Source: Bryoerythrophyllum caledonicum (taxonomy: Eukaryota; Streptophyta; Bryopsida; Pottiales; Pottiaceae). From it: DNA of 64,000 nucleotides. Shown piece by piece: positions 1-64,000 of this stretch. Below the pieces are notes generated by a model that saw nothing but the letters and a program-made list of their open reading frames with translations, was not told the origin of the DNA and did no database searches. Within the stretch, counting starts at the first letter, position 1. Each line of letters starts with the position of its first letter. The position numbers were made by a program, and so were the translations under genes. The DNA lies in contig OZ020521.1 of NCBI GenBank assembly GCA_963971425.1, positions 10,185,519 through 10,249,518 of the forward strand, in the 5' to 3' direction.

Positions 1-3000
1 CCCCTAGTTGTTGGAGGTCCATTTTTCTTATTGTAAACACCTCCATTGCTTGTGGTTTTTTTTGCGAGCAATGACCTAAGTCAAGGTAGAACTTAGATCC
101 ATTGAGGTTATGCAATATGTAATGGAAAATATGCCATTATCTTGAGTCAAAGTATGTTGTACGAGTCCGGGCACAATAGAAAAAAAAAACAATTTTGCAC
201 TCTTCATATGCGTTTATCTTTCGATTGGTACGGTCAAAGTTTACAAAAAAATTAGGGTGTCTTCTTGTAGTAGTTAGCTTGAAGATCCAACGGCTGAAAG
301 TAATTAAAAATTGTTTGAATAGGTCTAATGATATCTCATCTCAAAGTGGCAGTTTTGGGGTGCTTTTGATGAAGCTTAAGGCCCGATTTATAGGTCTAAT
401 GATATCTCATATCAAATTGGCTGTAGTCCTTAAGGGATTTTAGACTACTTTTGGAGCTAAATTGGTTGTAGTCCTTCAGGACTACACCCAATTTAGCTCC
501 AAAAGTAGTCTAAAATTTCCATTGTCAAAAAGAGGCATGAAGATCACATTTTAAAGTAACATTTTGGGCTTTGAACCGTAATATCTAAAAATAGACTTCT
601 ACATGAACATGCCATTCTTTTTGGGTTGGAATCCACCGCACGGATTTGAAGATTATATCATATGATATGCAAGAAATATGTTTTTCTCCCCTTGCTAGAC
701 AATGTTTGAAAATGTTTGACTTGGGTTCAAATGATTTTTTACACTAAAGACAAGATTTATTTTTTGCATCTTCAAAGAAGATAATAGTCTTCATATGTAT
801 GAAAAATCTTAATGTCAATAAAAACTTCAAGAAACCTTAGGAGTTCCTAAAGTCCCCAAGTGTGCACTTAGAATAGTATATCTTTCTATCTGAAGGTCTG
901 GTGCAAAAAAAATAATTTTCACACAAAGCTACTACTATGCCGCATCTTTATTGAATATTTTGGAAATTCATGATTAAAATTGAGATCATAGGGACTTGCC
1001 CAAAATGGAAAATGTTCCTCACGGGGAAATGGTTCTTTAGGGGTTAATGAAGAGATAATTTGTGTTATTATTGAAGAAATAATGACACTTTGCAATCATA
1101 CAAAACACTGTGGGAGAAAAACGGTAGTAGATAATTCAACTCCCTATCAACATGAGTGCATGTGCAAATATAGTGGGCGGTTCATTAATGAGTGTTAATA
1201 CTAATTTTCTAGAGAAACTTAATTAGAGTTGTGTGGTGAAGAGGTGTTACAACATTAAATGTAGTGTAACACTATATACCAAAATCTACAAAATGGACTA
1301 CTATTCTCTACAGAGTTACTTTAAACTTGCCCATTTAAAATTGAAGGACAGGACTGGGAAATACAAGTGTAATCAATCATTTTCAACTGTAGGATCTTGA
1401 TTTAGTGTAATTAAAAAATAATATGTTCTAAATTAATTTCATTAATTTTGATTGTATGGATTTGAAAATTACAGTGTTTGAAGAGAGAGGATTTTTCCTT
1501 TGCTGCATAAAAGGATTGATACACTTTGACTTGCAGTGGTGTGAGCTTTTTACACTTCAAAAGTTTTAAATTCCTTTTGATCATGTTAAACATGGTGCTA
1601 GTTCTTGTATACCAATTTTTAGAGGTAGTGGATTGGTGTAACTTTTTATTGTTTAGTATGGTGAAACTATATAGGTTCCAAAATTGCCAACACATTTTTA
1701 ACTTTTTAAACTCAATTATTTATAGAGATTACATGATTCTAACAAATATTAGAAAAGGAAAAAGGAACTTTGAAAAAATCAAAGATTTTTGAGTTATTCG
1801 TAAAGGGAACCGGTCTTTTGTCCTCCTTTTTTCATGCAAAAGAGAATTTAATATGTATTTGAGTGTAGCCGCAAAGTAAGCCTGTGAAAAAAATTCAGGG
1901 TTTGAGGGTTTTGAGGAGGTATTATTTATGGCACAAGTGGCACAAATCTCCCAAAAACAAACAAGAACAATCACGAACGTCATGACACTCTGGCATGTAT
2001 CCTACAATCCTAGAGTTGTGCATGATGTGAAGGGTCAGAGTTTGCTTAAAATAAAAGCCAGGCACAAACTCGAGTTTGGGAATTCTAGGGCTCAAAAACT
2101 AGTCTATCCAGTGTTCTATTCAAGGTCTACAGTGAAACCCTGCCAGCGAACTCGGCGACCCTGGCTTTTCCATTTTACAGGTTAGAAACTGAGGATTTGG
2201 GGTACTTTGCGGATAACTCTTTTGTATTTTGTAATTCAAAGGATTTTTTTGATGCCGTGCCCAATAGGAATGAAAACCTTGTTTCCTCTTTTAATAAAAA
2301 TTCTACATTTTATTTTAGTTTTTGTAATACCAATGGAAATAATATTATTCATATGTGTAACAAAATCTTTGTATTAACAGATGGATGTAGCAAGAATTTT
2401 GGTGTCCAACAAATAGTGATTTTGTAAATGTTGCAATGGGTAAGGAAGGAAACAAAAACTTTGGTTTCCAATTTTAATCGTCAGATCTCAATAAAGAATT
2501 ACTAAGTAATAAACTTACACATTTTGTAAACTTTGACCACATGGATTGAAAGACTACAGTGTTTGAAGTAGAGATAATTGTTCATTTCCTTCCGTGCGTT
2601 GAGTGGATCAACAAACTTTGACTTTGCTTAGTGTCAAATGTTTGCACTACACAAGGTCTGATTGCAATATCATCATGTCAAACATGATGATTGTTCCTTG
2701 TACACCTATTTTTAGAGGTAGAGAAGGGGTGTAGCATATTCAAAACAAATGTGGAAGAAGTGGAGGTTCAAAAGTTGCCAAATCACATTTTATTTTTAAA
2801 AACTAAATATGTTTTAGAATGAGAATCCAAACGGTCAATAAGAAGGTATGGACCACATCTTGTAGTAGCAAAGTTAAAAGGAAAGATCTCTAAGTTTTAT
2901 GTAGAAAGGAAGAAGTTTTCTTGGTGCCTTGCTTAACAATGTGTGACAATGTGTGAAAATGTTTGACTTGGGTTAAATTGCTATTTTTCACTCAAGACAA

Positions 3001-3128
3001 GAATTTTTTTGACAACACCGAAGGAAATAATATAACTTGCTAATATTGAAAACCTCACATTTGAAAGTGTCCTAGCAAAAAAATTTGGAGTTGCCAATTG
3101 TGCCTGCACTCAAGAAGGTTTTCTCTAA
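1..3128. other. Repeat-derived intergenic DNA, no gene seen
   Basis: AT-rich sequence with only short, unconvincing open frames. It holds fragments related to the TTAA/CCCCTAAAG transposon family: a right terminus ends at about 1043, followed by TTAA at 1044-1047, but its left end cannot be placed. Text near 690-830 and 2560-3100 resembles the interior of the complete copy at 15.1-16.0 kb. A short direct repeat at about 318-348 and 390-421 precedes the palindrome at 437-516. I see no coding signal. Confidence 0.6.
437..516. repeat. Near-perfect palindrome, 39-bp arms, 2-nt loop
   Basis: The left arm (437-475) and right arm (478-516) are reverse complements with one mismatch and only two bases between them. 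Transcribed from either strand, this would fold into a very stable hairpin. It may be two abutting ends of a fold-back transposon or a small-RNA-type hairpin; the sequence alone cannot decide. Confidence 0.8.
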
Positions 3129-3936
3129 CCCCTAAAGGACCAAAGTCCCCTCGGGGGACATTTCGAGTTTGGATAAGGTACCACGTTCTCAATTCTAGGC
3201 ATTATTTTTTGAGATTTTTGACCAAATGCCCAACTTTTGATTAGCTTTGCGTAGACACAAATTTCGTAGAATTCGGACTTACAGTTCAAAAGTTACAATT
3301 TATTTTCACTCACATATACAAATAGTGCAGCAGTTTAGTGTGACATTTCACAAATACTGTCACTAAACTTTAATAACTTCTAAATTCAATAGAAACTCGA
3401 GTTTTTTTCCATTCAAAAGAATGAAAATGTCCTCTTGGAAATAAGGTTGAGCTCTTTACATCTACCGTACGGATTTGTGAATTTCAAAAATTTGAGAAGG
3501 ATATGGTATATGCAAAATATAAAGTGTACTGTCGATTCTCAGCACATAGTTGCATTGCAGGATTTTTTAGGACATCTTGTACACCTCTTCTACTTCTTAA
3601 ATTTGGTGCACATGTGCCTAACATGATCCTTTTCAAGTTAATATAATAAATTCACGGCTCGTAGTGCAAAAAGTTGCCATAGAAGGTGGCCAAAGTTTGT
3701 TGAAGGTGTTTAGTATGACCTCAAAAAGAGATTATGTCTCACTTCAAAGGCTAGTATCTTTCAATCCGTCAAGTTAAACTTACCAAAATTTTCACCACAC
3801 ACTCTCATACAACTCTAGTACAAGATCCCACGGTTAAATTTTCAGAAAAAACATTTTGTATCATTTTGTGTTGAATGCGTTGAAAATGGCAGTTTTGGAG
3901 TGATTTTGAGGGGAAAATGTCTTGGTCCTTTAGGGG
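3129..3936. mobile_element. Non-autonomous DNA transposon, TTAA-type, copy 1
   Basis: Both ends carry the inverted terminus CCCCTAAAGGACCAA. The flanks are CTAA on the left and TTAA on the right, consistent with a TTAA target duplication with one mutation. It is 808 bp long with no coding potential. The interior differs from the longer copies at 4.3 and 15.1 kb, so it is a related subfamily. The TTAA target and CCC-type terminus fit the piggyBac superfamily, but no transposase is present in the window to confirm this. Confidence 0.65.
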
Positions 3937-4334
3937 TTAAGATGGCATAACTTTTATTCCATAGGTCCAACGAGAATATCATACATATTCTTGTGTAGCT
4001 CTTGTCTACTTGCATCTTTGTACCATATTTCGAGAATTGCCAACATACATTGCAACCATGGGCACGTGCTCAAGATTTGCAAAAGCCCACCTCGGAAATT
4101 TTATCGTTTAGGGGATAATGGCATTTTATTTTTCTTTCAGTATGTACTAGAGAAAATAAGGTCACCCTCGTTTTGATGCATGATCCCGATTTATCATCTA
4201 GGTTTGTTTTACACCTTTTGAGGGGTTTTAAAGGATACTAGTATTTCATATTTTGATGATGAAGTTTGACAATAGTAGCAATCTAATGTGTTTGATTATG
4301 GTTCTTCGTTTGTCGTAGAGTAAGTTGCGCTTAA

Positions 4335-5281
4335 CCCCTAAAGGACCAAGTGTCAAAAATGGGCTTTTTGAAAGTTTAGTTAGGTTCCTATGCAGTCAAT
4401 TTCCAACATTCCTCTTTGAAATTCTTACCATAGAAAGGCATTACCAGGGCCTCAGTGGGAAATTTTTTTTTTTCAAAATTGGACATTTGATGAAAAAGTT
4501 ATAGGGTTTTGAATTTCAAATGGGGAGAGTGGGCACCTCGGGCACCTCCAATTTTTTTTGCTAGGACACTCTATTGAATGTGAGATTTTCCTTACTCCCA
4601 AGTAATATTATTCCCCTTCATACTGTCAAAAAAAAAGTTCTTGTCTTTAGTGAAAAATAGCATACCAACTCAAGTCAAACATTTTCACACATTGTCACTC
4701 ATTGTCAGACAAGGTACCAAAAAAACTTCTTCTTTTCCACATAAAACCTAGATATCTTTATATTTTTCACTTTTTATTTTTTCCACAACAATATGTGGTG
4801 TAAACCTTCTTATTTACCATTCGGATTATCAATCTAAAACATATTAAGTACACAAAAAAAAAAGAGTGTGAATTGGCAAATTTTGAACCTCCACTCCTCG
4901 CACAGTTGTTTTGAACATGCTACACCCATCCTCTACTTCTAAAAATTGGTGTATAAGGAACTAACATCCTGCTTAACAAGATGGTAATGAATTTAAAGCT
5001 TGTGTAGTGCAAAAATTTGACACCGAGTGAAGTCAAAGTCTGCTGATCCACTTAACGCAGGGAAGAAAATGAACCATTTGCTTAACTTCAAACACTATAA
5101 TCTTTCAATCCGTGCGGTCAAAGTTGATGAAACTTTGGTTGTATATTACTTAATAAGTCTTAATTGAGATCCTACGGTCAAAACTAGAAATCAAAGTTTT
5201 TGTTTCCTTCTTTGTTCAATGCACTAGAATCCAACAATTTTGTAGTGTTTTTGGTGTAAAACTGTCACAGTACCTTAGGGG
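4335..5281 (-). mobile_element. Non-autonomous DNA transposon, TTAA-type, copy 2
   Basis: This element is 947 bp, flanked on both sides by perfect TTAA (4331-4334 and 5282-5285). The terminal inverted repeats begin CCCCTAAAGGACC and CCCCTAAGGTACTG. Read in reverse complement, it matches the element at 15,076-15,985 through most of its length, so the two are inverted copies of one family. It contains no gene. Confidence 0.75.
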
Positions 5282-5285
5282 TTAA

Positions 5286-8235
5286 AATGTTGACGAGAGG
5301 TTCTGAGGCCGCCTCAATATTTGTGCCCATGCTACTCAATGCTTATATTGTCAAATTAATTGCTATACTTTTGACATGTAATAACCATTAAAGCCCCAAA
5401 GTCCCAAGGAAGTATTTTCTGAATGATTATTTGACAACCTCTTATGATTATAATTTTCATTTCCAATCTTATAATTTCTAACAAAAATACAAGAAGGTAG
5501 GAAATTGTAGAAATACATACAAATTTTGTAGATTTTTTTCTTCCAAACATCTGTTTTTAGAAAAATTGGCACTGCATACCCTCAAATACAATAGTTGTAG
5601 AAAAAAAAAAAAAACTTTTTATCCTTTCTTGTTCATTCTTCGCACAAACGGACAATTCTGGAGTGTTTTCGGTGAGAAACAATTACTGAGGATTACTACG
5701 GGTTAAAATTTTCAAATACCACTATTTTTGGGCTGCTAGTATGTACATGCCTGTGCAAGTATGCACATTATTACATGGAAGGACACCATAATTCAAGACT
5801 TGCTGGGAGAGAGACAATGGGCCGGACGTGGATGATGGTGCGGCTCACGTACTTATAATCCTTTCACCGCACCTACTATTTCTGCTTCCACGCGGCCTTT
5901 AATTCAATTCCAAGCCTACTACTACTTGTCCTCCTCAAGTTGCATAATTTAGGCAAATACACACGCCGGATGATGTAAAAAAAAAGGAAAATAATTACAT
6001 GATTGTTGAAATAATTTGAAATGCACGCAAAAGTAGTGTGTTGGATGAGTGTCACATCGGACCGCCTCAAGTAATGCGAGGTGGTACGTGGATAGAGCTG
6101 GCCACGATTATGATGTATAAGCTTTCGTATTAAAACCACAAGACACATGCTCTTGGGGAAGGGTGTGCGGGACCAATATTATGTTGTAGGCGTATGGCAA
6201 GTGTGCAGCTAATTTACTTTTGGATTGTGAAAAGTGTACATCATTCTTTGTAAGTAAAGTGCGATGGAAATGTTACATGAATGAAAAATACTTACTACAT
6301 GTTTCTTCTTTTCAGTGACATTAGCCCTTAAGTGGGATTGCATACAAGAATTTAAAATGTGTACTTAGGGTAGTTGTGATTATTCGAGCCTGATTTTTTA
6401 TTTTACCTGAGGCTGAATTTAAGAATTGATTAAAAATATTGAAGAGTTTAGTAAAGAACTTTTTACCTTAGAGAAGTGAATGTGGAGAATAGTTTTGTAA
6501 ATACGTATGGACCAAATTAGTCCACTACATTGATTATGATGTTTAGTGTATTCACACTATATGGTAAGTAAATGTTGTTAGTGTTGACTCTCGATGAATA
6601 TTTTTACCAACTATGTTGACAATGATGACTCTCTTTGAGTGATATAGATATTTGTGCTCTCAATAGAAATCTTCATGAAAAGTGAAAAAAAATTAGTATA
6701 TTTGAAGCATATAATATGGTTACACTAAAAAAACCTAATCAGAGTAGCTCTCGGACATAAATCGCAATATGGAAGCTAGCCTTGTGAGCCATGATTTGTT
6801 TTGAGCCGCGTGTAGGGCCATCCACCTCAACCCCGGGAACTCCCACTCGAGCTCCATCAACCAATTTAAGTGGGTTTATGGTTAAATAAGTGCAATGGAA
6901 GAATGGCGTTGTAAGTAGGCTACTATGTTGTGAACTACTATTGTTGATGCGCTTTGACTATTATTAGAGAGGCACTTGAAGGTCTCTCAAATGTCCTAAA
7001 ATTTCGTGTGTGGGAGGCAGAAGGTGGCGAGCCCATAAATAATGGCAACCATGTTCACTGCCCATTGAATTCACTATTAGCCGTTCCATGGCCTCGAAAA
7101 CATGGGTCGGCCGAGGTTGCGGCCCTTGTTGAGGGCGTAAAATATGGAAGGCGCAAGACATTATCAGATGTTGTTTATTTATTTGATTCTCTATTTCATT
7201 TGATTGGCTTTGTTGATTAATTTTAAGTCGTAGATAAATATCAAGTATGGCACGGAGAGGATGTAAAAACACAAAAAGACAAATTTCTTGTCCTCTAACA
7301 GTTTCTTATATTCTATATGTCATAATTTTAGACTGATGAGAACTGAAATGGCATCTATAGGGTATGGAACCTATATTCACCTTCTTGTTTCAATGAAGCT
7401 CCTCCAAACTTAGCCATGTATCTTCATACCTACATCTAGTGAATGCCAACCAACACACAAGACCACTATATATACTACATGTCAAACCCTAATGACTTCA
7501 AACAATACGAAAATAAAGGGTCTTCAAACCCTACTTTACGATTATTACTAGCAATAGTTAATTTATTGGTTTCTAACACATGCAATATGTATCCATGAAA
7601 GTCCAAGAATCCCAATAGGCAGACTTTTGCAATTTCATACTCGTTCTCATAACTGTAATTTATATTTTGGTTTCATGAACTTTTTATGAAGATGTACAAA
7701 GATAAGATCTATGGAGGATATGTATTTTCAATTTCATCAGACCAGTAGAAGAAATAAAATGTTGAGAGTGGGCAACCCCAAAAACTTTGCTAGGGCCCGC
7801 TATTAATTGTGGGATTATTAGTATAGGTAAGTAACATTGTTTTATTTGAGACTGTAGAAAAATTTGCATTCTAGAGAGTCAGATTTTCACTCCTTTTTTA
7901 TAAGGTGCAAAGAACAAATTTCATTTTCTCATACAATTGGAGATCTTGAGTTTTTCTCTTTTAATCTTTTCTACTTTAAGAGCAAACACGAACCTTAGGT
8001 TTAACTATTTAGATTTTCAATTTCCGAAAATTGAATTTATCAAAAATAAAAACATGTTTTGAAATTTAATTAACTCCTCTGTATTGCCTAATTATTTTGA
8101 AGATATACCCTTCATGTGCCCTTCCTGATATACCCTTTACTTCATATGGTTGATTTATGTATGGATTAGGTCAATGCATAAGTCAAGTAACAAAAGGCTA
8201 CATTTCCTTCCTAAAATATAGGAAGGGTATAGAAG
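5286..8235. other. Intergenic DNA, no gene recognised
   Basis: Low-complexity AT-rich DNA. Open frames near 5,876-6,148 and 6,954-7,272 show no recognisable domain and no splice-supported extension. A degenerate family terminus (ACGGGTTAA) lies near 5,697. I see nothing else that can be supported. Confidence 0.4.
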
Positions 8236-8511
8236 GGATTTGCCTAAATCCGGTCGAGCGTTGCATCAAGCCTCAGGCTTGGAAGGGTGGGGTGGGTAGG
8301 AACAAAACCGGCCCCTATTTTTATGTTGGACGTGCGCCCCTACTTGATCAAAGGGGGGACTCTTGAGTAGATTGAAGCCGTCGGCCCCAAATTTGGAGAG
8401 GAAAATTCCAAAAAAAGCCTCTAGAGCACCAAAAGTTAAAAAGGCCAGAAGAATGGACCACCCAAGGCTGAGGCTTGATGCAACGCTCGACTAGGGTAAA
8501 TAGGGAGATCC
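8236..8511. mobile_element. MULE-like MITE with 9-bp target duplication
   Basis: The 276-bp element has long imperfect terminal inverted repeats of about 55 bp; the best-matching block includes GTCGAGCGTTGCATCAAGCC and its complement. It is bounded by the direct repeat GTATAGAAG (8227-8235 and 8512-8520). A 9-bp duplication with long inverted ends is characteristic of Mutator-like elements. It has no coding capacity. Its interior resembles the element at 13,289-13,509. Confidence 0.75.
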
Positions 8512-8521
8512 GTATAGAAGG

Positions 8522-11500
8522 AAGAGGTATTGGGTTGCCGGTCGGCTTTGAGTTGTTCTACCTTTCTCCATTAAGTACGAGGTGGTAATGGATGATGGGA
8601 GAATCTAAGAGCGTGATAGAGTATATAGAATAGCATCTGTTACACTCGTAGATTTCTCATCACCAACCCATCCATGAGGGGTTAGTCATTTCTAAATTGC
8701 TTTTAGTGCTAAATCTGAAAAAAACCAATAACAACTCAAAATAGTAATCAATGAAAGAGTGAGAGCATGACAATCAATTCCCAAATGGTTAAATAATCTG
8801 TGTTTCTTGTTTTTTTTTTTGCGATGAAAGCATGAAAGTAATCTTTCATTCTAGAGGAACCGAGGCCCACTAAAAGCAATGATGGTGGTGACACAGGTGC
8901 AAGGCAATCATAATGCATGCCTCCCACCAGACCATTCCGGACCCAAAGCAGCAACCATACGCCAATGCCTCCGAAAACACTTTGACAGCAATTCCACGCA
9001 GGACACTGATGGCCAAATTACCCATATCCATCGTGGAGAGGATATCCACATTCCAACATTCTTGGAGGACTCGCAACCTCGAGTTTTTACTCTTGACATT
9101 GGGTGTCCCTTCAAGTCAGATTTGAATTGAGCTCAATGATTTGTTTCTTGTGTTGGCTATAACGTAAACCTCCTAAAACCGACAAGTTAAGCAATGTGCA
9201 TATATGGAGAGAACAAATAGTAATGCGTTAATATTTTAGTATTAGCCAATAGGATCACAATTTCAACCCAAGTGATTTCATGTTTTTGAGATGAATCATG
9301 TGTTAGTTATGAATTTTCAAAATGTATTGGCATGTTTTAGCCGGTGGCCACCAATAGGAACCCCATAAGTGCCAACCAAAGTAAGGGGTCATGACTAATA
9401 GCAAACCTCTATTTGGAGTTAGTGGTAATGGGATGGAAGTCGATTGGATATACCCCAATTTTAGAGCTGTTGGTTATTGCCATGAGGCATCAAAATAATC
9501 CAAGTAGCACAAAGTGAAACCTACAAGTTTAAAGAAAAAATTAAAGAAATGCACAATTTATCTCAAATAATCTAACTTAGACATGTTGTGATTCCAAGCT
9601 TATGTCAATAATCCAAGTAAGATTAAAGATTAAACGAGATAGTAGTCATCTCATACCATCTTTCCAGTAAGCTTACTGTAATATTTAGTGTTAGCAATCA
9701 ACTAAATACAAACTCAAATACAAAACGTCAATAGAGACCTAAATGCGGTTAACACTAAACGTAAATCCAACACTAGTAGTCAAGCTTAGTAACTCTTTGA
9801 AGTAGAAAAAATCAAGTTACATGTATACTCATAGTGTAAGGTTTCCCCACCCCTTAGCTCACCTTGACATCTGTTGCTATTTAACTCACTCTAAATTCCA
9901 ACTTGTTCACAATTAGAGTCAGCTATATAGTGAGGAGAGTAAAAAGGGAGTATAGAGTGCGGTTAGTAAAAAGGGAGTGTTGGGTAGGTCCCGGTTTATA
10001 GGAAAAGGTTTTACTCATGCCCTCTCCTTTGTCCGTCCCGGCATTTATTGTTAACGTGCACACCCTAAGCGATTCAATAAGATGCAAAATGATGCAGCAG
10101 AGCCGGGCATGTTTTCTATGCCTCGTCTCTCGTACAAGATGGATCGTATGGTCAACAGTGTATACATCTTACAAGAGAAGAATGTGTACTTTGAGTCAAC
10201 CAAGGGCGCATGAAAAGAGTGAAGTGTGGGCAGTACAAAAGTTACGCCATGATTACCGTAATCGCAACATAACTTCAGAGGCGTCCTGTAACTTGTAACC
10301 GTTCATTTTCATTGGGATGTTTTCTCATCCCATAATGTCTCAGGAACCCACTCATTAATCGAAATAACTTTCCCACATACTATGCTTTCAATAACTTTTC
10401 TTGATGAACCATCTTCTTGTCCTTGCCGAACGAGATTTTTCACTGAGTTCACAAGGCCTTGCATAATAGATTGTCCACAACATCATCTAGAGAGCGGGTA
10501 TATTTCATCACAACCCCACTTCGCGTAAATCGTAGTAGTTTGCCAATGCATTCATTCATTTTGGTGGTGTTGGTCTTGGTAGATGCTCATCTTGTTGTGC
10601 CTTTGACTTTTCCACAAAATTTCTTTGGAGATGGCCTGTAGTGCTTGCTACAAAGGTTAGTGTGCCCAAAAATGGATGTTAGGCTTCGATGAGTTTATGG
10701 AGTGAACCCTCTCCCAAAATAAACTTATATGTAGGTTACGGGTGGTACATCAAATTTCACGGATCAAGTTGCAAGAAATACTTGGAAATGGCTCCTTAGA
10801 TGATGGGTGAGTATGTTTCATCAAAACCTAAACGATGGGTCAGTATGTTTCATCAAAACCATCCCAAAATTGCCTCTCTAAGATGAGACATTGAAAGATT
10901 GACTAAAAAAACTTTATAATATTATTAACTATAGGATCTTCGATTTAGTCACCACAAGAAGACACTCATAATAATTTGTGAACTTTGATAGCAAGGGTTG
11001 TTAGATAAATGCATCTCAAGAGCTCAATATAGTTTTTTTTCTTCCTTGCACAAACATGGTCAACGTACTTGGACTCAAGATAATAGCATATTTTTCTACA
11101 ACACATTTTTTTAAAGGTTTTGAAATATATATTTTTTTGTTAAGTCCCTTTTTCATGGTTTTTAGATGTCTAATCCCTAATACTCATTTTACACCAAAAG
11201 CACTTCAAAACTGTTGATTCTAGTGCAATGAGTAAGGAAGGAAACAAAATCTTTTTCTTATCGAGTTTTAATTATAAAATCTCAATTAAGAGAAAATTTA
11301 AAAATTTTGGCCGCAAGGATAAAAGATTATAGTGTTAGAGGTAGAGAGAACAATCCGTATTCTTCCTTGCAATGAGTGGATCGACAAACTTTGACTTCGC
11401 TTGGTGTCAATTTTTTTCATTGCACAAGGTCTAAGTTCATTTCTATCATGTCAAGCATGATATCAGTTCCTTGTTCAATACACCAACGTTTAAAGGTAGA

Positions 11501-12812
11501 GAAGGGGTGTAACATATTCAAAACAATTATGCAAGGAGTAGAGGATCAAAAAGTGCCAGTTCACGTTTTATTTTTTGTGAACCTAATATGTTTTAGATTG
11601 ATAATCCAAATGGTCAATAAGAAGATTTATACCACATATTGTTGGAAATATAGAAAAGTAGAATTATAAAGATCTCTAGGTTGTATGTGAAAAGGAAGAA
11701 GTTTGTTTTGTACCTTCCCTGACAATATGTATGAAAATATTTGATTTGGGTCAATATGCTACTTTGCACTAAAGACAATAAGTTTTTTGACAACAGGAAA
11801 GGAAATAATATTACTAGCTAATATTAAAAATCTTATGTATAACAAAGTGTTCTAGCAAAAGTTTTTTGAGTTGTGTGACATAGTTGCTCTAGAGAAGTTT
11901 TTCTATAAGATGGCATTAGTTTTCTTCCCTACGTCCAATGAGGAAAAACATTACATTTTCATGCACGTCTTATCATCTTGCATCTTTGAACAAAATTTTA
12001 AGAATTGTACATACATTTAGCTCCCTTTACAACAGCCATGTTGGATCTGCTATATTGAGGAGCTGTAGTAATGGAAAGGGTGGGTGAAGGTTGTTGCATG
12101 AGAATGTTGGATGAATGGTTCTATTAAAGGATGAAATCACTCATCTATTTTTGACATGCATTTCTTTTTCACATGCTTTATTTTGAATGGATGTCATGCA
12201 GAGTGACAATTTGGTTTGATGGATGTTGTTGTAATACCAAGTGGTTGTTGTAGAGAGCAATTTTTTGTTCTAGACCCATGTCGCCTATTGTAATGAATTT
12301 GTTGTTGTATCAAACATTGTTGTAAAGAGAGCCCACTGTATATTGCAACCACGGGAACATACCCAAGATTTGTAAAAGCCCACCTTGGGACTTTTGTCCT
12401 TCGAGGGTTATAGTTTTGAAGGAGTATCCTTGTTCCCCGATTGGTTTGGGCACGGTCATAACGTAGAATATGTTTAGCCCTTTAAGGCTGACGAGCTCAC
12501 ATGACATGAGAAGAATCTACGAGTGCAATAGATAATATAGAAAATTATAAATAAAACCGAAACATTTGATCATGACCCTACTTTATAATTTTTTTGTAGT
12601 TTGTATATTAAAATCTGGCCCACATTCCCACTGCATGTGTTGGAAGCGAGCGAATCCTCAAAACTTAACAAGTTAGGTCCCAGATTAAACAAAGATGAAG
12701 TATCAATCCACCAACTGCAGATTACTCCAAAAGTGACCACCTATGGGCTTCTCGTCCCTAACATTTTAATGCTGGAGGTCTTTATAAGGCACGGGAGAAT
12801 CCACTAGTGTAC
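8522..12812. other. Repeat-rich intergenic DNA, no gene recognised
   Basis: Overlapping small open frames at 8.75-9.13 kb and 10.0-10.64 kb do not resemble any family I know. From about 11,165 to 11,900 there is a degenerate copy of the TTAA-type element family: it shares the block around the 'cacttcaaaactgttgatt' text with copies at 15.1 and 26.3 kb, but its termini have decayed. Nothing else is supportable. Confidence 0.4.
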
Positions 12813-12936
12813 TAGATCATGCACAACAATTAGTAGATAATGCACATCAACTAGTAGATAATGTGCAACAACTAGTAGATAATGCACAACAACTAGTAGA
12901 TAATGTGCAACAACTAGTAGATAATGCACAACAATA
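12813..12936. repeat. Tandem repeat, about six units of 21 bp
   Basis: A 21-bp unit (core CAACAACTAGTAGATAATG) is repeated about six times, with alternating GCACA/GTGCA variants. The array sits at the left edge of a dispersed repeat that recurs at 30.95-31.5 kb. No coding function is evident. Confidence 0.85.
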
Positions 12937-13160
12937 TCTACATATAGGGTACATTCCACGTTGATCCCACTTAACATAAATCATTGTAGCTCTCCATTGC
13001 TTGCACTAATGCGCCCACGAATTGTTCCATTTGAAGTGTACGACTTTGTGCTATACACATTTCCAACAAAAAAAGTGCATTAACTTACACAAAAGGAGCT
13101 ATACCCGGGAAAGCACTAGAATCAACACAAAAAACGACCACCTTGATCCTAAGGGGTTCA
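12937..13160. repeat. Dispersed repeat shared with 30.95-31.5 kb
   Basis: This stretch aligns by eye with 31,018-31,207 and 31,459-31,515: both contain ATCATTGTAGCT, TTGCTTGCACTA or its variant, GAATTGTTCCATTTGAAG and a final ACGACCACCT block. The second copy is interrupted by a smaller MITE. The repeat class is unknown. Confidence 0.55.
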
Positions 13161-13288
13161 CCCTTCAAGGACAAGAACCAGAGCAACCATGGGCGAAATG
13201 TATCCGATGCCTTGCTAACGTACAACATCTACGACCCTCGTAGATTTTGCCCATGGTCGCTTCAAGCCTTGTCCCTCAACAATTTGAC

Positions 13289-13509
13289 AGGAAACCCCCC
13301 ACGCTCAGACTTACCAGGTGGGGGAGGAGGTGGTGGGGCCAAAACCTGGCCCCTATTTTGTTTTTGGATGGGGCCCTAAATTTAGCCAGTGGGGGACCAC
13401 TAGGCCAAAAAAAGCCTCTAACCCCCCCAAAATGGGAGGGCCAGAAAAATGAGCCCATGCAATTAAGACGGGGCCCACCTCGGGTAAGCCCAAGCTTGGG
13501 GGGTTTCCT
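13289..13509. mobile_element. MITE with AGGAAACCCCCC termini
   Basis: About 221 bp with terminal inverted repeats of roughly 30 bp, starting AGGAAACCCCCC at both ends. The interior (for example GGCCCCTATTTT and AAAAAAAGCCTCTA) is related to the MULE-like MITE at 8,236-8,511. I could not find an unambiguous target duplication. Several open frames cross it but all are by-products of its GC-rich, stop-poor sequence. Confidence 0.6.
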
Positions 13510-13974
13510 TGTCCGCGCCGTCCCTCAAGGGTCAAAGGATTAATCCCAACAAATTGACCTTGGGATCCTCACACTTGCATGTCCATCATTACACAAGTCT
13601 GTTTATGGATTGATGGGGAGAACACACATGACAATTTGAAAGCTTGTGTAAAGTGTGTGCATCTTCAATCTTGCCTTTGATTCTGTTTGTAAAATGAAAC
13701 AAAATGTTGGGCATGAACGCTGACCAGATAGTGCTTGTCCTCATGCGGGGAGAGGAAGAATCCTGTGGAAGGCACCTGAAGACCATGTTCAAGCGAGACA
13801 TTTGATGATCATACAATATATTGTTAAAAAACTCGGGCAACTTGATGAACGAGAAGTAAATTCAGAGAAGCCTCTGTACACACACCAGCAGACAAGCCTG
13901 ACATTGGCTTGACTGAAAGTTTCACCATCTGAAATGTCAAGGTATTGTTTGGAGCATCTCTTAACACCTCTTAA

Positions 13975-14148
13975 CCCTTACACGTCCGGAACCGTACATG
14001 TAGGCATATATTTTACTATGTAGGATACAAAATATGTAATAAGAATTTAGCAAGACTTACACCTTTGGATTCAAGATTCTTCAACCAACATCTTTCATAT
14101 GGAGGTCATTTCAATATGCAAACTTTATCACCTAATGACGTTTAAGGG
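13975..14148. mobile_element. Short TTAA-type MITE
   Basis: This 174-bp element starts CCCTTACACGTC and ends GACGTTTAAGGG. It is flanked by TTAA on the left and TTGA on the right. Related half-elements lie at about 14,858-15,040 and 25,990-26,160, which share the text GCCACAATATTCT and AACATGATAAGGTTCAC with each other. It resembles the larger TTAA-type elements in termini and target choice. Confidence 0.5.
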
Positions 14149-15075
14149 TTGAGATGACTCCGTGATTATAAACTCAAGCATTTCTAGTAGTAGAAATCAT
14201 AAATAAATTCCTACAATCCTATGCCCTCATAATGCTACAACCATGGCTATGTAGAGGATTTAAAACAAGATTATATTTAAACTATATTTTAACGTGATAC
14301 ACATAATATCTTTTTAAATTTAGACTTTTCAAAATTCACACTAAGTTTTGCCATAGCAAACATGTTATGGTTAAAATTGGCTAAAATGGTAACAATATAA
14401 AAGCCATGTTATTTCACTGTAGAAATTAAATTCTTTAGTGCAAACCACATCCAAATAATTTTAAAGAATTAGAACAATTTTGATGTTTATCTTTGGTGTA
14501 CTTGTATACTTTTTTTTAAGTACACCAAACATTGCATATACTGTGTAGTGAAATTAGTGTAGGTAATTCTCAATCCACATCAAATCATTTTCCTCAGAAA
14601 ATGTTGTGGGATGTTTCAAAATTGTTGACACATAATTAATGTGGATTATGGAGAAGTTGCGGCCAATGGTGGTGAGGTGGTAGCAATTGACGAGGAGTGG
14701 AAGATATTTGTAGTAAGTGGCGGTGAGGTGGCAATGAGCGGCGTGACACATGTCAAAATGTGTACACATTAATTTTGTGCCAAAACCAAAATTAATGTAG
14801 TCCACATAATTTTTCATCCACATTTCTAATGAATCCACATTATATTTCATACTTTTAACCCTTAAACGTATATAGGTGCCACAAGTGGCCACAATATTCT
14901 GCATGTATGGTGTCGTAATTCAACATGATAAGGTTCACATACTGAAATGACGTCCAAATGAAAGATGTTGGATGAAGAACCCTTAATCCAAAGGTAAATG
15001 TCTTGCTAAACCTTGATATATTATTGATATTCTATAAAGTAAATTACGTGCCTTCATATACAGACTAATGTTTAA

Positions 15076-15985
15076 CCCCTAAAGTACCGTAACAATTTCA
15101 CACCAAGAACATTTCTAAATTGTTGATTCTACTGCAATGAGTAAAGAAGGAAGCAAAACCTTAGATTCATAGTATTGACTGTAGGATCTCAATTAAGACT
15201 TACTAAGTAATGTCCTCACAAAATTTCATAAACTTTGACCGTTCGGATTGAAAGATTAAAGTGTTTGAAGTCAAAAAAATGGTTCATTTTCTTCCCTACG
15301 TTGAGTGGATAAGCAAACTTTGACTTCACTTGGTATTAAATTTTTGCACTATACAAGGTCTGAATCTCTTACCATTGTGTTAATCATGATGCTAGTTCCC
15401 TATACACCAATTTTTAAAGGTAGAGGAGGCATGTAGCATATTCCAAACAAGTGTGCACGGAGTGGAGGTTCAAAAATTGCTAATTCACGTTTAATTTTTT
15501 GTGAACGTAATATGTTTTAGAATGATAATCCAAACGGTCAACATGAAGGTTTTTGCCACATGTTTTTTTTCAAAAAAATCAAAAGTGAAAAATATGAAGA
15601 TCTCTAGGTTTTATGTAGAAAAGATGAAGTTTTTTTCCACGCTTGCTCGAAATGTGCAAAAATGTTTGACTTGAGTTAAAATGATTTTTAACACTGAAGA
15701 CAAGAATTCTTTTTTCAACATCTTCAAAGAAAGTAATATTCTCTTCACATATGAAAAATCTCAATGTCAATAGAAACTTTGTGGCAAAATTTTGGAGCTG
15801 CCTCGAGCCGTACTTTAAGTGGTACCAACTTTCAAGTCATGAATTAAAAAAAAAAAACCCTCCACAAAGCTCTCATCAAGGACAATCTAGTATAAAATTA
15901 TAAAAAAGGATTTTTTTGGAAAGTTTTACGAACATGCCCTAAATAAAAATCTAGTCTCCCGATGGGACACTTGGTCCTTTAGGGG
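15076..15985 (+). mobile_element. Non-autonomous DNA transposon, TTAA-type, copy 3
   Basis: This 910-bp element has perfect TTAA on both sides (15,072-15,075 and 15,986-15,989) and CCCCTAAAG inverted termini. It is the best-preserved reference copy of the family and matches the element at 4,335-5,281 in reverse orientation and that at 26,291-27,716 in the same orientation. No gene is present. Confidence 0.78.
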
Positions 15986-15996
15986 TTAAGGGTTAA

Positions 15997-16837
15997 CCCC
16001 TAAAGTCGAAATCGACCAGAATGTGGTCGATCTGACTCTGGTCAGGCTCTCAGTTACTAAATTTAGATCGTATGAAGTTATTACCGTTGCAGATTGTAGA
16101 GTTTTCCCAGACCTTTAAAATGACACCATTCATGCTTCAAAATTCCTCATACTTTAGGAGATATTCACGGTCAAAGTTTGAAAACACTGTTAGGGCATGC
16201 TGAAATCTGCCCAGAACTGCGGTATATGCTCAATTATTCTCAAAATCTGCCCAAAATCAATTAGATCGCAGTAACTTCAAAAATTCACCAAAAATTGAGA
16301 TTTTATTTTTTTTCGAATTTTGTTTTTCGTACATGTAAAAGAGGTAGTAAAGCATGATCTCACCGTTTGGATTTTCAATCGGATAATTTTTTACATGCCT
16401 TTTTAATTGTTGAAAATGGGCATTTGTATTTGTATTTCAGCATACCTCCATGTGAAAAATGAAGCATTTCTTTAGGTTTTATAGGTCCTATGAGGGTAAA
16501 AAATATATGGACATATTCCTTACTCACATAGGAACAAGAATTTGAAGAGCCTCATGTCAAATTTCCTTTCAAAATTGGTTTTTTTGGCCCCCAAAACATT
16601 AGTTTTCCATTCTATAGCAAGGAAAAAATCTTTTTTTTCAACTTTGAACATTATGATCTCCCAAATGGAGAGGAATTTGAATCTAAGATTCGGTATGCAT
16701 GTACATGTACAAGTTAGGTACTAGATCTTACGGTTACATACTCGAAAATTTGTCAAAAGTTAAAAATTTTCACCTTGCATTGAAAGAGGGCAGTTTTGAG
16801 GGTTTCTGGCAGTTTTGAGGGCTTTCGACTTTAGGGG
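15997..16837. mobile_element. Non-autonomous DNA transposon, TTAA-type, copy 4
   Basis: This 841-bp element has 15-bp perfect terminal inverted repeats (CCCCTAAAGTCGAAA) and perfect TTAA flanks (15,993-15,996 and 16,838-16,841). It begins only three bases (GGG) after the right TTAA of the preceding element. The interior differs from the neighbour, so it is a second subfamily that shares the first nine terminal bases. Confidence 0.78.
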
Positions 16838-16841
16838 TTAA

Positions 16842-18671
16842 TGATACAATCCTATACGTCAGAAAATGGGCAGTTTGTGGCTTGGTGGTGAGAGAGGGAG
16901 TTACCAATGATGGGGTTGGATGAAGTAAATAATCAGACCACCAAGATTGAAGTCAAGTTGCATAGCAATAAGTTAATGGAAATAAGAGTCAACTGCACAC
17001 ACAAACAGGTAGGTAGTTGGCACACGAGAGGAACCTCCTTTATGAAGCAGCAGCAACAGCGGCAGCCCTATTTTCCATCCAAGCGAGGGATGCGAGGCCC
17101 TACGTGCGTTGAGCTCCCACTCAACAATTAACAGTATATTAATACCCAGCGGAGGTGGGGATCTGGTGGAGCACCCACCCAGCGCAGCAACCCCAAATTT
17201 GGGTCAATCCGCCAAACGCTGCCCCTACATAGCTGCCCAAACATGCTCCTGCTTGCCCCCATGTTGGTACTTAAGATGCCAAACTCCGGGCAAAAGTCGG
17301 ATCTGGCCCAAATTTGGCAGCGGGGTAACTAAATTTGGCGAGTCGAGCTGCTTACCCGAGTTTTGCTCTCCCCCTCACTGCGAGAATTCCGCCCTCCTCC
17401 CTCCCTCTCCGCCAAGGAGCCGAGCAGCCATCTCGAGCGTGCACGGATTCCTATCCTCGCTTTACTGCATGCTCTGAATAAACAATTCGATAACTGTAAT
17501 GCGGAAGGGGTCAAGCCCTTATCACCCTGGTCCATGTGGCTCCCTCTGAGAGCATTCCGCAATGCTTGTAGGAGCGGAATTGGGAAGAGGGGGTTAACTT
17601 AGAATTAACAATCAATTACAGGACGGGTTTAGTCTATGGGTCGAAACAATCAATTACAGGATGTGTAGAGGGAAAATTGAATCTGACAACCAGTGGGTAT
17701 ACCTGGAGGTGGAGTGAATTCCACATCTGAAAACTTGCACATGGTTTATGTACAAGTCAGGTGTGGCAGGCCTGAAGTCGCAGCTGCAAGCTGGACGCTG
17801 CAGAGAATGTGAGAATCAATCATGTCAGGAGTAACTTGGAAGCCAGTGGTGAGAGCGGTCGGTCAGTGCAAAGAGGTCAGGGACTCAAAATTAATCATCA
17901 AGGCCCTAATGACCCGCGCAGGACGGCACTGTACTTGAACTAAGTGGGGAGGGAGAATTAGTCTAATTCAAAGTGCTATCAGCAACGAAATCTATGTAGA
18001 AGCAGAGGAAGTAGTACGCACATCTTGCTGCCGACCAGCTTTGTGGAACGCATTCTGCAGCAATCGCCATTCTGTGTCACAATCATCCTCACCAACCACA
18101 AGTAATGTGAGTCCATAAGCTGCTTGTTCATCGAAAAATAGTCAAGAAAATATTATTCAGTCAAAGTGGCCAGAATTTCTAGACGACCACATAGCTTGAA
18201 TAAATGCCTCATAATATCAAGTCAGATGACCACATAACTTCAGCTGCTTCTTGGCAGAGAAAAATAAAATCGTCTCATAACTTGATGAGAAATAAAGTTT
18301 TTAATAACGTCTTACTCAGTGCAAGTATACATCAAAAAATCACACAACTGTGAATGAGATTTTCTATTTTAGGTTAAGGGAGATGTCCATTACTTTCAGT
18401 GAGTACGAAACACAGCCTCCAAGCAACAAAATTTAGAGCGAAAAAGTTCCGGGATATCGAGCTGTACAGGATGGAGAGACTGATAACGGATGCATCAGGC
18501 GCCTTTGTAGTGTTCGATTTGCCAAATCAAAGCCGTCTGTAGAAAAGCAAAACAAGGGTTAGATCAAGAGCATGTCTTCAGGTTCCGTAAATCATCCCCA
18601 GTACATCCGCTGCTGGCACATACAGTTGCTATACATTGCGAAGCCAGAGTATTCCAGTCCAATATGACAAT
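16842..18671. other. Intergenic DNA with a GC-richer block; 3' flank of the MBD gene
   Basis: The part from about 17,100 to 17,650 is GC-richer than its surroundings and holds open frames of up to 122 codons, none of which I recognise. The part from about 18,100 to 18,671 lies directly downstream of the MBD gene stop codon and should include its 3' untranslated region and polyadenylation site. No second gene is supported. Confidence 0.4.
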
Positions 18672-20718
18672 CTACTGTGAGGAAGGTAGATGTTTAGCTT
18701 TCTTTAAGACTGACCCTTTGAGCTTTCTTTGAGCTTTCTTAGCTTTCTTCGAGACTGACCCTTCAGTTGGATCCAACACTGCTAAAGGTTGCGGATAAGG
18801 ATATACAGAAGGACGAGAGGAAGATCTATCGCCGTCTGTAATAGCTGGTTGAGGGAACTTCCTATCAGCGTCACTTAACTTGCTCCCTACTCTTTCCCAT
18901 GTTTTCCCAACTTTTTTGAAGGCCCTCTTGTGTAGATTACGTCCAGGTTTAGGTGCTGTAAATGAGAATTGTGAAAGAGTCACTTCCTCTCTTCTGTGTC
19001 TCGGAAGCTTATCCAAGAATCTGCAATTCGCCAATCAGTCGTACATTTTCAGTAACCGCCTACGAATTACAAAGTCGCAATCCATATGAGTCGTTCAAAA
19101 TATGAAGATACGATTCAATATCGCTACGAATCTATGATAGTTTTATGCCACCAGAACCTGAATGTGCAAATGTAACAAAAAAATTGGTGGTAAATCATAC
19201 AAAAAAAGGTGGGAAGCTGAAGTCTCGTACATACCTCTCAACATCTGGAAGAGATCGGAGTCGCCGGCCACACGGGGTCAGATAATACCTGCAAAAGATC
19301 AACTCAAATTCGTAAAAAAAATTGCAATAAGAATGATCTCATGCAACTGGTCTGTGAAGAGGTCATATACAAGCACACAATCTTTAAGGTATTGTTACAG
19401 GCGGACATAAAACTCTTGTTCACTATCAAACAAGAGACACTCAAGCGTTCTTTTTCCGTCTTACTACCATTGATTTGGTCCACGAGGAAGGGCGCAACCT
19501 TTCAAACAAATTCGCATCAAGATCATCAGAAGCAGTCTAGAGATCCTTCCAACCAAATGATCTTAACGTCTACCTTTATTTTGTAACAGCAGCTCGCCAC
19601 CACCATCCTTTTCTGGTGAGTACTTAGAAACTTTTCAAAAAGAGAAAAAACTGATATAAATAGATATATACATGGAAACTGTAGGATATACTGAATCAGA
19701 ATCCAGAACTTACACATCGGCAAATGTCGCAGATCGCTCTCCTCTGACCACTACTTTACGAACATATCCTGGAGGAGGTTTTGGGATGATAGTTTCGTCA
19801 ACGGCCCATAATATGCCAGGCTCATTCTCTGAGAGATCAGTGGGTTCGTGACATGAAGCGTTCACCCTCCAGGCCTGTGCATCCTCGCAAACCCATGGAC
19901 GCTCACGTATTTGCTCACTTATCCTGTGATACTGCTCCTTTGAAGGCATCAACCTCCATTTTCCACAAGCATTACATTGAACTGTGAAACTTTGAACTGG
20001 AGTTGAGGACCACCTGTTTCATATCATCAAACTAAGTAAGAATCACAGCTTTTTCACAAATGTCCTAAAGCAACTAAAGGTACACGTAGGCACAAGATAT
20101 CACCAGAACAAAAATCGATAGTCAACGAACATGCATTAAGGGATTGCTGCTTCTTAGCATGTGCACAGGCAAACTGCTGCTTCGTATTTCATGCATAAAC
20201 AAACTCAAGCTCATGAAAACCTCATGAAAACCTCATGACTTTTGAAGGGGCATGAGACATGATAGCTACATCGCTGTAAGGTGAACAGGCAGAGGACTCA
20301 ATTTAAGAGCAAACATAGAGACCCAGCCCGCATTAAGCATAACCAGGTAGATGACCAGAACTATAGTTGTGTGGCAATTTTGAAATTGTACCTTTGAGTG
20401 TCGTCTGCTGAATCTGCTGGCTTGACAGCAGTCCTGGCCGAGGGGTCTAGTTCTGTCACCAACAACAAAGGGCAGGCAATGCTATTATATGCAATAGCAC
20501 AAGTTCATTCTACATAGAGCACGTATATGGATTGACCTGAATTCGGAATTCAATGGTCTCTTACCAGACAATGATCTTGTCGGTACGATCCGATTCTCTT
20601 CTTCATTGTCATCATCGTCCGAAAGACATATGATAAAGGATGTCGATGCATTATTTCCCCAACAATTCTTCCTGGCGGCAGCCACTGGGTCCGCGATACC
20701 CTCCCCAGCGGTTGACAT
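18672..20718 (-). CDS. MBD protein with CW zinc finger (plant MBD1/2/4/12-like), 5 exons
   Basis: I join five exons by consensus GT-AG sites and matching phases: 20718-20565, 20452-20392, 20013-19714, 19288-19235 and 19020-18672. They give a 305-residue protein. Residues 83-130 form a CW zinc finger with C85, C88, C114 and C126, plus W91, W112 and W120. It is followed by a methyl-CpG-binding domain from about 144 to 200 (PPPGY, RGERSATFADVYYL, GRRLRSL) and the LSQFSF motif at 205-210 typical of this plant family. The N-terminus has an acidic block behind IICLS, resembling a SUMO-interacting motif; the C-terminus is lysine-rich. Family knowledge: such proteins act in the nucleus on chromatin, CW fingers bind histone H3 tails, and several plant members do not bind methylated CpG strongly. 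Exon borders are confident; any further 5' untranslated exon is not resolved. The match is by recognition, not by search. Confidence 0.88.
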
Positions 20719-22860
20719 AGTCGATCCGCCTGTGTATGCTCACAATCTTGCAACAGAGTGAAACATTATCTGCAGACACAATTTCCGCTTCGTCATGTTT
20801 CTTTCGACATAGATATATACCCAGCTAAGCCCAGTTATATAAGCCAAATTCTAGTAAACTGAAAATATTTATAGTAGAGGAATTTTAGTAAAAGTGATAA
20901 AGTGAAAGAACAAAAACATTCCAAAGTGAAAGGACAAAGCTTGACTGACCTCATATTAACCAGATTTCTATTATAAACTCTCTTATATGTTATACAAGAA
21001 CCACTACAGCAACTTTTATGCAGACAAGGCTCGATGCAACTTTTAAATCAATAACAATTCGGTCATGACATCAATTTACTGCCTATTAAACACATCATAT
21101 CACTCAATCAAAGCGTCAAAGCAAGTTTTAGAGACATTAGATTAAAAGGTCGTTGAAAGGAACTCTAAATAATAAGAATCTCACTAGAAGCATTTTAGGG
21201 AGCTCCGAACGTACTTCAGCTGAACAACATAAGCTATGCGAATGAAGCCACCAAGGTAAATATCCACCGGGGTGAGATTTTGAACATAATCGATATCGTT
21301 AGCATGGACAACATTTTAGATGTGCACTTCGACTTTCCGTAATCGGTCTTTAGTTCTAAAATTCTGAACGACATTTGCAGCGCAAATACTTCACTGCCAC
21401 ATAAGCATGTAACGATGGCTTTCAATACATTTTGCGAGGAAAACAGACTGCCTGGAGAACTTTTCCATTCTCTAAGACATTATTCACATAGCTGCTGCCG
21501 CAAAGCATTTCAAGAAGGTAGTCAAACGATATTCCTATAATCAACTGGATTAGAGCGCAACTAAGGCCGCGAAATGTGGAAAAATAAGATCTATAAATTG
21601 TGGCTTAAAACGCTCAAGACTCTCCAAACTCCAATTCAGTAAATCCACTAAGAGATATAGCTCTTAATCCGCCTACAGCAGTTCAAAGGACCGCAATCTA
21701 ATGCAAGCAAACTGTTTTGCTCATATCCAGAACTTTCTGACATGAGCACTCATGAACAGCGAGAGTCTGAAAGACGCAACGTAGGCCACAAAGAATTCAA
21801 CGCCGCCCATCCTTAAAAATCCAGAAACAATGTCGCGCGAATTGAAAACATCGAAACCAAAAAGAAGCAGAAAACACGTTCGCCAATCGCCGTGCGTCAC
21901 CGCTTCCGAAATTCAGACTAAATTCTTGCAAACTAGACTCGAAACTTCAATTTCATAACTCTAGTCAACAAAGCCGCATTAATCTCACTGCAACCGGTTC
22001 AATCAGGTTCCAAAACCGCCAAAACTCTCCGGAGTGCACATTTAAAAAAAAAACGCAATGCGGATAAGAAAGAAAGAACGACACACAAACTCGAACTCCG
22101 CGCGAATCAATCTAAAATCAAAATTTCGGGAACAGATTTCGCACGAACCTGAATCATGCCAATTGCGCATAAGCGTCCCGCAATTGGACCTAAATTCTTG
22201 CTCCGAAATGCTCAAAACTCCACTGCTCTCAACAACACCGTCCGAGCTCCATCAGCAAGCGCCTAATCCCTGTACTCCGATGCCTGCTGTGCGCAATCAT
22301 AAACATAGCCTCCTCAAGCGCTCTTGTGCAAGTCATGAACCTCACCAACAACTATTCTCTTCAAGAAAAAAAAACACAAGCCTTCGCAGCGCTCATCCTC
22401 ATGATGAGACATATATCATCCAAAATATATCATCCGTGAAAAGATGAACGTTCAAGAGAACACGAGACGATGAACAGACATTCGTCAAACTTGCGTTCTA
22501 GCCGTTAAATCAACAGATATTTTCATCTGATGGATGAGAAACCGCGAGAGAGATCTCGAATCGTGGATGTCAGTCGTTCGAAAATCTCTTTGGGCAATAA
22601 ACCGTTACTGAACCTAAAGCCAACATTTACTAAGGTATTCTAAGATCTACAACGTTAGTAGATGTAAATGGTGTTGGTTGAAGTAACGGTTCAAGGAGAG
22701 TTTCTGTTCGTTAGGGTTTCATCGACTCTGTTCTGTGAGTGCATCATAAGTGATCGTAAGTGCGTTTACTGGTGCGCCATGATCTACTGCTTTTTTCCTT
22801 GTCACTAATCAAACTATTTTAAAGAGAAAATAAATCTTTGAAGGTACAAAATTCCAAGGT
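20719..22860. other. Upstream region of the MBD gene
   Basis: There is no recognisable coding region. The stretch from about 21,700 to 22,450 is less AT-rich and includes a 129-codon plus-strand open frame without a known domain. As the 5' flank of the minus-strand MBD gene it probably contains the promoter and part of the 5' untranslated region, but I cannot place a transcription start. Confidence 0.35.
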
Positions 22861-22879
22861 AAAAGTAACTTAAAGGTAA

Positions 22880-24150
22880 TCTCCAAGGTAAAAAACGATA
22901 TTTGCCTTATGATTCGGGATTTTTGAACTCAATAAAAATTTAGCAAGTATATTATGTTTCTCCAAATCTAGCAATTGGCGCTTGCTTTGCAACGCATTAG
23001 TCCAACCATGTAATGTAGTTTTTATATTACAAACTATTAGGAAAAAAAGGTAACATTCGCAATTAATTGCACGGTTGATTGCCAATTACCTACACGGTTG
23101 ACTGCAGTGTTTCTGTAGTTCACTACGGAGTTGGCTGTGTGGTTGATCACTGCGTGGTTCATTGCATAAATTATGATTTTAGTAGTATGATGACTAGCAG
23201 TTGGCACTTGCTTTGCAACGCTTTAGTTCAACCATATTAATGTAGTTTTTATATCACAAAATATTTTTTTTAAAAAGGTAACGACAATCTACATAAAATA
23301 TAAATATGTCTTTGAAACCTATGCATGAATTTCAATAATGTAATGGAATAGAATAGAAAAAAATAAATTAGGTTTTATATTTTTGGCATTTTAACATGGA
23401 ATTTCAAAAATGTTATGAACGTCAAATTTGTAATCAAGAGTTTCAAATTTATTTTGGATAAGCACATATTGCAACACACAAATGCAAATTTCACACACCC
23501 ACAAACTCAACTTGCAATTACAATCTCAATTTCACACACCTAGAAACTCAATTTGCAATTACAATATGAATTTCACACATCCACAAACTCAACTTGCAAT
23601 TACAATCTCAAATTCACACACCCACAAACTCAATTTGCAATTACAATCTCAAAACTTGCAATCTCACCTCAAAACTTGTAATTTCAATCTCCACAACTTG
23701 AATATGCAATTTTGCAACTCGAACTTTGTATGCCAACCTCCAAGATCACAACTCCAACATCACAACTTTTTCACTCCAAGTTTACAACTCATAATTTACA
23801 ATTCAACCTTTTAGTGCTTAACTCAAAAAATATTTTGAAAGTCAAATTTGTAATCAAGAGCACAAATTGCAACACACAAATGCAAATTTATCACACCCAA
23901 AAACTCAAGCTAATGCTTTGCAACGCATTAATCCAACCATTTTAATGTAGTTTTTATATTACAAACTATATTAAAAAGAAAGGTACATGTTTCACTGTGC
24001 GGTTGGCTGCGCAATCAACTGCGCGGTTGACTGCACCGTTCCTATAGTTCACTGCACGGTTGACTATGCGATTGATCATTGCGTGGTTCACTGCGCTGAT
24101 TATGATTTTAGTAGTATGATTATGTTTCTCCAAATTTTCTAGAATGTCAA
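22880..24150. repeat. Imperfect direct repeats with embedded 41-bp tandem array
   Basis: A block containing TTTGCAACGCATTAGTCCAACCA and 'aatgtagtttttatatta' occurs at about 22,985, 23,210 and 23,915. A second block rich in GCGGTTGACTGC and ending GATTTTAGTAGTATGAT occurs at about 23,085-23,190 and 24,000-24,120. The arrangement suggests segmental tandem duplication followed by divergence. The small open frames here reflect repeats and are not genes. Confidence 0.6.
23487..23660. repeat. Tandem repeat, four units of 41 bp
   Basis: Units start at 23,487, 23,528, 23,569 and 23,610 with the core AATTTCACACACCCACAAAC. They differ by a few substitutions each. The open frame over this array (translating as repeated HTHKLNLQLQ) is a consequence of the period and is not considered a gene. 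Confidence 0.85.
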
Positions 24151-26290
24151 AGGAATAATAAAGGTTTTTTTCTTAGAAAAGTGAAGATGGAAATGATAAA
24201 GTGCTTAAACATTTCAAACATGGATAGAGAGAATTTGGGCAAGAAATCCACATACATATGATTGATTTCTAAAATTCCTTCGTTGTTTCTTACCAAAAGC
24301 ATTTTTAAAATGCAAAAAGAGGAATGATAATTATTCAAAAAGTAAACTAATTTTCAATTGGAAGATCTTAGTTTAGTACGAAAAATGTATAAAAAATAAA
24401 AAGATTGCACAAAATGGAATATTATTGTGTTTGAAGTGGAAAGGAAGGGTTTATTTATTCCTTACACCAAGAGAGTCCATGCACTTTGATCTGTTACAGT
24501 GTAATTTTTTTACAATGTAAAATATAAATTCATTACCATTTTGGTATAAATGATATCAGTTACATGTATACAAGATTTTAGAAGTAAACGATAGGTGTAA
24601 TATTTTTGAAAAGTTGCGCAATGTGGAGAGGTTGAAAATTGCCAAAATACATTTTAATCTTCTGTGATGCAAATCTCATTCATTGCAAATCTGAATGGTT
24701 GAAGTGGGGGTTTTATACAACAACTTTTTAACAAGAGAAGAAAAAGAAAAAGAAATCAACAAATAATATCTAATTGCTTTGCATGGAAAAAATGATTTAA
24801 GATCTTTTTAGTATCTTGTACCATAGGGTGTGAAGATTTGGACTCACTACTAAAAGGGATTATTTTGTGACATTCTTAAAGAAAATTGTATCATTTTTTG
24901 TATAAAAAATCTCAATGTCAATGAAATGGTGTACCAAAGTTTTTAAAACTACTTAGAGTTCAACTAATTCCATCTAGAATAATACATGTGTTTTGGAAGT
25001 TAGATGTGAAAATTTATACTCCACCAAAGTTACGACTGTCTTCATGGTTATGGTTCTTAGAAATTTATTATAAAAATCAACATCATAAGGTTTTGCACTA
25101 CATGTCTGTAATTTTTTGAAGGGCATAAGGTCCTTAAAGGATCAAGTGTCTATGCTGGGTAGTGTTTACTTACCATGTCAAACTCGTGAAGTCTTAAGAT
25201 TCACAAACTTCCTTCTTTCATGTTTACAAGCTTTGTTGAAGATTTTTGTTGGTGACTATATATTTTAAAATAATAATTGTCCTTATTGCATATATAGACT
25301 CCGAATGGAGCCACCTCATGTGAAATCTAAAATAATTTGAAGCAAACTTCAAACTTTACATTCAATAAGTTGTGGTTTTATATTCACATTTAATGGAAAC
25401 TAGCATACTGTGAAGATGGGGAAATCTACATATTGATATTAGATTTTTATGTCTTTTTCCACTCAAATTCTTTGATTTGTTTTAAAACATATTATAAAAT
25501 ATTGCATTTTGTACACTATTTGAGGAAAAATTGATTCTTTAGAAATGAAAAATACATTCCAAAATCATCTTGCAGCTTGCCAAAGCAAAAGCTTTATACT
25601 CGGTGTAGAAGGCCACTAGTCAAAATTTCTCACATGAAATTTGGGAATATAATTGACTGAGAGTGAGGCTCTTGTCTAATGGAGGTTTATACTAGAATGT
25701 TGAGTCCTACCATTGGAGAACTTTGCACATGGATGGAAAAATGACGTGGCTGCCAATGTGGCAATACTTTCTTGAAGGGAAGTTCTCCATATGTCAAGTT
25801 TTTGGGAAATCTCAAAGTCTTGAAAAAAAAATTGGCCTTCCAAGAATTCCAACTTGAATAAAGTATTACCTATTGAGACAATATTTTGAATTTTCATCTT
25901 CTCCAACATACAATCCCTTGCCTCAAATAACAATGTCTTAGGCAAATATTCTTGACTAGATGGTGCACTTCTCCACCATATTGTATAGCGGCCTATAAAC
26001 GTCAGAAGGTGCCATTGCTGGCCACAATATTCTACATGTATAGTGGCGTATTTGAACATGATAAGGTTCACAAATAGAAATGACCTTCAAATGAAAGATG
26101 TAAGTTGAAAAATTTTCAATCCAAAGATAAAAGTCTTTGGATTGGATTTTTATGTATTCTGCAGAGGAAAATATGTAGCTAATATGTATACGGCTTCCGA
26201 CTGAGGTTTACGGGTTCAGGACATGAGTGTAAACACATGGACATCTAGTTATTTCCACACCTAGTTTAAGATATAGACTCTAGTTTTGAA
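24151..26290. other. Decayed repeat DNA, no gene
   Basis: AT-rich sequence. The part at 24.4-25.2 kb shares words with the TTAA-type transposon family (for example a degenerate GGTCCTTAAAGGATCAAG at about 25,130). The part at 25.99-26.16 kb is related to 14.86-15.04 kb. A 131-codon minus-strand frame at 25,676-26,071 has no recognisable domain and overlaps that repeat. Confidence 0.4.
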
Positions 26291-27716
26291 CCCCTAAAGG
26301 CCCAAGGCATTTGCACATTAAAAACACTTCAAAACTACTCGTTCTAGTGCAATAAGTAATGAGGTAATCAAAACGTGTTACTTCTAAATTTAATCGTAGG
26401 ATCTATAGTAAGACTTGTTGATTAATGTCCTTACAAAATTTCTTAATCTTTGACCACACGGATTGAAAGAATATAGTGTTTGAAATAACTTCACTTAGTG
26501 TCAAATTTTTGCACTAAGGTAGAGGCATCCAATTCCGATTGGCCACCCAATTCCAATCAGTAGAGTATGCATGGCATGGTGCATGAAAATGACAAATGCT
26601 TGAAATGGTGCATGAAGTGACCCAAAACCGGTAATTCAAAATCTGAAAACACAAGTCATTATCAGCATTGGGTCATGATGTGTGCGATTATGGGTTGCTC
26701 CACCTCAATTGAGCTCTCATTGGTGGCATTGCCTCCAAAGTCAAACAAGGCCGATTGAGATTGGGTACCCTCCATGAGTTGGTTATCCATGGCATGTCTT
26801 CTCTCGTTTACTCACTCTCACTTATTGGCATCGGGTGAAGGAGGGCACCAAATCTCACCTACTTTAGAGTTTAATTATGGGCTCTAGTGGTTTTTGGGCT
26901 TATAAATTTGATATCAATTCCAAATCTTTGTGATTAAATTTGAAAAAATATTTGTTGAGTTTCATTCCTAATTCCGCATCTTTCTACATAAATGTTTTTG
27001 ACATACAATGTCATTTGAGTCCCAAGCTAGCTTAAGTGATTGGAATTGGGTGCTTCTACCTTACACAAGGTCTGAAAACATTACCATCTTATTAATCATG
27101 ATGTTGTTTCTTTGTACACCATCTTTTAGAGGTAGAAAAAGGGTGTAGCATATTCAAAACAAATGTGCAAGGAGTGGAGGTAAAAAATTGCCAATTCACA
27201 CTATATTTTTTTGGAACTAAATATGTTTTGGAGGTCAATATGAAGGTTTACACCACATCTTGTAGTAGAAAAAATAAAATGTAAGTAATACGAAAATCTC
27301 ATAGTTTTATGTGGAAAGGAAGAAGTTCTTTTGGTACCTTGCCCGACAAAGTGTGACAATGTGTGAAAATGTTTGACTTAGATTATTATGCTATTTTCCA
27401 CTTAAGACAAGAGATTTTTCTTGACAATATGAAAGGAAATAGTATTATTTGCTAGAATTGAAAATCTCACATATAATAGAGTGTCCTAGCAAAAGTTTTT
27501 AGAGGTGCCCTACGTGCATGCTCTCCCCGTTTGAAATTCAAAACCCTATTACTTTTTCATAGAATGTCGGATTTAGGAAAACATTGGATTCACAAAAAGC
27601 TCTTAGCAATGTCTATCTACAGTCAAAATTTCAAAAAGGAATGTTACAAATTGACACCATAGGAACCTTTCCAAACCTTCAAGAGTCCCCCAAGGAGACT
27701 CTTGGGCCTTTAGGGG
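26291..27716 (+). mobile_element. Non-autonomous DNA transposon, TTAA-type, copy 5, interrupted
   Basis: The termini are CCCCTAAAGGCCCAAG on the left and its complement on the right. The right flank is TTAA (27,717-27,720) and the left flank has decayed to TGAA. The element spans 1,426 bp because a 545-bp element is inserted inside it (26,517-27,061). Without that insertion it is about 880 bp and matches the copy at 15.1 kb. Confidence 0.72.
26517..27061. mobile_element. MITE with AGGTAGAGGC termini and TA target duplication (nested)
   Basis: This 545-bp element starts AGGTAGAGGCATCCAATTCC and ends with the complementary sequence. It is flanked by TA on both sides. Sister copies of its host element show the uninterrupted site as TTTTTGCACTATACAAGGTC (near 15,345), which demonstrates insertion at a TA dinucleotide. 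The TA target fits Tc1/mariner/pogo-type elements. A second copy in opposite orientation lies at 46,366-46,875. Confidence 0.8.
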
Positions 27717-27793
27717 TTAAGGCCAAATGTTTGTTATTTCTCATGTATGTAAACTTGCACCACCAAAGTTTTTACACGTATTGCTACATGCAC

Positions 27794-28328
27794 TACACTA
27801 AAAATGATGTTTAGTGTAGAGATACAAATAGTGTACTTACCCTTGTACACTATTTGTGAATAAGTTGACAACTAGTGTTAGTTTACAATAAGAAACTCTG
27901 ATTTCATATCGGAGGCGAGGTCATGCTGCTCCTCATTCGCAACTTTCAAATGGCCATAACTCACTCAAATTTTGTCTGAATTGGGCAAATGAGTTGTTTT
28001 TTGACATCTATAGAAAATGTAGATGCTAAAAAACACCTTACATGCCCAATTTGGATAAAATCGAGTGACTTATGCTCTTGAGAAGATTGTTGATAAGATA
28101 CTCTAACAACCCTTGACTTATGTACATTTTTTTATACTTCTACTGTTGATACACTAAATGTGCACAGGTGATAAAAAATGAAATTGTGATCTTTACTAAA
28201 ATTGACAAATAGTGTAGTAGTTGACATTTAGTGTAAGGTTAATATGTCATTGCACTAAATGTCTAGTTCGCAATTGGTGTATGGGTTTGCATATAGTGTA
28301 TACTACACTAAACATCATTTTTAGTGTA
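27794..28328. mobile_element. MITE with perfect 26-bp TACACTAAAAATG termini
   Basis: The two ends are exact inverted repeats of 26 bp whose core is CACTAAAAATGATGTTTAGTG, itself partly palindromic. If the element starts at CACTA it could belong to the CACTA superfamily, which makes 3-bp duplications; if TA is the duplicated target it would be a different class. The flanks do not settle this. The interior repeats CACTAAATG-type words and has no gene. Confidence 0.65.
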
Positions 28329-29770
28329 TTGTACTTGCTTGACTTGAATTTACTTCCATGCTCTGTAGAGGATTAGCTGGACAATACCATTGATGAGGGT
28401 CACCTCCGGCACCTCCATGTTGAACAATTGATTAATGTGGAAAAAAACAGTTTTGCTTAAAAAAATAAATAGAGCATTTTTGGCAAAAAATCATAAATCA
28501 CTATGTTTAGCATGTTTTGATCACCAAGGGGGTTGTTCCCAAAACCTTAGGCGTTCAAATTGAATTCCTCATGCACACTCATCCAAAGGTTAAAGCTTTT
28601 CCAAGCCCCATTTCCGAGTGACGTCCTCCATGGTCGTAGATAGTACATATCAATATTTTTGAATTTGTACATTTTCACTTAATAACTTGGCATGCCTTTT
28701 TTAAATTAATAAAAGCCAAAGGTGAACTTCATCTACAATACCTCGGCGGAAGCAAATAATCTAATGGTGGTTGACACTTCCAGAGTTTTGGGTATCTATT
28801 TGGCTTTGCAGCATGGGAGACATTTTTAATGACCTACCTTTGTAATTTTGATTTATCAATTTCAAGACTATACTTATAATTTAGACAATAGTTGGTTATT
28901 GGAATTTTTGAACTTACCTGCTTTGTCTTTTATGATCTTAGAGAAACTGTATTCAAAATTTTGGACTCGATTTTTGTCTTCTAATTTAAATCCTAAATGA
29001 ATTTGAAAAATAACCAGCTCCATGGATTAGTTTAAATTTAGTGAGTAATTATTCAATAAAGTTTCTTCGACTATTTACAACAAAGGAACTCAAAAACCGT
29101 CCATTCTAGTGTAAAGATCAAAAAAGGAAACATAAATTTTACTTCCAATTAAAATCATAGGATCTCACAAAATGTCACAAACTTTGACCACGTTGATAGG
29201 AAAATCATAGTGTTTGAAGTAGAGAGAAACGTTTATTTCCTTCCCATTTCCTTCCCGGATCAACAGACTTTGACTTCACTTGGTGTAAAATTTATGCATT
29301 GCACAAGGTCCAAATTTGTACTATCACATTTAGATGATGTCAATCTATATCTATATCTGTAATAGAATTCGATGAGGCTCTGGGTGAGGCTCTCCAGTGA
29401 GGCTCTCGGGTGAGGCAACACTCACACTTCAACTGAACTTAAGAAAGATAAAGCTAGAACTAAACTTCTATACCATGGGAAGACGCACTCGCAGACCTTG
29501 GGAAGGTGAGAGCAAATATACTCACTTTCTGATAAAAGTCTTGATGCTCAGACAATCACGTCCAATGTTGTTGCAACAATTTGTAGGAAAACTTTTTCCT
29601 TTGTTTTCAAGTAATAATGGTAGAGAGCATTGCTATGTCTTTTAAGTAGGCTCTTAGACTAGGTACTGTGCTAGATGATAGGGATGCTTTCAAACAAGGG
29701 CGGAAGTAAGGATAAATTCACCATAATCGTTGGTATTAGAATAATTTCATTTGTCGTCTCTTCGCTCACA
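28329..29770. other. Intergenic DNA with a partial TTAA-family fragment
   Basis: From about 29,090 to 29,330 the sequence matches the left-interior part of the TTAA-type family (GTCCATTCTAGTGTAAAG to GGTGTAAAATTTATGCATTG). The rest is unassigned. I see no gene. Confidence 0.4.
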
Positions 29771-29771
29771 G

Positions 29772-30870
29772 GCAACATCTTCTGAGCGAAATCCTCATTC
29801 AGATAATCTCAAGGCAGCAGCTCGTTGTGGAAGTACCCATGCTGCAGACGTTGGATGTTACCATTCTTCGTTTACAGGACTAAGTGCTGTCGGTTTGACG
29901 TGTACGGTTTTCTCGACACGTTAACTAAAATGTAGTGTTAACGACGGAGGTAGTGTCTGCAGGGAATACAATTCCGTGTTGGGTTTGAGACGAGGGCAAA
30001 ATCACAAGCACATTTTGCTTTCTGCGCCTTCTATCGTCTTGTGAGCTCTGGCATTGGACTTATATCATGATGGGCCCGAGTCGAAGAAATGGGTTATGGT
30101 GAGCATGTGGAGGGATCTGCTTGCGGGTGTTTTCGAGAAAGTCTTCACGTTGTCTAAGAAGTGGAACAAGTCACGACCTGGAACGTGGATTTTGTGAGAT
30201 GGAAACCAAAATAAAAGTTGCCACTGGAAACGCAGTTTGTATCCTCATTGCCACTGTTGTAGGCTGGTGTGCAGCATATAGTTTGTCTCATAAGTTGTGG
30301 TATCAAGGTAAGCCTCCCCATAACCAACAGAAACCCATAGCCATCGCGTGTAAAATTGGGGTATATCCAACCCTCTTCCATCCCATTACCACCAACTCAC
30401 CTCGAAATCGTGGTTTGCTACTAGTCAAAACCCTTACTTTTGGTCGTTGGTTATGGGAGGTACCTATTGCTGCCCACCCACTAAACATGGCTACACACTT
30501 TGAAAATTCATAACTAATTCAGTTTTCATCCAAAAAATATGAAACCACTTGGGTTGGAATTGTATTCTATCGGCTATCACTAAAAATAATAGTATAATTA
30601 TCTCCTCTCTGTATATATGTACATTCCTTAACTTGTCGGTCATAGGGGGGCTTACCTTAGTTCCCCGATGATCGCACTCTCTTGGAAGCGAATTGTCAAG
30701 GTGACACAACGTGCAAGGAGATTTACGGAAGCAACTCTTGTCTCAGACTCTATGCTCCAGAGCACAGCGCCCATCTTCTCATGTCTTTTAGGGGCAACAG
30801 AAATGAAGTTGTGTGTCTCATGTTGGAATGTTTCATTATTTTACTACATTGCGCGATATTTCAATGAATT
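29772..30870 (+). pseudogene. Unknown gene fragments interrupted by a MITE
   Basis: Two stretches look coding. The first (up to about 30,305) encodes a hydrophobic segment, VATGNAVCILIATVVGW followed by CAAYSLSHKLWYQ, resembling a membrane anchor. The second (30,661-30,830) encodes FPDDRTLLEANCQGDTTCKE followed by IYGSNSCLRLYAPE. If the 30,306-30,658 MITE is removed with its target duplication, the two join in frame. A possible upstream exon starts after an AG at about 29,771. Splicing at the element's own GT and AG would shift the frame into a stop, so the locus may now be broken. I do not recognise the family, and whether this was a true gene is uncertain. Confidence 0.35.
30306..30658. mobile_element. 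MITE with AAGGTAAGCC termini (copy 1)
   Basis: The ends are imperfect 21-bp inverted repeats, AAGGTAAGCCTCCCCATAACC and the complement of AAGGTAAGCCCCCCTATGACC. A second, right-truncated copy lies at 47,467-47,802 with about 85% identity by eye. The flanks suggest a 2-bp target (CA or TA). The element sits between two plausible coding segments and each terminus contains an AG|GTAAG donor-like sequence. Confidence 0.72.
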
Positions 30871-30949
30871 AGATCAAAATTAGAATTTTACTGTAAAAAT
30901 GTCTTAGATGTGTGGAAAATTGCAAAACATTTGAACCACTAGGACCGGT

Positions 30950-31515
30950 ATGACATTTACCCGTTAGGGCCGATGAGCTTTGCAAGGCTTGCAAGAATCC
31001 ACAAGAATGATAGATCATGCACAACATTATCTACACATATAGTACATTTCTCTATTGACCCCACTTCACGGAAATCATTGTAGCTTACCAATGCTTGCAC
31101 TAGTGCGTCCATGAATTGTTCCATTTGAAGGATATTCGACAGTGCCAGACACGTTGTGACCAAAAAGGTGCATTTAACTTACACACAAGGAGCTATAACT
31201 GGGGGACGTGTGATTGATTAGGGTATCCAAAATCATTGTCTTAGTCCTACTTAACCTCCTTGCTTACATATTGCTTTTTCATTCGATTAAAACATCAATT
31301 TTTTGGGAAAAGATGTATGGCATACAAATTTGAGGAGGCTTCGATGCTTCCTTTTCACTTATTTGTCACATCATCTCATAGTTGCTTCTATTCCCATGGT
31401 GCATGCAAACTTTCCAAATAATGCTGGGACAATCATTTTGGATACCTAAATCATACACGCATCTTGGGAATACAACTAAATCAACCTAAAAACGACCACC
31501 TCGATGCTCAAGGGT
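30950..31515. repeat. Dispersed repeat shared with 12.8-13.16 kb
   Basis: This is the second copy of the repeat described at 12,937-13,160. It includes ATCATGCACAACATTATCTA, ATCATTGTAGCTTACCAATG and ACGACCACCTCGATG. It is split by the small MITE at 31,208-31,458. No coding potential is evident. Confidence 0.55.
31208..31458. mobile_element. Small nested MITE, about 251 bp
   Basis: Imperfect terminal inverted repeats of about 32 bp share the core TATCCAAAAT and end GTGT on the outside. The sister repeat at 13.1 kb lacks this segment, which supports insertion. The target duplication is not clear. Confidence 0.6.
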
Positions 31516-32879
31516 TAAATAAGTACTCTTACTAGAAAGAATAAAATTTTGATTTAAAATTGATTGGGATATTTAATAGCATGTGGAAAAAACAATCAAT
31601 TGTGGACAAAACTCAAAAATTAAAGTCCAAATTCATGTCATAGATGGAAATTGCAAAAAATGCTAACATTCGTAAATATGCATAATTAATTTGAAGTTAT
31701 TTGATTTTCCACCCCATTAAAGAAGGAAAGAATTGACAAATATTTGTACTAGAATGACAAACATCAGAATATGAAGTGATACTTATTACTATTGAAACAA
31801 CCCAATGGCTCAACAAATCATAATATAGGAAAGAGACTAAAATTTTAATTGTAATTTGCTTTGATCTTCGAAGCAATATAATGGAGATTGTAATTTGCTT
31901 TTGATGTCAGTTGGGATTAATGATTACTAACAAGGTATCACAATATACACCATTAAATTTCCTACAATGCTTGTTTTTTGTACACCAACTTTTCTGGGTA
32001 TTGGACTTTCTTGCTGCGCAGATTTCTTGAATCACTTCAAAGTTGTTTCTGAGCGTAAGCAATTAGAACCATAGCCGCTCAAGTTCGGAAGCCATGGAGG
32101 AAGGCGAGGTCACCGATGCCGCTACCGATGATGCCGAGTCGCAGTAGGAGAGCCTCAAACTTGATCTCAAGCGAGCCGATACAAGAGCGCTTCAGTCTCC
32201 CCGGTACCTTCGGCATCACTACGTCATGCAAACGTGCTTATCTGCACCTTGCATAAGTTCCAGAATCCTTAACATCAGTGCTCCATTTTGAAAGATTTCT
32301 AGTCGATCCACAAGTTTGGCGCGCTTGGGGAGATCCAAGCGTGTATTCCAGGTACAGTTCTCCAACGTCGTCGATCGCTACGCTATGCATGATCAAGACT
32401 TATTCCCACATACAACTCACTTAAGTTCCGCAATCCACAGCTGTTTGAGAGAGGCTGTTGAAACTTGGGGTACGTGAAGATAGTAGTGAAAAAGGCAACA
32501 TGCAGACTTGTGACCTGTCTGTTAACGAACAAGAGATGAGGGTAGAGTGGGCTCCGCATTTTCTAGTGAGGGGGAGAAAATGACTTAGTCTCAGATCTTG
32601 CTCGTACAAGCAACGAGAGGTAACTGGACTTGTTTGGGGCCCTTGCACGTTGCAGATCTGAGACCAGGGAGGTCTTGGGAAGCAGTTTGTGTGTTGGATA
32701 GTGCCCAAACTCAAGATCTGTGGTCAGTCCGTGCAGAAAAGTGGAAACCTAATTATATCTGAGTGAAGTGGGATCTGTGAGCGAGCGGCTTTGTGTCGGA
32801 ACTCTGATCTATGTTCATTGGGACTCTTTGAAGCATTCCTCAAATCAAGCTACCTCCGACTAGCCCGTCTCCACCCAAG
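31516..32879. other. Intergenic DNA, no gene recognised
   Basis: A short frame starting at 32,094 (MEEGEVTDAATDDAESQ, then stop) looks like a gene start but is not continued in any frame I can connect. Other frames, for example the 97-codon one on the minus strand at 32,421-32,714, have no recognisable domain. Confidence 0.35.
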
Positions 32880-33090
32880 CTACCCCGACTCGGCGACCTC
32901 CCCTACTCCCGACTCCCCGGCCTCCCCGACTCCAGACTCCCGGACTCCCGACTCCTCGGCTCCAGACTCTCCGACTCCCGATTCCCCGACCTCCCCAACC
33001 TCAAACTTCCGGACCCCCAACTCCCGACACCAGACTCTCCGACTCACAACCCCCCAACCTCCCCGACCTCTCCGACCTCCCCGACCACTT
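32880..33090. repeat. CCCGACTCC-type minisatellite
   Basis: C-rich short-period repeats (variants of CCCGACTCC and CCGACCTCC) give proline/serine-rich open frames on both strands. The repeat ends where a truncated TTAA-family element begins at about 33,095. It is not considered coding. Confidence 0.75.
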
Positions 33091-33094
33091 CTTG

Positions 33095-33444
33095 TTTTCC
33101 ACATAAAACTTTTCCTTTCAAACTATCAAAAAACATCTCTTGTCTTTAGTGGAAAAAACATATTACCCCAAGTCAAACATTTTCACACATAGTCACACGT
33201 TTTTGGGCAAGGTACCAAAAAAGCTTCTTCTTTTTCACATAAAACTTTGAGATCTTCATATTTTTTACTTTTTATTTTCTCCACTAGAAGATGTGATGTG
33301 AGCCATCTTATTGACCATTTGGATTATCAAATTATTTGAGATCCTATGCTTGAAACTAGAAATAAAGTGTTCTTTCCCTTCCTTATTGTACTAGAATCAA
33401 TCTTGAAGTGTTTTTTGAGTGAAATTGTCAAAAAAAATTAGGGG
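33095..33444 (-). mobile_element. Truncated TTAA-type transposon
   Basis: This segment matches the family interior in reverse orientation (TCTTGTCTTTAGTGGAAAA, AGTCAAACATTTTCACACAT, AAGCTTCTTCTTTTTCACAT). It ends at TTAGGGGTTC, a decayed right terminus. The left part has been lost at the junction with the C-rich minisatellite, and an internal deletion removed the middle. Confidence 0.6.
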
Positions 33445-33671
33445 TTCAAACCGCGCAACATGTTCTTTCACTGCGTGGTTGCATTAACATATTCATCAAT
33501 CTTGACATATTCATCAATCTTGATGAAAATGTAAATGCCCAATCTTTACATATTCATCAATCTTGACATTGACAATGCCAGCCAAAGCCACTCCGCATCC
33601 ACTCAAAAATATATTTTAAGAGGGGAAAGAAAAAGTGAGAGAAGAGGGCGGCGGACGGCCTTTTATAGGGT

Positions 33672-33713
33672 GGCGGACGGCCATGAGGCCGACCGCCACC
33701 ATGGCCGTCCGCC
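33672..33713. repeat. 14-bp inverted repeat at the left edge of the tandem array
   Basis: GGCGGACGGCCATG (33,672-33,685) and CATGGCCGTCCGCC (33,700-33,713) form a perfect hairpin with a 14-nt loop. It is present only at the first unit, where the array meets flanking DNA; the second and third units keep only the right arm. Confidence 0.7.
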
Positions 33714-36202
33714 CAATTGAACGGCCCTAAAGCCATCGGCCTGATCAGACGATCGTCGTGCGCCCGCGCGATCAAATCGCGGCCGTACGATCGGTCCACC
33801 GGCCGTCCGATCAGGCGGACGGCCGAGGTGCCGTCGGATCGCTCTGACGACAGCGACCGATTGGACGACCTGCCGCATTTTGACGGTTGCGATCTCGCCG
33901 CTTGGCACTTTGTCGAATTTGACGGTCCAGAAACTTACCAGGGCCTCCAGTAGATGCATTTTACCCACCCCGGACGCTGCGTTTGACGTAACGTTAGGAC
34001 GTCCTCGTCCTAGGACGCTCTTAAACCCCCAAGGACGTCGGATTGGTAACCCTCGCGAGAAGGCTTTACTGATTAGAAACTCATTGGAATCAATATGCTA
34101 TAGACTATTCTGTAGTCTACGAAAACAATTTGCTCTATGCTGCGGTGATCACAATCTCGCCAGTAGCCGCAGAAGTCTCCCCGGAAGCGCCGCCCCCGCC
34201 GTCCGCACGGCCCCCGCCGTCTGCGCCGCCCCCGATATTTGCGCCGCCCCCGCCTTCTGCGCCTTCATTGCCGCCTTTGCCGGAGTGAACATCGTCCAGC
34301 TTCCACCATTTGAGAAGACACGGAACGGCGTAACCGAAGACTAGATCGACGACCGCGGTCCCTAAGACTACGCATCACAGAGAAGCAATGTCGAACCCCA
34401 TCACTGAGACTTACAAAACTTGAACGGAAGAAAATCAACTGGCGAAGAAAGAGTTAAAGAAAATAACTGGTGAGCTTGCATTTGTAATGCAGGAGCTTCG
34501 ATCATTCATGATCGTCGCTGCATGGAAAACCATCATAAGAACTTCAAGGAATATGATGGATGATGACCGGAAGATTTCATGGATCGGAAGATTACAGTCG
34601 ACCCTCTTTAGCTTGAAACGGTATAGGAACACGAAACTCAATTTTTTTTTGAAGTATTTATAACTTTGGAGCAAACTTAAATTCTTCCGCTCTTGAGTCT
34701 ATATGAAACTATATTAATACAATATGGAGTATATACCTCTAAAATTCAATACAAATGATATATGATTGTGGGTAGGGTTATATGATATATGATTGCGCCA
34801 CCATGGCCGTCCGCCCGATTGAACGGCCCTAAAGCCATCGACCTGATCGGACGGTTGTCGTGCGCCCGCGCGATCAAATTGCGGCCGTACGATCGGTCCA
34901 CCGGCCGTTCGATCAGACGGACGGCCGAGGTGCCGTCGGATCGCTCTGACGACAGCGACCGATTGGACGACCTGCCGCATTTTGACGGTTGCGATCTCGC
35001 CGCTTGGCACTTTGTCGAATTTGACGGTCCAGAAACTTACCAGGGCCTCCCGTAAATGCATTTTACCCACCCCGGACGCTGCGTTTGACGTAACGTTAGG
35101 ACGTCCTCGTCCTAGGACGCTCTTAAACCCCCAAGGACGTCGGATTGGTAACCCTCGCGAGAAGGCTTTACTGATTAGAAACTCATTGGAATCAATATGC
35201 TATAGACTGTTCTGTAGTCTACGAAAACAATTTGCTCTATGCTGTGGTGATCACAATCTCGCCAGTAGCCGCAGAAGTCTCCCCGGAAGCGCCGCCCCCG
35301 CCGTCCGCACGGCCCCCGCCGTCTGCGCTGCCCCCGATATCTGCGCCGCCCCCGCCTTCTGCGCCTTCATTGCCGCCTTTGCCGGAGTGAACATTGTCCA
35401 GCTTCCACCATTTGAGAAGACACGGAACGGCGTAACCGAAGACTAGATCGACGACCGCGGTCCCTAAGACTACGCATCACAGAGAAGCAATGTCGAACCC
35501 CATCACTGAGACTTACAAAACTTGAACGGAAGAAAATCAACTGGCGAAGAAAGAGTTAAAGAAAATAACTGGTGAGCTTGCATTTGTAATGCAGGAGCTT
35601 CGATCATTCATGATCGTCGCTGCATGGAAAACCATCATAAGAACTTCAAGGAATATGATGGATGATGACCGGAAGATTTCATGGATCGGAAGATTACAGT
35701 CGACCCTCTTTAGCTTGAAACGGTATAGGAACACGAAACTCAATTTTTTTTTGAAGTATTTATAACTTTGGAGCAAACTTAAATTCTTCCGCTCTTGAGT
35801 CTATATGAAACTATATTAATACAATATGGAGTATATACCTCTAAAATTCAATACAAATGATATATGATTGTGGGTAGGGTTATATGATATATGATTGCGC
35901 CACCATGGCCGTCCGCCCGATTGAACGGCCCTAAAGCCATCGACCTGATCGGACGGTTGTCGTGCGCCCGCGCGATCAAATTGCGGCCGTACGATCGGTC
36001 CACCGGCCGTCCGATCAGACGGACGGCCGAGGTGCCGTCGGATCGCTCTGACGACAGCGACCGATTGGACGACCTGCCGCATTTTAACGGCTGTGATCTC
36101 GCCGCGTGGCACTTTGTCGAATTTGACGGTCCAGGAACTTACCAGGGCCTCCCGTAGATGCATTTTACCCACCCGGACGCTGCGTTTGACGTGACGTTAG
36201 GA
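33694..36202. repeat. 1,102-bp tandem repeat in A-B-A-B-A form
   Basis: The unit starts at 33,694, 34,796 and 35,898, exactly 1,102 bp apart. The first two units are complete and nearly identical; the third stops after about 305 bp at 36,202. The pattern is therefore a 305-bp GC-rich segment (A) separated by two 797-bp segments (B). Identical 154-codon and 79-codon frames recur in both B segments, but with no recognisable domain I treat them as repeat by-products. An A-B-A-B-A layout is what tandem short LTR retrotransposons (TRIM-like) sharing LTRs would give, though A lacks TG...CA ends and I see no clear primer-binding site. Segmental tandem duplication is the simpler reading. Confidence 0.85.
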
Positions 36203-36269
36203 GTCCGAGGTAGTGTTTGATTTTCCAAATTTCAGGCATCAGATTTTGTTTACGTAGGTTTGGCTCACA

Positions 36270-36850
36270 TGTCTAGTACAAGTAATTTATCCAAAGTTGC
36301 AAGTCCTAACCCTGAACCTATAAAGTCCATGATTAATTCGATGACTTTAGGAATTGGGCATTTGCAGATTGGCTTCTTGCGCTTAGAGAGGGCAAGTTGG
36401 ACATTGTTGAAGGAGATCATGTTTGATGTCTACCGAATATTATGGTCTTACCTTGGGAGACTATGAACTTTGAAGGGCTTGATTGACGGGATTTACTCCA
36501 AGATTGTGACTAGCCGCGGCGGTAAGGACATTTTCATGAGCCGCGCTATTCTTGCGGCACGCAGCAATGAAGTGGCAAAAATTTATGTTGTTGTCCTTGA
36601 CATGGTTCATGGAGCAACTCGAGCTTATTTGAGCGCTGACGAACTAGACAATGAAGATGGCACCAATGTGAGTTTTTCAATCTAGTGAAAGTTAGCCAAC
36701 TAGTACCTCATATGCTTATGCTCAAAATTAGTATACTTGTGATGCTTCCCCGCAATCTAATTGCATCAAACAAACTATACAATGGCACCATATCCATTGT
36801 ACGCCAATGCTCGACACAAGTGATTGAAACAAAAGTCCTTAGAAGTGATC
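36270..36850 (+). pseudogene. Helitron helicase C-terminal remnant
   Basis: Read with frame changes, this segment gives FADWLLALREGKLDIVEGD, then LIDGIYSKIVTSRGGKDIF, ILAARSNEVAKIYVVVLDMV, ATRAYLSADELDNEDGTN and finally PHMLMLKISILVMLPRNL with LYNGTISIVRQ. These match, in order, the late motifs of Helitron Rep/Hel proteins (rejoining of 'RAILAPTN', 'YLSAD', 'LRNL...GLCNGTR'). There is an in-frame stop near 36,465 and a frameshift before 'LPHML', so it is not functional. No Helitron 5' TC or 3' CTRR hairpin end was located. Confidence 0.65.
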
Positions 36851-36889
36851 GTGCGGCCCTTTATCGTGTGCGTCCGATAAGCAGACAAG

Positions 36890-37690
36890 CGCGCGGCTCA
36901 CAATGGTATGCACCAGGCCGCAAATGTTGCACGCTTGGACCCTAATAATATGTGCCCGAACCTCAACGGTATGTGCCTGACTACAAATGCTGCGCACGCG
37001 GCCCGAAGGTGCGCGCCCGATCCGCTTGCGCGCGTGCCTGGCCCTATGACGTGATGTGAAAAGTGGTATGATATATGTGCACACATGTCTTACCATGGGA
37101 CAAGTAAATTTGTTTTAGGGTTTGTAAATTTTTTTTACACGCAACCATCCGCTAAAAAGTGCGGTCTGTCCAAATTGTCCATCCGTCCGTTCTCTATCTT
37201 TGGGCCCCTGTCTATCTTTGTAGACAACTTTGGACGTGCATGCCCCCCCTCCCAGACGTATGTAGACGCGTGGCCCTCTTTCCAAAAGCGCGCCTCTCCT
37301 TCCAGGTACTAGTGTCTTCCCTTCCAAAGCAAGCCTCCTTCCCAGATGTATGCGCCCATAGCAAACATCCGCACCCTCCTTCCTAGATGTGCACGCCCTT
37401 CCTCCCATATAGGCACGCCTCCCCAAAAGCGTGCCTCGTGGCCCGCTTCTAAAAGCGTGCGCCACCCCCTTCCACACGTGCGTCCCCTCTCCCAGACGCG
37501 CGCACCTCCCTTCTCCAAGCACTCCCGTCCTCCCTTCCAAAGCATGCCTCTCTTACTAGACATGCACATCCTCCCTTCCAACGCATGCCTCCCTTACCAG
37601 ACGTGCGCATCCTCCCTTCCAAAGCATGCCTCCCTTACCATACGTGCGCATCTTCCACAGACGTGTGCCCCCGCCCACATGCGCACCCCC
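36890..37690. repeat. C-rich low-complexity DNA with 41-bp tandem repeat
   Basis: Runs of CCTCCCTTCCAAAGCATGCC-like words dominate. Three 41-bp units start at 37,529, 37,570 and 37,611. Open frames on both strands (up to 141 codons) arise from the stop-poor composition and are not supported as genes. Confidence 0.7.
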
Positions 37691-38249
37691 TCCATGTCAT
37701 CTTTATTCTTCAGAGTATCTGGTGACATGTCGGACATGTGGCATCCTAGGTTGGCAAGGTAAATCCCCTTTAATCATTTGGACGGTCAACTCTAAGTTGA
37801 TCACTATGGGCTGGGCATAACCCTTCACGGACGGACGTGTCCTGAAGTCCAGTGAACAATCCTACGATCAGGTGACCGTAAATTCATTGCTAAGGCTGAT
37901 ATGAACTTCCTTGGGCCGAGGATCTTTTAACAAGGACATGTGGCCTAAAAGGTGAAGGTATATTTAACTCCACCAAGAGGAAGCTTGAAATGCCACCGAG
38001 GTCAAGCCACGATTTCCACCAATGTGATATTGTGATCTATTCAAGTAACATATTACTCACCTCCCAAAGAAGTCTGCTAAAAAATGCCAAGCATTGCAAG
38101 CTGACAGAGGTGAGTCGTGCAACACTAAAATATAGCATAGGAGTTGTGAAACTCCAACCCCCACATGTGTTGAATTGAAGAAGGATTACAAGTCGCCACG
38201 GAATGTTGCTACTAAGTTTTGATTTTGTCCCGATGATATTGGCCGTTTT

Positions 38250-38890
38250 ATGAAGGGGTCAAAGAAACCGTTTGTGGTGGATGGGCCAGCTGTTCCGATG
38301 GTGTGGCCCATGAAGCGTCACACAAGTTTAGTAGTGAGGGAGGTATTATCGTTAAAAGAAGCTGGTTTCCAGTTGCAGCAGCGTAGAACTCTTTCACCGC
38401 GAAGGAAGTTTCAAGTATCTATGAACATGCCCTCCCACGTTTGCACTTCTCCGTTCCACGAAACCTGACTTCTTACGACACCTTCCGTCACAGCTATGCA
38501 ATTCCGATATCGATGGATCCTCTGTTAATTGAGCAATGCAACAAGTGGTCAAGCGTTGCTCTTATGAATGACTGCTACGTCTCTAAAATTGATGCCCTAT
38601 TGTACACATCATGAGGATGCGTTATCACCCTTGTCACAGGAAAAGACAAGTCTCATTGCGTCACCATTACAGGCTTCTTAAGGTGTATGTTCTCTGATTT
38701 CTTAAAGATGTCTTTGGAGGTATTAGAGAAGAAAGAGAAATGGATGTATTGCAAGCATTTGTATTACATCTTACATTACCTTTGTAAGTTAGACTTCCAG
38801 GAAGACTTATTCATGCATGCTCCAAGTATTTGCCAAAATTATCAACCAAGCGTGAGAAAGGCGATGGAGCCGCAGGTTTAGAAAATATGA
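38250..38890 (+). pseudogene. SWIM zinc-finger transposase-like remnant
   Basis: With frameshifts and a stop near 38,610 the region reads YAIPISMDPLLIEQCNKW, NDCYVSKIDALLYTS, FLKMSLEVLEKKEKWMYCKH and LYYILHYLCKLDFQEDLFMHA. The CKH block followed by a hydrophobic stretch and F-x-H-A resembles the end of SWIM fingers in MULE/FAR1-derived plant proteins. The first C-x-C pair is lost. This is a degraded copy; the assignment is tentative. Confidence 0.4.
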
Positions 38891-40077
38891 ATGAATCTAG
38901 ATTGCTCAAAGATAGCGTCGTGGAGTACATCTTGAATCAACATTGGATCTATAAACCTAGGAATACATTCACAAATTTAGATAATATATGTATTGATATT
39001 GATATGAGCAACAAATTTTCAAACTCCACATGGACTACCATACGCAATGGTCAATTTTCTACATAATTAAATTCGAACAGAGAGTGCCTATCTCTTTGGA
39101 AAATTTCCAGGGATTTACCTAGGTGATATCCATGTAATGCCCGTAATAGTCATGTAATGCTAAGGTGATATCCGTTTGATACCTCTACAATATCCTCATA
39201 ATACCTTTGTTATACCCATTAATACCCATTGTGTCCAAATGACTACAATATTAATAAAGAATTAATTCGACCGCGTCTAAACCGGTATAGTATGATATGT
39301 CAGGACGACTCTCTGATTTGCAAATCACAAACTCTTCTTGGAATCCAAATATGCACTCTTACAAATGTAGATGATTCAAAAAATATAAATAAAAAATGGT
39401 TATAATCCAAGCATGAGAAGAGAGGTAGGCCAAAAAAACAAACTGGAAACACAAGTGTCCACAGTTGTAGGATATTTTCTTAATTTCGTATTATTTTCAA
39501 AATTTGTCTCCAAAATCTGTAGTTGTGCCAAAATTTCAAGTTAAAAAAAAAACCTACCATTTTTCTCCAGTTTTCTGAAATATTTCTGCCAGCCGCTCGC
39601 CACTTGCTGCTCACCGCTTACAAGATAGCAACGTAGCGTCGTTGGGTGTATGTCTTGCAAACTTTGGTTCATTTCTTGTAAAATACATGACCATATATAT
39701 GGTCCCCAATAGACCATATATATGTGAAGGTTTCGAAGACAACTCATCAAATTTCTAATAAACCATGAAATTTTCAACTAACCTCTGCAAATTGAACTCA
39801 CGATTCATGATTTCGCCGGTCACTAACAAATTTGCAGCAACAAAACTAACATCAATTATGAATTTTCACAACTTTGTATTCCTGTATCACAACTTCATGA
39901 ATGATATCAATAATCACTTCTTTTATGATACATGTTGAAAAACACATAATTTATATGTGAAATGGTAAGAGTGCCGCTATCAGAGACAAGAGAAAAAAGA
40001 GGAAAAATCATAAGAGAAAGCGTCGAATGTAACACTGGAATGGAAGCCTAGCTCCAAACAATGATCTGGAGGTGTCA
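38891..40077. other. Intergenic DNA, 3' flank of the ZIP gene
   Basis: AT-rich DNA without a recognisable gene. The last few hundred bases before 40,078 should contain the 3' untranslated region of the minus-strand ZIP gene. Confidence 0.4.
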
Positions 40078-41573
40078 TCAAGCCCACACGCCGAGGACCG
40101 ACATGGCGCCGCATCCGACGAAGAGGGCGATGAAGGACATGATCTGCAGCTTCCTGTCACTCCGCATGCGCTTGCTCATGAACTCGGCGGCGATCAGCTC
40201 CACCAACGCCGTGTACACCAGGATTCCACCTGAGATGGAGTCGAAGATGCCGATCACCATCAGCGCCGTCGGGCTGTTCTCGTTGTACGTGGACGCAATG
40301 CCCATTCCGATGCCAATGCCGATGGAGGTCGTGATCGCAAACATGAATCCCATGATCGTCGCTGTCAACGTCTTGAACCTCGCCTGCAGTTCCAACCATC
40401 GTCAGCTTGGGAACAATCAGTGAGAGGTGTGTGTCTGTCTGTGATAATTCACATACCTGAGCGATGCATCCCCCCAAAGCGATGCCTTCGAAGAACTGAT
40501 GGAAAGTGAGAGCTGCGAACAGCGGGTTGATGGTGCAGGGGCTGTTGGAGACTCCAACTGTGATTCCGATGATGACAGAGTGAGCCACGATGCCGAGCTC
40601 GAAAACCTGCAGACACCAGAGATATGAGGTAATGCACGCGAAAATCACTCCACTGTGAGTTATACTATCATGGAACAGGTAGGATGATGATACTTTTGTT
40701 TGCCAGTTTGAAACAATTCAGTGAAATTTGTTGATTAAGAGAGGGTTAAACTTGAGAAGACCTGCCATTGACGTGGTGGAGGATCCACTTACTTGAGCAA
40801 CGACGACGTGCCTGGCATGTGTGAACATGTCCTCAGTCTCCTCATGAATGTGGGCCGGGTGGGCCTTATCTCCAACGTTGGACTGCTTCTCCATCGTGTC
40901 AACTGCAAGATGGTACATGATTATACTATTCATCACACACAGCATATGAGAAAGGAACCATGAATATATGAAGAACCTAAATGGCACGGGTATGTTAGAG
41001 ATCTTCATCAGCCTATACGAGTCTGCACTAGCTGTGAAGTCTTCTTCGACAGTTATCAAACAGTAAGTTATGTGGCAAAAGGTGAGGTTTCCGCTGTGCA
41101 GCAGTGATCATACCTTTGGATTGCTCCTCGAAGTTGCCGTGGTTCTTGTGACGACCCAGGTAGAATTGGGTGGCGGCGACGTCCAACACAAGCGTGGCCA
41201 GAGCGCCGAGCATAGCGATAAACCCTGCCCACGCGAATTTCCCCCACGGATTCTCAGGCAGGCACGGATTGCTCAGCACCTCATGTGCCGTGGGCAGCAT
41301 GTGGATGAACGCGGTGGCCAGAATGACGCCCGCGGCGAACACCTTCGCAACAAAGAAAGGGTTCCCATCGGCCCTCAAGATTCGAATCCGCCGCCCGGTG
41401 AGCGGAATCAGCACCCCGAGCGCACTCGCCAAGAAGATCACCGCTATCGCCCACCCCTTGAGCCGCAACGCTGCCGCCGAGTCGACGCACTCGTCCTCCT
41501 CCGCCCGCGAGCAGTCCAGCGCCTCCACCAGTGCCTCAACCACGCCCGAAGCCGGCTCCGCCATCTCGCTCAC
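40078..41573 (-). CDS. ZIP-family zinc/iron transporter, 4 exons
   Basis: Exons 41573-41114, 40902-40793, 40606-40457 and 40383-40078 join through GT-AG introns of 211, 186 and 73 bp into a 341-residue protein. Eight membrane segments are visible. TM2 ends in HMLPTAHE (91-98); the cytoplasmic loop at about 141-190 is histidine-rich ([12 protein letters not shown]); TM4 carries the ZIP signature [16 protein letters not shown] with H199, and TM5 carries HQFFEG with H226 and E230, the metal-binding residues of the family. Family knowledge: plant ZIPs import Zn2+, Fe2+ or Mn2+ across the plasma membrane or out of vesicles. The length is normal and no key residue is missing. Substrate cannot be read from sequence. 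An FTR1 iron permease lies 2.7 kb upstream in the same orientation. Coding exons are much more GC-rich than the surrounding DNA. Confidence 0.94.
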
Positions 41574-41766
41574 AGCTCAGTACTCTCTACAACGTCACAA
41601 CAGTACTCAAGTCAGCAGCACTTCGACGTGCAGCTAGCTTCACGTGCGCGCACCGTCCTTCGCTCTCACCTGAGAATTCGAAACCTCCGCTGATGCAACG
41701 TACGGAGTGTACCGTGGCGTGATTCATTTAAAGGGCCGAGGTGCGTTTTCGTCGTCCAAAGGGTTA

Positions 41767-42288
41767 CTAGCTTAGCACCACTGTCACTAACTCCGCGCAT
41801 CCAGGTGCAATGTCGTCATGGCGGACCACCGGCGTGGGCCCAATGAAGCGGCGCCCTTCAAACCAGGACCCAAACGAAAGCAAAATGCACCACAGGCCTA
41901 GATGATGTTCTTCAGAATCCACGTATTTTATAGATACCTCTATAGTCCAGTCGCCGGTCGGGAGTGGGCCTAACGACCGCGAGCGCATGAGCACATCCCT
42001 GCATGCGCGCTGCGTCGCCTTCCACCTCCCTATATTAGTTGCAACCACTGCGCGGAATGACAACATCCTGGTCTGCAACCCTGGTAAGTCGGTGAAACCC
42101 AGTGAACGTTCGTCCATTTCGTAGGAATTCATCACGTTTGGCTTCGGGAACAGAAGATGAACTGTTGTTTTATTCATCCTCCAGAGCCATCTCTCGGATG
42201 AGACGTGAATAATCGGAGATGTAGCCCACCTGATTCCCCGCGAGAGTGACGACATCGCGGACTCGAAAGTTGGAGTTGGCTTGACCAA
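41767..42288 (-). CDS. Hypothetical protein, 173 aa
   Basis: This open frame lies 194 bp upstream of the ZIP start on the same strand. It begins MVKPTPTFESAMSSLSRG and ends CAELVTVVLS. Composition is mixed (not low-complexity) and both ends have plausible start and stop codons, but I recognise no domain, signal peptide or membrane segment. It may instead be part of the ZIP 5' region or a gene remnant. Low confidence. Confidence 0.25.
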   Translation of the reverse strand: MVKPTPTFESAMSSLSRGIRWATSPIIHVSSERWLWRMNKTTVHLLFPKPNVMNSYEMDERSLGFTDLPGLQTRMLSFRAVVATNIGRWKATQRACRDVLMRSRSLGPLPTGDWTIEVSIKYVDSEEHHLGLWCILLSFGSWFEGRRFIGPTPVVRHDDIAPGCAELVTVVLS

Positions 42289-42483
42289 GATCGTTTCTCC
42301 GCAGAATATACACCATGAATCGAGAATATTCTATCCTTGGCACGACGTTTCCAGTTCAATATTCACGGATATAAATATCTTCAGCGGTTTAGAGTGTGAG
42401 TCCAGGAAGGTTAGAGACACGAGAGTTTTGATTGAAAGTAGTCTGGCTTCTTTCTACTTGTGTTTGGTAGGATCATTTGCCTG

Positions 42484-43226
42484 GTTTGAGCTGTGCATGG
42501 TGATGGAACCTAAATTCTGGACGAGCCGAGGGCGTGAGTCGGAGTGTGCACATCTGTCGTTCCTGTCATGTCGGAGGTGCACAACTTGTACTCATGTGTT
42601 GATGCTACATCTTCGAAAGGTCAGAGCGTATCCACTTTCGTTGTAGAAGTAGGATTCCTTCTTCATGAGTTGAAGTAGTTTCATGAGACAAACATGGTGA
42701 CGTTAAAAGTCAGGTCTAGTACAAATTGATGGCTGCAGTAAGAAACGCACGCGAATGATCACAAGTGTTTTCTTCCGTAGTTCAAACAAGTTTAAGAAGT
42801 TGAAACACAGGACATGAACTAATCATTGTGCACTGTCAAATTGTTTGGTAATCTAAAAGAATGCAACGTTACACAGCAAGCTATTACACATTAGTTGACA
42901 ATTTCTCTTGTGAATTTTAGTTTCCCACAATAAAACTTACTTTCATTATCATCACTTGACTTTGTTGAGATGTTCTTACTCACTAGAGAAAATCAATTAT
43001 GAGATTTAAAATGTAGGTATCCTACTTTTTATTCAGCTCATGAAGAAGGAATCCTACTTCTGCAACGAAAGTGGATCCGCTCTGACCTTTCGAAGATGTA
43101 GCATCAACACATGAGTACAAGTTGTGCACCTCCGACATGACAGGAACAACAGATGTGCACATTCCGACTCACGCCCTCAGCTCGTCCAGAAAGTAGGTTC
43201 CATCACCGTGCACAGCTCAAGCCAAA
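42484..43226. repeat. Fold-back inverted repeat, about 190-bp arms
   Basis: The arm at 42,484-42,669 is matched in reverse complement by 43,037-43,226 with only scattered differences (for example TCGGAGGTGCACAACTTGTA in the left arm against its complement in the right arm). The spacer is about 367 bp. It lies between ZIP and FTR1. A transcript across it would form a long hairpin. No target duplication was identified, so I cannot say whether it is a fold-back transposon or an inverted duplication. Confidence 0.8.
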
Positions 43227-43241
43227 TTTGATTCATATCCA

Positions 43242-43392
43242 CTATTAGAATTGAGGTGTCTAAGCAACGTCATAAGCAGACCCCAAGGTACAATGTAACT
43301 TTTTTGATAAATGTAACTTTTTTTTATAAAAGCAACTTTAGCAACACCGGGGGTCTGTTTATGACATTGCTTAGACCCCTCAATTCTAGTAG
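43242..43392. mobile_element. 151-bp MITE with about 42-bp inverted ends
   Basis: The left end reads CTATTAGAATTGAGGTGTCT and the right end is its near complement (AGACCCCTCAATTCTAGTAG). The arms occupy more than half of the element. The size and structure are those of a short MITE; the superfamily is not determined. Confidence 0.7.
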
Positions 43393-44314
43393 TGTTATCT
43401 AGTGTGAACCCTACTAATTGATTTATAAATGCTATGGAGTTTGTACTCATCAAAAAGTTTTCTTCTTTAGAGAATAAGATTCATTGTAAATCAGTATTTG
43501 GTAAAGATATTCACGTTGACTTCTAGCAGATATTCAAGTCTAGTAACCGTCAATTTTCAATGAATTTTTCTTCAAACTTCGTACGATTATACAAATAACA
43601 ATATTGCAACAGTTCGTAAAAGATCCATGAAGAAAACAACCAACAACTTGCCACCACAAAAGATTCACTAGGTTATTATATTCAAGATTGTCTTGACAAA
43701 CATGTACATGTCTATACCATGAGCCCTATGTCCATCCCTCAAGGAATTAAGCATATTCACAAACTTTTATAGAAATTTGGGGAAAATTCCAAGAATCTGA
43801 CCTTTTAAAAATCTGGAAATTTAACGCTTCACACATGACTCTGAATGATGAAGGAGTTCCAAATTACAACACATTCATGTCATTCATACCTGCAGCCAAA
43901 AAATGCCACAAATACACAGCGTGTGCACCAATCTATGATGGAAAGACACCTTCCGAAACTGGGCATTTCATTTATCAAACTCCTTTGTAACAACACAAGT
44001 GATATAACCAGATACCTGCACAAAAACTATAGCTTGCACTGATCTACAACCAGAAAATATAATCCAACTCCCCTGAAACTGGAACAGCTACAACATACGA
44101 CGTACTTGAGATGGAGATATTCATCACTTTGGCAGGAATGCGAGTCTTGAGGAGGAACTACAAATAAACAGGAGAAAGTTGATCCGCCATTGTAATGAAT
44201 AAGTCCAAGACTTTCTGCAAGCTGAGTGACTGGAAATGTTTGATGCAGGAGCTCCAAATGATGCGCAATTCCATGACCAGTTTCATGTGAATGATGTACT
44301 CACATATTGATGGG
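43393..44314. other. Intergenic DNA, 3' flank of FTR1
   Basis: No gene is recognised. The segment directly below 44,315 is expected to hold the FTR1 3' untranslated region. Minus-strand frames that run across the FTR1 stop region are shadows of that gene. Confidence 0.4.
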
Positions 44315-45271
44315 TTACACGGCGGTTGCTGTTGTTGTTGTTGTTGTTGGAGCTGTGTTACCGTTGTTGAGAGCCTGGTGCTTGGCTTCTGCGGCGTCGC
44401 GGTCCGCCTCGCGCTCCGCGTCGCGCTTCCACTTGATGCGCAGCACGAGGAACGTGACGACAACGAAAAGCCAGTAGCAAATGTAGGAAGTGAGCGTGCC
44501 CACAGTGGCCTCGTCGCGCCAGCCGACGATGGCGCCGAGGATCTTCCAAATGCCGTCGTCGTCCTCGTGGCAGCAGTGCAGCTGCCACAGGAAGTGCTCG
44601 TCCTCGCGGTACTCCTCGAACTCGTGCACGGAGCCGGCGAACAGGCCCGCGGCGATGATGAGCAGGAGCGCGGTGGAGAACAGCAGGAAGTAGCGGAAGC
44701 CGACGGTGCTGCAGCCCTTGTACAGGAGATAGCCCACGAGGATGCCACAACAAGCGCCCACGACGGCGGGGATTGGCAGCGCCGTGCCGGAGTCGTTCAG
44801 CCCGATCCCGCCCAGGAAGATGACCGCCTCGCACCCCTCGCGCAGCACGATGCTCAAGGGCAGCAGCACGAGCGCGTACTGCGACTTGCGCGCCATCGTC
44901 TTCTCCGTCACCTTGGTCAGCTTGAGCTCCCACTTGCGCTTCCATGTGTCCACGCGCACCATGGAAAACGCCATCACCGTGATGAGCACCACCGCGATCA
45001 GCCCCAGAATCCCCTCCCAGAGCGGCTCTGAGCTCTCCCACGCGTCCTTCGCTACCGTGTAGTACAGCGACAGAAACACCGCCGCCGCCGCCATCGACAG
45101 CGCCACGCCCCCTACCACCCCCCACCACACATGCTTCTTCATCCGCCTCCGCTGCGCCACATCCTCCACCAACCTGTCCAGCAGCGCCATCATCACAGAC
45201 AGGATGATCGCCGCCTCCAGTGTCTCCCTGAACAGAATGAAGAACGCCGGCACGCTGAACAAACTCACCAT
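44315..45271 (-). CDS. FTR1: FTR1-family high-affinity iron permease
   Basis: A single uninterrupted exon encodes 318 residues. The two iron-binding R-E-x-x-E motifs of the family are present: RETLE at 15-19 in the first membrane helix and REGCE at 144-148 in the fourth. The W-E-G block (LWEG, 84-87) followed by a helix and then a basic stretch (KRKWELKLTK) matches fungal and algal FTR1 proteins. About seven membrane segments are visible, starting directly at the N-terminus as in the family. The tail is polar, ending in a threonine run. Family knowledge: FTR1 forms a plasma-membrane complex with a multicopper ferroxidase and imports Fe3+ as it is produced; no ferroxidase gene is in this window. 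At 318 residues it is somewhat shorter than yeast Ftr1. High GC and lack of introns contrast with the ZIP and MBD genes and could reflect transfer or retroposition. A possible TATA-like stretch lies near 45,690 on the same strand. Confidence 0.93.
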   Translation of the reverse strand: MVSLFSVPAFFILFRETLEAAIILSVMMALLDRLVEDVAQRRRMKKHVWWGVVGGVALSMAAAAVFLSLYYTVAKDAWESSEPLWEGILGLIAVVLITVMAFSMVRVDTWKRKWELKLTKVTEKTMARKSQYALVLLPLSIVLREGCEAVIFLGGIGLNDSGTALPIPAVVGACCGILVGYLLYKGCSTVGFRYFLLFSTALLLIIAAGLFAGSVHEFEEYREDEHFLWQLHCCHEDDDGIWKILGAIVGWRDEATVGTLTSYICYWLFVVVTFLVLRIKWKRDAEREADRDAAEAKHQALNNGNTAPTTTTTTATAV

Positions 45272-46365
45272 GGTTGGAACAAACTTACAACAACCGAAAC
45301 TCCAACGCCTCGCTGCTGCTGCTGCTGCAACTCCAACTACAACTCCGTTCGACGCCGCTGCAGGTTCTATGATGATCCTGGATCCTCGGCTGATTATTTA
45401 TGGTGTCAACGGAGGGCATGAGAAGCGCTGCAGGACCCCAGTCCGAAAGTTGATGGGGAGCAGCTTCCAAGACGACGTACCAAAGTCGACGGTGGCGATG
45501 AAAGCTCTCCGCAAATCGACGGCTGCCACGCCCATGCAGCGACGGCACACGCCCTGCTCGCTCTACCCACGCTGCGGCTGTGTGGCCGAGCTCAATTCTC
45601 CAACCAGCTCAGCGCGACCATAACCACCGCCATAGCCACCCCAGCATCACGGACAAAACACGCTCCATGTCCTGCGCCAGATCCATATTATAATATACTT
45701 GACGCCGCAGCTGAGATTGATTCGTAAGTCACCATCTCCACAGCAAATGAGGAGCTCCACACATGCATGACGTCTCTATCTCATGAGGGCCATAATATCA
45801 CCACATGCTGCAGCTAATTACTCGATGATCAGTAAGTCACTACTGAGCTTGTTGATTTCTCAGACGACGACGTTGCAGCTTCCATAAGTCGATTGTAGAC
45901 CTACTTGATCGATGAGCTTGTGAAAACTTGCGGTGATCATGGATATCCACATTTTGGACGTGGTGATGGTCTCGAGGTGATCCGGGGCATGACTTGTTTG
46001 TGTGTGTTTGTTTGGTTTCGTCACGGAAGCCATCAATGGCCGAAGCACTAGGTACATGAGCTCCGGGTCTCCCAGGGTATCACATAGGTATAACCAACAA
46101 CCACGTTGTCTTCATTTGCCGTATCTCCATGTGACTGTTGGAGTGAGTTGATGGCAGATTATTCTCGAATCTTCACATTGTACAGTTGAGTGTGATGGTG
46201 GTGGGTCACTGAGTGGAATATCTGCGACTTGGAGGGGATGGCTATGGCCAGCCAAGAAAACAATTGAGTCGTACACGGCCAAAACCAAATCGGGTAAGAT
46301 AAAGTTGAACATAAGAGGATTGCGGGTTTGATTTGGACGGGCCTGCGGTGAGGCGATGGCTACTA
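45272..46365. other. Upstream region of FTR1
   Basis: This is the 5' flank of the minus-strand FTR1 gene. Minus-strand reading shows TATATTATAATATGG at about 45,683-45,697, which could be a TATA element some 400 bp before the start codon. Plus-strand frames here (up to 139 codons) have no recognisable domain. No other gene is supported. Confidence 0.35.
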
Positions 46366-46875
46366 AGGTAGAGGCACCCGGTTCCGATCACTTAAGCCAG
46401 TTGGGGACTCAAATGACATTGTATGTCAAAAACATTTATTTAGAAAGATGCGGAATTAGGAATGAAACTCAACAAATATTTTTATCAAATTTTATCTCAA
46501 AGATTTGGAATTGATATTGAATTTAAAAGCCTAGTAACCATTGGAGCCGATAATCAAACCGTAGTGTAGGTGAGATTAAGTGCCCTCCTTTGCCCAATGC
46601 CAACAAGTGAGAGTGAGTAAAAGAGAGAAGACATGCCATGGATAACCAACTCATGGAGGGTACCCAATGCCGATCGGCCTTGTTTGACTTTCAAGGCAAT
46701 GCCACCAATGAGAGCTCAATTGAGGTGGAGCAACCCATAATCGCACACATCATGACCCAATGCCGATAATGGTTGGAGTTTTTAGATTTTGAGGTATCGG
46801 TTTTGGGTCGCTTCATGCCATGCATACTCTACTGATCGGAATTGGGTGGCCGATCGGAATTGGGTGCCTCTACCT
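46366..46875. mobile_element. MITE with AGGTAGAGGC termini, second copy
   Basis: This 510-bp element has TA on both sides (46,364-46,365 and 46,876-46,877) and AGGTAGAGGCACCC inverted ends. It matches the nested element at 26,517-27,061 in reverse orientation (shared text includes GACTCAAATGACATTGTATG in reverse order). It has no gene. Confidence 0.78.
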
Positions 46876-47466
46876 TACTCTATGGCCGTCCAAATTGGGT
46901 TGTCTTGTCCTAATAGGGTTAATTTACATGGGTTCAATTGTTTGATTCTCCTCGCCCTTCAAAAAATGATTTTGTGTGGAGTTTGGAGGGAATCGGCATC
47001 TGAAAAGCCTTGACCTGAGCAAATGCACCTAGCTAGTAAATTGAAGGTTACGGATATATTCCGATTGTCAAGGAACATCCGCCCTTTCTGGCTTTGAATG
47101 GTACCCTATCCTGGAGCTTAGCGAGTTCGCACAGTGCAAAACGAAACTCCTGAAGTGCCTAACAAGTAGTGGTCACATCTACCAACTTACAATTGGCTGC
47201 GCTCTTGATATTGTGGCTTTTGCCACCTTATCCAGGAGAGCACACTTCAGGTAGTATTGTGTCTAAAGCTTTAGAATCACCAAACACAAGAGAGTATCTA
47301 CAAAAGCCACCCCTGCTTTGCCCTTTCAGAGCTTCGGAGTCCCAAGGGGCCAGGCAAGTACACATGATGTGCGGAATCATGGAATATCTACGTCGATTGT
47401 GTCCACACAAGACTCGCCGTTTGGCAAACTCCGGTGATTTTTGTGAAGTGGGGTTGCAATGAAACA

Positions 47467-47802
47467 TAAGGTAAGCCCCCCCATAACCAACAAAAATCCA
47501 TAGCCAATGCCTGTAAAATTGGGGGGTATCCAACCCTCTTCCATCCCATTACCACCAACTCAGCTCCAAATGGAGGTTTGCTATTGGTCAAGACCCTTAC
47601 TTTTGGTTGTTGGTTATGGGGGGTACCTACTGTTGGCCACCCACTAAACATGGCTGCACAATTTGAAAATTCATAACTAATTCAATTTTCATCGAAAAAA
47701 TATGAAATCACTTGGGTTGGAACTGTAATTCTATTGGCTACTACCGAAAAAATAACAGTATAATTATCTCCTTTCTCTATATATGCACATTCCTTAACTT
47801 GT
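47467..47802. mobile_element. MITE with AAGGTAAGCC terminus, copy 2 (right end lost)
   Basis: It is similar to 30,306-30,640 along its full length, including CCAACCCTCTTCCATCCCAT and TAACTAATTCAATTTTCATC. The left terminus AAGGTAAGCCCCCCC is intact behind TA, but the right inverted end is replaced by unrelated sequence after ACTTGTC. Open frames across it are not genes. Confidence 0.68.
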
Positions 47803-47852
47803 CCCAAAACAACCCATACATGATTATTAGGCCTTAAAGGGTCAAATGGGCT

Positions 47853-47970
47853 AAGGTAGCGACACCCATAAGCGTCCCTGTCCCCATTGGCGTGACCTAT
47901 AATTGTACCTATTGCTGACCTTTTCAGACCCATAGCTGATTGTTGTGAAAAAGGGACGGTAATGGGTGTG
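47853..47970. repeat. Short inverted repeat, probable MITE remnant
   Basis: ACACCCATAAGCGTCCCTGTC at 47,860 has a diverged complement ending near 47,970 (GGGACGGTAATGGGTGTG). It starts after TAAGGTAGCG, resembling the AGGTA-type termini seen elsewhere in the window. Boundaries are approximate. Confidence 0.4.
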
Positions 47971-48571
47971 CATTGAAGCGTGCTTTACTGCCGATTGGTT
48001 GGAAATGGATGTTGTATGTCATGGTGTAAAGTGCATAGTGTTTTAATGAAATAATATTGTGAGGTGGTTGAGCGGTTGGTTTGGAGTGATTTGCATGGCA
48101 AATTAAGGGACTAATGACTGGTTTAAAGGTGCATTCCGAGGTGGATTTCTATGATCATAAAGTTGGATATGGGGTTTGTGACGGTAGTTTAGGGTAAATC
48201 ACCTATCATAAATATGAGGGTTGCGTGGCGGTTATGAAGGTGGACGCTCTTGGTATAAGGTGTTAGTAATACAAAAACTAATCCAATGGCTTAAGTAAGG
48301 GTCTCCTTCGCAATTAGCAGCTTCAATCTCCCATTTCCCTTTCAATGAGTATGTTTTAAATATTTGCTTCACTTTCAACGTCAAGATGTCTTCAAATGTC
48401 ATAGAGAGTGAGGAATACATAGAGACAAGCTTCAATGAGCCACAGACATGGACACCAGAGTTACAACAATATGGACTTTGAAATTCTGGAGTATGGTCCC
48501 CGTACCCTAATCCTCACAGTTCACACAGCTTCCATGAGAGTCAAGAGAGGTGTGAGGAGTTCAGATTCTCT

Positions 48572-49521
48572 GTGCAGAGACCAGTGGCGGCAAGAGCTCT
48601 GCAAGGGGAGTTCGATGGCTGGCGAAATGCACAGGAGCTTGCGTCGCGAGGGCAGGGGGAGGCGAGCGGATGCAGGAGGGGCGACATTTTTCAGAGCGCG
48701 GTAGGAGGGCGGGGAGAGCCTACAGCCTCCCCGTGGGCCACTGGCCGGGAATGTGGACATAGCAGCGACGGCCTGCGTACTCAACAACGTGGAGAGACTC
48801 AAAGGGTGCCATCGTTGGAGGATGTGCACTATAATCAACAGCAGCAAAGAGAAACTCGAGGGGTCGCATCAGTGGAAGAAGTGCGGGCTTCGCAGCCTGA
48901 GGTGACAGTAAGCAAAAAAAGACAGACAGGGACATGGACTAATTTACAGCTAGAGGCGGCAATCGTTGCCGTCGACCGTGGCGGAAAACTGAAATCTGTG
49001 GCTTGTGATTTCGACATCCCAGCTTCATCACTTCGAGACCACGTCTGTGGTATAACAACTCAGAGAAAAAAAGGGAGAGCAGGGGTTTTGAGCGGGGAAG
49101 AGGAAAGCAACTTGGTGCAGTGGATGTTGGACATGCAGGCACATGCACATCCGGTGTCGGTGATTGAGCTGCGCAGCAAGGTTGCAGAGATGACACAGGA
49201 GCGTTGGACTCCGTTCAAGGAGGGTATACCCGGCCGGGGTTGGCTACGCTGGTTCAGAGTGCGACATCCAGAGCTCACTTTGCGGTGTCCACAAGGGTTA
49301 GAGGAAGGGCGGGCAAGGGGATTGAACCAAGGCAATGTAGCATCTTTCTATGAAAACTTGCAGAAAGTTTATGAGCGCCAAGGGTATTCACCGTCACAGA
49401 TCTGGAATGCAGATGAATCAGGTGCTCAGGCCGGGAAGAATGGAGGTGGAACGCTTGTATTCGCACGGCGTGGCACTAAATCCGTTCATGCCACAGTACC
49501 TGACAGTAGAGAGCATCTAAC
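48572..49521 (+). pseudogene. Pogo/Tigger-type (CENP-B-like) transposase, cut by the LINE
   Basis: The frame contains an N-terminal psq-type helix-turn-helix (TWTNLQLEAAIVAVDRGGKL to SSLRDHV), a CENP-B-type DNA-binding part (RWTPFKEGIPGRGWLRWFRV) and the beginning of a DDE catalytic domain: QIWNADESGAQ, with the first catalytic Asp, then ARRGTKSVHATVPDSREHL. At that point the reading runs into a (GAA)4 tract and the stem-loop that form the 3' end of the inserted LINE, so the second and third catalytic acids are missing. The upstream frame opens with GTG and has no early in-frame ATG, so the true N-terminus is unknown. Such transposases act in trans on elements with TA target sites. The C-terminal half is expected beyond the LINE's 5' end, outside the window. 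Confidence 0.82.
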
Positions 49522-49534
49522 AGAAGAAGAAGAA
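49522..49534 (-). repeat. (TTC)n tail at the LINE 3' end
   Basis: On the minus strand the LINE ends with four TTC units directly after the terminal stem-loop, then continues into host transposase coding sequence. A short repeat tail in place of poly(A) is common in LINEs that recognise a 3' stem-loop. It marks the insertion junction. Confidence 0.75.
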
Positions 49535-49561
49535 CGCCGGTTCCCGACAAGGGAACCGGCG
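49535..49561 (-). promoter_or_regulatory. Terminal 3' stem-loop of the LINE
   Basis: CGCCGGTTCCC and GGGAACCGGCG form a perfect 11-bp, GC-rich stem with a 5-nt loop (TTGTC on the element strand). Its position immediately before the (TTC)4 tail suggests it is the structure bound by the reverse transcriptase to begin target-primed reverse transcription, as known for stringent-type LINEs such as UnaL2. That role is inference. Confidence 0.75.
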
Positions 49562-49714
49562 TGAATAAAGTGTCTGTTCGTTCCATTGCTAAGACCATGC
49601 CCAACGGACAAGGAATGAGCGAACCGGAACTACTTCCCCCTTTCGAGGGTAGACACTATGTGACGAGTAGCCAGAAACCAACCAACAACGACCAACCACG
49701 ACCAAACTAACGAG

Positions 49715-49757
<43 letters not shown>
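49715..49757. repeat. 43-nt A homopolymer (poly-U in the LINE RNA)
   Basis: An uninterrupted run of 43 A on the plus strand lies within the LINE 3' untranslated region, so the element's RNA would carry U43. It is not the 3' poly(A) tail, because it has the wrong strand and lies 180 nt inside the element. The exact length may be affected by sequencing or assembly slippage. Confidence 0.85.
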
Positions 49758-49758
<1 letters not shown>

Positions 49759-49803
49759 AACCAAACAGGCAGCCAATCAGGAAGAGACAGAGTGGCGAAG
49801 TTC

Positions 49804-52800
49804 TTAAGGGGGGTCTTGCCTATCAGGGAGGACTTGGTTGTTTTCGATTTTGCGTTTATGCAGTAAAATAGACATGGCATGTTGAATAGCGATGGTGTTG
49901 ATATTTTTAAAGGTAGTTTTAATTGTATCAATGGGTATCTTGAAGGTATCTTCGAGAGTTTCCATAGATGGGATAAAGGTGGTGGCACGAGCGCCGGATG
50001 TGATAACAATAAGGGGGTCCACATTCCAGCCGAGGGCAATGATGTCGTCTATGAGGGGTTGGTATTTATCTATTTTGTTTTGTATTGTTTCCGGGGAGAA
50101 TCTATCGTTGCAATATGTAAATTCGATGAATTGAATGGTGTAGTCTTGGTTGATGTTCTCGGGTGGTGGGTCGTTGTATGGTAAGCCTTTGACACAAAGA
50201 ATGTCCGGTTTGAGCCTAGCATTGCAATGACATCTTTGGGTCATACATGAGCATGGAAGTAGCCATGGGGGGACCGTGTTTTCTTGTAGATTGCTATTAA
50301 AAGTGCCGGCGTTCATAAGTATGAAACATCTCGATTTATTGTAGGAGGTGATTAGTTTTCGAACTTCCCATACCGCTTTGTTATGTCTTTTAACAATTAG
50401 GGAGTGTATGTGGTGGTTTTGGCATTTGAGTAGCACATGAAGCCATGTGTCGGGGTCCGTTGAGGGGCATATGGGACATGTTATGGATGGGAATCTTTCT
50501 GTTCCAAAGAAGAGTTGTTTGCGAGCGTTTCCCATATAGTGGCCAGTACGGAATTTGATGAGGCATGTTATTTGTGAGTCTGAGATGATGGGGTTTTTCC
50601 AAAAGTTTGTAGAGAGTTCATTGTCTATGTTGTTATTGTTAGTCCATTTTTCTATGTTAGGAATATTTTCTGAAATTGTATCCAGGTTGTTGTAGAGGTC
50701 TTGTTTTTTGAGATATTTGCCTAAAAATCTAATTGGGCCTTTGTCGGGGGTATCTTCTTTGGAAGGCCAATCTTCTTTTTGAAAGTAGTATGGGGTGGCA
50801 TGAGCATGTTCGTGAGGGTCTTTGGCATTTTTGTGTGTTTTTTCTCGGCCTTCTTTTGCAAGTTTGTCTGCTTGTTCGTTGCCATCAATGTTGGCATGGG
50901 CTCTGACTTTGTGAAGGGTTGTGATTTGTGTACGTTTTTGTAACATTTGTACCATTGATGTTAGTATGGTTTGGTCGGGGTGACTGTTGTGAAGGGTTGG
51001 GTGTGTTATTTGAGTGTTTAGTAGGTAGAGTGCATTTATACAATCGGTGAATATATGTGCAGGTTCATTTTTGTATTTTGTTGTGATGATTTGTAGTGTT
51101 TTGTGAATGGCCATAAGTTCTGCTCTGAGGATATTTTGTAGTCCATGGAGTCTCTTGGCTAGTTTAATTTCTTTGGTAGAATTATATATGCCATAGCCAG
51201 CTTTTTCTCTTCGCCAAGAGCCCGGGCTAATTTGTTCCGGTGGTTTAAAAGAGCCGTCGGTGTAATAACTGTATGCGGGGTTAAATTTTGGTGTGGTATG
51301 AGTTGGGTAGTCTGGGAGAGGGGGAGGTATGACGGAGTAGTTTAATGTGTTGTTGTCATAGTTTAATTTTGACCATTTTTTACTTTTGTTTACGGGGGTT
51401 TGTATGGGTGTTGGTGGGGCCGGTTTTGTGTATGGTCTTTGTATGTCTAGATTGTCTGTTATGGAGGTAAGTTCCGCAAGTTGTTCTAGGGAGCCCAGGT
51501 TTTGATTTTGATGATGGACGCATAGTATTTGTAATGTAGATGGCTCTATTCGGGGTTTTTTTAGCTTGGGTGGGATATTAGGTTCTTCGTATGGTATTGT
51601 GTCTGCTTCGAATAATGCAATGATGTGGGAATCTGGGAATGGGTTTAAATGTTGGTTGTTGATTTGGTACCAATTGTTGTTCGGTGTGACGATGATTGTT
51701 TTTGTGTTATTTGGATCGTGTTTGGCGGCGAGTCTAGCCCAATGTATGGCTTGTTCTATGTCTTTCTCGTTGTGGGGGTGAGCTATTCCATTTCCGATCC
51801 ATTTGTGTTCAAAGGCCTTGCCTAGGGATCCAAATATTTTGTCTCTTTCGTACGGTGAGTAGAATTTATTTAGTTTGGTAGGACATGTGATCGGGGAGGA
51901 AAAGTATGAGTGTTCGATGTTAAAGGATGATATTAGTGAGTCTAAAATGGGGGTGGGTATTGTGTATTGCGCATTTTTGAGGGGGTCAGTTTTTGATATT
52001 CGATATTTATATCTTTGGTAAAGCCATATTAGTTCGGTTTCAAAGGGTTGGGTTGTTGGTTCAATGTTTGTAGGGGATTGTAATTTTGTATGATATTGGT
52101 TCCATAACCATTCGAGCCGGGTAATGGGTATGGTGTGTAAATGTCGGCCGTTTTCTTCGTATAGATGTGCTTGATTGTTATCTATTTGAATTGTGTTTGA
52201 GGATGTAAGGATATCATTTTCGGGGTTGCATTCTGTTGTGTAGATGTTTAAGAGTGGGATAATTATGGGTGGCGTTACGGACCTTGAATCTGAGGATTGT
52301 TCTTGTGGATGGTGGGTAAGGATGATATATGAGTATATTTTGTTTTGGATCTTTTGGTAGTATTGTTTTAATTTTTCAGTGTTATGTGTGGAGGTATTGG
52401 TGTCATGCCGTGGAAAAAGGTCTCTTTGGGGGAGCCATTTATTGTATGTATTATCATTGTGTTGCCATTGGCATAGGTATTTTGTGTAGGTATTTTGTAT
52501 GTTATTTGTGTCTGTGTGTTGGATATGTTTATGGTTTATGATATTATTAATGGGGTATGTGGTAGGGTTTTTGGGGATGTATGTTGGGGGGCGGGGGTGG
52601 TATGTATGTGGAGGGTTAGGGGGATTGGTTGGTGTGGGAATATTTCTTGGGATGATATTATTGTTGAGGGTGATGAATGGATCTTTAAGTGTATGAGAGT
52701 ATGGGTGTATGTTGCAAGGAGTATGACATATAGTGGGGCATGTTATGTGGCAAAATAGTTGTTTAGCAACACTTAGGGCACTCTTTATTAGTTTAGATGG

Positions 52801-55800
52801 GGTGAAGTGGTAGGTTTTGAAGTCCTCATTGTTCATGATGTGTGTACCGTTAGGTAAGGTGATTTGGTTTAGTTCAAAAATATTTTTTGAGAGGAGTTTT
52901 TGTAGAAGCTTTTGGGAGAGTTGGGCATTGAGTGTGTTATGATTTAATGTTTCTTGGCGCCATAGTATTTCTAGTGTTGTAGGATTAGTGAGGAAGTTCG
53001 GGAGTGTACTTTTAAGGTGGGCTTTAGCTATATGTTTTAATAAGAAGAATGTTCGTGTTATTGGCGATCTTATGCAGTCACTTTTTTTAATTCTCGGTAT
53101 ATTTTCAGCGCCACCATATTGGGCAAGGACATAGTGAGTTAATCCATTATATATTTTCCCAAGTCTTCCTTTATCGTTTAGAGCATTTTGCAGTTGTTCG
53201 CCTATACATCGGAGGTATGCGTTTTTTAGGGAGAAAGCTTCAAGTCCAAATAGGTTATGTGGTAGTTGGGTTATTGCATTTGACATACATTTTGGTAATC
53301 CACATATGGTTTTTTGTATGGCTATTATTTTTTTGTCAAGTTTTTTGATAGCTGGCATAGAGTATGGTACACCGTAGAAACTGTATGCCACACCTGGGCG
53401 TAGTACGGTATCAACCATTTTTATTTTTTGTTTCATGGTGGCTGGGCATGTTGTTAGTTCTTTGCATTGTTTGATGAGCTTTGTGGTTGTAGTGTGGATT
53501 TGGATTTTCCATTTTAGTGAGGGAACAAGATTTGTACCTAGGTATATGTATGGTTCGTTTTGGTGTAGTATAGGGATTGGTTGGTTGCGGTAGTTGATGT
53601 TGGAGGTTTGCATTAGGGCTTTGAAAGTGGTAGGGTTTAATTTAGATTTGTTGGGGCATCCGGTAGCGGCACATTTTGGAACTCCCACATCCATGCCAGC
53701 CCATCTACAATATCTATCAATTTTATGGAGTTGTATTTGGATTGATTTGATATTGTTAGTTATGGTGGCTAGGTCATCTGCGTATGCGGCGGAGTTTATT
53801 GTGACTTGTGATGTGCCGAAAGTATATCCATTATTGCCTCTTTCTAGCCATCTAAGTAGTGGTTCCAAGAATATAATAAATAGGTATGGGCTGAGGGTGT
53901 CCCCTTGTATAGTTCCTCTTTGGATGGGTATAGGTTTTGTTTTCCCAAAGTGTTCGCCGATATAGCAAGTAGATGATTGGGAATAGATGTTTCCAACAAG
54001 TGTAGTTGCCTCTTTTGGATAGCCAAGGTCTGACATTATTGCTAGAAGTCTGGCATGATCAATTGAGCCAAAGGCATTTTTGAAGTCCACGTATAGTATG
54101 TATATATCTTGGTTAGTAAATTTTGCGTCTTCTAATGCGGCTATTATAGTTTGTATTTGCCGTGCGGTACTTCTCTCCGCTCTAAATCCTTCTTGACTAT
54201 CATGTAGGATTTTGAATTTTTCGCCGTATGAGGATAGTATGTGGGTGAGTGTACTGGTAAAAAGCTTATATATTGTGTTAGCTAGTGCAATTGGTCTATG
54301 ATTGGGTAGTATGGATGGATCGCCTTTTTTGTATAGTAGAATTGTTGCACTTGTTTTCCATGAATTTGGTATTTGTTTTTGTTTATAGCAGTGAGAAAAG
54401 AATAGGAATAGTAGTTTATGAAATCTTGGAGGCATGTTTTTGAGTATTGAGTTTGGTATGCGGTCTGGGCCTGGGGCCTTATTATTTCCAAGATTTTGGA
54501 GGCATGTGTCGTATGTGGCTCTGTTGAGGTATTTATGTAGTGGAATTTCTGGTTCGCCCCGTTTGTCAAGGGTATATCCGTCCAAGTCGTGCCAAGGGTA
54601 TTGGCGTATTGCACATGTGCATTCTATTGTATGTTGTGGCTGGTAATTACATGTTGGTATTGTTGGTCTATTGGTTTTTGTTTGTTGGTTGAATATTTCA
54701 TTCGCAATGTCTTCGGGGCTAGTTAGAATATTATTATATTGATCTTTGATACAATCCATTGGTGGGGATTCAAGGTTTTTAAAGACTTTTTTGTTAATTT
54801 TTTTGGGGCTGATTTCGTATAGTTGTCTGTATTTTGAGATGGCTTTTTTAATGTTTTCTTTTGTGTATTTTGTGATTATTTTCCGGGCTTGTATGTTGGC
54901 ATTTTTTGCAATTATCGCGATATCTTTTATCCATGTATCGTGGGGAAGGTCCGGAGGAGGCGGGGTAGGGAATTGGATATGTTGCATATTTAGTAGTTCG
55001 TTGTGTATGGGGTGGTTACGCCATTGAGGGTTGTTTTTTACAATTCTAATGGTTTTACGTATGGTATGGTATGTGGTTAAGTGTTGTTTCCAAGTTTTAG
55101 AAAGTTTGTGGGGTAGATACCCGCCTTGTTGAGAGGTTCTGTTTGTCATTTGGGGTATTGGGTGTGCTCTACAAGTTTGTTCTAGTGTATCAGAGATTTT
55201 ATTGATGAGTTTGTCTAGAGAGTGGCATGCTTCTTGCCATTGTGCTTGTGTTAATTGACTATTGATTTCAAGAGTGTTTATGAGGGAGTCTATTTGTACG
55301 GTGTTTTCTTCGAAGAATTTTGTGTTGAATTTTTCTATGTTGGTTTTTGGGATGGGGTTGAGTATGCGTATAGTGTCTTTGTTTGGGATTGTAGGAGTTC
55401 TACTAATTAGTGTGTTATTTGGGATGTGCAGTTGTATGGGTGAGTGGTCCGAATTGAGAATACTATCTTTGTTTGTTGTGGAGGTGTAATGTGTGTTGTT
55501 GTTTGTATTTATATAGAATCCATCTATTAGACTCCAATCACTATAATTGTGGCCACCTTGTCTAGAGAATTGTGTATCGGTATTGATGTAAGTGAAGTTT
55601 AAGTTTTCTGTGAAGCGGCGCCATTGGTAATCAATGTTTTGAGGGGGGGTGTGATGGTTTCCATTTTGGCGGCCAATTAGCGCTATGTCTCTATTGAAGT
55701 CTCCACATAATAGGTATGTATGATTGGGATGATTATTAATATGGGTTGTAATAGTGTTTTGTATATCTAAGAGAAATCTAGTATCTTCGGGATGGGATGG

Positions 55801-58800
55801 CATATACATGTGAAAGATTAACCACGATTGTAGTGGGTGATTAGTGATTTTAATTATTTGAATGTATGGTGATATGTGCATTGGGGTAGGGATTTTGTTG
55901 ATGTTGCCGGGGAATGTATATTTTTTGTGTATTAATGTAAGGAGGCCACCGCGGCCCGGTGTGTATGGTCTCCTTTGTTGCATGCATCTTGTAAGTGCAT
56001 GTGTATTGTTAAAGATGAGTTTATAGTCTTGAAATATATTTTGTATATATTTTGTAGATTTTGTGGCGGTTAGTTTTGTTTCTTGTATAACTATAAGAGC
56101 CGGTGGTGTGTCTGTGTTTGCGACTAGAGTTTGTAAGCTAGGAAGGGCAGTGTTTAGTGAGGAAGCATTCCATGTGATTATGTATGTATTTTCTTGGATT
56201 GGTCTAATGTTTTGATTTTGGTTTTGAGGAGGGATGTAGGGAAGAGGTGGGGGTGGGTGGGTGTATTCTGGTATAGGGTCTAGACATTTTAGTGATTCAC
56301 TTATGAGGTTGTTAGGGAGGTAAGGGAATTTTAGTTTTATTATATCATTTGAGGGTGGTATGTCTTGACTATGTAAGAAGTCGTATAGTCTTTTATGTAT
56401 TGAGTTCTCATGGTTTATAATATTTTGGTTGTCTACTAGGAATTCAGTATAGGGGTGTGGAGTGTAAATGTGTCGTTCTGGTGGGTTTTGTAAGGTTAGT
56501 AAGGTTTGTAGGAGTGTATTAGTCCATGTAATTGTGTTCAGATTTTGTGGATTTAGAAGTTGGTTACATTCATCTATGTTTGGATGAGTAGTGATTATTA
56601 GTGCATATAAGATGTGGGGTGGTGGATGCGTATTTTTTTGTTGTATGTATAGGGCAATGTTTGGGTGGGAAGTGTTTTGTATGTGGTGTAATGTATGTGT
56701 GTTTTTTAGAAATGGTGCGAAGGGTTTTGCAATGTGTTCATATTCTGGTTGGAGTTTTATGGTATTAGGTATAAAGTAGATTTTGGCATTTTTTTTGTGT
56801 GATGTAGGATGTCTTTTTAGTATATTGGGCATGGGTCCCGGGTTGGTTTCAATGTCTCCTCCTAGAAGTAGTAGAAGTTTGTGGTATATATGTTTAGTGG
56901 TGTATTTTAAAGGCTTTGTTGTGTTATTAATGACTTGTTGGTTTGGGGGTAGGTGGATGTTTGTATTTTGTGTGTGAGTTGTGGGTTTATTTATTTTTAT
57001 AGTAGGTGTAGTTGTTTTCGTCTTTAGTTTATTTTTTGTCCATGTGGTTTTTGTGGTTGTTTTTGTTTTAGTAGTGTATGGATGTATGTATGATTGGTTG
57101 TATTTTATCTTGGTTGTTTTTGTCCGTGTGCATGTGTAACTATTATGTTTAAGACTATTTGTATGTGGGTTTATGTTGGTTTTTAAAGTGGCTTTTAAGT
57201 CCTTTTTTTCATATGCGGTGTTATTATATACTTTGTGGTTTGTACAATTGTTTGTTTTGGTGTTTGTATTAGTATTTGGTATGAAATATGTTTTGGTATT
57301 CTTTTTGTGCGAAGCGGGGTGTCTTTCTAATATGTTCGGCATGGGTCTTGGGTTAGTCTCCATGTCTCTTCCAATTAATACTAGTATTTTGTAGTAGATG
57401 GGTTTTTTGTTTTGTTTTAGAATTTTTCGTTTTTGAATGTGGCTTTGGTATTTGTGTTTTTTTGATTGTATGTGTTTGTCTTTGTATGTGTGTGTGTATA
57501 TGTATGTGTTTCGTTGATGGTGTGTGGTTGTCTTTGTGTGTGTGTATGTAGTTTTATGTGGTGTTATATTAGTATTCTTTTGTATGTTTGTATTAGTGTA
57601 TGTCACGGTTTTTGTCTTGGTATTTGTATCAGTATCTTTGATAGTATTTGTGTTAGTATTCGTATGAGTACACGTACCGCTATTTGTATAGGTATTTGCA
57701 TTTGTATAAGTATAAGTATTTGTAGTTATATACATACCAGTATGTATATCAGTATACGTACCAGTATTTGTATCAGTATATTTATAAGTATATTCACCGG
57801 TGTATGTATCAATATAAGTATCAGTATACGTATCAGTATATATACCCGAATATTGAAATAATGAGTTTTCTAAAAGATTTCTTTCGAAACATATTTTGTC
57901 TAAAACTATGATTTCTAAAAACAGATTGATATTTATTTCAATCAGATTCAAGTATATTCTTACTTTTATTAGAATTTCTATTTTTAGTAATTCTATTTTT
58001 GGCGACTTCGGCGCCCATCCGGCCGGCGACACATTCATCCCACCTCCTATCCTCATTATTCTACATACTCTCAAAAAATTTCTACTCTTTAATCGCAAAC
58101 TCTTCTCAACTTTATATATATCATTTTTAATGTTATTATTAACTTTCCTTTTATCCCTACAATTTATATTCCAAACTCTATTTTTAGTCTTTACTATTTT
58201 ATCATAACTATCTTCTCTGTTTATTTTTACTCCGACATTTTTGTTTCTCTTTACAAGTTTGGTTAATTTTCCATCCCTCATTTTTGATTTCCTTATGAAG
58301 CCTATTCTATTTTTAGTACTGCTGTTTATAGCTATTCTTTTACTATTTGTATTTTTATTATAATTAATATAAATTACTACTTTGGTGAAATTTTCATCCC
58401 TTATTCTTGATTTTTCAATGAAGCATATTCTATTTTTAGTACTGCTGTTTATATCTATTTCTTTAATATTTATATTCATATTATAATTAATTCTCATTGC
58501 TACTTTGCTTAATTTTCCATTCCTTACCTTTGTTTTTCTTAGGAAGCATATTCTATTTTTAGTACTGCTGTTTATAGTTATGTTCTTAATATTTGTATTC
58601 TTATTATAATTAATTCCCATTATTAATTTTGGTAATTTTCCATCCCTTATTTTGGATTTCCTTAAAAAGGATATACTATTTTTTGTGTTGCTGTTTGTTC
58701 CTATGTTCTTATTATTTGAAACTTTTATAAATTTATAAATATCTATCTTTTTCCTTTTTAATTTATAATATGTCTTTTTACTCTCCTTGTTTTTCCTATT

Positions 58801-60057
58801 TTTAGCCATTTTGATATTCTTTATCTTCTGATGGTTTTTGGGTTTTGATTCCCTTCTACCATTATTTATCTTTATTCCAAAATTTCCATTATTGTTTTTA
58901 TTAGTATTGTTTCCTTTTTTGTTATATGTAGTTTTTATACTTATTTTTACTTTTCTTTTATTATTTATTCTAATTCCATCTCTTCTCTTATTCCTTTTAT
59001 TTTTTATTTTGGTTTTGAAGTCCCCTCCAAGTAGTATTAGCAGCTTGTAGTGAGTGTGTTTCTTGTTTTGTTTTGGAGTTTTTTGTATGCGGCTTCGATA
59101 TTTTGTTTTGTTCTTTTTTGATTGTATGTATTCAACTGTGTATGTGTATGTGTACGTGTATGTGTATCTTTCATGATATGTTGTTGATTTTGTATTTGTA
59201 TGTGTATTTGTATGTGTATTCTTGTGTCTGTTTGTATTAATATGTGTCTCAATATGTTCAATATGTTGTGGTTGGTAAGTATGTTTGTGAGATGTGTATG
59301 TAGTGTGTGTGTTTACCCAAGGGATGTGGTGTGTGTTTTGAGTATGTTTGTGGGAGTTCAATGTGTTTATTGTGAGGGTAGAGTTGCCCTTTGTTGGTGG
59401 TAGGTGTGCAATCTTTGGTATTGAGTGTAGTTTGTATGTGGTTTCCCGAAGGAGGTATGTGTTCCATATACACTTGTGTGGACAAAGTGTGTATGTATTA
59501 GGAGTAAAATTCATAAGAGAATACGAGGAAACAAGGAGTCCTAGAATGTAGGACAGTTTGTTGGTCCGTGGCTTGTATCTATGTATGTGTGTGATACATG
59601 CGATTTTTCCAATAACTCTAGAGAAGGAGAAGACTATGGTGGGGGAGGGGAAGGTTACTAAATGTTGGGGGAGGAGGGGGGGAGATGTATCTATAAGGTA
59701 GATTTCTATCAACGAGTTGCAAAAAGTATAGTAGATATTGTGGGGGTAAGTGTAGAGAAGTGTGGAGGTGGGTGCATCTAAGAGGTGCGGTGGATCTATT
59801 GAGGAGGACCTATCATAATAGTTTAGGAGGAGAAATATGACAAGAGACATATGAGGATGTAGAGGTAACATAGATGACTTCTGAGATAAAACTAGAGAGA
59901 GAAGTTGAGATGGGGGTATGACAGTGGCCAAAATGACAACTATGATTGTGTTAGAGGGATAACTATGAGTAGGGGTGATAGGTGTAGAGGAGGTCAAATT
60001 ACCAATCCACCACAAAAATCTGTGTTGGTGGAAACTTTGTCTGTGGTCCGTGGTCAA
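49804..60057 (-). CDS. LINE ORF2: 2A-APE-RT-RNase H-CCHC-REL polyprotein
   Basis: An open frame of 3,417 codons without a stop. Residues about 1-1,070 are low-complexity (N/K/T/Y-rich, with several tandem repeats) and may be only partly translated. A perfect 2A-like motif ends at G1074/P1075. Then come: APE endonuclease, about 1,290-1,546 (TWNASSL, QETKL, YMPSHP, CGDFNRD, SDHSP); reverse transcriptase, about 1,850-2,130 (NKAPGPDRIPNS, GFRAERS, YVDFKNAFGS, QGDTLSPYLF, YADDLA at about 2,090); a linker with a weakly chromodomain-like piece (KYLCQWQHNDNTYNKWLPQR, about 2,523); RNase H, about 2,926-3,070 (YTDGSF, AELMAI, FTDC, NEQADKLAKEG); CCHC finger CPICx8Hx4C, about 3,193-3,214, with RHN; and a restriction-like nuclease, about 3,281-3,352 (KPDI, FIEF, KIDKY). 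The frame opens with TTG next to the ORF1 stop; the first in-frame ATG is residue 63. ORF2 products copy the element into nicked DNA in the nucleus. Confidence 0.88.
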   Translation of the reverse strand: MTTDHRQSFHQHRFLWWIGNLTSSTPITPTHSYPSNTIIVVILATVIPPSQLLSLVLSQKSSMLPLHPHMSLVIFLLLNYYDRSSSIDPPHLLDAPTSTLLYTYPHNIYYTFCNSLIEIYLIDTSPPLLPQHLVTFPSPTIVFSFSRVIGKIACITHIHRYKPRTNKLSYILGLLVSSYSLMNFTPNTYTLCPHKCIWNTYLLRETTYKLHSIPKIAHLPPTKGNSTLTINTLNSHKHTQNTHHIPWVNTHTTYTSHKHTYQPQHIEHIETHINTNRHKNTHTNTHTNTKSTTYHERYTYTYTYTYTVEYIQSKKNKTKYRSRIQKTPKQNKKHTHYKLLILLGGDFKTKIKNKRNKRRDGIRINNKRKVKISIKTTYNKKGNNTNKNNNGNFGIKINNGRRESKPKNHQKIKNIKMAKNRKNKESKKTYYKLKRKKIDIYKFIKVSNNKNIGTNSNTKNSISFLRKSKIRDGKLPKLIMGINYNKNTNIKNITINSSTKNRICFLRKTKVRNGKLSKVAMRINYNMNINIKEIDINSSTKNRICFIEKSRIRDENFTKVVIYINYNKNTNSKRIAINSSTKNRIGFIRKSKMRDGKLTKLVKRNKNVGVKINREDSYDKIVKTKNRVWNINCRDKRKVNNNIKNDIYKVEKSLRLKSRNFLRVCRIMRIGGGMNVSPAGWAPKSPKIELLKIEILIKVRIYLNLIEININLFLEIIVLDKICFERNLLENSLFQYSGIYTDTYTDTYIDTYTGEYTYKYTDTNTGTYTDIHTGMYITTNTYTYTNANTYTNSGTCTHTNTNTNTIKDTDTNTKTKTVTYTNTNIQKNTNITPHKTTYTHTKTTTHHQRNTYIYTHTYKDKHIQSKKHKYQSHIQKRKILKQNKKPIYYKILVLIGRDMETNPRPMPNILERHPASHKKNTKTYFIPNTNTNTKTNNCTNHKVYNNTAYEKKDLKATLKTNINPHTNSLKHNSYTCTRTKTTKIKYNQSYIHPYTTKTKTTTKTTWTKNKLKTKTTTPTIKINKPTTHTQNTNIHLPPNQQVINNTTKPLKYTTKHIYHKLLLLLGGDIETNPGPMPNILKRHPTSHKKNAKIYFIPNTIKLQPEYEHIAKPFAPFLKNTHTLHHIQNTSHPNIALYIQQKNTHPPPHILYALIITTHPNIDECNQLLNPQNLNTITWTNTLLQTLLTLQNPPERHIYTPHPYTEFLVDNQNIINHENSIHKRLYDFLHSQDIPPSNDIIKLKFPYLPNNLISESLKCLDPIPEYTHPPPPLPYIPPQNQNQNIRPIQENTYIITWNASSLNTALPSLQTLVANTDTPPALIVIQETKLTATKSTKYIQNIFQDYKLIFNNTHALTRCMQQRRPYTPGRGGLLTLIHKKYTFPGNINKIPTPMHISPYIQIIKITNHPLQSWLIFHMYMPSHPEDTRFLLDIQNTITTHINNHPNHTYLLCGDFNRDIALIGRQNGNHHTPPQNIDYQWRRFTENLNFTYINTDTQFSRQGGHNYSDWSLIDGFYINTNNNTHYTSTTNKDSILNSDHSPIQLHIPNNTLISRTPTIPNKDTIRILNPIPKTNIEKFNTKFFEENTVQIDSLINTLEINSQLTQAQWQEACHSLDKLINKISDTLEQTCRAHPIPQMTNRTSQQGGYLPHKLSKTWKQHLTTYHTIRKTIRIVKNNPQWRNHPIHNELLNMQHIQFPTPPPPDLPHDTWIKDIAIIAKNANIQARKIITKYTKENIKKAISKYRQLYEISPKKINKKVFKNLESPPMDCIKDQYNNILTSPEDIANEIFNQQTKTNRPTIPTCNYQPQHTIECTCAIRQYPWHDLDGYTLDKRGEPEIPLHKYLNRATYDTCLQNLGNNKAPGPDRIPNSILKNMPPRFHKLLFLFFSHCYKQKQIPNSWKTSATILLYKKGDPSILPNHRPIALANTIYKLFTSTLTHILSSYGEKFKILHDSQEGFRAERSTARQIQTIIAALEDAKFTNQDIYILYVDFKNAFGSIDHARLLAIMSDLGYPKEATTLVGNIYSQSSTCYIGEHFGKTKPIPIQRGTIQGDTLSPYLFIIFLEPLLRWLERGNNGYTFGTSQVTINSAAYADDLATITNNIKSIQIQLHKIDRYCRWAGMDVGVPKCAATGCPNKSKLNPTTFKALMQTSNINYRNQPIPILHQNEPYIYLGTNLVPSLKWKIQIHTTTTKLIKQCKELTTCPATMKQKIKMVDTVLRPGVAYSFYGVPYSMPAIKKLDKKIIAIQKTICGLPKCMSNAITQLPHNLFGLEAFSLKNAYLRCIGEQLQNALNDKGRLGKIYNGLTHYVLAQYGGAENIPRIKKSDCIRSPITRTFFLLKHIAKAHLKSTLPNFLTNPTTLEILWRQETLNHNTLNAQLSQKLLQKLLSKNIFELNQITLPNGTHIMNNEDFKTYHFTPSKLIKSALSVAKQLFCHITCPTICHTPCNIHPYSHTLKDPFITLNNNIIPRNIPTPTNPPNPPHTYHPRPPTYIPKNPTTYPINNIINHKHIQHTDTNNIQNTYTKYLCQWQHNDNTYNKWLPQRDLFPRHDTNTSTHNTEKLKQYYQKIQNKIYSYIILTHHPQEQSSDSRSVTPPIIIPLLNIYTTECNPENDILTSSNTIQIDNNQAHLYEENGRHLHTIPITRLEWLWNQYHTKLQSPTNIEPTTQPFETELIWLYQRYKYRISKTDPLKNAQYTIPTPILDSLISSFNIEHSYFSSPITCPTKLNKFYSPYERDKIFGSLGKAFEHKWIGNGIAHPHNEKDIEQAIHWARLAAKHDPNNTKTIIVTPNNNWYQINNQHLNPFPDSHIIALFEADTIPYEEPNIPPKLKKPRIEPSTLQILCVHHQNQNLGSLEQLAELTSITDNLDIQRPYTKPAPPTPIQTPVNKSKKWSKLNYDNNTLNYSVIPPPLPDYPTHTTPKFNPAYSYYTDGSFKPPEQISPGSWRREKAGYGIYNSTKEIKLAKRLHGLQNILRAELMAIHKTLQIITTKYKNEPAHIFTDCINALYLLNTQITHPTLHNSHPDQTILTSMVQMLQKRTQITTLHKVRAHANIDGNEQADKLAKEGREKTHKNAKDPHEHAHATPYYFQKEDWPSKEDTPDKGPIRFLGKYLKKQDLYNNLDTISENIPNIEKWTNNNNIDNELSTNFWKNPIISDSQITCLIKFRTGHYMGNARKQLFFGTERFPSITCPICPSTDPDTWLHVLLKCQNHHIHSLIVKRHNKAVWEVRKLITSYNKSRCFILMNAGTFNSNLQENTVPPWLLPCSCMTQRCHCNARLKPDILCVKGLPYNDPPPENINQDYTIQFIEFTYCNDRFSPETIQNKIDKYQPLIDDIIALGWNVDPLIVITSGARATTFIPSMETLEDTFKIPIDTIKTTFKNINTIAIQHAMSILLHKRKIENNQVLPDRQDPP
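56833..56880 (-). other. 2A-like ribosome-skipping motif (intact)
   Basis: The encoded sequence is KLLLLLGGDIETNPGP, followed by MPNIL. It fits the 2A core D-(V/I)-E-x-N-P-G-P exactly and has the leucine-rich helix usually found before it. Skipping would occur between G1074 and P1075, releasing a 2,343-residue enzyme part from the repetitive N-terminal part. 2A-like motifs are known at comparable positions in trypanosome and animal LINEs. Confidence 0.85.
57343..57390 (-). other. Degenerate 2A-like motif (second copy)
   Basis: This encodes KILVLIGRDMETNPRP then MPNIL, aligned with the intact motif 510 bp away. The key glycine before the last proline is arginine and the isoleucine is methionine, so skipping is not expected. 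The following 20 or so residues (RHPASHKKN, YFIPNT) are shared with the intact copy, showing that a whole module was duplicated. Confidence 0.75.
57585..57850. repeat. Short-period (6-12 bp) minisatellite inside ORF2
   Basis: Variants of GTATCAGTATACGT and TTTGTATTAGTA follow each other over about 265 bp and encode T/Y/D/N-rich repeats (TYTDTYTDTYIDTYTG). Similar ACACAT/GTATGT runs occur at 57,460-57,560 and 59,130-59,240. The period explains the absence of stops in this frame. Confidence 0.75.
58230..58720. repeat. 123-bp tandem repeat inside ORF2, four units
   Basis: A common reference point (ATTCTATTTTTAGTACTGCT or variant) falls at 58,304, 58,427, 58,550 and 58,673, a strict 123-bp period, equal to 41 codons. 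The units encode variants of INSSTKNRICFLRKTKVRNG with ongoing K/N-rich sequence. All four units keep the ORF2 frame open despite clear divergence. Confidence 0.85.
59010..59057 (-). other. Decayed 2A-like module (third copy)
   Basis: This encodes YKLLILLGGDFKTKIKN. The leucine-rich helix and GGD are kept, but the E-x-N-P-G-P end is gone. The 30 residues before it (YIQSKK, RIQK, KQNKK) match those before the second copy (HIQSKK, HIQK, KQNKK), again indicating module duplication. Confidence 0.6.
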
Positions 60058-61769
60058 TCCACGTTTGTCGGATCTCCTGGGGCGGGAAGCTTGGACCTCG
60101 AGATATCTTGTAATGCTAGTAATGTGGAGGCCATCAAACTCTCCACATTGGTGAATTTGGTGCGGAGCTCATTGGTGGCATTGTTGGTATACTCTCGTGT
60201 TTCCTTGATGATGTCTTCTCGAAGAGTAGATAGCTCCTTGCGTAGTCTCTGGTTACCTGCTTCCATGATGGCTGCCATTTCCGACCTGGTGATGCCGGCA
60301 GGGGTGGGTGTGACCTGGATTGAATCCACGGTGTTGACTAGGGCCTTGCTGATGTCGTTGAAACCCCATTTCTCGACCAGGGAGGGGTTGGGGGGTGCAA
60401 TGCCTTCAAGACTTCTACGGTGAGGAGCAATTTCTACGTGGTGACTACCAATTGTGAATGTTTTGTTTAGCAGTTTCCTGTAGATAATGGGATTAATAAG
60501 TTGCACATTAGCACTACCATTGTGCTTCCCCCCTTCCTGCCTATGGAACCATATGGATATAACATTCTTCTCTTCGAACACCTTGTTGATGATGGCCGAA
60601 GTTTCCTCAACACCCATGAGGATGGGAAGTTGTGAGAGTGTGACCATGAGAGCATCTCTTTTCGCTCGATCAATGGTTCCAAATCCACTCGAGCTAGTAG
60701 CCCTTGCTGGAATCACTTCTTGGTGTGTAGTGATTTGGTGAAGTTCGAATTTCTTGGCTTGTTGTGGGGTTGGGGCAACAATGAAGGCGTGTGACTCTCC
60801 AAGCACCTTTTGCATGTCCACTATTTCGAACTCCATCTTCCTAGTGAATCCGTTCATAACTATGTCCTGGTAGAGTGTGTGTGCCGCAATACCTTTGAGG
60901 TTATCACTCTTAATCCTCACTGATAGGTTCTTCCTTGCTACTGCGTGGAAGGTCTTGCATACATTCCCCATGATAGCTGGGCCTAGAGGGTCTAATTGTA
61001 ATATGAAGTACCTGGTGCCTCTAAGTAGAGATATAGCATCCACCTCTGGCCTGAGGAGGTGGAGCTTAATTATCCCTGCCCATATGCCCATGCCATGCTT
61101 TTTGACCCCTTTGCATAGGACTGCAACAGGGTCCATGAGGCTAGTGCCAAGAGGGATCCCCATGTGCTCGAGTCTAGCGATCGTGAGTATCTTCACGTCA
61201 TCATGATACATGTTGTGTTCTGGCAATTCAAAATGAATTGCTACGTGGAAGTCAAGGGAAAGACCGGTCACAGGGGAGGTGGGAATGTCAAATGGTACTT
61301 GTGTCAAGTTATAGTGTTGCCCTTCAATGTTGTCTTGCCGTATTGAAGGATATAACAGTTGTGGGATTCTCGGATAAGCCACCTCAACTCCAAAGGCTTC
61401 CTCCGCTTCTTCCTTGGGCACTCCTCGTGTGATCATGTCTATTATACTTTCTCCACTAAATAGAGGTTCCTGTCCAGCATCAATGGCAAGTTTCTCCATG
61501 GTGGAGAAGCCTAACCAAAAATGAAAATAGGTGAAGTCAGGAGTAGAGACTTGTACCAGGGGGGGGAAATTGCCTCTTGCTTTCTTTGATGGGGTTGGTG
61601 CGTCTTCTATGGAAGAGGTTTTAGTATGGGCTTCTGTAATCCTCTTGGAGCTCTCTGAAGAACTCTCCACCTCCATGTCTACCGCTTTGTGTGTCAGGGA
61701 TAGTAGTGTATGGGGGTCAGGGAGGTCACCAAAAGTTCCTAGGGCTAGTGGGGGGATGATGCTCGCCAT
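60054..61769 (-). CDS. LINE ORF1 protein, 571 aa
   Basis: The frame is open further upstream to 63,635, but its first ATG is at 61,769, in a strong context (ACAAATGG), so I start there: MASIIPPLALG. The protein has an acidic/serine-rich N-terminus, a central part with an RRM-like run near residues 420-490 (SIWFHRQEGGKHNGSANVQL, then GSHHVEIAPHRRSLEG) and a C-terminal stretch that looks like a coiled coil (ITRSEMAAIMEAGNQRLRKE onwards). This plan suits a LINE ORF1 RNA-binding chaperone that packages the element RNA. The stop (TGA, 60,054-60,056) overlaps the first codon of the ORF2 frame, which lies in another reading frame. No gag-type CCHC knuckle is seen. Function is inferred from position and layout. 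Confidence 0.75.
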   Translation of the reverse strand: MASIIPPLALGTFGDLPDPHTLLSLTHKAVDMEVESSSESSKRITEAHTKTSSIEDAPTPSKKARGNFPPLVQVSTPDFTYFHFWLGFSTMEKLAIDAGQEPLFSGESIIDMITRGVPKEEAEEAFGVEVAYPRIPQLLYPSIRQDNIEGQHYNLTQVPFDIPTSPVTGLSLDFHVAIHFELPEHNMYHDDVKILTIARLEHMGIPLGTSLMDPVAVLCKGVKKHGMGIWAGIIKLHLLRPEVDAISLLRGTRYFILQLDPLGPAIMGNVCKTFHAVARKNLSVRIKSDNLKGIAAHTLYQDIVMNGFTRKMEFEIVDMQKVLGESHAFIVAPTPQQAKKFELHQITTHQEVIPARATSSSGFGTIDRAKRDALMVTLSQLPILMGVEETSAIINKVFEEKNVISIWFHRQEGGKHNGSANVQLINPIIYRKLLNKTFTIGSHHVEIAPHRRSLEGIAPPNPSLVEKWGFNDISKALVNTVDSIQVTPTPAGITRSEMAAIMEAGNQRLRKELSTLREDIIKETREYTNNATNELRTKFTNVESLMASTLLALQDISRSKLPAPGDPTNVD

Positions 61770-64000
61770 TTGTGAGGGGGAGGTAGTGGTGTACTCACCG
61801 CCGCTTAGGTAGTAGAGGAAGCGGTAGGTCACGGGTGGGGGGGGTGGTCGCAGTTGGGAGGAGAGGGGGTCACTGGGGAAAAAGAGGTTTGATGTGGGAG
61901 GTCTTAAAGAGAGATGGGGGTCGAAAGGAGTTGAGAGGGAGGGTCGGTGGGGAAGGAGGGTCACAGATAGGGGAAGTAGGGGGTCGCTGGTCGTAGAGTA
62001 TGGGTCGTGGGTCTGACTAGGTAGGTCGCAATGGGGGGGTCGCAATCGATTTGAGTCTCGCAGGTTGCAGGGGTTCAGTCGCAGGAGGTCGGTCACAGAC
62101 TTCCGGCGTTGGGCACGATTGCTGGTAACGTGCGAAGACTTCGGAACGGAGCGCAGCAGGGAATTAGAATGATGCAGGGGATTGGGGCTCTGCAGGTAAT
62201 CGATTGCAGACCGCTGGCAGCGGCTGCCAGACCGCAGTTTCGGAGGTTTGAACGCTGATGTAGGATCGCTGGATGAGACAGGTCTAGCGGTCACCCGTGC
62301 AACTGTATGAGTACGGGGTCTCTTGTAGTCGTTGTGAGGTCTTGTGCACGCTCGTCTTTCGTGTTCCTCTTGGTGCTTTGTTCGTATGTCTTCGTGTTGT
62401 TCTTGGTTCTGTGCACGTCTGTCTTTGTGTTGCGCTGCGTTCTTCGCTCTTCCTCCTTCTTGCTGGTCGTGGTTCTTCACTTGTCTGCCGCTACGCTTGC
62501 CTTGGTTTTGTCCTTCTCCTGCTTCTTGATTACCGTCTTCTCTGTTCCTCTCTTGACGGTCACAGCCTGCAGTACCTGGTGTATTGTTCTTGACAGAGTT
62601 CGGTGCTCTTATTTGTGCCTGACAGTGCTGGGGGTTCTGCGTGCAGAGTCTTCTTCGTTGTGCACTTGCTTCTGCGGAGGCCAGCAGATTCTTCCTGTCT
62701 GAGAGGACGCACAATCTTTTATTGCCTGTGGGGAATGTGCGTGCGCCGTCTGCGGGAGTTTTTGTGTACGCACTCTGCTCGTTTCCTTCGGTACTCCTTA
62801 TACGTCCTTGGGCAGGCTCTGATCTTGATTTTGTTGGCTTGCAGATCCTGTGAGTTTGTACGCAGGGGTTCTCTAACTGTTCTAGGTCTACCTGCTTGAG
62901 GGTTTCTGTATAAGGAGTCGCGGCTTCCACACAGGCTGAAGGGGCTGGGGTTGGAATTTGCCGAGTCGGGGTATTGAGAGCGATGGATTGTGGGGGGAGG
63001 GATGGAGGGGCTGTGGGGGAAGAGGGGGGGTTTACTGAGAGTGTATGGGTAGAGCAGCGATCGCGGTGGGAGGGGGGGAGGGAAAGAGAGAGAGGGGGGG
63101 GGAAGGGTGGGGGAGAGAGAGGGTAGTGGGAGAGGATGATGCAGGCTGTGGGAGAGAGGGGGCACCTGTTGCGGGAGGGGGAGGATTTTTGGAGGGGAGT
63201 AACGAAAGATGAAGGTTTAGCAATTAAACTCACCTGTTCTGTTCTTGTCTTTGTCTGCTTGTGTTCGTGTTGTATTTGCCAATGCGCTGTGATTGTGCGC
63301 CTGCTGATCTTCTGTCGTAAATCTCCTTCAGGCTGTTTTCCTTTGCTGCTGATGTTCTGTAGTGTTGTGCCGGTGGTGCAGATTGTTTGAAGTTGCTCGC
63401 GGGGTGGCTCCAGTTTGGTGTTGTAGAGTTTTTGCTTCTTCTCAGCTAGATCTAGGTCTTGAAAAAAATTCCAGGGCTCCCGCGTGCAATCTGTAAACAC
63501 TAATTTCGCATAATACTCTTGAGGATACAACTTTCTTAAACATGTGATGTTATAACTATTATGTAAAGCGTGTGTTTTACTAGCAAGGCATGGTGACAGT
63601 GTATGAATAACAATGGTGAGGTAAGGAAAGGACAAAAAGGTGGAGGAGGGGTAAGAGGTAGCCTGATGTGATGCGGTGCTGATGCCTTGCGGCGATGGTG
63701 GATCGGACGTGTCGTCAATCTTACTTGTTTGAGCACCTGGGTCGGGGAGAGGGAGGGAGTAAGTGGGAGGTAGCAGATCTAGTCAATCTATTCTCAGATC
63801 TAGGGTGGAGTGACCTTGTGGGTGAGATTGAGATGACCAGATCTGTGCTCCAACACCGGTGCCCCAAGCTTCAGAATTCACACAGCAAGATCTTACCATC
63901 AACCCTCAAACCACAATCCACTAACCCCAGATCTAAAAATTTTGAGCCTTTCCAACACTAGTACCTTGCGTTCCACACCTAACCACTTTTCCAACAACCA
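61770..64000 (-). other. LINE 5' region upstream of ORF1
   Basis: The ORF1 frame stays open for 622 codons before the first ATG (from 63,635), with proline/serine-rich and Q/R/E-rich translation. The absence of any methionine in that stretch suggests it is a GC-rich 5' untranslated region and not protein. Pyrimidine runs on the element strand are prominent at 63.0-63.2 kb. Beyond 63,640 the sequence is unassigned; it may contain the element's promoter or flanking DNA. Confidence 0.5.

Follow-up and report, generated by a model that had tools for sequence, protein, structure and literature searches.

Does the 2A-like core that precedes the enzyme domains of a LINE in Bryoerythrophyllum caledonicum act as a ribosome-skipping (StopGo) site, and what are the degenerate copies of it that lie upstream? 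The question was raised by a stretch of 64,000 nucleotides, the whole of which is here called the window, and by a preliminary description of it that was made from the letters alone. A 2A-like sequence of L1Tc was reportedly described by Heras in 2006, and 2A-like sequences of APE-type LINEs are said to have been treated by Odon in 2013. The literature searched yielded no plant LINE with a 2A, although Rao 2025, a survey of eukaryotic and viral 2A, or Odon 2013 may contain one. In trypanosome and animal LINEs 2A-like sequences are established, as sections of two articles cite (PMC4981915; PMC11512398). StopGo is presented in sections of a 2026 survey as working in plants, yet with no natural use by plant viruses, and is called rare outside viruses (PMC12846837).

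The element lies on the minus strand of the window and spans at least 49804-63782; its features are collected in Table 1. Reverse transcriptase, endonuclease and RNase H identify it as a LINE, and it occurs in many dispersed copies and has no LTR; no LTR-like direct repeat flanking ORF2 was seen when the region of 49-64 kb of the window was scanned. ORF2 lies in the -1 frame relative to ORF1, overlaps it by 115 nt and has its first Met at codon 100. The last 648 residues of ORF1 gave 0 Pfam matches at E 0.01. The leader of ORF2 abounds in Thr, Asn and Lys, and contains a 123-nt unit in tandem (window 58245-58717) across which the frame stays open; similar stretches match between other loci. 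The PCIF1_WW domain is positioned between the reverse transcriptase and RNase H, which is unusual there. It lined up weakly with solved PCIF1 (E 0.12, over 82 residues only), and a genome search for it returned 2,614 first-look candidates, at least 150 of which scored above the cut-off. The C-terminal region gave no convincing Pfam or PDB match to a restriction-like endonuclease, and a structure model of it was discarded at a pLDDT of 32.

Table 1. Features of the LINE in the window (positions are those of the window).
Feature	Positions	Strand	Details
ORF1 open frame (stop to stop)	60054..63782	-	C-terminus very unlike between subfamilies
GACAAAC, window copy of G-NCA-AAC	60063..60069	-	two codons before ORF1 stop (60054-60056)
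ORF2 open frame	49804..60168	-	3,454 codons + stop (49804-49806)
Low-complexity leader, ~1,100 codons	56869..60168	-	upstream of endonuclease
Module 1 plus its upstream flank, LLILLGGDFKTK, lacking the end	58999..59216	-	LLGGD 59020-59034, ends GGDFKTK
Module 2 with flanks, LVLIGRDMETNPRP-MPNILERHPASHKKN	57230..57560	-	LIGRD 57364-57378, NPRP 57343-57354
Module 3, intact 2A/StopGo core, LLGGDIETNPGP	56833..56868	-	LLGGD 56854-56868, NPGP 56833-56844
Conserved start of the putative released enzyme, MPNILKRHPTSHKKNAKIYFIPNT, common to module 2	56720..56832	-	
Exo_endo_phos (APE-type) endonuclease	55657..56178	-	Pfam, 24.8 bits, cut-off 24.5 (barely above)
Reverse transcriptase, RVT_1	53536..54321	-	Pfam, E 1.2e-26
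PCIF1_WW domain	51676..52080	-	Pfam, E 2.8e-10, 40.5 bits, cut-off 31.1
RNase H	50845..51273	-	E 5e-14
C-terminal region, CPIC...H...C then PD...E	49804..50790	-	by eye restriction-like endonuclease-like

All three modules lie on the minus strand in one frame. Module 3 (GGDIETNPGP) is a textbook 2A/StopGo site, LLLLLGGDIETNPGP, placed ahead of the endonuclease, reverse transcriptase, PCIF1-like and RNase H domains, and the break is expected between G and P of NPGP. As DIETNPGP it matches the 2A core pattern (D/G/C/N)(V/I)ExNPGP, and it stands in frame between two predicted products, with the open leader upstream and the enzymes downstream. Modules 1 and 2, the latter ending in GRDMETNPRP, do not match this pattern; in the window element both have lost residues on which StopGo depends, and no activity is expected of either. 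The upstream context of the modules was compared with the Leu-rich context of several 2A classes by eye only.

To judge the likeness between the modules, they were scanned against other offsets in the leader. Module 2 (57343-57430) matched both 58999 and 56833 at 68% (z 6.3 each); extended by its upstream flank (57343-57560) it matched 58999 at 70% (z 7.3), and module 3 with its downstream flank (56720-56868) matched 57230 at 62% (z 7.5). With z values of 6.0 to 7.5 overall, and with the same families recovered by a repeat search, the modules are true duplicates, and chance likeness is ruled out. The upstream flank is common to modules 1 and 2, and MPNILxRHPxSHKKN to modules 2 and 3. The preliminary description had thus correctly seen a tandem triplication within ORF2, the MPNILxRHPxSHKKN stretch behind both downstream copies, and the distribution of endings, namely a perfect DIETNPGP in the last module alone, P-R-P in the middle one and a lost end in the first. 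It had also placed the modules in the N-terminal part of ORF2; the part in question is a very long low-complexity leader ahead of the enzymes and not a folded N-terminal domain.

The host genome (437 Mb, 894 contigs) gave 31 matches to the NAM/NAC domain, 29 of them on large contigs, against none in 14 control genomes; as NAC is not known outside streptophytes, this points to a land plant. The genome was searched for further codings of the core. The exact peptide D-I-E-x-N-P-G-P-M was encoded 1,653 times, both strands counted, and the reversed-pattern control gave 0. When DIE and MPN were fixed and the five codons between them left free, xNPGP was found in 1,508 of 1,930 matches; with D, NPGP and MPN fixed, DIE was kept in 1,508 of 1,596. 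For 20 long loci that were retrieved with module 3 as the query, the identity of module 3 is no evidence. The loci for the selection test were not these but were found via PF12237, the PCIF1 domain some 4.8 kb downstream, the core being no criterion and the MPN anchor being required. Forty places were picked by hand among 150 rows, in two sets, one selected for the length of the open frame and the other for a high score. The anchor was visible in 30, and the other ten were without the module (L052, for example, is an ORF1 end and L068 a downstream region). The last module reads D(I/V)ExNPGP in 25 of the 30 copies with the anchor; NPGP is present with E changed in L061 and L070, and absent in L060, L063 and L071.

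Twenty-eight of the 30 had enough flank (L060 and L063 were left out), and 23 of these were distinct. Across these 23 copies, NPGP showed a pS of 0.684 and a pN of 0.010, and DIE a pS of 0.599 and a pN of 0.089. Upstream of the core the ratio was 0.88, nearly neutral, for codons 11-20 and 0.55 for codons 1-10, and from MPN on it was 0.27 for the first ten codons and 0.32 for the next ten. MPN and the residues that follow are thus also conserved, and part of the constraint therefore belongs to the protein that would be released. The first 100 matches listed in the search that fixed DIE and MPN comprised 66 distinct haplotypes, 45 with NPGP; the remainder were mostly single-step changes (NLGP, NPRP), together with two that are apparently unrelated. 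Over the 66 haplotypes, the third positions of N, P, G and P varied by 0.90-1.78 bits and the first and second positions by 0-0.72 bits. The second base of the first Pro (0.72) and the first base of Gly (0.69) come near the x codon (0.77, 0.79), an effect of the decayed copies and NPRP modules in the set. In haplotypes of the NPGP form, the x position is taken by T, K, A, Q or I, and the upstream context diverges between copies (LLLLSGD, LIILCGD, LLYRCGD) while DIExNPGP stays constant. The core is conserved as a peptide, not as DNA. DIEHHPGP-M is encoded at five places in the genome, L060 included, with synonymous differences between them, and marks a sublineage of the LINE; His at the N position appears in sections of the 2026 survey as a rare variant, enriched among viruses and active when assayed with a reporter (PMC12846837).

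The state of the reading frame suggests that the leader is translated. In the window it holds 0 in-frame stops, against 96 and 100 in the two other minus frames, and the frame leading into NPGP is open for 665-1,411 codons in ten copies (the window and nine loci). Base composition gives such a length a chance of about 1.4e-16 or less, and over the same ten stretches the other two frames have 35-149 stops each. The lack of in-frame stops is by construction, each stretch having been measured back to the nearest stop, and it is the length that is the evidence; the ten copies were hand-picked from the window and the loci retrieved with module 3, and they are not independent, since a large part of the last 1.9 kb is common to the subfamilies at some 80-94% and some copies are close relatives. 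In L013, L015 and L025 an in-frame stop separates the open stretch from the ORF1 junction, and in L024 and L026 no more than 21 and 366 open codons precede NPGP. Given the open-frame lengths found, it is unlikely that the leader is noncoding filler.

Taking these observations together, we consider it highly probable, as judged from the sequence, that the last module of this plant LINE functions as a 2A/StopGo site and frees the ORF2 enzymes from the leader. A ribosome in the ORF2 frame would translate the long leader, which it might have entered, a step proposed with less confidence, from ORF1 by -1 recoding at the motif G-NCA-AAC. At D-I-E-T-N-P-G/P the nascent chain would block formation of the Gly-Pro bond, and the leader would be released, along with ORF1 if the two are fused. 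Translation would resume at Pro and give an enzymatic polyprotein, P-MPNIL..., comprising endonuclease, reverse transcriptase, PCIF1-like domain, RNase H and the C-terminal region. The enzyme would so obtain one defined N-terminus regardless of events in the leader, which would evolve fast by tandem duplication, at times of the 2A module itself. StopGo at module 3 would thus explain why the leader is variable yet open and NPGP nearly unchanging.

Other readings of the motif have to be weighed against this one. The AUG directly after NPGP could be the true start of the enzyme, the leader being untranslated or separate and the motif accidental. An ATG does follow NPGP in all 23 distinct copies, although by construction through the MPN anchor; the leader has no Met near its start, and internal initiation at this AUG could yield a nearly identical enzyme. 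NPGP lies upstream of that AUG, however, and is under selection at the level of the amino acids, the frame is open for hundreds of codons further upstream in all ten copies examined for it, and the window ORF2 contains 13 in-frame Met codons before it, which makes this reading improbable. It also seems quite unlikely that DIExNPGP belongs to the conserved part of an ordinary protein domain and causes no skipping. Such a domain would fit the extension of conservation into MPNxLKxHPxxHKK, where the low ratio was found, but the constraint has the shape of StopGo, with N, P, G and P all but invariant, D, I/V and E largely constant and x free, and both the small N-to-H lineage, of a type reported to be active, and the diverging hydrophobic upstream context speak against it. 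Hitchhiking in a young amplified family, or plain chance, can hardly account for the motif. Some subfamilies are indeed very young, eight loci being identical to the copy L009 over 5 kb; copies nevertheless carry many synonymous differences while NPGP is nearly unchanged, and a chance motif is rejected by the empty reversed-pattern control and by the contrast between pS and pN.

The upstream modules are in different states in different subfamilies. Two intact NPGP modules stand 65 codons apart in L037-L040 and L044; between the two, six of the eight core codons differ, in every case synonymously. An upstream ELEINPGP is retained, along with an NPRP module, in L016/L017; copies of the L009 type combine a decayed upstream module (LIGGDINTRPN) with an intact last one, and L045 and L055, which were not selected through module 3, carry NPRP in the upstream module and NPGP in the last. 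Duplication of the module has thus occurred more than once, and as a rule the last copy is the best preserved, though not always the sole intact one. Within the window's subfamily, Arg replaces Gly of the middle module in 98 of the 100 listed DMExNP?P-MPN matches (196 in total); NPRP looks like a fixed trait of this one subfamily and thus like one past loss, and free variation of module 2 is unsupported. The claim of the preliminary description that only the copy next to the enzymes was kept functional therefore fits the window element as far as its sequence shows and fails for L037-L040 and L044, with two NPGP cores, and for L016/L017. It had further proposed an alignment to see whether other copies always conserve NPGP and leave the other modules free to vary; NPGP is under strong purifying selection, and the fixed NPRP speaks against free variation.

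It could be asked whether the upstream modules act instead as StopGo sites of weak or regulated activity and divide the leader into fragments. The paired intact cores with purely synonymous differences and the retained ELEINPGP would agree with this, but the nearly uniform change from Gly to Arg in the window's subfamily and the absence of NPGP from module 1 would not, and sections of the 2026 survey give the Gly position of NPGP as almost exclusively Gly (PMC12846837); we regard this reading as unlikely.

If the last module acts as a StopGo site behind a translated leader, ribosomes have to reach that leader. In six copies from five lineages in which ORF2 opens beside the end of ORF1, ORF2 is in the -1 frame with an overlap of 16 to 175 nt. 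In 10 of 13 loci scanned, zero to two codons separate G-NCA-AAC (N = A, C or T) from the ORF1 stop, and the motif is absent at the junction in L024, L026 and L043; it was picked after six of the loci had been seen, and the new cases are L013, L015, L052 and L025, the last nearly a copy of the element in the window. The -1 frame opens only 16 nt (L014) and 19 nt (L012) before the end of the ORF1 stop, so that any frame change must occur there. In an extended form the junction was counted 215 times in the genome, against 0 for the reversed control. From the first 100 listed places 37 distinct haplotypes were taken, 36 of which have the ORF1-frame stop, and all 37 read AK[HL]V..KD in the -1 frame, most of these letters being fixed by the search pattern. 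This conservation suggests that ribosomes pass from ORF1 into the leader by some form of recoding. That ORF1 ends at a conserved G-NCA-AAC and that ORF2 follows in the -1 frame is new here, and makes a second recoding step, upstream of the StopGo site, likely.

A classical -1 frameshift is unsupported, as G-NCA-AAC is without the XXX part and downstream folds are weak, with no strong RNA fold after the junction in seven copies (z 0.0 to -2.1). Reinitiation at an AUG touching the ORF1 stop is not general, such an AUG being absent in the window, L012, L013, L015, L016/L017, L025 and L052; reinitiation at a later AUG of the leader, whose first Met is at codon 13 to 477, is possible. The single-ORF subfamily (L009) has no ORF1 in front and no leader Met for 476 codons, and must therefore start in another way. 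That one mRNA undergoes two recodings, -1 at G-NCA-AAC and StopGo some 1,100 codons later, and that the leader grows and shrinks by duplication of the 2A segment, the downstream copy taking over and older ones often decaying, is a tentative scheme to which, as a whole, we give slightly less than an even chance.

The element shares with the 2A LINEs of trypanosomes and animals a D(V/I)ExNPGP in frame with LINE proteins, and differs from them in its plant host, the very long leader with tandem modules, the PCIF1-like domain and the -1 overlap with ORF1. A copy number that varies between relatives is also described, in sections of one article, for picornaviruses with several 2A(NPGP), where 2A1 of parechovirus E is a natural copy that is inactive (PMC11512398); those are virus polyproteins, whereas in the window's subfamily the upstream copies are broken in the core itself. 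Theiler's virus, as presented in part of another article, likewise joins StopGo and a frame change in one expression plan (PMC5009743). There, however, StopGo comes first and the -1 shift after, whereas here the frame change would precede StopGo by about 1,100 codons, and the LINE junction is without a classical slippery heptamer. By domain content alone, that is APE endonuclease, reverse transcriptase, RNase H and a C-terminus that by eye is restriction-like endonuclease-like, the element can be likened to Dualen/RandI LINEs as outlined in sections of two articles (PMC4640811; PMC3747384), RandI being listed there for green algae (PMC3747384). The set of APE endonuclease, RNase H and reverse transcriptase is present, the endonuclease only just above the cut-off, and a land plant host, the PCIF1_WW domain and the 2A set the window LINE apart. 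No relatives elsewhere were found in the genome contigs, viral contigs or phages searched. With some 1,600 codings for a selected 2A core, a plant genome would provide a natural case of StopGo in plants. The family offers a large natural alignment of intact and broken 2A variants and candidate 2A peptides of plant origin for expressing several genes together, and it lends itself to tests of how the proportions of LINE products are set.

Besides the eight loci identical to L009 over the 5 kb downstream of NPGP, one more is 99.98% identical, and these near-identical copies indicate that the LINE family moved very recently. A frame of 3,087 residues was found in 20 of the 150 listed rows. It characterizes the single-ORF subfamily (L009, L011, L018-L023, L027, L028), in which no ORF1 was seen; the leaders of these copies are 99.8-100% identical and 5 kb of their enzyme region identical or almost so, with the 5' end near -2624 from NPGP. 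Some copies seem by eye to lie inside other copies, and some are about 10 kb apart on one strand.

Two plastid-type rbcL genes were encountered in the assembly (G000:C821, L077, and G000:C894, L078). They are equal at 457 of 474 residues, one of them adjoins an open frame that by eye resembles accD, and as there are two types in one assembly, one may be foreign, from a contaminant or companion plant. On the plus strand of the window, near-identical open frames of 199 aa at 33745-34344 and 34847-35446, 1.1 kb apart, form a local duplication. On the minus strand, pieces of a ZIP metal transporter and an FTR1 iron permease frame lie within some 5 kb (40157-41576 and 44315-45397), possibly an iron-uptake neighbourhood.
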